Shown here: piece after piece, positions 1-64,000 of the stretch
Layout of the letters: the number at the start of each line of letters is the position of its first letter
Numbering within the stretch: position 1 is the stretch's first letter
Source: Liolophura sinensis
Lineage: Eukaryota; Mollusca; Polyplacophora; Chitonida; Chitonidae
Assembly: GCF_032854445.1 (NCBI RefSeq)
Contig: NC_088307.1
Location: 2,480,001-2,544,000, forward strand
DNA length: 64,000 nt
Direction of reading: 5' to 3'
Made by a program: the position numbers and the translations under genes
The notes under the pieces: model-generated
The model's database searches: none
What the model was told of the DNA's origin: nothing
What the model saw: the letters and a program-made list of their open reading frames with translations, nothing else

Positions 1-394
1 AAATACCCCAAAGTTATTGTTTGTTTTTTTTAGATTGATCTGAACTTTTAAAAAGATAAAATTTAAAATTTCCTGATAATGCTTAAATGAGTGCATCAGT
101 CATTATTCGATTACTATTTCTTCTAGAATTCATGTTATGCATAATGTGCCCTTAAAATGTAATATTTTTTTCCTAAATTCTCACACTGAAGGCTTTTTTG
201 TCATTTTAATTAAAATTCAAAGCATAGATTCTTTGTAAATTTCAACAAGCAATGGGTTGCAAAGTAATGGCACAACCTGTGTAAATGCGCTCTTGTCCAG
301 TTTAGCCTTCCATAGGGTGTGGGTGAGTGCACCACTGAATTCAGGTGCCATGGCAAATCAAGGTCTTGTAAATTGTGCATGTTTCTCCCTCTAG

Positions 395-471
395 TGGTGG
401 AAGACATCAACAAGAGAAGAGAACCCTTGCCATTGCTGGAGTGTGTGTATCTCTTGACACCGACTGAGAAA
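395..471 (+). CDS. STXBP1: STXBP1 exon (first in window)
   Basis: The acceptor is tttctccctctag and the donor AAA|gtaagt. The exon starts with two bases finishing a codon, then encodes [12 protein letters not shown] and ends VYLLTPTEK, matching domain 1 of Munc18-1. The exons encoding the N-terminus are not in the window. Confidence 0.93.
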
Positions 472-3400
472 GTAAGTGACCTTTTCTGTTCCAGCTGAGA
501 TGCATCAAGGTCATAACTATAGTTAAATCTACCCATCTTTGCCTGATGAAGTAAACAAAATTCACAGAGTTTTTAAGAAAAGTCTGTTTTGGATGGTAGG
601 CTACTGAAAGTAATTACTGTAAATACCTTAAAAAGAAAGGTGAATTGAGGTTGGATAATATACTGATAAAAAATGTTTTAGTACCAAAAGTAATATTTTA
701 TGATCTTTATTTGCCTCTGAAATGGCCCTTTTAGAGTGAGATTTGAGGCCAAATACAGTATCTTTCAAAAACCCAATTTTAGATGAGACAGAAAAGTTAC
801 ATGGGGAGTGCTTGTACACAGGATATGTTTACCCTGTCCACACTGTCTTGTGTAATCTGTATTATGTGTCTGGCCCTATTTGTTTTTCAGTCTATTAGAG
901 CACTGATGGCTGATTTTCAGAATCCAAACAACACCCAGTATAAGGGCGCACATGTCCTTCTTCACTGAGGGTAAGTTTCGCATGTTTCTTGTCAGGCTGC
1001 ATGGATTGGATTCCATCTCCAGCTGGGTAAACAGTATTTATATTGGGAAGATTATCAGTTTGTTACATGGTTAAAAATGGGTTGTGTGTGACGTCCTTTC
1101 AGGCTTTACCAGCCTGAAAAGTAAAAGACAGCACCTGACAAATGTTCATGTCCACTGAAAGACTACCATTCAAAGTATCTTAAACCGGCATTAAATATTT
1201 TTTGGAGATTTTTTTCAACCCAGTTTCGTGAAACTTTGTCTTGTCACAGTTTCAATGCGTCTCCATTATCTAGAGCAACGTGACGTCACGATTACTCTAG
1301 TCCCCTAATGTCGAAGGTATTTCCTGTATAACAGTTTAAGCAGTAGCCTATAGCGGATTAAAGCTGTGGACCTGGGTGATAAAGGACCAAGTGTTAAACA
1401 GCTTTCTCGCAAAATGGACATACTGGAATGACGTTTCTTGAACTGTTCATACAGTAGGCCTATTATATCATCTATACAGTTTTCGAGTAGCCTGCAGATA
1501 CATGGCCAGGGTATTCCTGGTTCAGGTTGGTAGCCTCCGGAGGGGTTGTGCTGGTATCGGTAATTCTGACCCCTAATGGATGTTTACAAAATTACAATAA
1601 CATTGTTGTACAGGTGGATTCATGCTCATTTCTGACACAAATGGAAATAAATCTAAGCACCACTGAGGCTTTAGGCATTCAGCTGTCGCTGGATTTTATG
1701 CTTCAGTTTTGTAGTGATGGCCTCTAAGATGAGAGCAGTGCTGACCCAGTTATCATGGGCGTCGGAGGAAGCACCTGGGCTTAGGCACAGTGTTTCAATA
1801 TTTTTACTGTATTTTATAAAAGAAAGCAGAAAAAAAAACATCCCTTGTATGCGAGAAAGACAAAGGGCAAGATTTAAATTCTCCAGTTGTAATAAATTCA
1901 GAGAAAAAATATTATTAATTTATTAATTTGAAGCATTTTCCGATGAGATTCCGTCTTCTCATTCCCATAAACCGGCGCATCCCTGTTGATTTTTTCACTC
2001 ACTGATATATGTTATTTAGCAATTGCATGCTGAGGTCTACTGGAGAGATGAATGTGGATTTGGAACGAGACAGTATGCTACTGTCTGACACACAGTATCA
2101 CATACTGTCGTTGAATATTACACAGCTTGTAAATCAACTGATTTTATGTCTGTGGTGGTCCGTAAATGATACACACCTGTCATGCAACACAGTGTGAAAT
2201 CCTTTGGCTACAGGTAAATAAATCGTTGTAAACGATCTCAAAATGATGTCTTATGGAGTAGTTCTGTGTTATCATATGTCACTTCATGGAGTGAATGGGT
2301 AAAGGCTACGTCACAGCTTATGCCGTTCAACCTGATAGCAACTTGTTTGATTTTAATAAATTTCTCAAGATGGCTGCCTGGAGTCACATCAGTCATTTGT
2401 GCAGTATTGTCATTTTGTTCTATATGTTATTCGGTAAAATTTCATTAAAATGTGGTCAGGTGCTGTCTTGTCCTTTAATTTTCAGTATTGCCCGTTAATG
2501 AAAGTAAAATGTTATGATATGGCTAATTAGATCATAGCAAATTATAGGCGAGTAAGAAACAAAAATACAGCCCAATGATGATAAATCGTGCACCACGCTG
2601 AACTGTTGATGTGGAATGCACGAAACCACCGAATCTTAACACTGAGGGCTTGTTTCAGGTTTTGAAAACATCTTTTGATGACTATAATGACATCATTGTA
2701 GGTTTAGGATTCAACTCCAACCCTGAAAATTTAAGGCTGCAGTGTACATAAATATAATTTTTGAATGAATATTGTATGAGTATTTGGAGACCAAAGCAAA
2801 CTGAGTTTTAAATTTCATGATGAGACTTTCCCTTTTTGGAGTTACACTTTATTAAGTTAAAACTAATTGGTGGAGCTCAAGGTTGTTGAAGTAGGCAAAG
2901 GGGAGCTAACTCTGAATTAAGCATAGGCTGAAGAGCATCTTAATATAGGATCAGCTCTCCTCACTGCCTTCATTGACCTGGTGTCCCAAACATTTGATCT
3001 GACCAGCTTTTTTTCCCAATTACACCATCACACTATAGCAAGATGTTTCTTTTTATGATTTGACATATATGATTAATTTTTCAGTTTGAACACATATTTG
3101 CCTGAAATACGTGTTCAAATAATGGTAAACACAGCTACAAATATAGGAGTTGATTTTCTGTGAGATTTTTATCTTGTGTGATTTCAGCTTGCCCAGATGA
3201 ACTGTTCACAGAGTTGTGCAAGTCCACAGGTGCTAAGTTTATCAAGACCCTGAAAGAGATTAACATAGCATTCCTACCCTATGAGAGACAGGTAGATGGG
3301 GCTTTCTTTTTTCAGCGGGAAGCCCGGAGTATGATTCTCAGGCTGATTCCCGTATATACAGATGACAAAACTCCCAGCAGATTCCTGTAGACTCATAAAA

Positions 3401-6400
3401 AGACAACTGGGCATCAGACTTTGAGATCATTAAAGTTATAGAACCCACAAAATCTGAATACTTTCATGTTGAGAAATCCTGTCCCTTTACACTGCATATC
3501 AGCATAAAAGCACAGTAGTTACTTTGTACACAGATAAGGAAGAAAGAGAGGTTATCTGTCTTGTACGCTAATGCCAAATCGAGAAATCTAGACGAAAGTT
3601 ACAGGTCATTCCGCAATCTGATATCCCTGCTCATAAAATCCCATGTCTTTGAGAATTATCGTGATAGGTGAATATTGCTGATTGATTATTGACGCAGTCA
3701 TCGTTGTATACTCCTTTGTGACCAATGTCTACTGTTTTGCCTCAGGTTTATTCCATGGACTCCCCGGGACACTTTCCAGTTTTACTATAACCCGACTAAG
3801 ACCATAGGGCGAACTCTAACCTGGAGAGGTGTGCTGAGCAGATCGCTACCCTGTGTGCTACATTGGGGGAGTACCCATCTGTCAGATACAGGAAGTATGT
3901 GTAAGCATTCGTTATCTCAGGGCTTATACAAGGCTGGAGATAGGAGTTCAATCCCAAGTGTGGCGATAAGCCATAAATAATTCATTCATTCATGCAATCC
4001 CAGATGTGACCATTTCCAGATGTGGTACATGTTATTTCTCACCTTACTGTAAATATTCAACTTTCAACTTCTAAAGCATTTTTTCTGGGAAATGTATGCA
4101 TACGCTTATTTTGAAAGTGACGTTAACATGATTTGTTTCTGTCACTAAACATGCAAGCATCCCAAAACTTTGGAAATTATTTTTCTACTCCGCATACTCC
4201 TCTCAGGAAGTTTAAAAATATTGGTTCCAGTGGTGGTTAAAAAGGTTGAAGAATTGTGAAAATCATTCAAGGCTTTTATGTTGGCTGTGTTGGGACATGG
4301 TTCCCAACTACTTTGTGCATTTTTGCCACTGTTTTGTCATTTTACATACAATATTTAGATAATGCAGAGTGTGTAAAGTATATCTCATCTTGGGACTGAT
4401 TTCATATGAATTTGAAAAGATACCTAGTAGACATGAGCCATACAGAGTTTAGATATCAAGCCAAATGATGATATGTCGTACACCACACCAAACTCTTGAT
4501 ATGGAATCCACAGAACTGCTGAATGTTAACACTGAGGGCTCCAGTGTCAACAGTCCATGCAGAAATGGTAAATGGTCATCATGAATGTAATATACACCAG
4601 TGTATCGACCAAACACATTATTTTATCATCATTATTTTTTAAAAAATAGGATTACCTTAGAAGCAGTTTGATTTTCTCTGAAATTTCTGTGGATGATGTC
4701 TGTCGATACCTTATTATCCCATGTATTTATATGTATTGTGAATTTCCCAGTGACTTTGACAAGAACGCAGAGTTTGCCCAGATGGTTCAGCAGAAGTTGG
4801 ATGCCTACAGAGCTGATGATCACACCATGGGAGATGTAAGTCATGTTTTCTTGTTTCTTATTTCTGGCTAGACCCTGAGGCTTGTTATTTTCAGTTGAAT
4901 TAGCCCATTAAGGTGAACTTTCATCCTCCTTGAGGGGCGGGATGCAAGTAACAAGGCAACTGCAATAGTATCTGTTGTAACATAAAAGTCCACTCTGGTA
5001 TTGTAATGACGGTAGCCAGAAGATGGAAATTTAAAGCTTAAATTGTGTTGTTGTGTAGAGCCGTCTGAAGGACAAATGTCTGCTGATCATCCCAAGTAGG
5101 CTAACCACCTGCTGCTGTTGTTGTTGTTGTGTAGGGCCCTCAGAAGGACAAATGTCTGCTGATCATCCCAAGTAGGCTAACCACCTGCTGCTGCTGTTGT
5201 TGTTGTGTAGGGCCCTCAGAAGGACAAATGTCTGCTGATCATCCCAAGTAGGCTAACCACCTGCTGCTGCTGTTGTTGTTGTTTTGTAGGGCCCTCAGAA
5301 GGACAAATGTCTGCTGATCATCCCAAGTAGGCTAACCACCTGCTGCTGTTGTTGTGTAGGCTAGGGCCTTCAGAAGGACAAATGTCTGCTGATCATCCCA
5401 AGTAGGCTAACCACCTGCTGTTGTTGTTGTTGTTGTGTAGGGCCCTCAGAAGGACAAATGTCTGCTGATCATCCCAAGTAGGCTAACCACCTGCTGCTGC
5501 TGTTGTTGTTGTGTAGGGCCCTCAGAAGGACAAATGTCTGCTGATCATCCCAAGTAGGCTAACCACCTGCTGCTGTTGTTGTGTAGGCTAGGGCCTTCAG
5601 AAGGACAAATGTCTGCTGATCATCCCAAGTAGGCTAACCACCTGCTGTTGTTGTTGTTGTTGTTGTTGTGTAGGGCCCTCAGAAGGACAAATGTCTGCTG
5701 ATCATCCCAAGTAGGCTAACCACCTGCTACTGTTGTTGTGTAGGCTAGGGCCTTCAGAAGGACAAATGTCTGCTGATCATCCCAAGTAGGCTAACCACCT
5801 GCTACTGTTGTTGTGTAGGCTAGGGCCTTCAGAAGGACAAATGTCTGCTGATCATCCCAAGTAGGTTAACCACCTGCTGCTGCTGCTGTTGTTGTGTAGG
5901 GTCCTCAGAAGGACAAATGTGTGTTGATCATCCCAAGTAGGCTAACCACCTGCTGTTGTTGTTGTTGTTGTGTAGGGCCCTCAGAAGGACAAATGTCTGC
6001 TGATCACCCCAAGTAGGCCAACCACCTGCTTTTGTTGTTGTGTAGGGCCTTCAGAAGGACAAATGTCTGCTGATCATCCGAACTAGGCTAACCACCTGTT
6101 GTTGTTGTTGTTGTGTAGGGCCCTCAGAAGGACAGATCCCAGCTGATTATCCTGGATCGAGGCTTTGACCCCATTTCTCCCCTTCTACACGAGCTCACGC
6201 TTCAGGCCATGGCCTACGATCTCCTCCCCATTGAGAATGACGTCTACAAGTGAGTATATCATCTACTTGTACTGGACTATTGACAGGGTCTGGTTAGAGT
6301 GCTGGCTCGATACCACTTCTGGAAAATCATCTACTCCTAGAATTTTCTCCACATTAAAAAAAAAACAAAAAAAAAACACTCATGAGAAAGTATAGGTTAG

Positions 6401-9400
6401 CTTTAGCATATTATTAAACACCTAGGAAGTTCTAGAATCTGATGTTAAGCCATACCGAGTATAATTTTTCAATTCTTGTTGGCATAATAAGGATTTTAAA
6501 CTAATTACAAACAGTAATGTTAGTTAAGTTTCTGTGAGAATCTGTAAAGCTTGATTACCTGTTCAGAGTATATAAATACATAAGTGTTTTGATTTACAAT
6601 TGTGATTGTCTTCAAATGTGTGTTTGTTTTTGTTAGGTATGAGAATGCTTCCGGAAACGATGTGACAGAGAAAGAAGTGCTGTTAGATGAGAATGATGAA
6701 TTATGGACAGAGCTGCGTCATCAACACATTGCCGTTGTCTCACAGTAAGTCAAGAAGGATAATAAACAATCAACTTTACATGCACTAGAACTTTGTCTAA
6801 TAGGAATGGGTACATTTTCCAATGTAGTAGACTTTCCTGACTTTGGACTCCTGCTTATTTCCCTCCTTCAACACATTTGATAACTCTGGGCTATCTCCGT
6901 GTAATATTCTTTGAGGATCCCCCACTCCCCCTTTGAATGTACCAATCATTCAACTATTTTGTTCATCAAGTGAGTATATAGCCACCTCCTACAGCTTTGA
7001 TCCAAGTCTCCTTTCTGAAGTGCAAAATATTATTCAGCACACCTGTATACTAATGCTTTTGTCGTTTTGTCATCATCAGACAGGTGACAAAGAAGTTGAA
7101 GCAGTTTGCAGAGGAGAAGCGGATGAGCGGAGGCACAGGGGAGAAGGCAAACATCCGTGACTTATCGCAGATGCTGAAGAAAATGCCCCAGTATCAGAAG
7201 GAGCTAAGCAAGTACTCCACCCACTTACACCTGGCAGAGGACTGTATGAAGCAGTACCAGAATCACGTAGACAAGCTCTGCAAGGTGGAACAGGTGAGCC
7301 AGTACAGCAGTGTGCTTTACAGTGAAGGAAATAAAATGGAATAAAAAGTGCAGTTTTACAGTGGGATAAATATCATAATCTATTTATTTATTTGTTTGCT
7401 GTTTAATGCCGTACTCAACAATATTTCACTTATACAACAGCGGCCAGCATTATGGTGGGAGGAAACCGGCAGAGCCCGGGGTAAATCCATGACCATCTGC
7501 AGGTTGCTGCCAGACCTGGCGTATGGCCAGAGAGAAAGCCAGCTTGAGCTGGACTTGAACTCACAGCGAGCATAATCTATTACTTATGTTACTATATTTC
7601 TGTGGTGCTGAAACATTTTTCTGGGGTGACATCATCTTTTCTTCCAAACAATGCTTTAAACACTTTTTTTAGCACTGTAGAAATCTTAGAATGAGGGGAA
7701 ATAATCAAATTTTTAGGTTATTTACTGTACTTGTGTTTTTGACTTGATTTTGGAGAGAAAACTCTTCCACGATATTGGCCTTGTTGAAGGTATTTGAAAG
7801 TTTACACTATATTTGACTTGAAGCCGTTAGTGTTAAGTAGCCCCTAGCTAATTGCAGTTCATATCTCTACATGGGAGTCATGTAGTCATGGTAGTTAAGT
7901 GATTACGTAGTTCAGTGTGCTTCATGAAAACAGCTCATGATATTAGCCTGGTTACACATCACAGGATTCACCCCCATTGTGGTTATCTCCCCTTGTAGGA
8001 CCTGGCCATGGGTACTGATGTGAATGGAGAGAAGATTCGAGACCTGATGAGGAATATTGTGCCCATTCTGCTGGACCAGAACATAACAGCCTACGACAAG
8101 ATCAGGATTATTCTGCTCTACATCATACACAATGGGGGTAAGGCACTAACCATGGGGAAACTTTACATCATACACAATGGGGGTAAGGCACTAACCATGG
8201 GGAAACTTTACATGATACACAATGGGGGTAAGGCACTTACCATGGGGAAACTTTACATGATATACAATGGGGGTAAGGCACTTACCATGGGGAAACTTTA
8301 CATCATACACAATGGGGGTAAGGCACTAACGATGGGGAAACTTTACATCATACACAATGAGGGTACGGCACTTACCATGGGGAAACTTTACATCATACAC
8401 AATGGGGGTACGGCACTTACCATGGGGAAACTTTACATCATACACAATGGGGGTAAGGCACTAACGATGGGGAAACTTTACATCATACACAATGGGAATA
8501 CGGCACTAACAATGGGGAAACTCTACATCATACACAATGGGTGTAAGGCACTAACCATGGGGAAACTTTACATCATACATTATGGGGGTAAGGCACTTAC
8601 CATGGGGAAACTTTACATCATACACAATGAGGGTACGGCACTTACCATGGGGAAACTTTACATCATACACAATGGGGGTAAGGCAGTAACCATGGGGAAA
8701 CTTTACATCATACACAATGGGAATACGGCACTAACCATGGGGAAACTCTACATCATACACAATGGGGGTAAGGCACTAACCATGGGGAAACTTTACATCA
8801 TACATTATGGGGGTAAGGCACTTACCATGGGGAAACTTTACATCATACACAATGGGGGTAAGGCAGTAACCATGGGGAAACTTTACATCATACACAATGA
8901 GGGTACGGCACTTACCATGGGGAAACTTTACATCATACACAATGGGAGTAAGGCACTAACCACGGGGAAACTTTACATCATGCACAATGGGTGTAAGGCA
9001 CTAACCATGGGGAAACTTTACATCATACGCAATGGGGGTAAGGCACTTACCATGGGGAAACTTTACATCATACACAATGAGGGTACGGCACTAACCATGG
9101 GGAAACTTTATATCATACACAATGGGGGTAAGGCACTAACCATGGGGAAACTTTACATCATACATTATGGGGGTAAGGCACTAACCATGGGGAAATTTTA
9201 CATCATACACAATGGGGGTAAGGCACTAACCATGGGGAAACTTTACATCATACACAATGGGGGTAAGGCAGTAACCATGGGGAAACTTTACATGATACAC
9301 AATGGGGGTAAAGCACTAACCATGGGGAAACTTTATATCATACATTATGGGGGTAAGGCACTAACCACGGGGAAACTTTACATCATACACAATGGGGGTA

Positions 9401-12400
9401 AGGCACTAACCATGGGGAAACTTTACATCATACACAATGGGGTTAAGGCACTAACCATGGGGAAACTTTACATCATACACAATGGGGGTAAGGCACTAAC
9501 CATGGGGAAACTTTACATCATACACAATGGGGCTAAGGCACTAACGATGGGGAAACTTTACATCATACACAATGGGGGTAAGGCACTAACCATGGGGAAA
9601 CTTTACATCATACACAATGGGGTTAAGGCACTAACCATGGGGAAACTTTACATCATACACAATGGGTGTAAGGCAGTAACCATGGGGAAACTTTACATCA
9701 TACACAATGGGTGTAAGACACCAACCATGGGGAAACTTTACATCATACACAATGGGGGTAAGGCAGTAACCATGGGGAAATTTTACATTATACACAATAG
9801 GCCTAAGGCACTAACCATGGGGAAATTTTACATGATACACAATGGGGGTAAGGCACTAACCATGGGGAAACTTTACATCATGCACAATGGGGGTAAGGCA
9901 CTAACCACGGGGAAACTTTACATCATACACAATGGGGGTAAGGCAGTAACCATGGGGAAACTTTACATCATACACAATGGGGGTAAGGCACTAACCATGG
10001 GGAAACTTTACATCATACACAATGGGTGTAAGGCACTACCCATGGGGAAACTCTTCTTCATACACATTTGGAGTAAGGCACAAGGGCAGACTTTACGTTA
10101 GACACAAGGGGTGTCAATCTTTAGAAAGGGGAAACTGGAAGTTATTTAGAAAAAATCTTTGACACATGATGTATTGTTTTATTAACATGTGTGAAAGCAG
10201 ACTGTATCTGTCAGACACTTCATCAACAATCTAATAAATAACTATTGCTGTGATTGGTGGTGTTCTGCAGGAATCTCGGAGGAGAACTTGGCTAAGCTTG
10301 TTCAACACGCACAGATCCCACCACAGGAGAGGTTCATCATCAACAACATGCAGAACCTAGGGGTACCCATTATACAGGATGTAAGTATCACTCCAACAGT
10401 CCACCTTTTCATATTCATTCTTGTATGTTCTCCAGTCAAATCAGCTGCTTTCCTGCATAGAGCTAACCAGGTGTGGTTGAATCGCACCAGCCACATGGAC
10501 AAATATGAGTCCTTTTCTCTTGTCCCATTGGTTCATGATACATGCTTGTCAGAATTGTTTAAATCACGGGTTCAGGAAGAAAGAAAACTTTCTAAATGAC
10601 GTGGGAGAGAGAGGGTGGGACGGTGAGGGAATGGTTCTCTCTCGATTTCATCTAAAGTATTGTTTCGGAGGGTGCTGATTTTCACTTGACCTTGGGTCTG
10701 TCTACGTGTCATAGAAAAGTTGAAGCCGGCTCATGATCAGGTGGTAGAATATAAAACCCTACCTGCCTTCATACCAGGCTCGTCACAGGTGGGTTTGAGA
10801 CTTGAAATTCCTGGTATATTCTCAGTATACCCGATCAGTGAATCCAATATGACACATCTGAGAGAACTTTGAGATAAAACCGTGTTACACTTCTTTCAGA
10901 TGTAGTTTTTTTTACAATAGGCCTTTGGCATCAGGATCACGAAATGGTCTTAGACTTAAATCAAAATTTCATATCACATTGAAATTGTTATTTTTATCTA
11001 AGAAGGTCAAAGTATTGCTTGATGGCATAAATTTTGGTCAAGTGATTGTTTCAGTTATAATGACTGAAAGGAAGCTTAATGACTGAAATTTTGACTTAAG
11101 TCTAAGATCGTTTTGTGATCCTGGGTCCAGCTTGCAGAGTGAAACACTTGTGTGGAATTGTATGGTTTTGTGACTGGGAATGCTGTGTCTCACCAACAGG
11201 GATCCTAGACTAGAGGAGAAATGGTATAAGACTGCACATTTTGCCTGAGACACGCTGTCATGCCTGTTATGGTCTTTATAGCATTGCAATTTGACTAGAG
11301 TCCTATGTAATGAATGCTCCCTTTACCGACTTGTACCGGTAGCTAACTAGATCTGAAGTGACCCCAAGTCTCATTTAGTCTGGTGATCTCTCTGTAGGTG
11401 GAGAGGTTGAACCTATATATAGAATTGTCACTTCAGCATACAATTGAGGTAAAGTGCATGTGAGCAAAGGTTGGCCTCTCCTCGACGGATTACATTGCAG
11501 ACTGGAGTCAAGATCTTGCTGCTTCGGCTGCATCTCTTAAAATGTTGGTCACAGATTTTCTCTGGGACTGTTTTCCTACACCCATAAACTTGACTGCCTG
11601 AGTGTCCGTGGATTCAGTTTAAAGGGGCAGTCTCGTAGGTGTGAAGACCTAGCAGCAGTCCGTGGATAGTCTTGGGTTCCCTTAGGTTCTGTCCAGTTTC
11701 CTCCCACCTTAATGCAGGCCATCGTTGTACAAGTGAAAAATTCTTGAGTGCGGCGTAAAACAAGTCCATAAAGGGGCAGTCAAATTAAAACTATAACCCT
11801 TAACTGGGAGGATAAGAGTTCATCTCGTGGATTACAATACCTTGACAGCAAAGGGAACCTTGTCACATTTGGTGACACTTCCAGCCAATCTGTAACAAAG
11901 CATGCTGAATGGGAACTGTTGCCTAAAGTAATTTGGGCCACAGCCGTGCAGTCACACATTCCTTCCATTTCAGGGCCTAATCTGGCCTCAGAAGGGCAGG
12001 GGGTGGAACCACCGGTGAAGGGCACCCCATTGTTGAATATTTTGATTCTCATACATTTTTAAGGATCTCGGGTCTACGGTTGACCTCCACCCCACGTGCA
12101 CACCACAACACGTACCTAACCCTAAAATTGAGTTTAAGGATGGCGTGTATTAACTGATATGTGGAGAACTCTGCCATCCCGGATGACATGTGCATCTGAT
12201 CATCACACTGTATCATATATACCCCCAGGACATCATTAAAAAGTTATTTGTTGCGGGTAACAAGCCCTTTTTTTTGAAGTCGGGTCGGTGGGTCTGCATT
12301 TTTTTTTGAATGGGAAATAATTCCCCGCCTGCATAATCTGAATGCTAATTGAATTATTGCGGGTCCAATTTTCATCACCTGCTTCGGGGCATACATTTCC

Positions 12401-15400
12401 GATTTTAAATGCTCTTGAAAAACTTTGCTGTCTTCATAACTAAGTTCTTTCACACTGAAGTCAAATGTGCTTTCTTGATTCTGGATCCAACATTAAATTT
12501 GAGTAAATTTACGAACTTTAAACCTAAACAACTGAAGTTGAAAGGCATGCATTGCTTAAACCACTGTGGTGAAGGGACTCCAATTTGCCTTCGCCACACA
12601 GAAATTCTATTCGCCAAACCAACGTGGCGCATTGCTAGCCCAAGCCTAGCGACTAAGTAGATAATCCAAGTCTCATAATAAATTCGGGGTGTTTCCTTTT
12701 TTGGGGGGCAAACTGGCGATGTAGAACTTGCGTATCGGTATTACAAAGGAACAATATTCAATCCGACCTGAGCCAGGAAAGGTTACCCAATTGATGAGCA
12801 TTGACAAAGTAGAGATAAACAGATCCTCTGATGAAAGTTAGATTACACATTTTCTGTATTCATGTTGGTCGCCTGAACCTGGAAATGTAGCATCTGCTGC
12901 CATTGTTTGTGACTCGGATAGGATTGGCACCAGTCTACAGTTGTGCTGTTAGCTAGTTAGACATCTGATACCGGTAGTTAAAAGCATGCTCTGTTTGATT
13001 TTGTATGGCTCATGTAAATAGAAAAAAAAAAAAGAGGAAAATTTCAGTTGTTAAAACATTCTGCCCGCCTGCTTAAGCCGTCTGTTGTGAAGAAGAAAAG
13101 AAGTACAAAAATTATCCCACTGAGGAAGGGGAGCTTTTTGGTGTGTCTTTTATAGACATACATTAGGATTAGAAAATGTTGGAGAAGCATGTTCTGTTTG
13201 ATTTTGTACGGCTGGTGTTAAAGAAAACCTCGGATAAGTTGTTTTTGCTACATGTATGTTGTAGTGTAATCTATGTTGAAGTTCCCATAGTTACATGGCT
13301 ATTTACAAAATAGGGCTACTATACAGAATTTGGCAGGATTGGTTTGTTTTTTTGTCTCCTTAGAATGAAACAGAAGCACTCTATGTGAAATAGTTTTGTT
13401 TATTTGTTGGTGTAAGGTTAGAAAAGATTGTGGTTTCTACATGTACATGTATGTACCACAGTTTAAAAAAAAGTTGCTAATATTCCTTAAGGACTAGACA
13501 GTGTTGTGATATATTTTTGTTCAGAATTTAGACTTATTCTCTTAGGAAGGCGGCTGAGTGATCAGATGTGGGTAGACATTTTTTCTTTATGTTTTGTTGC
13601 ATTTTGGTCTGTTTGACATGTTTAGAATAATACTCTGTATGCTTTCTCTGAGAAAATAATAAAAAAAAAAAGACAAAGAGTTAAAAATGAAAGCGTACAG
13701 TTTCAAAATCCAAATGACATAAGGATTTGTCAATTTTTATGGCTGACTTCAATGAATGATTGTCCACTGTTTACATTGGTACAAAGTGCATGTATGCTGT
13801 GGATAGGACTGAAAGGCATCTCTTCTAGGGTTCATGTCTGAGGCTGAACGGAGCTTCTGCACAGCAATAGGAGTTATAATAACATTGACCTGTAAATAGG
13901 CTTTATACATGTACATATAATATCTAGTTTTACAAAGGATCCTGAACAAAATTATCATGAGGAAATGTGAAAAATGATGCTGGACAAGATTCTGTGTTTT
14001 AATTTGTAAACTTAGTCATCTGCTTTAAAAGGTTTCGCTCAATATACAATGCTTTGTAATTGCTTTAAAAAGAGCCAGTGGCTGAGAGAATTGATTTTGT
14101 TCTGTTCCATTTTTTTTTTTTTTTTTTTCTCGTCTGGCTTTAGCTGTATTTGAGTTCGCGTGTGATGTTAGCGTTCCCTCCGATCACACCCCCCATTGTT
14201 GTACTTTTATTCTTTGTTCACGGCCACCCCCAGGAAATGAGAACAACGCGTAGTTCCTTTAAGATTTTGCAAGACTGCTCTAGTTACGGAACGTTTGGCT
14301 CCGAAATCCTTCAGGTGAGATGTGATTGGTCAGCGTATTGCTCAAGGCCTGTTTTGATTGGACGACTGCCATATAACCTCACCTGGATATAACTAGTTAT
14401 CGTCATTTTGTAGTACTTGGGCGTGGACCATTGAGTTACCTCCCTTTTGTGTATTTGTATAACCAGTGAATATTGTGCTGTCATGCTAACCATGTTCACA
14501 CTTTGCCGTGTCTAACACTCAAACAACCATCGTCTTATTGCTTTATGCCACACACCGATAAATAGGAACTTATTTCTACAGAACAGAAATTGAGGGTAAC
14601 AATCTAAGTTACAGATGCTTACGTTTCTTAAATATTGTGGTGCAAGTACACACAGGCTTTAGCAGTCACATCTTCTAGGAGACTGAACTGTTTTATCAGT
14701 TTTTGTTATATTTTTGCTGCTTTGTCGCACTGTTTAATTTAATTTAATACAAGATAATGGAGAATTTTTTCCCTACAGTGCTCAATTTCTTGTTCTTAGA
14801 GAAAAAGAAACTGAACAGTTTTTAAGTATTTTCTTGATTTTAGCTGTATCAATTCCTTTTAGAACTACCTACAACTTTCTTGCCTTTAAGCATAGTTCAA
14901 AGGACTACTCCTAAATTTTAAGTGTCATAGATAGAACTTTTTCTTGGGTTAAAAGTACAGGTACTGCAGGTGTTTTTTTCATTGTGAGTTTATGTGTGTG
15001 TGTGTGTACTTTGCTTTTTATGTGTGTAAAATCAAAGGTTAAAGTATATGTGCTCTTTCAGTTCCAATCAGTGAAGATTTACAAAACTATAAATAAAGGC
15101 ATATGAAACGAGATTATGTATCTATGAAAACATGTTTGTATCTCTCATGATTGTTTTTATTTGCCGTGTTTTCACATTGACAGTTCACCGTGTAGTAGAG
15201 TTATCTCGCACTGTTCACCTTTCATCACTTACTCACACTGTCAATACTCAGGCAAACTGTGAACTGGTTTGATTTTGGTTTCACTTTCAGTTTTAACAAC
15301 CCTGCTAGTCTGGATATCTTAATGTGTTTGTAGCACATTATTTTGCTTGCAGATTTTCTTGTCTTTTGATTTGATTTGGACCCCATGTACATGTAATTTA

Positions 15401-18400
15401 TTCCATATATATATCCTGTGGATAGTTTGGGGTATGGGCTGTCAAGGGTGATGGGAATGTAAACCTGCCATTGTTTTCTTCGTCTACTTTCACAGTATTT
15501 ATAGAGGTATTATGTTTGCAATTATGATTAATAATTGTTTTTTTATATATGTTCATTGGAAATTAAATAAATGTATTATTTTTTTAGTGGTGATCAGGAT
15601 TAGCAGATACACATATATGTATCAAACAAGTCTTTGTTTTCCTGAATAGTGGACTGGAAAAAAAAACAATTTTTTTTTTCCAGAATGTTAAGCTTGTATT
15701 AAGTTTGTCATTTGCATTAGGGAGAAGTTCTTGCTTGTACTACAGTGTTCCTGGTAGTAGAGTGTGACAATGAAAACAAAAAGTAGGTTATAAATGTTTG
15801 ATATGCTCTATAGAAGATACTGAGCTTTAATTTGATGAACTGATACAATTTCTGAATGAGACATTCTGAGAAATGCTCTATGGCTCATTTTCCATATAGA
15901 CCCAAATTTAAGAGCGAAAAAATTCAGTATTGTCAAAGAAACAGACAATTGAAGAACACAACTTTTAAGGAAGGAAAAAGAGACAAGAACACTAATAGCC
16001 AAGGAGATTTCATCTTGCTGCATTAGAAATGACTTCAGATGACTCTAAGCATTCAATACAAACATTTCAGAACGCGCTGAGTATTATATGAGCTATAAAC
16101 AAGAACACTATGGATGACACAACCACCTTTATGTGAGACCTAACAGATGGATTGAGGACTACAAGCATTCAAGTATTTGTGCAAAACACGTTATACACAT
16201 TACATCTTCTGTAGGACATGCCTGCCTTTTATTTGGAAGCCTGATTTGTGAAGGGGGACGGTTTGCAACAGCTGGCGTCCTGATGGGTTATCCTTCACTC
16301 GTGGATGTCAGTGTATTGTAACCGTCACGCCGATACTCCTGTTTTTCAAAGTGTAACCGTTTTGAGCTAAGATAACATGAATTTCTTAGTGAATAGGGTA
16401 ATTTCGGATAGTTATAACGAGAATTAAGGGGTTGAAATATGAAGATTTATCTTAGGAACCAATGATTTACTTGATATCCAATTTCAAGTCTGAAAATTGG
16501 TACCTGGCATTTTTCAAAATACAGCTTTCTGGAAAGTGGTACAAACTTTGTTGTTCATATTATATACTGGAACATCAACAATTTGGCTCTCACCACTTGA
16601 AAAAAAAATGTCCAAAAAGCTGTTTTCAGGCTTGCATTTTGGCTTCTTCAGATGTGCGGTGAAGTGGGACTTGTCATATTTCCAAAGAGTCAGCACAGAA
16701 ATTTAGGAGCGTTTGGTTCCTAAAATGCATATATTTCAACTCCTCAATGTATGATTATTTTTTTTTTTTTTTTTTTTTTGAAATTTTTGTTTACCATGAC
16801 AGCTTAGTCTGAACAGGTTCTGTTTCAGCATTTGGAGGCATTTGCATGAAGACCCCTTATCAAGCCAGCATTATTGTGATCATTTTCACAGTGGCCTGGG
16901 TTTTACTTGTTCACTATGATTTGGCAATGTTTGTTTTTTATTTAGGCTGTATCTTTTTATTTTTCTTTGTATATTATTATTTTTTTTTTTTGAGTCTAGT
17001 GTGAGGATTTGGTAAAATGATGCACCGTTGGTTACAGAACTTGTTGTTTTTATTAAATGGTAAATTCCTCACCATAAAGTTTGTAATATAATTTATGTGA
17101 AAACATTAAAAACTATGGGGTTTGGAATGAAATTTCTCAACTCTTTTTTTTGTCAATGAGCATGCTAAGAAAAAGTCATTTAATAAAATTTGAATGGGTA
17201 TTTACAATTTTTGTAATAAATCTTGTAAGAGTTCTTTTCTTCAATTTCTGCAACTTAGTTTTTTTTATGAGCACTTCACCTAAAACTAACACTTCTGCAC
17301 AGGTTTTGTTACTTTTTTTCCTTTTTCTCACGTTTGGAATTTTCAAAAGAAAAAAAGTCAGAATATAATGTAGACTGTTCTGTTTCATATTCTGATGTTG
17401 ATTTGAACCGCTAATTTACTTCACAGGGTGGTCGCAGGAAGACAAACCAGCCATACCAGCCATTTAATCGCAAAGAGCGTGTGTCTGAGCACACCTATCA
17501 GATGTCGAGGTGGACTCCATACATAAAGGATATCCTGGAGGTAGGAAGATCAAATCTCTCTTTTCTGATGTGCAACTCACTGGAGGGAACTGTGAAAGAG
17601 GACTGAGAGTTGGATTTTAGTCAATAAAATCTGTGCAAAATTCTTTGTATCATCACAGTGATTTAATGCGTACTCTAGTCTTAAGTGGGAGGCCAGGACC
17701 TATTCTCTTTAAAATATAAGGGTTCACAGATTGTTTAGGATCAAGAAACTTATTCTGATAAATGTAACACATTACATATCACGTTGCTGTGGTATATGTA
17801 ACATGCCTGAACTCAGTAAGACGTGTCATGTTGTTGTGGTATATGTAACATGTTTGACCTCAGTAAGGTGTGTCACGTTGCTGCGGTATATGTAACATGC
17901 CTGAACTCAGTAAGGTGTGTCACGTTGCTGCGGTATATGTAACATGCCTGAACTCCGCAAGGTGTGTCATGTTGCTGCTGTATATGTAACATGCCTGAAC
18001 TGCGTAAGGTGTGTCACGTTGCTGTGGTATATGTAACATGCCTGAACTCAGTAAGACGTGTCATGTTGTTGTGGTATATGTAACATGTTTGACCTCAGTA
18101 AGGTGTGTCACGTTGCTGCGGTATATGTAACATGCCTGAACTGCGTAAGGTGTGTCACGTTGCTGCTGTATATGTAACATGCCTGAACTCCGTAAGGTGT
18201 GTCACGTTGCTGCGGTATATTTAACATGCCTGAACTGCGTAAGGTGTGTCACGTTGCTGCGGTATATGTAACATGCATGAACTCAGTAAGAGGTGTCATG
18301 TTGCTGCGGTATATGTAACATGCATGAACTCAGTAAGACGTGTCATGTTGCTGCGGTATATGTAACATGCATGAACTCAGTAAGAGGTGTCATGTTGCTG

Positions 18401-21400
18401 CGGTATATGTAACATGCATGAACTCAGTAAGAGGTGTCATGTTGCTGCGGTATATGTAACATACATGAACTCAGTAAGAGGTGTCACGTTGCTGTGGTAT
18501 ATGTAACATATTACATGAACCCAGTGTGTGATATTGTTGGGGTAAATGTAACACATGGCTTAAACTCAGTGTGTTAAATAGAGGTGGTAAATGTAACACA
18601 TGGCATAAACTCAGTGTGTTAAATAGAGGTGGTATATGTAACACATGGCATGAACTCAGTGTGTTAAATAGAGGTGGTAAATGTAACACATGGCATAAAC
18701 TCAGTGTGTTAAATAGAGGTGGTAAATGTAACACATGGCATAAACTCAGTGTGTTAAATAGAGGTGGTAAATGTAACACGTGACATGAACTCAGTGTGTT
18801 AAATAGAGGTGGTAAATGTAACACATGGCATAAACTCAGTATGTTAAATAGAGGTGGTAAATGTAACACATGGCGTAAACTCAGTGTGTTAAATAGAGGT
18901 GGTAAATGTAACACATGGCATGAACTCAGTGTGTTAGAGGTGGTAAATGTAACACATGGCATGAACTCAGTGTGTTAGAGGTGGTAAATGTAACACATGG
19001 CATAAACTCAGTGTGTTAGAGGTGGTAAAGGTAACTCATGGCATAAACTCAGTGTGTTAGAAGTGGTAAATGTAACACATGGCATAAACTCAGTAGTATG
19101 AGTTACATTGTAATGGTAAATGTCTGACATACATGTAGGACATAAACTCAGTTGTACATTATCTGTTTGTGTGTCGCAGGATGTGGTTGAAGAGAAATTG
19201 GACCAAAAACACTTCCCATTCTACTCTGGTGGCGCTACCCGATCTGTGTACAGAGCACCACCTGTCAGGTATGAAAATTACAATGGCATTAACAGTGGTA
19301 CATCGTATGACAGCTGTGTGTAGTCAGAAAAAACTATTAACCTGTGGATGAATTGTGTTGTTATACCTCAGGGTGTAGTTTTTGGTTTCCAGTGGTCAGT
19401 ACACGGTTGCAATGTAATGTCATGTTTGCACAGTAATATCTCTTGTTCTTAATCTCATGCTTTCATTCTAGTACAGTTTCCTACCTACTCTTGTGTGATC
19501 TCCGTTTGTACAGCATAGACTATCTGTGTAATATACTCCCTCTTGTGTGATCTCCGTTTGTACAGCACAGACTATCTGTGTAATATACTCCCTCTTGTGT
19601 GATCTCCATTTGTACAGCATAGACTATCTGTGTAATATACTCCCTCTTGTGTGATCTCCGTTTGTACAGCATAGACTATCTGTGTAATATACTCCCTCTT
19701 GTGTGATCTCCGTTTGTACAGCACAGACTATCTGTGTAATATACTCCCTCTTGTGTGATCTCCATTTGTACAGCATAGACTATCTGTGTAATATACTCCC
19801 TCTTGTGTGATCTCCGTTTGTACAGCATAGTCTATCTGTGTAATATACTCCCTCTTGTGTGATCTCCGTTTGTACAGCATAGACTATCTGTGTAATATAC
19901 TCCCTCTTGTGTGATCTCCGTTTGTACAGCATAGACTATCTGTGTAATATACTCCTTCTGGAGTCCAATGTAAAGCAAGAAAAATGACGTTAGTAATCCA
20001 GGCCCCAGGATCACAAGCGATCTTTGTTATCAGTAAATTTGGTATGTTCCTTTCCATTCTTTTGGGTGCAATATGTTTTACATTTTTAACCTAACCAGAA
20101 TTTTTGTTGTCATCCAATACTTTGACCTTGTTACATCAGACGTAACAATGTTAAAGTGATTTGAAATTTTGACTTAGAGGCAAAGAACACACTAATGTGA
20201 AGTATAGGTCATTTCAAAGATCACTAAGCGCTGTCCAGAAAAATGGTTTGATTCATTTTTTTTAGAATTTTTTCAAATGTTACTGTGTTCTTTGCCTTTA
20301 AGTCAAAATTTCAAATCACTTAAAAATTATTATTTCTGATGTAACAAGGTCAAAGTATTGCTTGAATGGTTTTGAATGGTCTTTCATCTGGCATGATATA
20401 CTTCATTTTAGTGTGTTCTTTGCCTTTTGGTCTAAGATCGCCTTATGAGCCAAATCTAGAGCAAACTCTAAAGAACTTGGGAATCAGGTACATGTTGGGG
20501 GCCTCTTTGGCTCAGGTGGTTAGCGCGCATGCGCAGCGTAATGACCTGGAAGCCTCTCACCAATGCAGTTGCTGTGAGTTCAAGTCCAGCTCATACTGGC
20601 TTCCTCTCTGGCCATAAGTGGGAAGGTCTGCCAGCAACCTGCGGGTGGTCGTGGGTTTTCCCCGGGCTCTGCCTCGTTTCCTCCCACCATAATGCTGGCC
20701 GCCGTTGTATAAGTGAAATATTCTTGAGTACGGCGTAAAACACCAATCAAATAAATAAATAAATAAGTAAATAAATAAACCAGGTGCATGTTAAAACAGT
20801 AAAGGCTAGGACGCATTCATTCTCAGCTGGATCAGCTGCAGTTTCATGTTAAGGACTATGTCCGATGTCATACAGAGTTTCCTCCAGCAAGTATTTAGAT
20901 TACAATGGTAAAACTGATTTGTTGTAAAACAGCTATCAAATGAACAAACTATATCAAATCATACACAGTGAAGGAGCCCTGAAGCCTTCTGGCAGGTAAG
21001 GACCGGTGCATTGTGGGTTAGCAGGAGTATTGCGTGATAACTGGAGTATTATGGGATAGCTGGAATATTGTGGGTTGTTTGGGCCCCCCTCTGCAGTTCC
21101 TTTCCACTTTTCTTTATTATATTAATATTTTGTGGCAAACATTTGCAACCCTGAGACATTATACATGTACCAGTTCTGTTTGTGAAGAAACTTAAGCAGC
21201 TAAAATTGTTGTTACAAAGCAAGAAATTAAGAAGTTTTATATAATTCTTTCCCCTACAACATCTGTTACAGAAGGCTCGCATGGTTTTTACATTGTCGTC
21301 TCTTTTCCCCCATACCCACATGTTTTTATTTCTCCCCATTGCTACATTTAGTGTTTGTTTCTTGTTTTATGGTGTTTTATTTGTTTAGATAGATACTCCT

Positions 21401-24400
21401 GTATGTGATAGACTTCATACATATTAAGTACACAATTTTGGTTTTATTTGGTCCACTTGGCTGGAGTACAAAATGGAGGCCAAAGCAGTCTTAAGATTTT
21501 GTATCCACACACAGTGATGTTGTGTAATTGAGACATTTTCCAGAGCTTTTGCAGATAGGTACAATGTATCCAGATGTATCTGTTCAGAGTGTGCAGGTGT
21601 AGATAGAAAATTGTCTAAGTATGCTCATATTGTAAAATGTTTAAGAATATCTTAAAAAAAGCCCAGGTATTGCATTGAGAGTAATACTATGGCCCAGTCC
21701 TGTGTTTAACAATTTCTCAAAAAATTCAGTTACATAAGGCATGTCTTTTTGTTGTTGGTTATTCATTAGTTAAAAATAAGTACAAAATGTGACTGGCCAG
21801 TAAGACATTGATATTGGCTGGTCATTACCAATATTGTCTGGTCCTTCTCTATTTTGGCTAGTCCTTCTTGATATTGGCTGGTTCTTCTTGATATTGGCTG
21901 GTCCTTCTTGATATTGGCTGGTCCTTCTCGATAGGGGTTGGTCCTTCCCAATATTGGCTAGCCCTTCAGTTAAAAAAAATCAAACAATACCAAAAGCCAT
22001 TCTACCATTTATTTTTCTGTGCATTATTTGATACAGTCTACCCCTCCAATCTATGACAAAAAATGAACCATTGAAGGTATTTGGTCTTATACTAGATCGC
22101 TCTCATGTGGCGTACTGCAGGATTCTATTCTGAGACCAGTTCTTTTCTTGATTTATATAAATGATATCACAGTGTCTTCTGAACTACTGAAGTTTATCTC
22201 ATTTGCTGCTGATACAAGCCTTGTTTCGTCCCATATAAATAGTAAATAAGCTGTAAATATAATGCCTGATGAGTTGCATAAAGTGTGCAGATGGCTCACC
22301 GCCAACAGACTGTCCTGGAATGTAATAGAACCAAGTACATGTACATTAAACCTGCCATTCTCATCCTGTGTAATCTTGGGTAATATAAATATAGCTTCGG
22401 TGTAATGAATTTACAGTTTTATGAATCATGTTTAATGATTAATATGTCCAATGCATATAAACTATGCTTATCAGAAAATTTCCCGAAGTATTGGTATTAT
22501 TAAGCAAAAGCTGCATCAGTAAATAAGAAAACATTGCTCATTCTCTACTATTCTCTCATATACCCTGATCTATATGATGCGAATGCGCACTCGACACAGC
22601 TATTGCTCCTTGAAAAGCGTGCTGTCCATGTCATATCCGCATCACACCGACTTGAGGCGTGCTGTCCGTGTCATATCCACATCCCCCTGACTTGATAGTG
22701 CTGTCCGTGTCATATCCGCATCACACCGACTTGAGCGTGCTGTCCGTGTCATATCCGCATCACACCAACTTGAGCGTGCTGTCCGTGTCATATCCGCATC
22801 ACACCGACTTGAGCGTGCTGTCCGCGTCATATGCGCATCACACCGACTTGAACCTGCTGTCAGTGTCATATCCGCATCACACCGACTTGAGCGTGCTGTC
22901 CGCGTCATATCCGCATCACACTGACTTGAGCATGCTGTCCGCGTCATATCCGCATCACACCGACTTGAACATCACACCGACTTGAACCTGCTGTCAGTGT
23001 CATATCCGCATCACGCAGACTTGAGCTTGCCGTCCGTATCACACCGATTTGAGCATACAGCCCCTATTTCAAATCTTACAAACTACTTAATCTTGCCAGT
23101 ATCAGCCTCTTTGCCTTCTTCTGTGTCATAGATTCATGTAGTTTCTTCTTTTATCACGTCAGTTGTTCAGAAAACATCCTGATTCCTGCCACTTAAAATT
23201 TAAATTTGTATTGACCATCTCTGGTCCTCGCAAATGGAATTGACTGCATCATTTATTCAAAAATTAGCTAGTCACATTCTTTGCTTAAATCCAAATCAAG
23301 GGAATATCTCCTGAGCCAAAGGATTTTAAACATATTCTTGATATGTACTGGAAAGTCAGTTTACTGCTCTCCCTAGGAAATGTGTATCATACTGTGCACC
23401 ATTATTGTAATATTGTCCATTGATATACCAATGTTTCAGTGGGATAGAACAAGTCCATATGACTTCATTCCTGCCATCTTTGTACTTAATATCAACCTTT
23501 ACTAGGTGTCATCTAATTTATGGTGAATAAACAAACAAACAAACAAAGACATGTGGTAGAAGCCATGTTTTTTGTTGTTAATTGTTTGTTTATAAATGTA
23601 GGACTAGTTTCATCGTTTGTAACTGAATTAAATGTTGATGTTAAAATATAATGCCAGTCAGGCCATTGCTAGTCCAAGCGTAATTCCTTTTGCCTCAGAC
23701 CAGTGGACAAGTGTTAATATCAAGCCCTCTTATTCTATTCTTACTGGTGCGTTCATCTTGCAGTGTGCGTTACGGTAACTGGCACAAGGAGAAGGGGCAG
23801 GCGAGTTACAAGTCCGGCCCCCGTGTGATCATATTCATCATTGGGGGTATGTCCTACTCGGAAATGAGGTGTGCTTATGAGGTGACCCAGGCGGTCAGAA
23901 ACTGGGAGGTTCTCATCGGTGAGTCACTAAGGGTGTCAAGATTTGATACTCAGGTTGAGATAGGTTTTGCACACATTCTTAAATTTGGCTCCCCCAGACT
24001 TGTCCATGGCTGTCCATCACTGCTTGTGGGGCCTTGCTGACAGTAAGTGGTTAATCTGTGGAAGGCCAATGGTGCAGTCAAACATTCAGTGAATATTTCC
24101 AGTCTTCCACCAATATGCAACATATCTGTACAAAAATTGGTGGTTTACACTTCACACTCTGGTGTCCCAGAAAAATTCTGTAGTGTGGCGTTAAACAACA
24201 TCAAGAGTAATGTGAAGCAAGAGTCTCTGGCTTTTCTTGCTGTTCTGAACTGTTTTTGTTGTTGTTGTTATTTTCTAGCTTACTTATGTAGAAAGTAAAA
24301 CACACGCCTGACATCTACAGATAGTTAATTTTAATCCAGATGAGAGAGGTATTTTTTACTACTGTGATCTAATCATGCATTCAACTTGATTTACTTGATT

Positions 24401-24879
24401 AGTGTTACGCCATACTCAAGAATATTTCACTTATAGGATGGCTTCCAGCATTATGGTGTTAGGAAACAGGGTAAAAATCACACGTTTGAAATATCAGTTT
24501 ATAACATACTGAGAAGACGATCCAAAGATCATTGGGATAACGTCCAGAATAAGAATCAGACATTTTCGGGCAAAAAACAGAATGGTTAAAATATATAAAA
24601 TGTATCATACATTTATCATTTGTTGATATTTTACCAAATAAGAAATTAAATAAAATCAAAAATCATAAAAGTTTTATACAACCAGATGTCAGCAGAAACA
24701 TCTTTTTTAAGAAATTATTGAAAACACAAATTTAAATGGTTCTCAATATTCACCTGCTGTAATGTCGTGTATGTAAAATCCCAATGAACCTGTTTTCCTT
24801 CTGCTTTCTCTTTCCAGGTTCTACCCATATCTTGACACCAGAGGGCCTCCTGAGTGACCTTCGTGACCTCAGCAGTTGA
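395..24879 (+). CDS. STXBP1: Munc18/UNC-18/Rop-type SM protein (syntaxin-binding protein 1), 14 exons, 5' partial
   Basis: Sec1/Munc18 protein that binds syntaxin and assembling SNARE complexes during vesicle docking and fusion; cytosolic and plasma-membrane associated. Coding exons, joined by phase: 395-471, 891-970, 3188-3291, 3746-3894, 4751-4835, 6119-6249, 6637-6744, 7080-7293, 7999-8137, 10271-10380, 17427-17540, 19180-19268, 23764-23918, 24818-24879. Together they give about 535 residues; animal Munc18-1 is about 590-600, so only roughly the first 60 are missing upstream. Diagnostic stretches are [78 protein letters not shown] and a C-terminal STHILTP. Splice sites are GT-AG and phases agree throughout. 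Exons 891-970 and 3746-3894 contain frame-breaking indels, so the frame as written is not intact. Introns hold splice-junction arrays at 5050-6118 and 8116-10080. Family assignment is near certain; functionality depends on whether the indels are real. Confidence 0.95.
891..970 (+). CDS. STXBP1: STXBP1 exon with a one-base insertion
   Basis: The acceptor is ttgtttttcag and the donor GAGG|gtaagt. It reads [12 protein letters not shown] then NTQYKGAHV, after which the frame hits TGA. The exon is 80 nt. The joining phase and the conserved HVFFTE need 79 nt, so one extra C lies in gtccttcttcac (about 954-957). Confidence 0.9.
3188..3291 (+). CDS. STXBP1: STXBP1 exon
   Basis: It encodes [18 protein letters not shown] and [17 protein letters not shown], among the most conserved Munc18 stretches. 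It begins CTTGCCC after tgatttcag; the donor is CAG|gtagat. The 104 nt are open. Confidence 0.95.
3746..3894 (+). CDS. STXBP1: STXBP1 exon with two compensating indels and an internal stop
   Basis: The acceptor is ttgcctcag and the donor AA|gtatgt. It reads VYSMDSP, then needs a +1 shift near 3770-3777 to give [11 protein letters not shown], then a -1 shift near 3812-3818 to give [20 protein letters not shown]. Read straight it meets TAA at 3788-3790. Total length (149 nt) and end phases are as expected, so the two indels cancel. Confidence 0.85.
4751..4835 (+). CDS. STXBP1: STXBP1 exon
   Basis: It encodes [19 protein letters not shown] and RADDHTMGD, matching human LIQDKLDAYKADDPTMGE. The acceptor is aatttcccag and the donor GAT|gtaagt. 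Frame intact. Confidence 0.93.
5050..6118 (+). repeat. Tandem array of a 3' splice site plus exon start (14 copies)
   Basis: Units of about 65-80 bp read (TTG)n-tgtag-GGCCCTCAGAAGGACA-aatgtctgctgatcatccc-aagtaggctaacc. The first 16 bases after tag are identical to the start of the real exon at 6119, and the next ~30 are a diverged copy of it. Fourteen such units precede the real exon, each with its own tag/GG acceptor and a variable (TTG)n run. Because unit length varies and is often not a multiple of three, the array is not itself an open frame. Confidence 0.93.
6119..6249 (+). CDS. STXBP1: STXBP1 exon whose start seeded an array
   Basis: It encodes [20 protein letters not shown] and ends [10 protein letters not shown]. 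It is preceded by (TTG)n-tgtag. Fourteen degenerate copies of this acceptor plus about 45 nt of exon start lie immediately upstream. This copy is identified as the real exon because it alone continues into conserved coding sequence. Confidence 0.95.
6637..6744 (+). CDS. STXBP1: STXBP1 exon
   Basis: It encodes [20 protein letters not shown] and ends [10 protein letters not shown]. Acceptor ttttgttag, donor CA|gtaagt. Phase agrees on both sides. Confidence 0.94.
7080..7293 (+). CDS. STXBP1: STXBP1 exon
   Basis: It encodes [18 protein letters not shown], then [19 protein letters not shown], then [20 protein letters not shown], nearly identical to vertebrate Munc18-1. Acceptor catcatcag was chosen over the nearby gacag because the latter would give an immediate stop. 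Donor CAG|gtgagc. Confidence 0.95.
7380..7580 (-). mobile_element. SINE family 1, minus orientation
   Basis: tatttatttatttg tail, then ccgtactcaacaatatttca, ggccagcattatggtgggag and a B-box-like ggacttgaactcacagcg at the far end. Intronic in STXBP1. Confidence 0.85.
7999..8137 (+). CDS. STXBP1: STXBP1 exon whose end seeded a 45-bp array
   Basis: It encodes [39 protein letters not shown] and YIIHNG. The canonical donor is GGGG|gtaagg at 8138. The last 22 nt of this exon and the first 23 nt of the intron form the unit repeated through most of the following intron. Confidence 0.94.
8116..10080 (+). repeat. 45-bp tandem array of exon end plus 5' splice site (about 43 copies)
   Basis: The unit is the last 22 nt of the exon ending at 8137 plus 23 nt of intron: CATACACAATGGGGGTAAGG then cactaaccatggggaaa. 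The donor core GGGGGTAAGG is kept in most copies and damaged in some (gggtacgg, ggaatacgg, ggttaagg). A branch-point-like CTAAC is also repeated. The period is 15 codons and the unit has no stop, so the Munc18 frame stays open from the exon to 10101 as repeats of [15 protein letters not shown]. Openness follows from the period and is not evidence of translation. Confidence 0.95.
10271..10380 (+). CDS. STXBP1: STXBP1 exon
   Basis: It encodes [20 protein letters not shown] and ends [11 protein letters not shown], matching human NKLIQHAQIPPEDSE and LGVPIVTD. Acceptor tgttctgcag, donor GAT|gtaagt. Confidence 0.95.
10381..17426 (+). other. STXBP1: Large STXBP1 intron, mostly unique AT-rich sequence
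   Basis: This 7-kb intron contains a partial SINE near 11590-11775, several A/T homopolymers (13021, 14110, 16757, 16980) and a short TG run at 14995. No credible extra exon was recognised. Confidence 0.6.
11590..11775 (+). mobile_element. SINE family 1, partial, diverged
   Basis: It retains gtggatagtcttgggttccc, cagtttcctcccacctt and the tail ttcttgagtgcggcgtaaaa. Confidence 0.7.
17427..17540 (+). CDS. STXBP1: STXBP1 exon
   Basis: It encodes a basic linker ([20 protein letters not shown]) and [18 protein letters not shown], equivalent to human [20 protein letters not shown]. Acceptor acttcacag, donor GAG|gtagga; 114 nt, phase 0-0. Confidence 0.95.
17745..18510 (+). repeat. 47-bp minisatellite, about 16 copies
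   Basis: The consensus is gtgtgtcacgttgctgcggt then atatgtaacatgcctgaact cagtaag, spaced 47 bp (for example 17881 and 17928). It lies in the STXBP1 intron after exon 17427-17540. Confidence 0.9.
18510..19150 (+). repeat. 45-bp minisatellite, about 13 copies, abutting the previous array
   Basis: The consensus is gtgttaaatagaggtggtaa then atgtaacacatggcataaac tcagt. Later copies lack the 'aata' segment and are shorter. It shares the 'tgtaaca...gaactcagt' core with the 47-bp array, so the two probably share an ancestor. The last fragment lies about 30 bp before the exon at 19180. Confidence 0.9.
19180..19268 (+). CDS. STXBP1: STXBP1 exon
   Basis: It encodes [19 protein letters not shown] then [10 protein letters not shown]. 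Acceptor tgtgtcgcag, donor AG|gtatga. It sits between two intronic minisatellite fields. Confidence 0.93.
19487..19965 (+). repeat. 52-bp minisatellite, about 9 copies
   Basis: The consensus is tcttgtgtgatctccgtttg then tacagcatagactatctgtg taatatactccc, spaced 52 bp. Copies differ by only one or two bases (cagcat/cagcac, ccg/cca), which suggests recent homogenisation. Confidence 0.93.
20497..20777 (+). mobile_element. SINE family 1, near full length
   Basis: The tRNA-like head tttggctcaggtggttagcg (A box) and gagttcaagtcc (B box) is followed by the body and an ATTCTTGAGTACGGCGTAAA tail with (AAAT)n. Intronic in STXBP1. Confidence 0.9.
21800..21965 (+). repeat. Short tandem repeat, about 7 degenerate copies
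   Basis: Units of about 20-22 bp resemble ttcttgatattggctggtcc. Intronic in STXBP1. Confidence 0.75.
22085..23520 (+). mobile_element. Degenerate non-LTR retrotransposon (LINE) reverse-transcriptase remnant
   Basis: Near 22108-22230 one frame reads [20 protein letters not shown] then [14 protein letters not shown], which is the PQGS...GPxLFxxYINDL and FADD region of a reverse transcriptase; FADD has decayed to FAAD. Around 22588-22660 a frame gives [20 protein letters not shown], typical of the C-terminal part of CR1/L2/Jockey-like ORF2. Near 23040 it resumes with HRFEHTAP. Stops and frameshifts are frequent, so the copy is dead. It lies in the STXBP1 intron before exon 23764 and contains the 39-bp array at 22612-23050. 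Confidence 0.8.
22612..23050 (+). repeat. 39-bp minisatellite grown inside LINE coding sequence, about 11 copies
   Basis: The unit is gcgtgctgtccgtgtcatat ccgcatcacaccgacttga. In the LINE frame it encodes 13 residues, [13 protein letters not shown], so the array amplified a piece of the ORF2 C-terminal region in units that preserve frame. Confidence 0.9.
23764..23918 (+). CDS. STXBP1: STXBP1 exon
   Basis: It encodes [40 protein letters not shown] and [12 protein letters not shown], a hallmark SM-protein block. Acceptor catcttgcag, donor G|gtgagt. Confidence 0.96.
24395..24480 (-). mobile_element. SINE family 1 fragment
   Basis: It retains gttacgccatactcaagaat and ccagcattatggtg. Confidence 0.65.
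24818..24879 (+). CDS. STXBP1: STXBP1 terminal coding exon and stop
   Basis: It encodes [19 protein letters not shown] followed by TGA at 24877-24879. The tail is slightly shorter than vertebrate Munc18-1. Acceptor ctctttccag. Confidence 0.94.
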
Positions 24880-27800
24880 AAGGTCATGGTGACATGTCAG
24901 AGGTCAAAGGTTGCCTCAATTCTCAGCTACATTTTCCCTTAGTCTTTTGGGTTGTAGCTCTGTCTTGTGCTTTTTTTGTCACAGTTCTAAGTCACTATGA
25001 ATTACATGATATAAAGGTGACCTTATTGTGCAAGAATTCAAGAACCACATCAGCTGTTGGCAAAGTTTTAAGGTCATTTTGTATTGAAATGTCACAGCAA
25101 GAATGCTTAATAACCTTTGGAGTTGATAGAAAGACGTATATTACATACACTTACACATATTTGTGGTGTCTTAGAAGTTTGGAATATTTGATGTTCCTGG
25201 CTTTATAGTTGTGCCTGTGTCTGGAATGAAAGCGCTGTTGTTGTTTCTGCTGTTGTTAGTGTCTACTATAAAGTCCCACTCTTAAAACCCAAAGGAAAAA
25301 ATCTCCCCCAGCTGCCACAGACATTATATTGTGGCATGTCATCATGGCTCTTTGTGTTTAAACGTATGAACACTTACACAGTGGGTTTTATTTCGGAATC
25401 ACCTACATTGGAGGATGTACGTAGCTGTTTTCTGATAGGTTATTAAAAGTCTGTTAATTTATAACAGTGTATGTTTGGTGATGTTCATGATATTGTTGAG
25501 ATTATGTGAAAAAAGAAAAAACACAATTGCTTGGCAGTACATTAAGATTAAATTGTTAATTTTTAGGAAAAAACTGTAGGACTTTTATGTATATTAAGGG
25601 GATTTGTCATGGTTTGAAACAAAATAACGTTTTAGTTGCAGGGTAGCTGGGATGGTTGAGCTGTTCATTTACAACATGTAAAGTGTTAAACTATTCAGAT
25701 ATTAATCACAATTTCTCCATTATCAATGTATACCAAGCAGGACACAGGTTCTTACAAAGTAAAAGTTTTGTGTAAATGTTTCTTGATGAATGTTTATGAC
25801 CAAAGTTGCAGCTGGTGTTGAAGTGGATAATGTCGTTGGCAGAGAACAGTTCTCTTCAAGATTTGGCCAATGTTTTTTTTTTAGGAGTAATGTTATCACT
25901 AAAATGAAGGGGAACATCTTTGACTGTCTCAGTGGTGAGTAGGGTCTTGGTCTTCATGAAACATAATTTATAATATATTACTAGTACTTTGCTTTGCAGT
26001 ACTCTATGATGTTTTCTTCCAAAAAGAAATCTGAAGGCTTGATATGTACTGTTGGTCATTTAATATTTAAGGAGTTGATGATATTGAAGGAGGTCACTAA
26101 GGATTTAGGAGGTTTGGCTGACAGTTAAACATGAATGTCCATGGATTAGTGGTTTGTCTTTGTCAGATGTATTGGTGAGTGTGATTGGTTGATTGTGATA
26201 GGTGGCACTTGTAGGTGATTGGTCAATTTGGACCATGTAGAAGGCAATTGATTGGTCAGAAATTAGGAATGGTGATTGGTCAGAAATGTGTACCTAATTT
26301 GCCATGCTCATCAACATCCTGTGATGCTGCACAAAAGTTTTAACTTCACTTACAATCTCTTCCTAGTTAAAAATTTTCTCTGCACAAAATTTTTGAAGAA
26401 CATGTAGTGTCTGCACATAGATAGAGGTAACATTTTACCTGGGATATTGGTGAGTTTTCTCAAGAAACATTAATGTAGCTGTCAAAAATGAAAAAAGAAG
26501 AAAACACAAAAAAACAACTCCTGAACAAGTGCACCAACAAAGTGAATCTTGAAAAATTTGACTAGAGTGCCCAATGGCAAAACGCCTATTTTTTTGTGGG
26601 AAAAGTATGTCTGATATAGAATTAGAAACATTGCATTGTTTGTGAATACTCGAAGCAAGGCAGTATAAAAATTGTGAAAATGTTCCAGTGGTACAGTAAT
26701 GGTTTACAAGAAACCTCCCGAGAGTTAAAGGTTCACGGTTTCATTTCCATTCATTCTTGATGAAGGATGTGTTGGCTGATTTGTATACATACTTATAGGT
26801 AAAGTTTGACATTATTAATCAAGTATCAGAGGCGTGCATCATAAACCTGAAGGTCATAGTGCAGTAAAAAAATGTATGCATATACAATAATTGTTTTCCC
26901 GTCTTTTTAATTTTTTTTTATTATAGTATCTGTGTCACCATGACACTGACCTTTAATATAAGGAGAATGATGGAAAGATGGTTCTTGATATGTTAAGTCC
27001 AGAGTTCTCTACACATTGTATTACATGAATTTCAGTTTTATTCAGCTTGAATATTTATGAGGTCCAAATGTGCTGAAAGTTCATTGCAGATATCTTCAAG
27101 GAATATATACAGATGAAATCACCAGAGTAATTGTGTGAAATGCGGTCTCTGAACATTTTTGTTCTGTAAAATTATGTGATCCATTCAAAATACTCCATCT
27201 GTAATTCACTTTCGTTCCCCACTAGCGCTTTATATCTTTTTTGGACTTCAGAATATTCCGTTTTGGAAATTGTATGAAAGTTAAAATTCGTGAGATTAGG
27301 TGTGGAAAAATTTTGTGGTGTCTTTAGCTTTTGAGATCTATAAATTCGGTACTTAAACAACACTGAAGTTTGTGGTAAGGAGAGTCAGTTTTGAAGTGCA
27401 ATAAATTTTTTTTAACCTGTTGTATCTCGACAGCAGGCTGTATATATTACATAGGCATAATGCTATTGACTTAATTAGGTATACATTAGCATACATTAGC
27501 ATACATTAAAGCCGGATTCTTATACAACCATCAGGGACCGTCCCTGGGAACCGTGGGTTGTATGGGAACCAGGCTTAAGGGCACCTGTTGTAATGTACAA
27601 ATATATATAGTAGATTGTGGGTTACTTCACAGCTTAAATGTAGGTTAAAGAAGGACTGCTCTTTCCCTGTCCATTTATTTCGTAGCGATACTGTACATGA
27701 CTTTTACTCTCCCGGGTCATTAGTTGGTAAGAATTTAGCAGTGAGTCATTGGTAAGGTTGTTTCTTGATTTTTAGAGGTGGTTTGATTGTGCATGTGTGA

Positions 27801-28999
27801 AGAAATTTTATTGTATTCAGTTTTGTGTATATAAATTAAATCGTACAAATTTATCTTATTTATTATTGCTAATGTGTATGAGAAGAACAAAGTTATGTAA
27901 TTAGAAGATATACGTTCCTGTGTTAATTATTTTGCTTGGGACCAAGGATTAGTAGTTATTGTTATCATTGTTACATATTAAAATGATGTGAGAAAGCATT
28001 ATTATTGTGAAAATGTGTTAATTACACTTTTGAGGCCTTGCCGCGCTCAGTTGCTGTTACATTTTCACAGGCTTATTCACTTGTCTATGATACTGGTTTT
28101 CACTGAATTTGAAGTGACTGTTACAGCATTATAGCATTTTTTGTTACAATGTTATACAGTGTATTTACTTGTGTCACCAGGACAACTTTCTAGATTTCTT
28201 CTTGTTTTGTTACAGAAACAGTCTTTTTTGAGTGTTCATGTCCAGCAAATATTTTTGCAGTGAGAAACATTGCACATTGCTGTAAACGATCAACCATTGC
28301 ATAGAGACCTGTGTCTTTATGATTTTCCGGTTATTGTTGATAGTTAGGTAAGCAACGAAAATTGCCTAAGCAAACCTGATAGTATTACACTTTACTCGAG
28401 GATTGTTTTTTTGATTATTGTTAGTAGAAATGAACTTAATTAAATTCAGATGAAACACCATGGCAACGGTCATAATTCTTGCTAGGATCTAGTCACAAGA
28501 ACCACGGTACGTGTATTCATTCCAGGTATTTCCCTTGCAATAATGTAAATCAGTTGTCTCGCTTTTATGCGCTCTTGTGGTATTTTCCATTCATGCACAG
28601 TTATCATAGAGGTTATGTAACTTACACATACTTGTCTATAGATACTGTCAGTCTGTGTTTGATATGCTTCACTGTGAATGACGCATTGTTAATGTGTACT
28701 TAATTGCTGATTGTTAGCAGAGGCATGCGGATGAGGCTTGTACCTCGAAACACATATACAAGGAATTATGGGTTTGGCACATTTCCATCGATCATTAAAA
28801 ATGCGATTATGTGGAAAGTAAACTAAAGCTGACGCGCAGATGGGAGAATTTTGTCCCAAGAAACACCATTGGGTTGAAAGCCATTTGTCGTTGAGTGTTC
28901 CTACAAAGCATATGAACTTCCCGGATGATGCATAAGACGGCCTACGTAGGTCCAATAAAGAAAAGTCACCCAGTGGTAACTGAAGCTGTGTTCATTTGG

Positions 29000-29285
29000 A
29001 TTTAAAGCTAAGTTGTCGCGTATATCTGCTTTCATGTAGCCACATTTAGCACTCTAAGAAAATGAGACCACCTAAAGCTAAGTCGTACAGTGGTAACTGA
29101 AGCAGTGTTCATTTGGATCTAAAGCTAAGTCGTACAGTGGTAACTGAAGCAGTGTTCATTTGGATCTAAAGCTAAGTCGTACAGTGGTAACTGAAGCTGT
29201 GTTCATTTGGATCTAAAGCTAAGTCGTCGCGTATATCTGCTTTCATGTAGCCACATTTAGCACACTAAGAAAATGAGGCCACCTG
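29000..29285 (+). repeat. 47-bp tandem repeat (about 4 copies) flanked by a duplicated segment
   Basis: Units read ttcatttggatctaaagcta then agtcgtacagtggtaactga. A longer block, gcgtatatctgctttcatgt then agccacatttagcac, occurs on both sides (about 29017 and 29225), as expected if tandem growth happened inside a duplication. Confidence 0.8.
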
Positions 29286-31864
29286 TTTTCTGATATTGAC
29301 TGGAAAGATTTGATGGATTCGCAAATAACAAATAACTTGCATGTAATGATGTTAAAGACGTCTTTCGTCAACGTGGGGAGTACAGCCAGCCACGTGTCAG
29401 TTTACTGTACGTGCTTATGGCAGTGTTACTAATGTAAATTCCCAGTTTGGAACATTAGCACCACCTTGTTGCTGTTGTGGCTTATAGCCTAAGTAATCGG
29501 CACATGATGAAGTGCTCTTGAAAACAACAAAATCGTTTTCAGAGGGAACCATCCTGGAATGCTTTAGTGTGGTGTACATCTGCCTTTGTGTATCATAATG
29601 CTAGCTGTGCGCATATAATACATACTGTTACACGTTAATTTTTGCTTGTAAAGTTTTGCATCTATGCATTAATTGTATCTGTAGGACTAAACTCCTGTCG
29701 TTTGAGGAATGCATGTAGAATTCTAATAAATATCCTTGAACATTAGCCTTACCTTGTCTAGTTTCTCTATGTGCGTTTCCTCTAGTTTATTCATTTTAAC
29801 CAGCGGCCTATATTGATTTGTCTGTAAAAATCTCGCTACCAAAATTGCCTTTAGTTAGTGCCATGTGACAACATCAGCTCTACACGTTGATATCTTGGAC
29901 AAAAAAATGACATTTAAGAGACTTTCTTTATAATTCATAATGTTAAACTGCACACCAAGAACTTGCTGCCTCCAGTGACATAATTGTTCAGAAGTGTGAT
30001 TTGTTTTACAATGGCTGCACCAGTAAGCGGTTAGATCAAACACCACGCAGTAACAGCCTACATCACTGTTAGCGTGAATATAGTACACTGTGTTTTATAA
30101 CAGTTATCATTTATTAAGATTGTGTTGTACTAAAACGTGTAAGCAATTTAAAATATGACAGTTTCAGAAACGGTTTACAGTAAAGTCGATAGCAGTTAAG
30201 GTAACTCGCGTCGCTATCCGTCAGAAAATATTGAACACCGCCCAGTACCCAGCATGCTGCTCGTTTTTTTTTTTTTATATTAATAGACATCACTACGTTC
30301 GTGCCGTCGAAACCAAGCTTATGCAGTTTAATATTATGAACTCGAAAAAGTGTTCTAACTTCACTTTCTTTGTAAGAATGTGCACTTTCACCATATCCAT
30401 GTGTAGAGGTTTTGTTGTTGCGTGTCCTTGGTTATTTGGTACCGAGTATGACTTATTCTACCGACATCTGATTTTTGGATGTAATATGGCTACTATACTA
30501 TATCCCAAACCGAATGTGGGCGACTGGCTAAAAGAAAGGTTATAGTAACTATAGTTATGCAACATGCAATCAGACTTTACTTCACTGTGTGACGTACCGA
30601 TATCCAGCTGCTACTGTACCCCTCAGGACTGACCGATTTTACGGCGGTATGTTAACAGAGACCTGCGATATTCTATGGTTCCACCACAACACCTTTCTTA
30701 GTTCACTTTCCATTAACCCTATACACCTAAATGCGCTGTCACAGAAGTAAAATAATGTAATATCGAGCATTAATGGGAGAGCAGAGATCACGTCTTGTGC
30801 GTTAAATGGCCTAAAATTTCGCCTCAATGAAGCACATGTTTGAGACAAACATGTTAAAGTATTACGTTTGTTCCTTAGAACTTACATTTTTCATAATAGA
30901 CCCCATGCTATACAATCCGACCAAACTTCAAACCACATTTCTAATATCAACACAACACTTATGCAGACTCAGGGAAAATGTGCATCTTTGTCATGGGCGA
31001 AATTGTAGATCATTTGCCGCATAATATACATTGAATTACCAACCTGAATGCTGGAAAGCGGTCCTGATGTTCGATCATGTACGATTTAGGTTAGGTCAGC
31101 ATCCATGACATTACAATGGACAATGTTGATGCTTTCTCGTCTGACGTATAAGTGAGAGAGGCCGTGCAGATCGCCTGATGGGTATTGTATTTGATTTATT
31201 TATTGATTTGATGCTTGTTTCACGCTGTACTCAAGAATTGCAGGTGTTGTAGGCTTAGTTTGGTTAGGTTGAGCCAAATATATCTAGTGTTTTCGACATG
31301 GTACTGCAGTGAACCAGCACCATGACTGGGCTGGCCTAAAGGCAGGTCTGCTATAAGAACAAAAATGTTCAAGGTAAAGAAAACCACCCCCACAGTGTCA
31401 AAGGTTCTCTGCCGCTTTGCCGTGGTAGGACCCTTAACCGAATTAAACTATGCGGGTGGTTCAACCCAGTTATACGTTAGTCTTGACAAAGTCACGCAGT
31501 AAAATCTCTCCGCACCTATCTTCAGTAACATATTTTTCCTATAGAAGTCAGGAGGAACGTTCAATTCAAAAATATGTCCACGCGATTTGAGCTCTCCCAA
31601 ACCTTCTGGAAGACTGCAAATCGAGTCGATCTCAAGTTGTGTGATCTTGCGACCTTGAGTCTGTACTTAAGACGTATACTCTTATTGGTCACAGCGTCCC
31701 GTCGCGATGACACGTCATTGGTCGAAATGTGCAATATGCATTTGACCTATAAACTCGAAATGGCCAAAGATTCCCTTAGGTATGTATGTATGTATGCTTC
31801 GGGTTTTTGGGTCGTACTTTACCATTTTTCAGTATTATGACGATGAGGAATCATTCGGTGTGTG

Positions 31865-32000
31865 AACATATACTGAGTCTTGTTACAGTGCGAATCTATG
31901 CGGCCACTGAAGTAGGATGGAGACGACACCAAACATGGCAAGCCATCCTCTCACATTATTCCAACCTGTCCTGTTTCCTTGCTATAACCTCTCCGTTGTG
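31865..32000 (-). mobile_element. SINE family 2 fragment
   Basis: cagtgcgaatctatgcggcc, tcacattattccaacctgtc and ttccttgctataacctctc parallel 56720-56860. It lies just downstream of the gene A stop. Confidence 0.55.
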
Positions 32001-32178
32001 AGGACCGTCAGCCCTTAGGAGATGAAGGGGCATGACCTCTGGTGTAACGAGAGTATGGACAACAGAACCACAAAGCACAGAATGGAACCATTTAAAAGAG
32101 AGTTATACCCTGTTTCTATGGGGTATTTTCATGTTTGATACCAGTTTTCACATGTTTGATACCAGTTTTACCTGTTAT

Positions 32179-32361
32179 TCATGACCTTTTGAATACTTCA
32201 ATAGCCTGTTTGACAATAGAAGGACCGGAAGCGACTGGGTTGTAGGGATTCACTGATTGGCTCATAGTGAACGTTAGAGTTTTACCCAGAATTTCAACCG
32301 TCACTTCCACATTCTTGTATCCAGTGGTGACGGGATCGAAGCTGGTGGCATCTAGTTTTAC
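32179..32361 (-). CDS. Gene A exon 6 (C-terminal domain and stop)
   Basis: 183 nt, as in the paralogues. It encodes VKLDATSFDPVTTGYKNVEV then TVEILGKTLTFTMSQSVNPY and ends AIEVFKRS with TGA. This compares with the clusterin C-terminus VTVPVEVSRKNPKFMETV. Confidence 0.85.
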   Translation of the reverse strand, partial: VKLDATSFDPVTTGYKNVEVTVEILGKTLTFTMSQSVNPYNPVASGPSIVKQAIEVFKRS

Positions 32362-35300
32362 CTGGGAGAAAAATAAAGTGACTTTAATAATTTACTTGAA
32401 GATAATTTGCTAGAAAATAAGATGACATCTCCTACAAAATGATGACCACTGATGGTCATTAACAGCTTAACCTTCTTGATTTGTCCTAGTTGTTTTTCTT
32501 TCTGGTGTCCATCCCAGATCACCATTAAGCGTCTGACTGACAGACTTTTGGATAATTCCACAACAGCGATCCATCGTTCCGCAGACATTTTCATCACTAA
32601 AAGTTTATGCTTTGAAAAATTACAGCAGTTAATTGTGGTGTAGGAAATTTTAATTGTGACGCTTCTCTTCAAGGGCTCATTCGGCTAAGGCGCTGTTGCA
32701 GACGCATTTGATCCGTCCATGCGCAATGAAGACAAACTCTCAAATCCACTCTCAGTTTGTGTAGTACGTTGCAAGGGTAATGGTGCACTCCGACCTACCC
32801 GATTTTCTACATCCGTGAGTCTGCAAGTGTGAATAATTCTTTAATATGTCCAAATTGAAAAAAAAAATAATCCGAATTAACAAATATTTACTTAATTATA
32901 TATCAACTTATATACTCACACTAATCACGTGATAGGTGAATTCTGTTGCTTTTGCTAGCCACGCACGTGCATTGTTGCTAGACATCACTGTCTCCACGGC
33001 TTCCGTATATCCCGGGCAATCTAAGACACGAAACATTATCATCGTGCAGGGACACAGGAAAAGGATCAAATCTTGCTGTAGGCCTAAAGACTTCTCAAAA
33101 GGAAATCCTACTAGACATAGTGGGAATTTAGAGTTATGAAAATGGCTTTGAGAAAGGTAAGGTGATCTTACTGTGGGGAACACCCGGTCTTATCGCGTTT
33201 CATCTAGACAGTATTTGATGTGACCGAGTAATAAATGTGATGACAACGTAGCCATTTTTAATAATTCCAGACCAGTGACGTCTGTTCATTTGCCACTCAC
33301 ATCATTGTAATTCTGCTTAAGCTATGGTCCAGGGGGGCTACTATCCAAACATGTATATAAACAGTTAAAATAAAACCCTGACAGGTAAACTGACAAGAGG
33401 CCGCGTTTCGCTTGTTACGTGTGACCACTTCCCAACCGTCACACTGTCGTCGCTGCTCTAGTTTTACTCTCCATGCTGCAAGTCTTTTATATATCATATT
33501 AAAATAAAATATATATAGAAATTTAGAGTATTAATTGTATACCATCAAACACTCAGATAATTATTCATCAATACGCCAGTTATACCAGTTGTAAATCTGT
33601 ACACATCTGTCAGTGTCAGTCTGAGGACTGGCTAAGTTTGTTTTACAGACGGAACAAGTTATGTCCTCTTTTATGGCCTTTCCGTTCGCTCAAAGGTTAC
33701 GTGAAAGGCTTAGGTTGTATTTCTTAATATTGAGCATATGATGTGGTATAGCATATAAAAGTATAGAATACGCTTCTAAGCTTTCTTCTGAAGACATATA
33801 AATGACGTTAAACTACAGCTTTCCTATAAAGGCTCCAGTGAGATTTTAAGAATCCTGCTGTGGAGACGTCACCGGAGATAGCTGTCACAACAACTTTGGG
33901 GAAAGCCCGTTTTGGGGACGCTAAGCTGCTCTCGCGTCCCAGGCCGTTCTCTGATGACGACATTTGCGAATATTTCCCACTACTAACGGAAAATATGCAT
34001 AGCAAAGATATCATTTCTGGCATATCTTCACTTTCCTTAAACCATACTCTTCGTTTTATAGTGCTTTTTATGTATCCTGAGGAATTTGTCTGCTAAAAAT
34101 CTTTTAACGGATGTTTCCTCAAAAGATGTATTTGAAACGATTTTTATAGTTTATTTTTTAATAGCGAATCATATCAATGTTCCCTGAGCGACGTTTTTAC
34201 AAGGTTTACCTGTTTTGGGATTCAATTTGCAGTCGGCGCACGAGTTGATATAGTAACCGCACGCGTTGGACGTGTCATGCTGAATGGCGTCACATCCTGG
34301 CTCTGACGAAGCTCTCATCACAATGGAAACTTCACTTTCAACACTTCGTCCTGAAAATCGTTCAACAGATTGATGTCATTTAGTTATATGTCATAAAGTA
34401 GCATATATATGGTATATATATGTATGCTTCTATAACTTCCTATATTAAAGCGGTATGTAATGTTGTAGGATAGACCTACATGTTTGTAAGGCTATTGCTG
34501 AAGTATGAAGGATTCTAATATATCGGCGTAATAGAGGCCATTCCACAATTAATGGAATTAAACAATTTTTCCAAGATACAAAATCAAGTAACGCTTTTAG
34601 CTGATTCACAGATAAATAATGCATTAGCTCGTTATACAATATTTCTATGCTCTAAATCATATCTTCTCAAACTCACGACCAAAAATGCGTCCAATGTTGT
34701 TTATAGCTCCGGAAATGCCGTGTAAAATATCTTTCCCAATATCCACCGCCCCGTTGCCTAGCTTTACAATCCCGTTCCCGATATCCTCTCCCACGTGACC
34801 TATCTGTTTCCCGATGTCGATGAGGCCACTACCAAGGGATTCTCCGACGTGGCCTATTTCCTTTCCGATGTCGACCGCTCCATTACCGACCGTTTTACCG
34901 ACGTCAACAACGGCGTTCGGCAAAGAATTGGAAAAGAAATCACCGATTTGACCTCCGACGTTGACAATGGCGTTTCCAAGGGTGTCCACAAATACGCCCT
35001 TAACCGATCCGGCAAGGAATTTGGGGATATCCTTTGAGAAAAACTGAATTCCTTTGGCCAGTATTAATTGCCACTCAGCGGGTTGACACACCTTCTTGGC
35101 CCTGAAACAGGGATGGGTGATATTGGGGTATAGCTTCAAATGTTATGGGTTAGTGTCGTCGGTATAAATATAACATATACTGCAGTAATTGGGCTATTTA
35201 ATTTTCGAATTATAAGACTATGAATTTAAAGTCATGAAATCCCAGTACGCCAGTACAGCTTCTTATACAAATTTCATGTAAGCGGGCGATTTTACCACTA

Positions 35301-37563
35301 CATCACAAGGAATTACTCGGCCGTACGTGGGAAGGGTTTAGGCAACTTGCGGATGGTCGTGGTTTTCCACCGGGCTCTATCCGGTTTCCTCCCACCATAT
35401 TGCTGGACGCATGAAATATTCTTGAGAACGGCCTGAAATATCAATCAAATAAATAAATCATAGAATCACTTTGGTTTAGTTGTAATAGCGCAGCATTCGT
35501 CTACGGTGGTGAGTGATCATTTATTTATCAAATCAATCTGAAACTCATGTCGTACAAGATGAGAAATTAACGTGGTGGAGATTAGTGAATGAAAAGTTTA
35601 CTTTCGTATGTATATGTATATAATTGGGTTTCAGTTAGGTCAGTCGAACAGATCAAGTAAAGACAAGTATGCTGCGAAAACAGAATTATTATTATATCAA
35701 CACAGAAAAACTTTTATAAAAAGTTATTTTTTCATTCAAGTCGCCTTTTAAGTCATCTAATTAAACGACTCCATTCCCATCTCTTCCATTTCCAGGAAGA
35801 GAAAAGGCAACTATGGACAACACAGTGACCCTGTGCATGCGCGGCATCTGTCATTGTTGTGGTCACGGCAACGGTGGACAACACAGTAACAATCCCGAAC
35901 CAGTCACAGCGTCTGTCCTTATTGTCGCCACGGAAACTATGGACAACGTGGTGGCAATCCCGAACCAATCACTGCCTTACCTCTGTTGACAGGAAGTGCT
36001 GACACATGCGCGGCACCTGTCTATCTTGCCCTGAAGGATGCCGTTGCACGTTTTGTTGACTGGAAGAAATGCTGTGACGGAATTGTTGTAATCCTTCTGT
36101 AACTTTGTCACCTCTGATGCCAGAGCCGTTGCACCGTACTGGGTGAGTACTGTTAATAAAAGACAAGGAACGGAAGAAGGAACGGCTCAGGGTATCCATA
36201 CAGAGAAGAAGAAGAGTGAATGCTGTTTACAAGTTCACGTTTTCTGCATGCATGCATCTGTGATTTATTATATGATGGGTTATAAGCCGTATTTAATAGA
36301 CATGTGTAAGTCCACACTTGTTTTCCACTTGAAAAACTTTGTTGAAGCCTACCAGCACCGTAGGTATGGTCGTGGGTTTCTCACCGGGCTCTGTCCGGTT
36401 TCCTCTCACCTTAACGCTGGCCGCCGTCTTACACGTGGCATTCATGAGTACAGCATGGAACACCAATCATACACATTACTACTGGGGTCCGAAACAGTAA
36501 CTAGATCTTTTAAAAACCTTTACTCTTGGAACCCGTCTGATGACACTTTTTACTTGAAAAAAATCAGAGTGCAAAAGTGAAAGATCCGATCTTGTTTTTA
36601 AAAAATACGGAAGCACAAATTCAACTAGACCAACATTCTACAAGCTCGATGCAGGTGCTCTTTCAAATAATAGATACCAATAAATCTGTATAGCTTATAA
36701 GGAGCGGATACTACATCTGGCTTTAGTGAAATTGCATCATATGTAATATGAACCAGGACCCATATGATCTTATAAACTGCGTATTATACTGAGCTTTTAA
36801 ATTTTGCCCTAAGTCAAAAATTGCTTTATGAAATCGGCATATGATATATGGTATGAGCTGTCACACAGTACAGTGGAACGGTTGTTTAATATTCAGTGAT
36901 TCTTCCAGATCGGAAGGATTTCGATATGACCAAAAGTATCATTTTCTTGTAATAACTTGATATGTTTTCTTTGATAATTTTCTATGGATGATTCTAACTG
37001 GTTTATTTACATATAAAGTCATTCAGCTCATCTGTCACTAACTAGTATATCCAAAGGTCGAGGGGCCAGCACCACCTAATGGCCGCGAGGATACCAGGTC
37101 TATAGCCAACGGTACGGCTAGATTTCAAACCTTTTCCAGAGACGTTGTAGATTGCTTGACCAGTAAGAGTAAAGTGTTTCTGATCATACCAACAGGTTCC
37201 ATAGAGAACCGATTATGAAAACGAAGAACCACGCGGTTCTCTAAAGAACCATGAAGAACCAAGATTTCTGAGAGTTTGGACTGGCATTCCGGTTTCCTCC
37301 ACCAGTTAAATAAAATTAGTCACCGACATAATTAAGGAAGTATTGAGTAAGGGGCATTAAACCCCAATTAAGTATACTTGGAACCAGTATGTATACATAA
37401 TTAATCAAACCATTTTCAACGAAACTAATCAAGCACATGGCACCGTGATTGTACCTTGTAATATGGCGTCTGGTATTGGCTGAAGCTGTTGAGATGAAGG
37501 TAATGGATACAGCAAAGTCACCAGGACAAAAGCCACAGCTGGTAATAACCGACCTGACATCAT
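32179..37563 (-). CDS. Clusterin-like secreted protein, gene A (six exons)
   Basis: Exons on the minus strand: 37563-37455, 36149-35981, 35101-34677, 34350-34210, 33020-32920, 32361-32179. They total 1128 nt, or 375 residues plus TGA, with consistent phases. Order: signal peptide (MMSGRLLPAVAFVLVTLLYP); helical segment; cysteine cluster 1 C-x10-C-x2-C-x4-C-x7-C (CNGILQGKIDRC, CVSTSC) preceded by an NKT sequon; a degenerate Gly-rich 11-residue repeat region (VDIGKEIGHVGESL); basic FGRRS; cluster 2 C-x10-C-x6-C-x2-C-x7-C (CADC); and a C-terminal domain with VEVTVEILGKTL. The cluster 1 spacing equals that of human clusterin and cluster 2 differs only in its first gap. Clusterin is an extracellular chaperone and apolipoprotein; that role here is inferred. 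Gene A is the most diverged of the three. Confidence 0.82.
32920..33020 (-). CDS. Gene A exon 5
   Basis: 101 nt, as in the paralogues. Acceptor cgtgtcttag, donor AGT|gtgagt. It encodes DCPGYTEAVETVMSSNNARA then WLAKATEFTYHVIS, including the last cysteine of cluster 2. Confidence 0.85.
34210..34350 (-). CDS. Gene A exon 4 (cysteine cluster 2)
   Basis: 141 nt, acceptor acgattttcag, donor ACAG|gtaaac. It encodes RSVESEVSIVMRASSEPGC then DAIQHDTSNACGYYINSCAD and CKLNPKT. It is 21 nt longer than in B and C. Confidence 0.85.
34677..35101 (-). CDS. Gene A exon 3 (fifth cysteine and Gly-rich repeats)
   Basis: 425 nt, acceptor cctgtttcag, donor GGTC|gtgagt. It opens RAKKVCQPAEW, completing C-x7-C, then runs through NVGGQIGDFF, VDVGKTVGNGAVDIGKEIGH and VGEDIGNGIVKLGNGAVDIG to NNIGRIFG. 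Repeats are less regular than in B and C. Confidence 0.85.
35318..35460 (+). mobile_element. SINE family 1, partial
   Basis: cggccgtacgtgggaaggg, ggatggtcgtggttttcc, cggtttcctcccacc and an attcttgagaacgg tail with caaataaataaa. Gene A intron 2. Confidence 0.8.
35981..36149 (-). CDS. Gene A exon 2 (first four cysteines of cluster 1)
   Basis: 169 nt, the same length as in genes B and C. Acceptor ttattaacag, donor CAGAG|gtaagg. It encodes LASEVTKLQKDYNNSVTAF then VNKTCNGILQGKIDRCRACV and STSCQQ. Confidence 0.85.
36352..36470 (+). mobile_element. SINE family 1, partial
   Basis: tatggtcgtgggtttctcac, ccggtttcctctcacc and gctggccgccgtc followed by a diverged tail. It lies in gene A intron 1. Confidence 0.7.
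37455..37563 (-). CDS. Gene A exon 1 (signal peptide)
   Basis: Start ATG at 37563 (a second ATG follows directly). 109 nt, ending CAAG|gtacaa in phase 1. The hydrophobic core AVAFVLVTLLYP precedes PSSQQ, a plausible cleavage region. Confidence 0.85.
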
Positions 37564-38394
37564 GGCGACCTTTTCACGGAAGACTTGCAAAAGCCAGGGT
37601 GTCCTGGATTCACAAGGAATACTTTGGGTGCACTCGAAACAGCGCCTCAGATTAATAGGTGAGCGCTTTCGGGAAGGAAGGAAAGACAACTCTTATTCTA
37701 TAGAGTATATGATGTCATGTTATCGACAACAATTTGGTTAGGAAAAATGGACGTCATTACCGTACGAGTCTTTTTTTTCCCTGGAGTTCAGAAGACACAC
37801 AACTGTATATAGGTCTACCCTTTACCATGTATATCAGTTAAAATGAAGGGGGAAAAGACCACAATCAACAGTTATTCAGTGTGACTAATGGTATGCATAA
37901 TGATTCAATATTATAGCTTTAAATATTTATTAAACTTTTACTACAGAGTATCATTTATAAGAACCTTAATATCAGAAAACAAAATAACCTTGCACGTCAT
38001 CCGCATTAATTGACTCATTCTTCCGGAAAACGTGTCAGAAATGCACAAGTCATGGTGAGAAATGTCCCAGCTGACGATCTGTGCCCTGTAATTTATCTCG
38101 ATTTTTCTAACTGAAGTTTAAATATACATTTCCTGTCTTATCATCTTTAAAGAAAAACAAGTTCTCTAACGATTCCTTTTATATGAACGCGATATAAGTT
38201 GAAACGTTATACAAATTGTGGCCTGTGCGAAGATAAAGAAAGATGTTTATTTCAAAATGAGTTAAGACGATTTAGAATTACAAACGCAATTTATGAACAC
38301 AAAAATATGTCATCTGACTACAAAAAACTACTTTTGAAATCCATAAAGTAAAAGCTCACTTCAGACACAGACTGTAGCATCAATAAAACATTAT

Positions 38395-38535
38395 AAACAT
38401 CACAACCTCCGAATGTTCGTGGTTTTCATCCGGGCTCTGCCCGCTTTCCTTCCAAAATAAGGCTGGCCGCCGTTTTACAGTGAAATATTCTTGAGTACTG
38501 CGTAAAACACCAATGAAATGAATGAATAAATATAA
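38395..38535 (+). mobile_element. SINE family 1, partial
   Basis: gttcgtggttttcatccggg, ggctggccgcc and an attcttgagtactgcgtaaa tail. It lies between genes A and B. Confidence 0.75.
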
Positions 38536-38821
38536 GTAGCAGAGCGATGTAATATGAATAAAAGGTGAGCAATCACTGACGTAAGGTAAAGTAGGCTTCG
38601 TCACGCGGTATTACTTTCATCCTGTTGTGTAGTTCCCACTGGGCGCTTGCGCGCTGGGCTCTTTCTGTTTTCCAATTCAGACTGTTGTTGTAGACCGACA
38701 AATAGGCATTTTACTCTACACATCTGACGTGTCCAGTTCTTTCTGTGGTTAGGTTTACCAAAAGTGTCGCCGCAGAATAGCCTAAAAACACAGCGTGATG
38801 TAAGAGAGAAATGAAATCCGT

Positions 38822-38827
38822 TTTATT
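38822..38827 (-). terminator. Gene B poly(A) signal AATAAA
   Basis: AATAAA starts 5 nt after the TAA stop on the minus strand. Gene C has the same arrangement, implying a very short 3' UTR. Confidence 0.6.
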
Positions 38828-38831
38828 CAAA

Positions 38832-39014
38832 TTACGCGGCTTTGAATAAGTTTATAGCTTGCATCACAATGGCAGAGGCGGCTATTGGGGGGTTATACGG
38901 GTTCACTGATTGGCTGGTCCAGAATTTCAGATCTTTGCCCAGTATCCGCACCGTGACTTCCACCTTCTTGTAAGCAAGGCTTCCTTGGTCAAAACTGTTG
39001 CCATCTACGTTAAC
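38832..39014 (-). CDS. Gene B exon 6 (C-terminal domain and stop)
   Basis: 183 nt. It encodes VNVDGNSFDQGSLAYKKVEV then TVRILGKDLKFWTSQSVNPY and ends MQAINLFKAA with TAA at 38834-38832. Confidence 0.88.
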   Translation of the reverse strand, partial: VNVDGNSFDQGSLAYKKVEVTVRILGKDLKFWTSQSVNPYNPPIAASAIVMQAINLFKAA

Positions 39015-42000
39015 CTGTGTCAATAAACATGAGATTGAGATCCTATTTCTTTTCTTTCTCAGCTGACCTAAATGGATGGAAATTTAAAATCGCTCCTTTG
39101 ATGAATTTAACGAAAAGTCAGCCAAACAAATGCTAAATAGGCCTAATTCATATAGGGCTGACCCCATTAAAACAACAACAACACTAGATCATAGGTATAT
39201 ATGAACCCATAAAGTATTCCACAGGGAGTTTAAAAAACATAACGTGTGTGATGCTACACAACCGAAATATCGCAGTTCACTATAAGCAAAATCCCGCGCA
39301 TGGAGATAATTGAAAGTGCTTCCATGTTATCAATTTTAACCAACCAGGAGCGAGTTATTTCTATAACACGGGAACGCAACTATTTCCTCTTACGTCATCC
39401 GAGCCCTGTTTTGCCTTCAACCATACATGCGTTTTGCCTTTAACGATATCTGGTGTTGACGGTTGCTCCAGCATGGGCCATCGCAATTCCTGATTTAAAG
39501 ATGTTTTTTTTTTTAAATTTAAAACGCACGTCAGAAAAGGTGTATGAGGTCGTCCATGTCTATTTACATCCCTCTTACTAAAAAAACTCAGGATATGTTA
39601 CTTGTTATCTTTTCTTTTAATCCGTGTTTCCTTGTTTATATCCGTAGCGGGGTGTATCGATTGGTGAGGCAATAACACTATTGCTTACACTGATTATTTT
39701 GTATGTCCATTCCGTCACCTTCGCCAGCCATAACTGAGACTCGTAACTTGCCTTGTAGTTGTCGTAGGCCGCCTTGAAACCTGGGCAGTCTGTAATATAT
39801 AACATATACCAAGTGGTATGAAAAACAGCGTGCACAGAGGGTAAAACCAGAGCAGAGACGACAGTGTGATAACTGGCACATGGTCACACGTAACCGGTGA
39901 AATATGGCTACAGCACAGAGAAAAAAACCTGAGCAGTGACAACAGTGTGATAACTGGCAAATGGTCACACGTAACCGGTGAAATACGGCTACAGCATACA
40001 AAGTATAGGTTACACTTAACCACTGAAATCCGAACTCTTCAGAATTCACCTCAGTTAGGCTTTGAATCTGTCACTGTAAATGCTCAAATAGTAGACGTTT
40101 ACACGCCCCATTTACTCCCGTTAGGATTTTCTTTTAACTGTTCATGTAAATGTATAAATAGTAGCAATTTACACGCCCCTAGTACCATATAATTTAAGCA
40201 GAATTAGATTTTAAAAAATGCAGTGATTTTAACATAACTGGTGTCGAATTACTCCATTGGAAGTACTACATCTCACGAACTGCTTATCTGAAACCAAACT
40301 GGGAAAAAGTCTGTTCTGAAAAAGAGATAGAGGGATGAGTTTGTAGAGTATGTACACAGTGTATGTATAACAACTTCAACTCACGTGGTATGGCTGGCTA
40401 AATCATACGCTGTAGACCTCAAGAAACGTTTCATCTTTCGTCTATTCTCAGAAACGTGTGTGCTCAGGGGTACAAATTATAGTTTGGATCTTTTGGAATT
40501 TTTGTTTCAAAGCGAACAAAACAGTAACATGAAGCATATTTTACATATTATGATGAAGAAAAGGTTGAACTGTCTATGTTCACGTGAGCTCGTTACTTAC
40601 ACTGAAAATAAAAGGCAATGCACTACAGTAGCGCATCCACCAGGAAACGATGGCTATTTTCCTGCCCTCAGCTTTAAAGGAGAAGAAAACTTAAAACAGT
40701 GACACTATAAATTGAAGAGAGCGCATTTTTTTTCTATCTGGTGGTGCCTGCTGAATAAGTTTGCCATTTTTCCTCGCCATACACGTAAAGCTTGAAAACG
40801 GCAAAGCTGGCATAAATCGCTGAGTCCATGGCGTCCTCCATCTTTAACACCCTGTAATTAGCGCGGGGTGTGCGTTGCCTCTCAGCCAGTAAGAGTCGTT
40901 CAAACTGCCGGTTTGTTCGTATAAACTTGGAACCTATATCCAACATTCCGGTTTCGCGATGGTCAAGCGGAAAACGAACTGTACTATTCGCTACCTTTTG
41001 GGAAAAAAAGTTCTAAAAGAAAAATACGAACTGCACTTTAAGTTTTATTCTCACCTTGGTCTGGATTCAGTGTACAGTCTGCGCATGTGTTGAAGTAATA
41101 GTTACATCCATCACCGTCTTTAATTGCGTCACATCCGGGTTCTGAGGCCCGGCGACCAAAGCCACGCCTTCTGCCTGCATGTGCATGTATGTCATTTGTT
41201 TTAAAGCAGAGATGGTACAGTCGTATGGCTCGAATGAGTCGTTTCCCATCATTAATATTAATTTAAGAGATAAACTTTGCATAAACTACCCAGTAAACAG
41301 GATTTTTCAAATATAAAGCCTTACACTTCGTGATACCCTTTAGGCGAATTTATAATTAAAACCTACCGGTACCATAGCGTATAGGACAAAACCTATCATA
41401 GCGTATAGGACAAAACCTATCATAGCGTATAGGACAAAACCCACCATAGCGTATAGGACAAAACCTATCATAGCGTATAGGACAAAACCCACCATAGCGT
41501 ATAGGACAAAACCTATCATAGCGTATAGGACAAAACCTATCATAGCGTATAGGATAAATGGGAAAATAGTTCCATCCCGTGATTTTTAAAATTTATGTTC
41601 AATGCTGAAATGTCAAACAAGATATATTTGTGAAGATTAACACAGTCTTATAGGTTTCTTGGGGGCGTCTGTGGCCGCAGAGGTCAGAACGCCAGGAAGG
41701 CGTTCCTCTCCGGCCGTACGTGGGAGGGTCAGGCAGCAACCTGCGCGTGGCCGTAGGTTTTCCCTTGGCCCTGGCCGGTTTCCTCCCATAGTGATGCTGG
41801 CCGCCCTCGAAAAAGTATTCTTGAGTACTGCATAAAACATCAATCAAATAAATATTTTTTTTTATTTATTTGATTGGTGTTTTACGCCGTAATTAAGAAT
41901 ATTTCAATCATACGACGGCGGCCAGCATTCAGGTGGGAGGAAACCGGCCAGGGCCAAGGGAAAACCCACGGCCACGCGCAGGTTGCTGCCAGACCTTCAC

Positions 42001-45000
42001 ACTTAAATAAATAAATAAATAAATAAATATTGGTTTCTTACGACAGAAATTTTACCTTTACAAAGACTTTCCGTTTATAATAAAATATCTTATACCGTAC
42101 TAATTATACGTGATAGAACTGGACTGGGGCGTTTTAATAGATCTATAAAAACATTTGAAAAACAATCTTTATATTCTTACGTCCAAAAATGTGATGAAAT
42201 TCGTGAGACAGGTGATGGATGCCTTTCCCGATTTCATCCCCGACATGACTGAGACCATTGCCGATCTCTTTCCCTAAGTGCTCGACGCCGTGACCTATTT
42301 CTTCTCCAACGTGCACGAGGCCGTGACCTATTTCTTTTCCGACGTGTTCGGCGCCGTGACCAATTTCCTCTCCGACGTGACCGATGCCTTTTCCGACGTC
42401 AACAACGCCTTTCACAACCGTCTTGCCGACGTCACCAACACCCTTTCCAATCGTTTTGCCGATGTCTCCGACGATATTTTTCACTGGCCCTTTGATGAAG
42501 TCTTTAATTTCCTCCCCGACATTGACGACCGCTTTGCCCATTTCATTAACCAAAAAAGTGCCGGTGAGAACCTTGGTGAGGTCCTTCGTCAAAAACTTAA
42601 CCCCCTTGGATAATATGGCTTCCCATTCCGACGGCTTGCAGACTTTTTCTCCTCTGAATATAAGGCATTTGTTAATTTAATTCTGAAAACACCAAATTTG
42701 GATTATTTTCGGTAAACATTTTCGAACATGTTTTACTTGTATTTATTTATTTGATAGGTGTTTGACTCCGTACTCAATGATGTTTCACTTATACGACACC
42801 GGCCAGTATGATGGTGGGAGGAAACAGAGCAGAGCCGGGGGGAAACCCACGACCATTCTCAGGTTGCTGAAAGACCTTCCCACGTACAGCCAGATGAGAA
42901 GCCAGCAGAAGGTCGACTTGAGCTCAAGCGACCGCATTGTTGAGAGACTCCCGGGTCATTGCGCCGCGTTGTCGGCCACGAAGTTCCCAGTTTTAGCCTA
43001 ACTGTAATCTTTGAACAGATATATGGTTGTGCTGTCGTTTGTTACCAGAACAAAGACCTGTACCTCCAAACATGTTGTAATTAAAAATTGATGACCATTA
43101 TTACCACCATTATTTAATATGTACTTTTATTGTATCTGAATTTTTTCCATGGATTGATTGCATCAAAGAGGAAATCAGTAGACCTTCATCACCTTTATCG
43201 ATCTGAAGCCTTCATTTTGGGGTTGGCGAGTTTTCTATGAAGGTCGGACACTTACATTTGCGTAAATGACTGGCTAGTCATCCAAAATTTGTTGATGAAT
43301 ACATGCGTTCCTTACACAATCTATCCAAAATCAATCAATCAATCAATCAATCACAGGAAGAACATTTGTCCGTGTAGAAGGAGTTTGGACACAGGCGTAA
43401 CATCTGTCCGTCTTACCTCTGTTTACAGGACGTTCCAACACAGGAGTAACATCTGTTTATCTTACCTCTGGTTACTGGACGCTCCGACATAGAAGTAACA
43501 TCTGTCCATCTTACCTCTGGTTACAGGCCTCGGGTGACGTCATAATTATTCAAAACCCAGTGGCATGCTGGATATTAGGCGGAGTTCAGTATGTTTTGAC
43601 AGAAGGCGACACCAGTTACCTAAACTACTAACGATTTTACTGTAAACCCTGTTCCTGACACTGCCATATTTGAAATTGTTTACACGTTTTAATATAATAT
43701 AGCCTTAATAAAGGAATTTTATTTCATCCCTTGTAGTATATGATGTCACGGAAGTATGGTTTTAAAGCTGGATGTAAGGAAAATTTATTATACGAAACAA
43801 TGTAGTCTGTTTACTGAGGGTGTATTGTTGGCTGTGTTACTGCGTGGAGTTTTTGTACCACGCCCGCTCCCACAGGAGTAACATCTGTTCGTCTTACCTC
43901 TGCCTACAGGACGTTTCGACACAGGAGTAACATTTGTCCGTCTTACCTCTGCCTACACGGAGTTTGGACACAGGAGTAACATCTATCCTTCTTACCTCTG
44001 CCTACACGGAGTTTGGACACAGGAGTAACATCTATCCTTCTTACCTCTGCCTACACGGAGTTTGGACACAGGAGTAACATCTGTTCGTCTTACCTCTGCC
44101 TACAGGACGGTTCGACACAGGAGTAACATCTGTTCGTCTTACCTCTGCCTACAGGACGTTTCGACACAGGAGTAACATTTGTCCGTCTTGCCTCTGCCTA
44201 CACGGAGTTTGGACACAGGAGTAACATCTATCCTTCTTACCTCTGCCTACACGGAGTTTGGACACAGGAGTAACATCTATCCTTCTTACCTCTGCCTACA
44301 CGGAGTTTGGACACAGGAGTAACATCTATCCTTCTTACCTCTGCCTACACGGAGTTTGGACACAGGAGTAACATCTATCCTTCTTACCTCTGCCTACACG
44401 GAGTTTGGACACAGGAGTAACATCTATCCTTCTTACCTCTGCCTACACGGAGTTTGGACACAGGAGTAACATCTATCCGTCTTACCTCTGCCTACACGGA
44501 GTTTGGACACAGGAGTAACATCTATCCGTCTTACCTCTGCCTACAGGACGGTTCGACACAGGAGTAACATTTGTCCGTCTTACCTCTGCCTACACGGACT
44601 TTGGACACAGGAGTAACATCTGTTCGTCTTACCTCTGCCTACAGGACGTTTCGACACAGGAGTAACATTTGTCCGTCTTGCCCTGGAGGAGACTGTTACA
44701 AGTTGTGTTGACTGTTTTAAACGCCTCCACGGCTTCGGAGTAGGCATTTTGTACCTTTTTGACCTCGGCGGTCAGCCGATCGGAGCCGTAGTCAGCTAGT
44801 TCTGTGCCCAGGAAAGGGAATACATTATGAGAATGGAACAGTCAGTAAGTATTAACATACATTTTTTTGTTTATTGGTGTTTTACGCCGTCCTCAGGAAC
44901 ATTTTCACTTACACAACAGCGGCGAGCACTGTGGTGGTAGAAAATTGGGAAGAGCCCATGGGGAACCGACGACCTGGTTGCTGCAGACCTTCCCACGTAC

Positions 45001-46598
45001 GGTCAGAGAGGAAGCCAGCATTATATTAACATACAAAATTTTCCTCAAGACTTATGCAGCAAAGATAATGCTATTAATATTTGTTTTGACAGTTTTAATT
45101 TTTTCATTTGCCGTATACGTTATTGGTGATGTTGATAAATCGCAGACGACTAGAAGTTGACCAGTAAGGTGGCGTGGTGGAATCCAAGCCTAATGCGACT
45201 GCGTCTCCAAACTATGCAGCCTGTCATATACCTTTTATTTCATTTATTTTTCTTTCATTTGATTTACGTTTATGTTTTCTCTTATGACTGCGGTCGGGTT
45301 ATTGAAATGAGAACAGCTGCGTGACAACAGTAAATCACCTCCGTTTGACAGGTATACCACACAAATCTCCTCACCTAGCTGTGTGACAACAGTAAAGTAC
45401 CTCCCTTTGACAGGTATACCACACAAATCTCCTCACCTAGCTGCGTGACAACAGTAAAGTACCTCCCTTTGACAGGTATACCACACAAATCTCCTCACAT
45501 AGTTGCGTGACAACTCCTTTGACAGGTATACCACACAAATCTCCTCACGTAGCTGCGTGACAGCAGTAAAGTACCTCCCTTTGACAGGTATACCACATAA
45601 ATTTCCTCACGTGCTGCGTGACAACGGTAAAGTACCTCCCTTTGACAGGTATATCACACAAATCTCCTCACATAGCTGCGTGACAACAATAAAGTACCTC
45701 CCTTTGACAGGTATACCACATAAATCTCCTCACATAGCTGCGTGACAACGGTAAAGTACCTCCCTTTGACAGGTATACCACATAAATCTCCTCACGTAGC
45801 TGCGTGACAACAACAAAGTACCTCCCTTTGACAGGTATACCACATAAATCTCCTCACATACCTGCGTGACAACGGTAAAGTACCTCCCTTTGACAGGTAT
45901 ACCACATAAACCACCTTACATAGCTACATGACAGCAGTTAAGTACCTCCCTTTGAGAGGAATGCCACACAAATCTGCTCACATAGCTGCGTGACAAAAGT
46001 AAAGTACCTCAATCTGACAGGTATACCACACAAATCTGCTCACATAGCTGCGTGACAAAAGTAAAGTACCTCAATCTGACAGGTATACCATACAAATCTC
46101 CTCACATAGCTGCGTGACAACAGTAAAGTACCTCAATCTGACAGGTATACCACACAAATCTCCTCACATAGCTGCGTGACAACAGTAAAGTACCTCAATC
46201 TGACAGGTATACCACACAAATCTCCTCACATAGCTGCGTGACAACAGTAAAGTACCTCAATCTGACAGGTATACCACACAAATCTCCTCACATAGCGGCG
46301 TGACAACAGTAAAGTACCTCAATCTGACAGGTATACCACACAAATCTCCTCATATAAAGCCGCAGCCCAACCAGTGAAAGCAGTAGAGTAATCTACAAAT
46401 TAGAATGAATTGGGGATGACATTACGCTTGATGTCAGGAGTAACATCTGTCCAGCTTACCTCTGTTTGTGTTTCAGGATAGATACGTACGTTGTAAGAGT
46501 GCTGCCGGGACCGGCATCATTTGCTGAGAGAACGAAGGACCCGGATGTAGCGAACAGGTAACAAGGAACAAGGTGATACTGGCCGAAAAGCTTCTCAT
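38832..46598 (-). CDS. Clusterin-like secreted protein, gene B (six exons, intact)
   Basis: Exons on the minus strand: 46598-46490, 44801-44633, 42653-42181, 41174-41055, 39789-39689, 39014-38832. They total 1155 nt, or 384 residues plus TAA, with no frame break. Signal peptide MRSFSASITLFLVTCSLHPG; cluster 1 CNSLLQGKTDKC, CVETSC and, after x7, C; an 11-residue repeat of type VGKEIGHGVEH (about 7 units, His-rich); RRRRGFGRRA, a strong furin-type basic site placed between the two cysteine clusters as in clusterin; cluster 2 CDAIKDGDGC, CADC; then the conserved C-terminal domain. Its introns hold the exon-2 junction array, a 63-bp array, a 24-bp array and several SINEs. Clusterin relationship is inferred from cysteine spacing, order and secretion; function is unproven. 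Confidence 0.87.
39689..39789 (-). CDS. Gene B exon 5
   Basis: 101 nt, acceptor tatattacag, donor AGT|gtaagc. It encodes DCPGFKAAYDNYKASYESQL then WLAKVTEWTYKIIS. Confidence 0.88.
39850..40010 (+). repeat. About 80-bp repeat, two copies plus fragments, in gene B intron 4
   Basis: The segment gtgataactggcacatggtc then acacgtaaccggtgaaatat recurs at about 39867 and 39948. One related copy lies at 51548-51590 in the same intron of gene C. Confidence 0.8.
41055..41174 (-). CDS. Gene B exon 4 (basic site and cysteine cluster 2)
   Basis: 120 nt. The acceptor region reads atgcag|gcag|aagg, a tandem acceptor; the first is used in phase and yields RRRRGFGRRASEPGC then DAIKDGDGCNYYFNTCADC. Donor CAAG|gtgaga. 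Confidence 0.88.
41385..41555 (+). repeat. 24-bp minisatellite in gene B intron 3, about 7 copies
   Basis: The unit catagcgtataggacaaaac c(t/c)at is nearly perfect. It lies between exon 4 and exon 3 of gene B. Confidence 0.92.
41655..41857 (+). mobile_element. tRNA-derived SINE, family 1, plus orientation
   Basis: It carries the family body (cggccgtacgtgggagggtc, gcagcaacctgcg, ggtttcctcccat, gatgctggccgcc) and the tail ttcttgagtactgcataaaa then caatcaaataaat. It abuts an opposite copy at 41855-42028. Confidence 0.85.
41855..42028 (-). mobile_element. SINE family 1, minus orientation, tail-to-tail with the previous copy
   Basis: It begins tttatttatttgattggtgt then tttacgccgtaattaagaat and continues to ggttgctgccagacctt. 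With 41655-41857 it makes an inverted repeat of about 150 bp per arm in gene B intron 3. Confidence 0.85.
42181..42653 (-). CDS. Gene B exon 3 (11-residue repeats)
   Basis: 473 nt, acceptor cttatattcag, donor GGAC|gtaaga. It opens GEKVCKPSEWEAILSKGVKF, then irregular VGDIGKTIGKGVGDVG, then regular VGEEIGHGVEHLGKEIGNG, ending HHLSHEFHHIFG. Confidence 0.88.
42738..42975 (-). mobile_element. SINE family 1, minus orientation
   Basis: tatttatttatttgataggt tail, then ggtgggaggaaacagagcag, aaaccttccc-like body, and gagagactcccgggtcattg near the head. Gene B intron 2. Confidence 0.8.
43355..43530 (-). repeat. Three outlying copies of the exon-2 junction unit
   Basis: The plus strand shows gtaacatctgtccgtcttac and cttacctctg motifs about 60 bp apart. 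They are separated from the main array by about 340 bp of unrelated sequence. Confidence 0.75.
43870..44632 (-). repeat. 49-bp array repeating the exon-2 end and 5' splice site of gene B (about 16 copies)
   Basis: On the minus strand each unit reads ATGTTACTCCTGTGTC, then a variable middle, then GTAGGCAGAG|gtaag. This is the last ~40 nt of gene B exon 2 and its donor. Period is 49 bp (for example 44007 and 44056 on the plus strand). Because 49 is not a multiple of three, use of a distal donor would shift frame. The array begins right at the real donor, downstream in transcription. Confidence 0.93.
44633..44801 (-). CDS. Gene B exon 2, seed of the 49-bp array
   Basis: 169 nt, acceptor tgggcacag, donor GGCAGAG|gtaag. 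It encodes LADYGSDRLTAEVKKVQNAY then VNTTCNSLLQGKTDKCYSCV and ETSCRQ. Its last ~40 nt plus donor are repeated immediately downstream on the minus strand. Confidence 0.88.
44868..45035 (-). mobile_element. SINE family 1, minus orientation, partial
   Basis: tttattggtgttttacgccg, tcaggaacattttcacttac and ccttcccacgtacggtcaga. Gene B intron 1. Confidence 0.75.
45300..46355 (+). repeat. About 63-bp minisatellite in gene B intron 1, about 17 copies
   Basis: The unit is cacacaaatctcctcacata then gctgcgtgacaacagtaaag then tacctccctttgacaggtat ac. Two subtypes are spatially sorted: 'ctccctttgaca' in the left part and 'ctcaatctgaca' in the right part, suggesting separate expansion phases. Confidence 0.92.
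46432..46475 (-). repeat. Stray copy of the exon-2 junction unit beside exon 1
   Basis: The plus strand reads caggagtaacatctgtccag then cttacctctgtttg, the reverse complement of an exon-2 end plus donor. It lies in gene B intron 1 about 15 bp from the exon-1 donor, far from exon 2. Confidence 0.7.
46490..46598 (-). CDS. Gene B exon 1 (signal peptide)
   Basis: ATG at 46598, 109 nt, donor CAAC|gtacgt. It encodes MRSFSASITLFLVTCSLHPG then PSFSQQMMPVPAALLQ. A TATA-like box lies about 50 bp upstream. Confidence 0.88.
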
Positions 46599-46647
46599 GG
46601 TTGTACTCTCGGTTTTCTACTGTTAACTGTTGGATGTTTACGTTAAT

Positions 46648-46690
46648 CCTTTTATAACTGCTTAATGTGTGCTGAGAAAATCGACAGGTG
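46648..46690 (-). promoter_or_regulatory. Gene B core promoter: TATA box and conserved E-box block
   Basis: On the minus strand TATAAAAGG spans 46656-46648, 50 bp before the ATG. About 30 bp further up is CACCTGTCGATTTTCTC, containing E-box CACCTG at 46690-46685. The block is also found at gene C in the same order and spacing. Confidence 0.65.
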
Positions 46691-46894
46691 TGGCCGTCTT
46701 TTGTCAAAACTAGACACAGTTCATCCTAAACCGGATACAAGCCTGTTTCTTTATCTGCCTTTGTGTTAACCCGTAAAAACAGATCCTGTCAAACTGACCT
46801 GGACCTCCCCCATGTAAGATACAAAAGGAACAAAACAAAATTCATTTAAACATTAACCAGTATTACCTCACATACAATATTTCCAAACGATCAC

Positions 46895-47350
46895 TTGGTC
46901 CGTCTGTCACTTGGTCTGCTTGTCTGTGTGCTTGTCTGTCTATCCGTTCATCTGTACGTCTGTCTGTCCGTCCGTCTGTCACTTACTCTGGCCGTGTGTC
47001 TGCCTGTCTGCCTGTTTGTCTGTCACTTGGTGTGTCAATCAGTCAATCTGTCCTTCCGTCCGTTTGCTTATCTGTGTCTGTCTATCTGTCGGTCTGTCTG
47101 TCTGTTTGTTTCTCAGTGTCTGTCGGTCTATCTGGCGTTTGGTCTTTCTGTCAAAAGTTCTGTCTGTTGATCTGTCTGTCTGTCTATGTGTAATTTGGTG
47201 TGTTTATCTGTTTATTTGTCTGTCGGTCGGTCGACCCGTCCTTTGCATGTCTATCTTTTGGCCTGTCTGTTTGGCATTTGGTCTGTCATATGGTTTGTTT
47301 GCCGCCTGTCCGCCGATACGCCTGTCTGTCTGTCTGTCGGTCGGTCGGTC
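46895..47350 (+). repeat. Degenerate CTGT/TCTG tetranucleotide tract
   Basis: Long runs of gtctgtctgtct with interruptions cover about 450 bp. All open frames here (Cys/Leu/Ser/Val only) are consequences of the repeat. Confidence 0.9.
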
Positions 47351-48029
47351 GGTACATTGTGATACATAGGCTGCCCCAGTGTCTGATCCCAACAAACTGG
47401 AGGCCTTATCAGACAGATTAAAAACTGTTTGGAAAAAACCCCGATACACTAGGGCAAGGAGTCCGTTTGAGGTGGAATCTCGCCCAGGTGGAAGAGAAAA
47501 AAAGTGCAATAAGGTCTAAGCCGGTTAATTAAGGGTCTTCCGACCTGAGCCCATCGGTCTGGACAAGACGAAAGTTTGTGCAACTTTGGGAAATAGACGT
47601 CCACTAAGAGACTAACCCACAAACCACGTGAGACACAGGAAGTCCCTGGAAAGCTCATTTATCTGTCTAAGTACTAATTATTCACGGTTTCTTTTGGATA
47701 TTTATAATGCCACAAGAGCATACATGGCTAGTAAAATTCGCCCACATCTGAGTACCTAGTTATGTATGAAATATATCATTAGAAAACAATATCATATTGC
47801 ACGTTATTTGTATTCGTTTTTTTTTTTCAGTTTAAGCTGTGTAAAAAGGTTACTGTACTAACAAGATGAAGTCATGGTGAGGAATCGTCCACCTAACAAA
47901 GACATATACTGCTTTTGAATATTTCTGCATATTATAGCCTAGTGCAAAGCTAAGAAAAACTCATTTATTTATTTCATTTTAAAATTGAACTGCATGCAGT
48001 TTTACGGCTTCCAAGTGAGTACAAGTCTG

Positions 48030-48395
48030 TAACAGACTGAACGAGTGCTTTGGGTTTAACGTCGTATTTCTCAATTTTGCAGTCACATAACGACGAAGGA
48101 GTCCTTAGAGAGCATGTAATGTGGCTCCTTGTTGCAGGACAGATTTCCACCGCTCTTTCACCTAGTGCTGCTTCACTGAGGCGACTTACGAAGGTAAGTA
48201 AGCTGCCCCACTCGAGCCATTATACTGATACGGGTCAACCAGTCGTTACACTTCCACTTAATGATGAACGCCAAGCGAGGAAGCAACAATTTTCTCTTTT
48301 AAGGCCTTAGGTGTGACCCAACCCAGGATTTACCCTGGATATACCGCCCCAAAAGCGGACGCTCTACCAACCGAGCCATCGCCGCCGGTATCTGC
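48030..48395 (-). mobile_element. SINE family 2 (tRNA-derived), minus orientation
   Basis: On the minus strand the head reads ggcgatggctcggttggtag then agcgtccgctttt, an A-box-like start; the body has cttggcgttcatcattaagt and cagtataatggctcgagtgg. It lies upstream of gene B. Confidence 0.75.
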
Positions 48396-48964
48396 TTAAG
48401 AACAAATCTGTGTCAGATCATGAAAATTTAACAGTCGTGAGACAATACAGTGGTACTGGTATGTTAAGACAGGCAGACTTACATAACTGCTGCCTGTTTG
48501 ATCATATTTGATGGAGCTCTTACTAGTATATTCCTCCCACTGACTGTTATATAGGAAGAGTTACTAGAGTATAACTATCGCCATTACAATATTACGTCTT
48601 GCAACATTAGATGATTACTGTGCAGCAGTGTAGAAATGTAAATTAATTTCTGTTTGACCTCAGTACGGACTTATGTGCATCAAGCACTGTACAGAACTCA
48701 AAAGAAATCAGCTGTTATGTTGATTTTTAGAATGTTTTATGTTTTGAAATTATTAGAAGGGATATACCAGCTGAAAGGTCTTTACTGTCACTGTTTCATG
48801 GTTTGCATTGTAGCCGTGTTTGCGGCAGAAGTTTCATTTTACATAGGGAACGTTAAAATATTTAAAAATCAAGGCATTAAACTATATATACACATATAGG
48901 CCGATGTGTTTTATACGTAAACATAGCGTCAGTAGCACAGGAATAGGAGTTCAGACTGGAGGCC

Positions 48965-49105
48965 TAATTATCACATGCGACATGCGAATGGTCGTGGGTT
49001 TCCTACCCGGTATCCTTCCACCATAATGCTGGCTACCGTTGTGTAAGTGAAATATTCTTGAGTTCGGCGTAAATCACCAATCAAATAAATAAATAAGATA
49101 AATAA
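48965..49105 (+). mobile_element. SINE family 1, partial
   Basis: gcgaatggtcgtgggtttcc, ccaccataatgctggctacc and an attcttgagttcggcgtaaa tail with (AAAT)n. Confidence 0.8.
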
Positions 49106-49289
49106 TTAGCACATAAACAACGACATTTAGATGCAATTTATTTATCCAAAATTTTATAATACAAAGCTTAAAACCGATAAGGGAGAAGCCCATCTTGAAC
49201 ACATACATAGCAGAATAATGCTTAGACAAAGAGCAGAGCGGTGTGATGTGAACTAATCGGAAATAATCACTGTCGTCCGGCAAAGTAGA

Positions 49290-49620
49290 CAAAGTCGAGA
49301 GACCCGGGTTCAAACCCGGGTCGGTTCATAACAAAGACTTTAAAATGGTACTTGTTACTGGCTCGCTTGGCGCTCAGTACTGAGATGTTAGAGCAAGAAA
49401 ACAGGACTGGCTGGTCCGGTGTCAGTATGATGTGACTGGGAGGGGTGTCATGTCTAGTGTCTTTGGCATGATACTTCAGTGGCGGCAGCACTTTGGAGAC
49501 ATGGACGCCCTGCAGCAAGAAGACAAAGTACACACACGTAATGTCTCCTTGTCGTCATATGACTGAAAAATGGTTCAGTACAACGTAAAACCCCAAGCAT
49601 TCATTCATTCATTCATCGGA
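49290..49620 (+). mobile_element. SINE family 2, plus orientation
   Basis: gacccgggttcaaacccggg (B-box-like), ggctcgcttggcgctcagta, gtgtcagtatgatgtgactg, then aacgtaaaaccccaagcatt and (ATTC)n tail. Confidence 0.75.
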
Positions 49621-49969
49621 ACAAAGTAGACCAAGCCTTCAGTAGTGAAACACATCACCAACATTCTAGTAATACGTAGGCCTAAGGCTGGTTACATGAG
49701 GCTAGTCTGCCGTGAAGGCGTCGGTTGTTTATGAGGCGTGGATTGGGGGCGCTCGTGTTCGCGACGAAGTCTTTGTACTTTGTGTTTTTGAGGTAAATGT
49801 GCCCAAGTTTTAAACCGTGGACGTGTGATAAAGTGGTGTCGCCCTTAGACAGTGAGCAATTTGGGGGCAATTTATGTAATTCCTGACACGAGGAAGGGAA
49901 GGTCAGCGACGGGTAGCTAATGTAGGTTGTAGTAAAGTTTAAGTTTATCTCATCTTGATCGTCATGTTG

Positions 49970-50475
49970 TTTCTCCCCCCTCCTACCGCCAGCTCCCCCC
50001 TACCGCCAGCTCCCCCCTACCGCCAGCTCCCCCCTCCTACCGCCAGCTCCCCCGCCTACCGCCAGCTCCCCCCGCCTACCGCCAGCTCCCCCGCCTACCG
50101 CCAGTTCCTCCCACCTACCGCCAGCTCCCCCCGCCTACCGCCAGCTCCCCCTACCGCCAGCTCCCCCGCCTACCGCCAGCTCCCCCCGCCTACCGCCAGC
50201 TCCCCCCGCCTACCGCCAGCTCCTCCCACCTACCGCCAGCTCCCCCCGCCTACCGCCAGCTCCCCCCTACCGCCAGCTCCCCCGCCTACCGCCAGCTCCC
50301 CCCGCCTACCGCCAGCTCCCCCCGACTTCCGTCAGCTCCCCTCTCCTACCGCCAGCTCAACCCGCCTACAGCCACCTCCCCCCCTACCGCCAGCTCCCCC
50401 GCCTACAGCCAGCTCCCACAGATCTACCGTCAGCTCCCCTCTCCTACCGACAATTCCCCCCGCCCACCGCCAGCT
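49970..50475 (+). repeat. About 19-bp C-rich minisatellite
   Basis: The unit is ctcccccgcctaccgccag with length variants (16-19 bp). It lies about 160 bp beyond the gene C stop in its transcription direction. The C-run strand could form an i-motif and the opposite strand is G-rich. Confidence 0.92.
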
Positions 50476-50628
50476 CCGCAAGAGCACAACAATGATGCGT
50501 GATAAAGAGAACATGTTTCATTCGTTCGAAGAATTAATGGCCCAGTATACGCGAACTCAATCGCATGTAAAGGAAACACAGAATAAATCAGTGCAATGCT
50601 TTATATATCCACCAGAAGTAAAATGTGT

Positions 50629-50634
50629 TTTATT
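50629..50634 (-). terminator. Gene C poly(A) signal AATAAA
   Basis: AATAAA starts about 5 nt after the TAA stop on the minus strand, as in gene B. Confidence 0.6.
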
Positions 50635-50638
50635 AGAA

Positions 50639-50821
50639 TTACACGGCTTTGAATAAGTTCCAAGCTTGCATAGCAAGGACAGGCGCAGCTGTTTCGGAAT
50701 CGTTCGGGTTCACTGGTTGGCTGGCCCAGAACTTTAGGCTTTTACCCAAGATGACCACTGTGGCTTCCACCTTCTTGAAACCCATGGATACCGGATCAAA
50801 ACTGGTGCGATCTACGTTAAC
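50639..50821 (-). CDS. Gene C exon 6 (C-terminal domain and stop)
   Basis: 183 nt. It encodes VNVDRTSFDPVSMGFKKVEA then TVVILGKSLKFWASQPVNPN and ends MQAWNLFKAV with TAA at 50641-50639. Confidence 0.88.
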   Translation of the reverse strand, partial: VNVDRTSFDPVSMGFKKVEATVVILGKSLKFWASQPVNPNDSETAAPVLAMQAWNLFKAV

Positions 50822-53800
50822 CTGTGAAAATGTACAAATGATAATTTTGTTTTCGTTTTTTTTTTCTTTCTTAGTAAAAGTATGAAAATTGAAATCGAGT
50901 CTCTGGTAGATTTAACTATCAATCCAAACGTAAGACACAAAGAAATGCTGTAGGTCTATATATAAAATAAATGTGATCATTGAATAGAACGCTATATATT
51001 CTAAATATATTGTGCTAATATAGCTTGTCTAATGAATATGTATTTATTTATTTTATTGGCGTTTTACGCCGTACTCAAGAATATTTCACTGGTACGACCG
51101 CGGCCAACATTATGGTGGGAGGAAACCCGGCAGAGCTCGGGGGAAACCAACGACCATCTGCAATTTGCTGCAGACCCTTCCACGTATGGCCAGAGAGGGA
51201 ATTTGATGAAAGGTACGCCATATCCTTAACATAACTTCTTAATTTAACTTAATATGATTACTTAATAGACGGTTATGTTCTTGTTTATATCCGCGGAGCG
51301 TTTCATCGATTGGTAAGACAATCGACAACATAAGACAAATGTAAGACAATATAGTACGATTCCTTACACTGATGACTTTGTAAGTCCAATCCTGGACGTT
51401 CTCCAGTAACAGCTGTGTCTCGTAACTTGCTCTGTAGTTGTCGGCGGCCGCCTTGAAACCAGGGCAGTCTGTAATACACAATATATGGAAAGCCATACAA
51501 AAGACTTACAGCATGCATACAGGCTAACACCACAGAAGCGACGACAGTGTGACAGCTGACAAATGGTCACATCTTACCAGTGAAATCCGAACTCTTCAGA
51601 ATTCATCTCAGTTAGACTTTGATTCTGTCATTGTAAATGCTCAAATAGTAGACTCTTACACGCCCCTAGCGCTATGCCTTAAGCAGGATTAATTTAAAAA
51701 AAAATGCTTTGATGTTAAACGCGATTTACTTTATTTGTTCATTTATTTGATTGGCAAAAACTTAGTGACTCAGGGGTGCACATTACAGTTTGTTTCCTTT
51801 GGAGTTCTCGTTTAAAGGAATACAAAACACTAACGTGAAATATATGTCACACATGATGGTGGAGATTCAAAATAGGTGGGAATGTCTGTACTCATACGCG
51901 TAGCCACAAGGAAATATAGGGGAGCGTCTGTACTCATACACGTAGTCATAAGGAAATGTAGGGTAGCGTCTGTACTCATACACGTAGTCACAGAAAAATA
52001 TGGGGGAATGTCTGTACTCATACACTTGGTCACAAGGAAAATATGGGGAATGTATGTACTCATACACGTCGTCACAAGGAAAATATGGGGGAATGTCTGT
52101 ACTCATACACGTCGTCACAAGGAAAATATGGGGGAATGTCTGTACTTATACACGTAGTCACAGAAAAATATGGGGAATGTCTGTACTCATACACTTCGTC
52201 ACAAGGGAAATATGGGGGAATGTCTGTACTCATACACGTCGTCACAAGGAAAATATGGGGGAATGTCTGTACTTATACACGTCGTCACAGAAAAATATGG
52301 GGGAATGTCTGTACTCATACACGCAGTCACAAGGAAATATAGGGGAATGTCTGTACTCATACACGTAGTCACAGAAAAATATGGGGGAATGTCTGTACTC
52401 ATACACGTCGTCACAAGGAAAATATGGGGGAATGTCTGTACTCATACACGTAGTCATAAGGAAATATGGGGGAATGTCTGTACTCATACACGTCGTCACA
52501 GAAAAATATGGGGGAATGTCTGTACTCATACACTTCGTCACAAGGAAAATATGGGGGAATGTCTGTACTCATACACGTCGTCACAAGGAAAATATGGGGG
52601 AATGTCTGTACTTATACACGTCGTCACAGAAAAATATGGGGGAATGTCTGTACTCATACACGTAGTCACAAGGAAATATGGGTGAATGTCTGTACTCATA
52701 CACGTAGTCACAAGGAAAATATGGGGGAATGTCTGTACTCATACACGTCGTCACAAGGAAAATATGGGGAATGTCTGTACTCATACACGTAGTCATCAGG
52801 AAATATAGGGGAATGTCTGTACTCATACACGTAGTCACAAGGAGAATATGGGGGAATGTCTGTACTCATACACGTCGTCACAAGGAAAATATGGGGGAAT
52901 GTCTGTACTTATACACGTCGTCACAGAAAAATATGGGGGAATGTCTGTACTCATACACGTAGTCACAAGGAAATATAGGGGAATGTCTGTACTCATACAC
53001 GTCGTCACAGAAAAATATGGGGGAATGGTCTGTACTCATACACGTAGTCACAAGGAAAATATGGGGGAATGTCTGTACTCATACACGTAGTCATAAGTAA
53101 ATATAGGGGAATGTCTGTACTCATACACGTCGTCACAAGGAAATATGGGGAATGTCTGTACTCATACACTTGGTCACAAGGAAAATATGGGGAATGTCTG
53201 TACTCATACACGTCGTCACAAGGAAAATATGGGGAATGTCTGTACTTATACACGTCGTCACAGAAAAATATGGGGGAATGTCTGTACTCATACACGTAGT
53301 CACAAGGAAATATAGGGGAATGTCTGTACTCATACACGTAGTCACAGAAAAATATGGGGGAAAGTCTGTACTCATACACGTCGTCACAAGGAAAATATGG
53401 GGAATGTCTGTACTCATACACGTCGTCACAAGGAAAATATGGGGGAATGTCTGTACTTATACACGTCGTCACAGAAAAATATGGGGGAATGTCTGTACTC
53501 ATACACGTAGTCATAAGGAAATATAGGGAATGTCTGTACTCATACACGTAGTCACAAGGAGAATATGGGGGAATGTCTGCACTCATACACATAGTCACAA
53601 GGAAAATATGGGTGAATGTCTGTACTCATACACATAGTCACAAGGAAAATATAGGGGAATGTCTGTACTCATACACATAGTCACAAGGAAAATGTGGGGG
53701 AATGTCTGCACTCATACACTTAGCCACAAGGAAAATATGAGGGAATGTCTGCACTCATACACGTCGTCACAAGGAAAATATGGGAAATGTCTGTACTCAT

Positions 53801-56800
53801 ACACGTAGTCACAAGGAAAATATGGGGGAATGTCTGCACTCATGCACGTAGCCACAAGGAAAATATGAGGGAATGTCTGTACTCATACACGTCGTCACAA
53901 GGAAAATATGGGGGAATGTCTGTACTCATACACGTAGTCATAAGGAAAATGTGGGGGAATGTCTGTACTCATACACATAGTCACAAGGAAAATATGACGG
54001 AATGAAGCACAATAACAACATACACAACAAGACAACCTTCCTGTGCTTCACGTGTCACTCTTACCTTGATCTGGGTTCAGTGTACAGTCTGCGCATGTGT
54101 CGTAGTAATAGTTACATCCGCTACCGTCTTTAATTGCGTCACATCCGGGTTCTGATGCTCGACGACCAAAGCCACGCCTTCTGCCTGCATGCATGTTAAT
54201 CACTTGATTTTAACCCTGGGTCGAAAATAGTGCGTCATTTTCTCCAGGAACCAGGATAAAATTCAGTATCAAACTCGAAGGAGCGCGCGGAAACTGATAA
54301 TACTTCCATCGCGAGAGGTCATTTTTTTAAATTTATGTTTAATGTTAAAATAGATAACTAACAAAATCTATTTGTCTGAAACACAGTCCTGTTGTTTCGT
54401 TTTTTTCAGCAGAAATTTTACACTTAAAAAAACTTTTGCAGTACAAGAAAATATCTTATTAATACTGTACGAATTATGCGTGCTAGAATTGCACGTTTTA
54501 ACGGGAGGGGTGTTTTGACAGAACTAAAAAATCTGAAAAACATGTTCCCACACTCACGTCCAAAAATGTGATGAAATTCGATGGATGCCTTTCCCGATTT
54601 CATCCCCGACATGACTGAGACCATGGCCGATCTCTTTCCCTACATGCTCAACCCCGTGACCTATTTCCTCTCCAACATGCACAACCCCGTGACCTATTTC
54701 CTCTCCGACGTGTACGACGCCGTGACCAATTTCTTTTCCGACGTGTTCGACACCGTGACCTATCTCCTTTCCGACATGTTCGAGGCCGTGACCTATTTCT
54801 TTTCCGACATGTTCGAGGCCGTGACCTATTTCCTCTCCGACATGTTCGAGGCCGTGACTTATTTCCTTTCCAACATGTTCGACGCCGTGACCTATTTCCT
54901 TTCCCACGTGCTCGATGCCTTTCTCGACGCCTTTCACAACGGTTTTGCCGACGTTTTCAATTCCCTTCCCGACATTGACGACCGCTTTGCCCATTTCATT
55001 AACAAAAAAAGTGCCCGTTAGAATACTAAAGAGGTTCTTCGTCAAAAACTTCTCCCCCTTGGATAAGATGGCTTCCCATTCCGACGGCTTGCAGGCTTTT
55101 TCTCCTCTGAAAATAAAGCATTGATGAATTTAATTCTGAAAACACCAAATTTGAATAATTTTCGATAAGCGTGTTTGAACATCAAAGGAGATTTAATTGT
55201 AATCTTTGAACAGATATATGATTGAACTGTCTTTTATTTACCAGAACAAAAATCGGTTCTTCCCAACATGCTGTGCTTGAAAATTGAGCTAGTAACTACC
55301 ATTACATACTAGCGATGCTGTTGCCTGCGACTGTTTTATTTCGCGGGGGCCTCCGTGGTTCAGTCGGTTAGCGCGCTAGCGCAGCGTAATGACCCAGGAG
55401 CCTCTCACCAATGCGGTCGCTGTGAGTTCAAGTCCAGCTCATGCTGGCTTCCTCTCCGGCCGTACGTGGGAAGGTCTGCCGACAACCTGCGGATGGTCGT
55501 GGGTTTCCCCGGGCTCTGCCCGGTTTCCACCCACCATAATGCTGGCCGCCGTCGTATAAGTGAAATATTCTTGAGTACGGCGCAAAACACCAATGAAATA
55601 AATAAATAAATATTTTGCGTATTGCACAGTTTTCCTGACAGAAGCCGTGTGCAAAGGAGTTAGACATGAGTATATTCGGGATTTGTACACCTCTTATCTC
55701 TCCGGGTTTTTAATAAGTGACAACCGTGAATAGAGAGAGACAGCTTAAATTATTGCCGTCTACCACACAAGACAGATTATAGATTATTCCTTATCCTTTT
55801 ATACAGAACAACCTGCACCCTTCCTACCTCTTAGGTTCTAGAAATTTTCATATTACTTCGAACTAATTATGTGCTAAGAAATAGCATGCACAAACGTTCA
55901 CATTTCTGTCTAATTTCTGAATACATATAAATTAACACGTAGAACAGTCCTGTGTCCATCAAGGCCACCCCACTTGATGTATTGGGTAAATATTACCGTG
56001 CTAGGAACATGTTATTGATATGAAAAGTAATTAACTGATTTAACACTGACGTATGTCAGAAAATCCCAAAATGTTCGTCTAAGGGTACAAAATCTGTACC
56101 TGTTATCTTACCTCTGTTTACAGGACGTTCCGACACAGGAGTAACATCTGTCTGTCTTGGCCTGAAGGAGGCTGTTACAGGTTTGGTTGACAGGTTCAAA
56201 TGCTGCCTGAGCATCGCTGAAGGTTTTCTGCACCTTTTGGACCTCCGCTGAGATCCAGTTCGTTCCGAAGTCAGCCAGCTCTATGCCCGGGCGGGGGGAT
56301 AGAATGAAGTCATGAAATATTACATACTACAAGATCTGCCTGAAGATTTTATAAAATATGCAGCCTGTGTGTTGATTTTATTTACTCTGCTAATGCTAAT
56401 GGGAAAGTTGGGGACCAGAAGTCAGTGTTTTTTCTTTTTGTTCTTACTCACAAATTTCATCTTTTAGTGTACTTGGCTTATGGTTCTATATAAGGGAATG
56501 TGTGATCAGGTCCAACCTAACGTAAAACCATTCGAGTTTTTTACTACTATGTCGGAATAGTAGTTCCAACCCTTCAACGGAATATGGTAATGTAAACCAA
56601 AGTCACTTAAACCAAGCCGACAACGACGAATGAATGAATAAATACATGGAGTTTAACAAGTTTTCAGTCACGTGACGACGGGAAGTCATTAGGTGTTTAT
56701 ACATATTCCGTGTCTTCTTGTGGCAGTGCGAGTCTATGTCGCCAAAGTAGTGCTGACACTGAGGTACCATGCGGAAGGCTCCAGGCTCACCCCACCCAGT

Positions 56801-57337
56801 CAAATTATTCTGACACCGAACCAACCATTCTTGTTTTCCTTGCTTTAACCTCTCAGTGGCAGCAACAAGTACCATTTTTAAAGTCTTCCGACTTCGACGA
56901 AGACGATGTAGTATAGAAAGAACAGATTGTTTTATCGCAACCTTCAACCAAACAACTTAACTGACAAGCAATAGTAGTGTCACTGATTTTCATTAATTTA
57001 TATTTCTCTTACTTCATTTCCACTTACGTTTTCTATGATATGACAGCGGCCGAGTTAAACGAGGACAGCGGAGTGCCGGAAAGAAAACTACCGCCCTTCT
57101 ACAGACATACTAAAGAAATCTCCTTACTTAAAACCGCACCTAAACAATGGAAGGAGAATATTATCTTAAAATTAGCATGAATTGTTGGGGACAATACGCT
57201 TGTTTGTTTGTTCAGAACGGATACATACGTTGTAAGATTGATCCCGGGATCGGAATCATTTGCTGGGCGGAGGAAGGACCCGGATGTAGCCAATAGGTGA
57301 CGAGGAACAAGGCAATACTGGCAGAAAAGACTCCCAT
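50639..57337 (-). CDS. Clusterin-like secreted protein, gene C (six exons, frame depends on acceptor choice)
   Basis: Exons on the minus strand: 57337-57229, 56280-56112, 55106-54558, 54184 (or 54180)-54065, 51468-51368, 50821-50639. The layout is as in gene B. Signal peptide MGVFSASIALFLVTYWLHPG; cluster 1 CNSLLQAKTDRC, CVGTSC; the longest and most regular 11-residue repeat block (VGKEIGHGVEH, about 11 units); cluster 2 CDAIKDGSGC, CADC; and the C-terminal domain. Exon 3 lacks 11 nt near its end relative to gene B (junction 54580/54581). With the first exon-4 acceptor the frame breaks. With the second, 4 nt on, the loss totals 15 nt and the frame is intact (408 residues). Shared intron sequence shows B and C are recent duplicates. 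Whether C is functional or decaying is unresolved. Confidence 0.8.
51040..51215 (-). mobile_element. SINE family 1, minus orientation
   Basis: tatttatttattttattggc, ccgtactcaagaatatttca and cattatggtgggaggaaacc. It lies in gene C intron 5. Confidence 0.85.
51368..51468 (-). CDS. Gene C exon 5
   Basis: 101 nt, acceptor gtattacag, donor AGT|gtaagg. It encodes DCPGFKAAADNYRASYETQL then LLENVQDWTYKVIS. Confidence 0.87.
51880..54005 (+). repeat. About 42-bp minisatellite in gene C intron 4, about 50 copies
   Basis: The unit is gggggaatgtctgtactcat then acacgtagtcacaaggaaaa tat, with variants (tcgtcacagaaaaatat, tagtcataagg). Higher-order groups of unit variants recur, for example around 52200-52500 and 52500-52800. 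It fills most of the intron between exon 4 (54065) and exon 5 (51468). Confidence 0.94.
54065..54184 (-). CDS. Gene C exon 4 (basic site and cysteine cluster 2)
   Basis: The tandem acceptor gcag|gcag gives starts at 54184 or 54180. Only the 54180 start keeps frame after the shortened exon 3, giving TRRGFGRRASEPGC then DAIKDGSGCNYYYDTCADC. Donor CAAG|gtaaga. Confidence 0.85.
54558..55106 (-). CDS. Gene C exon 3 (11-residue repeats, 11-nt deletion)
   Basis: 549 nt, acceptor tttattttcag, donor GGAC|gtgagt. It opens GEKACKPSEWEAILSKGEKF and runs through regular EHVGKEIGHGV units to SHVGDEIGKGIH. Relative to gene B it lacks the 11 nt corresponding to 42204-42214, changing the end to RISSHFW and the exit phase from 1 to 2. 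Confidence 0.85.
55345..55612 (+). mobile_element. SINE family 1, full length
   Basis: The head gtggttcagtcggttagcgc and gagttcaagtccagctc represent the A and B boxes of a tRNA promoter. Body and tail (attcttgagtacggcgcaaa, aaataaataaata) are complete. It lies in gene C intron 2. Confidence 0.92.
56112..56280 (-). CDS. Gene C exon 2 (cysteine cluster 1)
   Basis: 169 nt, acceptor cgggcatag, donor AACAGAG|gtaag. It encodes LADFGTNWISAEVQKVQKTF then VNQTCNSLLQAKTDRCYSCV and GTSCKQ. Unlike gene B, no junction array follows. Confidence 0.88.
56620..56880 (-). mobile_element. SINE family 2, minus orientation
   Basis: (GAAT)n tail at 56628, cgtgtcttcttgtggcagtg and caaattattctgacaccgaa then ccaaccattcttgtt, homologous to 48030-48395. 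It lies in gene C intron 1. Confidence 0.65.
57229..57337 (-). CDS. Gene C exon 1 (signal peptide)
   Basis: ATG at 57337, 109 nt, donor CAAC|gtatgt. It encodes MGVFSASIALFLVTYWLHPG then PSSAQQMIPIPGSILQ, close to gene B. Confidence 0.88.
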
Positions 57338-57387
57338 GGCTGTATTGTTGATAGGCTCTACTGTTACCGTTGAATGTTTAAGCGGGT

Positions 57388-57429
57388 CCTTTTACATTGT
57401 ATAATATGTGCCGAGAAAGTCGACAGGTG
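57388..57429 (-). promoter_or_regulatory. Gene C core promoter block matching gene B
   Basis: The minus strand has CACCTGTCGACTTTCTC (E-box 57429-57424), then CACATATTATACAATG, then TGTAAAAGG at 57396-57388 in place of gene B's TATAAAAGG. TATATTAT-like sequence just upstream may substitute. Confidence 0.55.
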
Positions 57430-58037
57430 TTGTTTTCTATCAAGACTATGTAGACGTCGTATGCCATAAACTCCGTTCACACTGACCTTCACTTGATCAT
57501 TTCTGACCTCGTGATGGGTAGCTGTTTTCTTTAAATGAATACAGAATCGACGCTGATTGGCCGACAGTGAAGATAGGGTTTCCTGGGTTAAACTTTGCGC
57601 CCTTGGTCACGCTTAAATAAATGTACCATGCCTAAAATTCATCTTAATATTATCTAACATGTCAAATATGGAAATGATTGTGGCTTTTAGTGGATGGCAA
57701 TTAGAAAGGAGTTTTTTGACATTACTACAGGATTACTTAGGATTTACACTATTTGAGTGTATTTTAATCAGCTCTATAAAACTCAAATCCCTGATAGCAA
57801 CAATGCATAACTGCATGTGGTCGTGTGTGTTTGGTTCAATGTATACATTTCAATTATCGACTGCCGACCTGAACATTTCACGTTTTCGAATCGTATTTTC
57901 CGGTTTTGTACTCTACATTTTTCAGTCCATTGAGTTCTGGAGACACAAATTAGGTGTAGTTTGTTATATCTGGTCAGATACAACCACGTCAGTGTGGATT
58001 ACTAGGTAAATAAATACCCTTATCTAAATCCTTGTAG

Positions 58038-58039
58038 TT

Positions 58040-58122
<83 letters not shown>

Positions 58123-58123
58123 C

Positions 58124-58172
<49 letters not shown>

Positions 58173-58432
58173 TGTGTGTGTGCGCGCGCGTGTGCGTGTG
58201 TGCGTGTGTGTTTGCGTGTGTGTGTGTGTGCGTGCGTGCGTGTGTGCGTGTGTATGCGTGTGTGCGTGCGTGTGTGCGAGTGTGTGTGTGCGTGCGTGCG
58301 TGCGTGCGAGTGTGTGTATGAGTGTATGCGTGTGTGTGTGCGCGTGCGTGCGTGTGTGCGTGTGTGTGTGTGCGTGCGTGCGTGTGAGTGCGTGTGCGTG
58401 CGTGCTTGCGTGCGTGTGTGCGTGCGTGTGGT

Positions 58433-58465
<33 letters not shown>

Positions 58466-58492
58466 CGGGTGTGTGTGTGTTTATGTGTGTGT

Positions 58493-58556
<64 letters not shown>

Positions 58557-58620
58557 TGTGTGTGTGTGAGTGTGTGTGAGTGTGCGGGTGTGTGCGGGTG
58601 TGTGTTTGTGTGTGAGCGGA
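58038..58620 (+). repeat. (TG)n/(CA)n microsatellite, about 580 bp, with GC interruptions
   Basis: Pure TG for the first ~80 bp, then TG interrupted by cgtg, gagt and cgcgcgcg steps. Alternating purine-pyrimidine of this length is strongly Z-DNA prone. Open frames on both strands are artefacts. Confidence 0.97.
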
Positions 58621-59865
58621 AGAATTTGCATGCATCAGGTTAGAGTGGACGCCTTACAAGCGAAATATATATATATGCTAAAAACAGCTGTATAGTGTAT
58701 AGTCCTGCAGTTAAAGTGTTTTGTCCATAAATCTGTCATAAAGCAAACCTATCCAGTTCCCAAACAAACCATGGTACATATCAATCACGCATTCAAACAA
58801 TCAGTCATTCAGTGTTCATTCTTAGGACTCGTCCCACTTACTGTAACCTGATACAGAACTTTCATGTGGGAACTTTTATCAGAGTGTCCATAACGAGGCA
58901 GTTGTTGATGTAATCCAACCCCATGGGGCTAAAACCTTGACTGTCTTGTTTTACACTAATATAATGGCTGGTGCGGACACCACTAGAGGCCTTAGTACTC
59001 TAATCTTAAGTGGACGATTTTGATTAAAGGAGATATGTCGTAAAGAACTTAAAAATTCCGACCAAAAGGCCACTATCAGAGGCAAATAAGAGCCATAAAA
59101 TATTACTTTTGGGTCATCCTACCTTCCAGAGAAAGCTTAAAACATCTAGTTAAAGTCGAAAGACCTCTTAAAATCAGGCAAAACGAGAAACTTTATCCTG
59201 GAGAAAATGTTACGTCATTTACATAGTAATTGTGGTTGGGGTCATTCTAACCCAAGCAGTGTGTTGCTAGAGGGATAGGTTTATCTGATGGTGTGAAATA
59301 ATTAGCCCCTGTCAAAGTATCTGATCTTTGAACCAGTAAGGATTATCCGTCTGTAAGGCACACGCATACTGATTGCCAGTGACAAACGTTTTATGCTAGT
59401 TATGTTTTATACAGACAATTGATGTAAGACCCTTGGACTGCGGTCTTTTCTAAGACAGCCTGTTTTGCACAACTGGGGCTAAAGTTTTGAAACAGGCGAA
59501 ATACAATGTATGGCAACCCCATCGGACTTTAATGGCCAGCGTACATGAGATGTGATAGGTGTCTAGTCTGCTGAGTTTGTGTCATTTACTTCGTTACTCT
59601 GGATGGAGACGACGGACCAGGAAAGTATATAAAGGCTTTAAAGGCAGATTCGACACTGGACGCATAAGACATTCTGCGGGATTCTTGTTGGAAACCTACG
59701 GATATGATAAGGACATCCACTGCTTATAGTAGGGCTAAATACTGTCCTGCTTGAAAACTGCGTTTGTGCAAAATCACATTTTTGTTCACATGATTTAATC
59801 ACTTGGTGATTTGTGAGGTACTCATGTGCTGTACACATTGATAGATTTTCATGTGAACGAAAATT

Positions 59866-59889
59866 CCCCCCCCCCCCCCCCAAAAAAAA
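59866..59889 (+). repeat. C16-A8 homopolymer pair just before a start codon
   Basis: Sixteen C then eight A end 2 bp before the ATG at 59892. Confidence 0.9.
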
Positions 59890-59891
59890 GA

Positions 59892-60071
59892 ATGTACACC
59901 AGGCTGTTCCCTTTTCGGCAGACAGCGAAGGTCAAGGTCATTCTGAAGCTGACCTTCGTCTTTTTCTTTTTATTTTTCTGCCTATATAGTTTGTATTGTG
60001 TGATGACGTCATCGTGGATGTTTCCCACCGTCTTTGGTTTGAGAAAACCGGATGCTGTGGCACACCGGGAG
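59892..60071 (+). CDS. Fukutin-like exon 1 (signal anchor)
   Basis: 180 nt, 60 codons, donor GAG|gtaagt, phase 0. Basic N-terminus before a Phe/Leu-rich membrane segment. The ATG is the first in frame after the C16-A8 tract; the frame is open upstream, so an earlier start cannot be excluded. Confidence 0.65.
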
Positions 60072-63000
60072 GTAAGTCAGCCAACTTTTACCTGTTGTCT
60101 CAGCATTATTTGTGGATGATTTGCATTTTATACGTTTATCGCTGTTTTATTCTGAGTATTATAGCAACGTCCCGTGTAGCCTAACCTCTCGCTACATGAT
60201 ATCAGTAATGCTGGAAAGGCCAGTATTCTAGTTCCCTACGACAAGGCAGCAAGTCTTTTTGATAGCTGACTTTATGACAAGAGGAATATACTGTTTCAAT
60301 CTTAATCACAGGCTTCAGTTTTGACACTGTTAATTATTCTTACGTGAACAGCAGTGTATCAAAGTGTCTTGCATGTGACGTGTACAAATCTAGTATGGTA
60401 CCATTTTGTCTTACATCTTACGTCTTGCATGATGAATTCTATTAACGTTCAATAAGGCCACTACGAAGGATATATGGACAGTAGCAATTAAAGGTCTTTA
60501 TTTTTGAATACTGCCAAAATTTACATGTCTATAGAGCAGTCACCAAAAACTATTGACTGCTTCGTTTTACATCACTTCGTTCCAATTTCTTACTTTATAT
60601 ACTTTCTTTCTTCTTTGGGGTTTTTTAAACGTTGTTTTTGAAAATTTGTGGTGCGATTAATAACCTCGGAGTGTCCATTGTGATTTGTGTACGAATGTCT
60701 TTGTACGAGGCCTGGATATGGTATCGAACTCTTGCTACGGAAAGTTTTATTTCTGGTGGTGTGTTTAATGGACCTCCATTGAATGGATCTGTCCAAATGC
60801 TCACATATTTATCGCACGGACCTTACCCGAGAACCATGCTGAAGACACCAGACAAGACGCCCCAGGCAAATGGCATTGCACTTGTTAATGCAAAAGCCTT
60901 GGAGATGAGCTGACCGTGCCGGGATCGAAGCCTGGGCGTTTCGCTTGTAAGGCGTCCACTCTAACCTGATGCATGCAAATTCTTCCGTTCACGTTTAATT
61001 TTAAGTTAATTAAAATAATTCATTTCTTCTCCTTTTCAGTTTCCATCCGCTGTATTTCGTTTTTACCAGAAATGCAGATCCTTAAAACTAAAACTGGTTG
61101 TGATGGATAAAAACATTTTATCTTCATTGGTTGGAGAATATCGTGTGCCGTGGGAAAATGTTACCATGGTTTCGTTCGGCGTTTTCGAAGCTGAGGGGAT
61201 ACAAATGGAAAAGGTAAATACAGATTTACAAATTTGCTTTTCAAATTTTGAATCTCAAGGTTTGTATATTTATATTAATGTCTTTAAATGAAAAACTTCC
61301 GACCTTACTGATGTTTATTGTAAGAGATGTCATGACTGGTTTACTGCAGCTGATGTTTATTGTAAGAGTTATGTCATGACTGGTTTACTGCAGCTGGTGT
61401 GTATTGTAAGAGTTGTGTCATGACTGGTTTACTACAGCTTATGTTTATTGTAAGAGTTTCGTCATGACCGATTTACTGCAGCTGGTGTGTATTGTACGAG
61501 TTACGTCATAACTGGTTTACTGCAGCTGTTTAAAGCAACATTGTTTACTTGTACGATCGACGTATGAAAACCTAAGACAATTTAGCTGTCTTAAAGCTAC
61601 GTCTTCAAGTCGTGGCCCTAATTAAATACAAGGTACAGCTTCCGCGAACCCTTAAACTGAAAAAAGAGACCTCATTCAAGGTCTGTCAACATTTCTTGGA
61701 CTCTCAAAGTTCGATATCATCTTTTTGTTAACATTCTGTTGCTTAGAAAAGATTTGTCGCTGTCTATATACCTATATACTGCATGCTTTAACAGGCGAGG
61801 TCCCATTTCACGCCTCAAAACCTAATCTCGCGTTGCGTGTCGTGTAACAGGGGCGGTAATTCAGAGCAGAAATATTGTTAATATCATGGTTCGTTGCTGG
61901 TTCATAAACAAAACCGCTGGAGCGAGTTCTTTAGAATGTCTTAATGCCCAGTAACGCGTTAATTATTTCCTAATTAACTAGAGCCCTTCGTGGTTCAGTC
62001 GGTTAGCGCGCTAGCGCAGCGTATTGACCCACGAGTCTCTCACCAATGCGGTCGCTGTGAGTTCAAGTCCATGTCATGCTGGCTTCCTCTCCGGCCGTAC
62101 GTGGGAAGGTCTGCCAGCAACCTAGTCGTGGATAGTCGTGGGTTTCCCCCGTGCTGTGCCCGGTTTCCACCCACTATAATGCTGGCCGCCGTCGTATAAG
62201 TGAAATATTCTTGAGCACGGCGTAAAACAACAATCAAATAAATAAATAAATTAAATAACCTAATTAACGATTGGCTCACGGAACAGGCTTCTGTGACGAG
62301 TGGAGGAAAAACTGCGCGTCTGTTTGCTGTCTGTAGCTAACTTTAAGAATCCTCCAACCCTTCTTGCGATCAATTAATCATTTTGTTCTCAACCGCAGGC
62401 TGAACAATCCGGCAAATTCAGGATGCTTGGGTTTACCAATCAGAAACCGACTTTCGGTACTTCCGCACAGAAACACACTTCCTGTTTCCTGTTCCGGTTC
62501 AGGTGGACCACGCTGACAATCAGTGTGATGGTTATCTACAAAAATGACGGATTCTACAGCACTGATGTTTGCGGGGAGGAATCGAGAACTAGGATATACG
62601 GAATCATAATGGATGAGTATGTTGCTTTCATTTAAATCCGGGGTGAGCCTCCATGGTCTGGTGCTTAGTCTCATGGCGCAGCACTATGACCCGCGAGCCT
62701 CTCCCCAATGCCTTCGCCGTGAGTTTAATTCTAGCTCATGCTGTCGCCCATTGCGGTCGTAGGTGGGGAGGTCTATCCAGCAAATTGGTCGTTTGTTTCT
62801 CCCGGGCTCCTCCCATTTTCCTCCCACCATGTTGGCCACTGTCATATAAGTGAAATATTCTTGAGTAAGGCGTAAAACTCCATTCAAAGACATAAAATGA
62901 TGTATATCTACCTAAACTTTTCTACCCTTGAATAATTATTTCAAATTTTGCTCTTAACATTGTATGCAGTAAGGTGGTAGCACATTTCTTATTATCAGCA

Positions 63001-64000
63001 CACACATTTATTTTGTTTTCATTTCATGAGCACTTCCAACCAAAAAACTACAAATGATTGTCTAGACGTCATTAGAAAACGTACAAATGATTGTATAGAC
63101 GTCATTAGAAAACGTACAAATGATTGTGTACACGTCATTAGAAAACGTACAAATGATTGTGTACATGTCGTTAGAAAACGTATAAATGATTGTGTACACG
63201 TCATTAGAAAACGTACCGTTTTGATTGTGTAGACGTCATTGGAAAACGTACAAATGATTGTGTACACGTCATTAGAAAACGTACAAATGATTGTGTACAC
63301 GTCATTAGAAAACGAATATAAAGCGAACTCACTTGGTGTAGTTACAAACGAGGGCCTTTGGTGTTTGTGAAGGTGTTTCGGTACCTGACAATAAGGAACC
63401 TGTTTTGCCTGAAGTAAGTAGGAACTCTGTAAGCTCTGTAGTCTATAGCTTAGTTGTGACTTTGCTGAAAGTTTTGTGGACAGACCGATAACGTACGTAT
63501 CACTCATGCATAGTCAGACAAAAATGGTCAATTCAACTTGGACCCATGTAGTAATTCCGCCGGAAAAGATATTTCTTTGTCCTTTGCGGTATTGTGGAGT
63601 TAGGTGAAAGATATCATGTCAATCATGGAGATATAAATACCGTTGTATGCTTCCATGCTCCAGTCATATGCAAAACTCAAGAAGTTTATTTTGGTAGTTA
63701 CTACTTTGTACTTTTTCTGTGTCTGTATAAAAACTCATTATTTATTGATGTTCTGAAACATTTGTTCCACAGATTTCAAACAAAACAAGTCACTGTTAAC
63801 AACACAATCATGGTTGTCCCGGCAATGACACACTCTTTCGTGAGGGAACTTCCTTTTTCTACTTACGTATCCTGTCAAAGATGGCGGTCACCTCCAGGCT
63901 TGACGGAGGAAGGGAAGGCCCACTTACAGGCCTTGTTACACCTGAAGGAGGTAGCCAGAACACTAGGGAAAACTGTGTTTATATTTTCTAAAACTTTGTT
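59892..64000 (+). CDS. Fukutin-like type II membrane protein, four exons, 3' partial
   Basis: Exons: 59892-60071, 61040-61213, 62399-62616 and 63773 to beyond the window; all junctions agree in phase. Exon 1 gives MYTRLFPFRQTAKVKVILKL followed by a TM anchor (about residues 18-38, TFVFFFLFFCLYSLYCV), the topology of a Golgi type II enzyme. Later exons read KLVVMDKNILSSLVGEY, resembling fukutin VFLIDPLILELINKNFE, and QVTVNNTIMVVPAMTHSFVR, resembling fukutin [20 protein letters not shown]. The sequence runs out before the LicD-like nucleotidyltransferase domain that would confirm this. Vertebrate fukutin adds ribitol-phosphate to alpha-dystroglycan; here the substrate is unknown. Introns carry two SINEs and a 46-bp repeat. 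Another LicD-family member is possible. Confidence 0.6.
61040..61213 (+). CDS. Fukutin-like exon 2
   Basis: 174 nt, acceptor tccttttcag, donor AAG|gtaaat. It encodes FPSAVFRFYQKCRSLKLKLV then VMDKNILSSLVGEYRVPWEN and ends FEAEGIQMEK. Confidence 0.7.
61308..61530 (+). repeat. About 46-bp repeat, about 5 copies
   Basis: The unit is tgatgtttattgtaagagtt then atgtcatgactggtttactg cagct. Each copy has a GTAAGAG and a TTACTGCAG. It starts about 95 bp after fukutin-like exon 2. Confidence 0.85.
61980..62262 (+). mobile_element. SINE family 1, full length
   Basis: The head gtggttcagtcggttagcgc, gagttcaagtccatgtc and a complete body and tail nearly match 55345-55612. It lies in the intron before the fukutin-like exon at 62399. 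Confidence 0.92.
62399..62616 (+). CDS. Fukutin-like exon 3
   Basis: 218 nt, acceptor caaccgcag, donor GATGA|gtatgt. It encodes AEQSGKFRMLGFTNQKPTFG, then CFLFRFRWTTLTISVMVIYK and ends IYGIIMD. Confidence 0.7.
62640..62895 (+). mobile_element. SINE family 1, diverged
   Basis: cctccatggtctggtgctta, cgtgagtttaattctagctc, tcctcccaccatgttggcc and attcttgagtaaggcgtaaa. It starts about 25 bp after the fukutin-like donor at 62617. Confidence 0.8.
63044..63318 (+). repeat. 33-bp minisatellite, about 8 copies
   Basis: The unit is acaaatgattgtgtacacgt then cattagaaaacgt (33 bp, stop-free in some frames). It lies in the intron before fukutin-like exon 4. Confidence 0.92.
63773..64000 (+). CDS. Fukutin-like exon 4, runs off the window
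   Basis: Acceptor ttgttccacag. The frame set by exon 3 is open to the window end: FQTKQVTVNNTIMVVPAMTH, then ELPFSTYVSCQRW, then LLHLKEVARTLGKTVFIFSK. The other two frames contain stops. Confidence 0.68.

Follow-up and report, generated by a model that had tools for sequence, protein, structure and literature searches.

A 45-bp minisatellite across the 5' splice site of a Munc18 exon in the chiton Liolophura sinensis

Introduction

Tandem repeats whose unit runs from an exon end into the following intron are known from the human CBS gene. The 31-bp VNTR of that gene, c.1444_1467+7(16_21), is reported at 16 to 21 copies and persists in people (PMC2630376); as read from the notation given in that source, its unit consists of 24 nt of exon and 7 nt of intron. 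The same report describes a 68-bp duplication of the CBS intron 7/exon 8 junction. In human segmental duplications, internal tandem repeats at exon-intron boundaries, with a mean of about 30 bp × 4 copies, are reported from recent paralogues with RNA support, and new introns are proposed for them (PMC2812944). Minisatellites have also been described in the introns of earthworm metallothionein genes (PMC12783039) and near alternative exons in C. elegans (PMC4039745); as these accounts present them, they have no direct bearing on the array considered here. Among the literature matches listed there was neither a donor array in Munc18 nor a splice-site array in molluscs, which is not proof of absence.

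The array in this report lies in a 64,000-nucleotide stretch of the L. sinensis genome (assembly GCF_032854445.1, contig NC_088307.1), referred to below as the window; all positions are those of the window. The locus provides a natural experiment on how the spliceosome chooses one donor among dozens that are near-identical and in phase, and on the survival of exon edges in a genome rich in minisatellites. Coordinates of the features are collected in Table 1.

Table 1. Exons, splice sites and splice-site-spanning arrays in the window (a slash marks a splice border)
Feature	Positions	Strand	Description
76-bp acceptor array	5046..6152	+	spans the 3' splice site of exon E6; 14.6 copies by TRF
Munc18 exon E6	6119..6249	+	start resembles the 76-bp unit
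Munc18/Sec1 exon E9	7999..8137	+	139 nt, ttgtag/..ATGGGG/gtaaggca; 3' edge would have seeded the 45-bp array
First (presumed standard) donor GT	8138..8139	+	squid s-Sec1 without insert at this junction; U1 duplex -9.7 kcal/mol
45-bp donor array	8116..10050	+	43 in-register copies of 22 nt exon end plus 23 nt intron start
Decayed 44th copy	10051..10095	+	3' edge of the array, passes into unique intron sequence
Munc18 exon E10	10271..10380	+	acceptor ctgcag/GAATC, common to all donors
Clusterin-like exon A, paralogue 1	36147-35980		single such donor within 1.2 kb
49-bp donor array	43871..44679	-	spans the 5' splice site of a clusterin-like exon
Clusterin-like exon A, paralogue 2	44632..44799	-	ends ...CYSCVETSCRQR/gtaagacg; carries the 49-bp array
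Clusterin-like exon A, paralogue 3	56278-56111		single such donor within 1.2 kb

The host gene and its splice junction

By sequence similarity, the host gene of the 45-bp array is neuronal Sec1/Munc18, and both this identity and the exon junction given in the preliminary description are upheld. The joined exon translations have squid s-Sec1 (1epu) as their best match among solved structures, with an E value of 4.8e-261, followed by syntaxin-binding protein 1, and they align to squid s-Sec1 across query positions 4 to 87 and 87 to 504. This squid match and dispersed repeats of a mollusc type are in keeping with a mollusc genome. Exons E6 to E8 match Pfam Sec1 with an E value of 4.1e-48; exons E9 and E10 alone score 27.6 bits, under the cut-off of 30.7. 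All exons from E5 to E10 join in frame and have AG/GT borders. At the 8137/10271 junction the squid protein reads LYIIHKGG-ISEENL and aligns gap-free, with one residue different from the end of exon E9 (K for N), and syntaxin-binding protein 1 likewise has no insert there. Since squid s-Sec1 lacks an insert at 8137/10271, the first donor is presumably the one used for the standard product.

Two exons further upstream show disturbed frames. In exon E2 the frame is shifted by one base; in exon E4 a shift is followed by a stop and then by a compensating shift. These frameshifts, in the stretches 891-970 and 3746-3894, are probably assembly indels, and the exact copy number of the 45-bp array is therefore to be taken with caution.

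Anatomy of the 45-bp array

TRF places the array at 8119-10081, with a period of 45, 43.6 copies, 92% matches, 0% indels and a score of 3345. Copy 1 is CTCTACATCATACACAATGGGG followed directly by GTAAGGCACTAACCATGGGGAAA, that is, 22 nt of exon and then 23 nt of intron, as the preliminary description had divided the unit. It is contiguous with the exon, as in a VNTR that spans a splice junction. The earlier figure of about 43 in-frame copies at the exon end also stands: 43 copies are in exact register, and one decayed copy, which was left out of the substitution, codon and rotation counts given below, follows them. The 43 copies show 28 distinct substitutions relative to the consensus, in 78 cells, and fall into 29 sequence types with no indel. 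Divergence between copies is flat across lags 1 to 15 (mean difference 3.03 to 3.42), and higher-order repeats were rejected on these values. Comparison of the unit core with viral contigs gave no matches, nor were there any Rfam matches or any tRNA found by ARAGORN in its bacterial setting. The sole AG of the unit, in TAAG/G, has no pyrimidine tract; judged in this way, by reading its sequence, the unit has no good acceptor, and intron gain by tandem duplication was rejected as a description of the array.

The frame disturbances in E2 and E4 are what would be expected if the array were an assembly artefact or lay within a decaying gene copy; of these two, a dying gene is less likely than an assembly error. 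We consider it highly improbable that the array is to be explained in either way. Its variety of sequence types without a single indel is no simple stutter, the exons on both sides of it keep their frame and borders from E5 to E10, and the joined exons can be aligned to squid s-Sec1 along both of the stretches given above.

Reading frame and codon constraint

The reading frame is free of stops through all 43 copies and remains open to 10101. Splicing from donor 2 or donor 3 to 10271 was checked on the sequence and stays in frame, with an insert of 15 or 30 residues, and the donors after the third are in frame because the 45-bp register is constant. The frame neutrality of the unit, proposed beforehand, is thus borne out; the accompanying rule that the nth donor would add n × 15 residues is corrected to (n - 1) × 15, as the real donor is the first.

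The variants among the copies comprise 8 synonymous changes, 20 nonsynonymous changes and no stop, out of possible changes in the proportion 31:100:4. The 20 nonsynonymous changes among 28 distinct variants compare with 21.4 expected (P 0.34), and with no synonymous excess in frame (8:20 of 28) the array was rejected as a selected coding tandem repeat. The peptide that it encodes varies as if untranslated and shows no constraint, and the sequence analysis of the array gave no sign of a useful set of protein variants among the 45-bp copies. The stop-free frame was likewise rejected as a sign of coding: a stop results from just 4 of the 135 possible single changes, so that the absence of stops among the 28 variants (P 0.43 by chance) is uninformative.

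These results bear on the possibility that several donors are used, which would give neuronal Munc18 with 0, 15, 30 and more extra residues in a series that varies with array length between individuals. By our own count on the alignment, the insert would enter after squid residue 415 and before residue 416, at a site that we take to be the turn joining two helices. As such a series would need, every donor is in phase, and 25 of the 43 share one 9-nt site and equal the real donor in U1 duplex energy. However, the array is free of codon constraint, the donor bases at -1/+1 are the most variable rather than the most conserved, late donors would demand exons reaching about 2 kb, and neither squid s-Sec1 nor syntaxin-binding protein 1 has an insert. 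Taken with these points, a series of isoforms seems quite unlikely.

Donor strength and donor variation

Most copies carry a consensus donor, as had been claimed for them: 37 of 43 retain GT (38 of 44 counting the decayed copy), and GGGGTAAGG is complete in 25 of 43 (25 of 44). The in silico U1 duplex energy is -9.7 kcal/mol for all 25 full-strength copies, the real donor among them, within a span of -5.4 to -11.6 for ten other donors of the Munc18 gene. Copies 2 to 5, the nearest rivals of the first donor, are at full strength. Local folding gives an unpaired probability of 0.005 for the first donor and a mean of 0.016 for the others; the first donor has no advantage here, and a structure hiding the later donors was rejected. 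The start of the array folds better than shuffled sequences (z -3.25), which we read as predicted pairing of GUAAGG with CUUUAC of neighboring units.

So many donors might act together as a platform for U1 snRNP, and their crowding might raise exon definition, delay splicing or suppress premature polyadenylation. There are 25 strong predicted U1 sites in 1.9 kb, and a precedent exists in the account of PMC8724738, where a downstream donor can behave as an exonic enhancer by recruiting SRSF1. In a comparison of seven array units in silico, the 45-bp unit reaches -9.7 kcal/mol, compared to -1.5 to -7.3 for the best GT of the six other units in the same gene, although such a difference would be trivial for a unit copied from a real donor. 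We regard a platform function as very unlikely.

The preliminary description saw drift in the loss of donors from some copies, and this is only partly upheld. We compared the donor positions with the 44 other rotations of the same matrix, omitting the exon's own copy 1 (n = 42 copies). Alteration anywhere in the 9-nt donor is seen in 18 of 42 copies, which 15 of the 44 rotations equal, so there is no general purge of donors; the +1/+2 pair is altered in 6 of 42, a tally reached by 8 of 44 rotations. The part that does not fit is the -1/+1 pair, the most variable column pair of the unit, with all six possible substitutions present and 12 of 42 copies altered, matched by none of the 44 other rotations. 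The P value is 4e-5 for this pair, which was picked after looking, and 0.002 to 0.003 for any adjacent pair. At the other Gs of the unit only 4 of 27 possible changes occur (Fisher P 0.0002 against -1/+1). The array is one of seven tested for column variation, a test from which copies more than 30% off the consensus were dropped (3 of 13 in the array at 18494 and 1 of 9 in the array at 22616), and the -1/+1 excess is not repeated in the second, 49-bp donor array. The donors of the 45-bp array look neither preserved nor cleanly purged. The excess at -1/+1 is suggestive, and plain neutrality does not foresee it.

Such an excess could arise if surplus donors were being disarmed, that is, if leaky use of later donors were mildly harmful and mutations weakening -1/+1 were favored and spread in the array. 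The full set of -1/+1 changes, unmatched by any rotation, and the scarcity of changes at the other Gs agree with this idea. It is nonetheless unlikely in our view, given the choice of the pair after looking, the lack of any excess at +1/+2 or over the whole 9-nt site, the intact state of copies 2 to 5, and the second donor array without such an excess.

Other splice-site arrays in the window

Tandem arrays make up 20% of the window, and three of them span a splice site within its 64 kb, two at donors and one at an acceptor. The preliminary description of the 45-bp array mentions neither of the other two. The acceptor array is in the Munc18 gene itself, with 14 upstream copies and then the real acceptor ending at 6118. 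Its 76-bp unit consists of a TG-rich tract, TAG and an exon-start-like stretch. The TAG is kept at 15 of 15 acceptor sites, and a branch-like CTAAC lies at most 45 nt upstream at 12 of the 15. The start of exon E6 matches the array copies by tblastn with 64% identity over 14 aa (E 0.10).

The 49-bp array comprises 16 sites, the exon's own and 15 downstream, with GT in 15 and GC in one, and three diverged copies lie further on at 43421-43519. The clusterin identity of its gene is weak, with an E value of 0.037, below Pfam's cut-off. Exon A is present as tandem paralogues; by tblastn over 56 aa, paralogue 2 has 53.6% and paralogue 3 has 50% identity to paralogue 1. As paralogues 1 and 3 have a single donor, the array arose in one of the three. 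Paralogue 1 is not a perfectly clean single-donor control: a 1.9-copy repeat of 65 bp comes after its donor, and a 17-nt stretch downstream has 94% identity to its exon. The 49-bp unit breaks the frame, so frame neutrality is no condition for such arrays.

By hand count, 17 arrays in the window have a period of at least 20 and roughly three copies or more; two of these lie within coding exons. The exons, counted likewise by hand, number about 29, giving 58 edges. With these hand-counted arrays and exons, random seeding would place 0.77-0.92 arrays across an exon edge, and the probability of three or more is 0.04-0.07. The three edge arrays are near random seeding, and a bias for edges is neither established nor excluded. 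That the genome builds minisatellites on donors and acceptors alike, with the in-frame Munc18 donor array serving as a tunable dial for insert length in a core synaptic protein and with array length varying among animals, strikes us as highly improbable.

Discussion

The reading that we find quite probable is that intronic minisatellites are seeded on exon edges and mostly spliced out whole, the 45-bp array being neutral and the first donor being the one used. A tandem duplication straddling the Munc18 exon-intron junction, whose anatomy is still seen in copy 1, would have started the array, which would then have grown to about 44 copies through replication slippage or unequal exchange together with homogenization. 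The upstream acceptor would mostly be paired with the donor at 8138, giving the normal 139-nt exon, and the entire array would leave with the intron. Occasional use of a later donor would yield an in-frame insert rather than nonsense, and because the unit is 45 bp long and has no stop, selection against the array may be weak. We infer use of the first donor from protein conservation and exon length, and it is most likely exon definition from the upstream acceptor that favors it.

The further arrays, at an acceptor of the Munc18 gene and at a donor of a neighboring gene, indicate that the genome tolerates minisatellites that span splice sites, and with such sister arrays in one window no special function is needed for the 45-bp array. 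Of the two outcomes put forward in the preliminary description, reliable choice of the first donor or an isoform ladder, the sequence leans toward first-donor use with a neutral array, because the array shows no codon-level constraint and its lack of stops is no more than chance would give. Counting against neutrality are the full-strength copies 2 to 5 and a first donor that predicted local structure does not favor. The six -1/+1 substitutions also speak against it, in that surplus donors may have been disarmed. With three arrays that differ in being in frame or frame-breaking and at donor or acceptor, together with single-donor paralogues, both the choice of the first donor and its leakage are measurable by ordinary RNA-seq.

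Compared with intron gain by tandem duplication, the array has in common that splice sites compete and that a length in multiples of three lets retention and splicing coexist. It differs in that the copy in such a gain supplies both the donor and the acceptor of the new intron, whereas the 45-bp unit offers no good acceptor. The boundary repeats described in PMC2812944 are likewise exon-edge minisatellites that alter which bases are exon or intron; they differ in their mean of about 30 bp × 4 copies, in belonging to recent paralogues and in their reported RNA support.

The closest likeness is to the CBS VNTR, as presented in PMC2630376. Both join an exon end to an intron start, so that the copies carry a donor, and both have tens of copies with substitutions yet a constant unit length. 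Each gene also has a second splice-junction repeat, a single 68-bp junction duplication in CBS and an acceptor array of 15 sites in Munc18. The CBS unit of 31 bp is no multiple of three, unlike the unit of 45, and its 16 to 21 copies compare with 43 here. Copy number in CBS varies among people, whereas the Munc18 array is known from one assembly. We class the 45-bp array as the same kind of repeat as the CBS VNTR, larger and in frame.

Splice-site arrays of the Munc18 gene

The splice junction of the 45-bp array, whose unit joins the end of a Munc18 exon to the start of its intron, lies at window 8137/8138 and recurs every 45 bp up to 10027/10028. At the two bases flanking this junction all six possible substitutions were seen, compared with 4 of the 27 possible changes at the remaining Gs of the unit. 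Acceptor sequence is repeated in the same gene as a 76-bp array, in which TAG is retained at every site (15/15) and CTAAC lies upstream at 12 of the 15. Elsewhere in Munc18, exon E2 carries one frameshift, and E4 has one frameshift and a later compensating one with a stop in between; these are probably assembly indels.

Features of the Munc18 and clusterin-like regions
Feature	Window	Strand
76-bp array, ~14 repeats of 3' splice site and stretch resembling first part of Munc18 exon E6	5046-6152	
Munc18 frameshifts, two exons (E2, E4)	891-970; 3746-3894	
Tandem family, three weakly clusterin-like genes	32182-57319	minus
33-bp coding arrays in this family	42278-42466; 54634-54919	minus
49-bp array, repeats donor of clusterin-like exon	43871-44679; 43389-43527	minus
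Fragment resembling 49-bp unit	46432-46470	minus
62-bp array, 17 copies	45315-46356	minus
Region past paralogue 1 donor	35820-35980	minus

Arrays in the clusterin-like region

The clusterin-like family has five exon types, each occurring three times, and carries GxxDIGKEIGHVGE-type repeats. The 62-bp array, to which no exon could be linked, has a consensus unit with an acceptor-like CACGCAG and a donor-like GGGAGGTACTT.

The 49-bp donor array was found in one of the three tandem paralogues. A lone fragment similar to its unit (CAGAGGTAAGCTGGACAGATGTTACTCCTG) lies upstream of exon A of paralogue 2. Paralogue 1 has a single donor, followed by a 65-bp repeat of 1.9 copies and a 17-nt stretch with 94% identity to its exon, perhaps left by a separate junction duplication.
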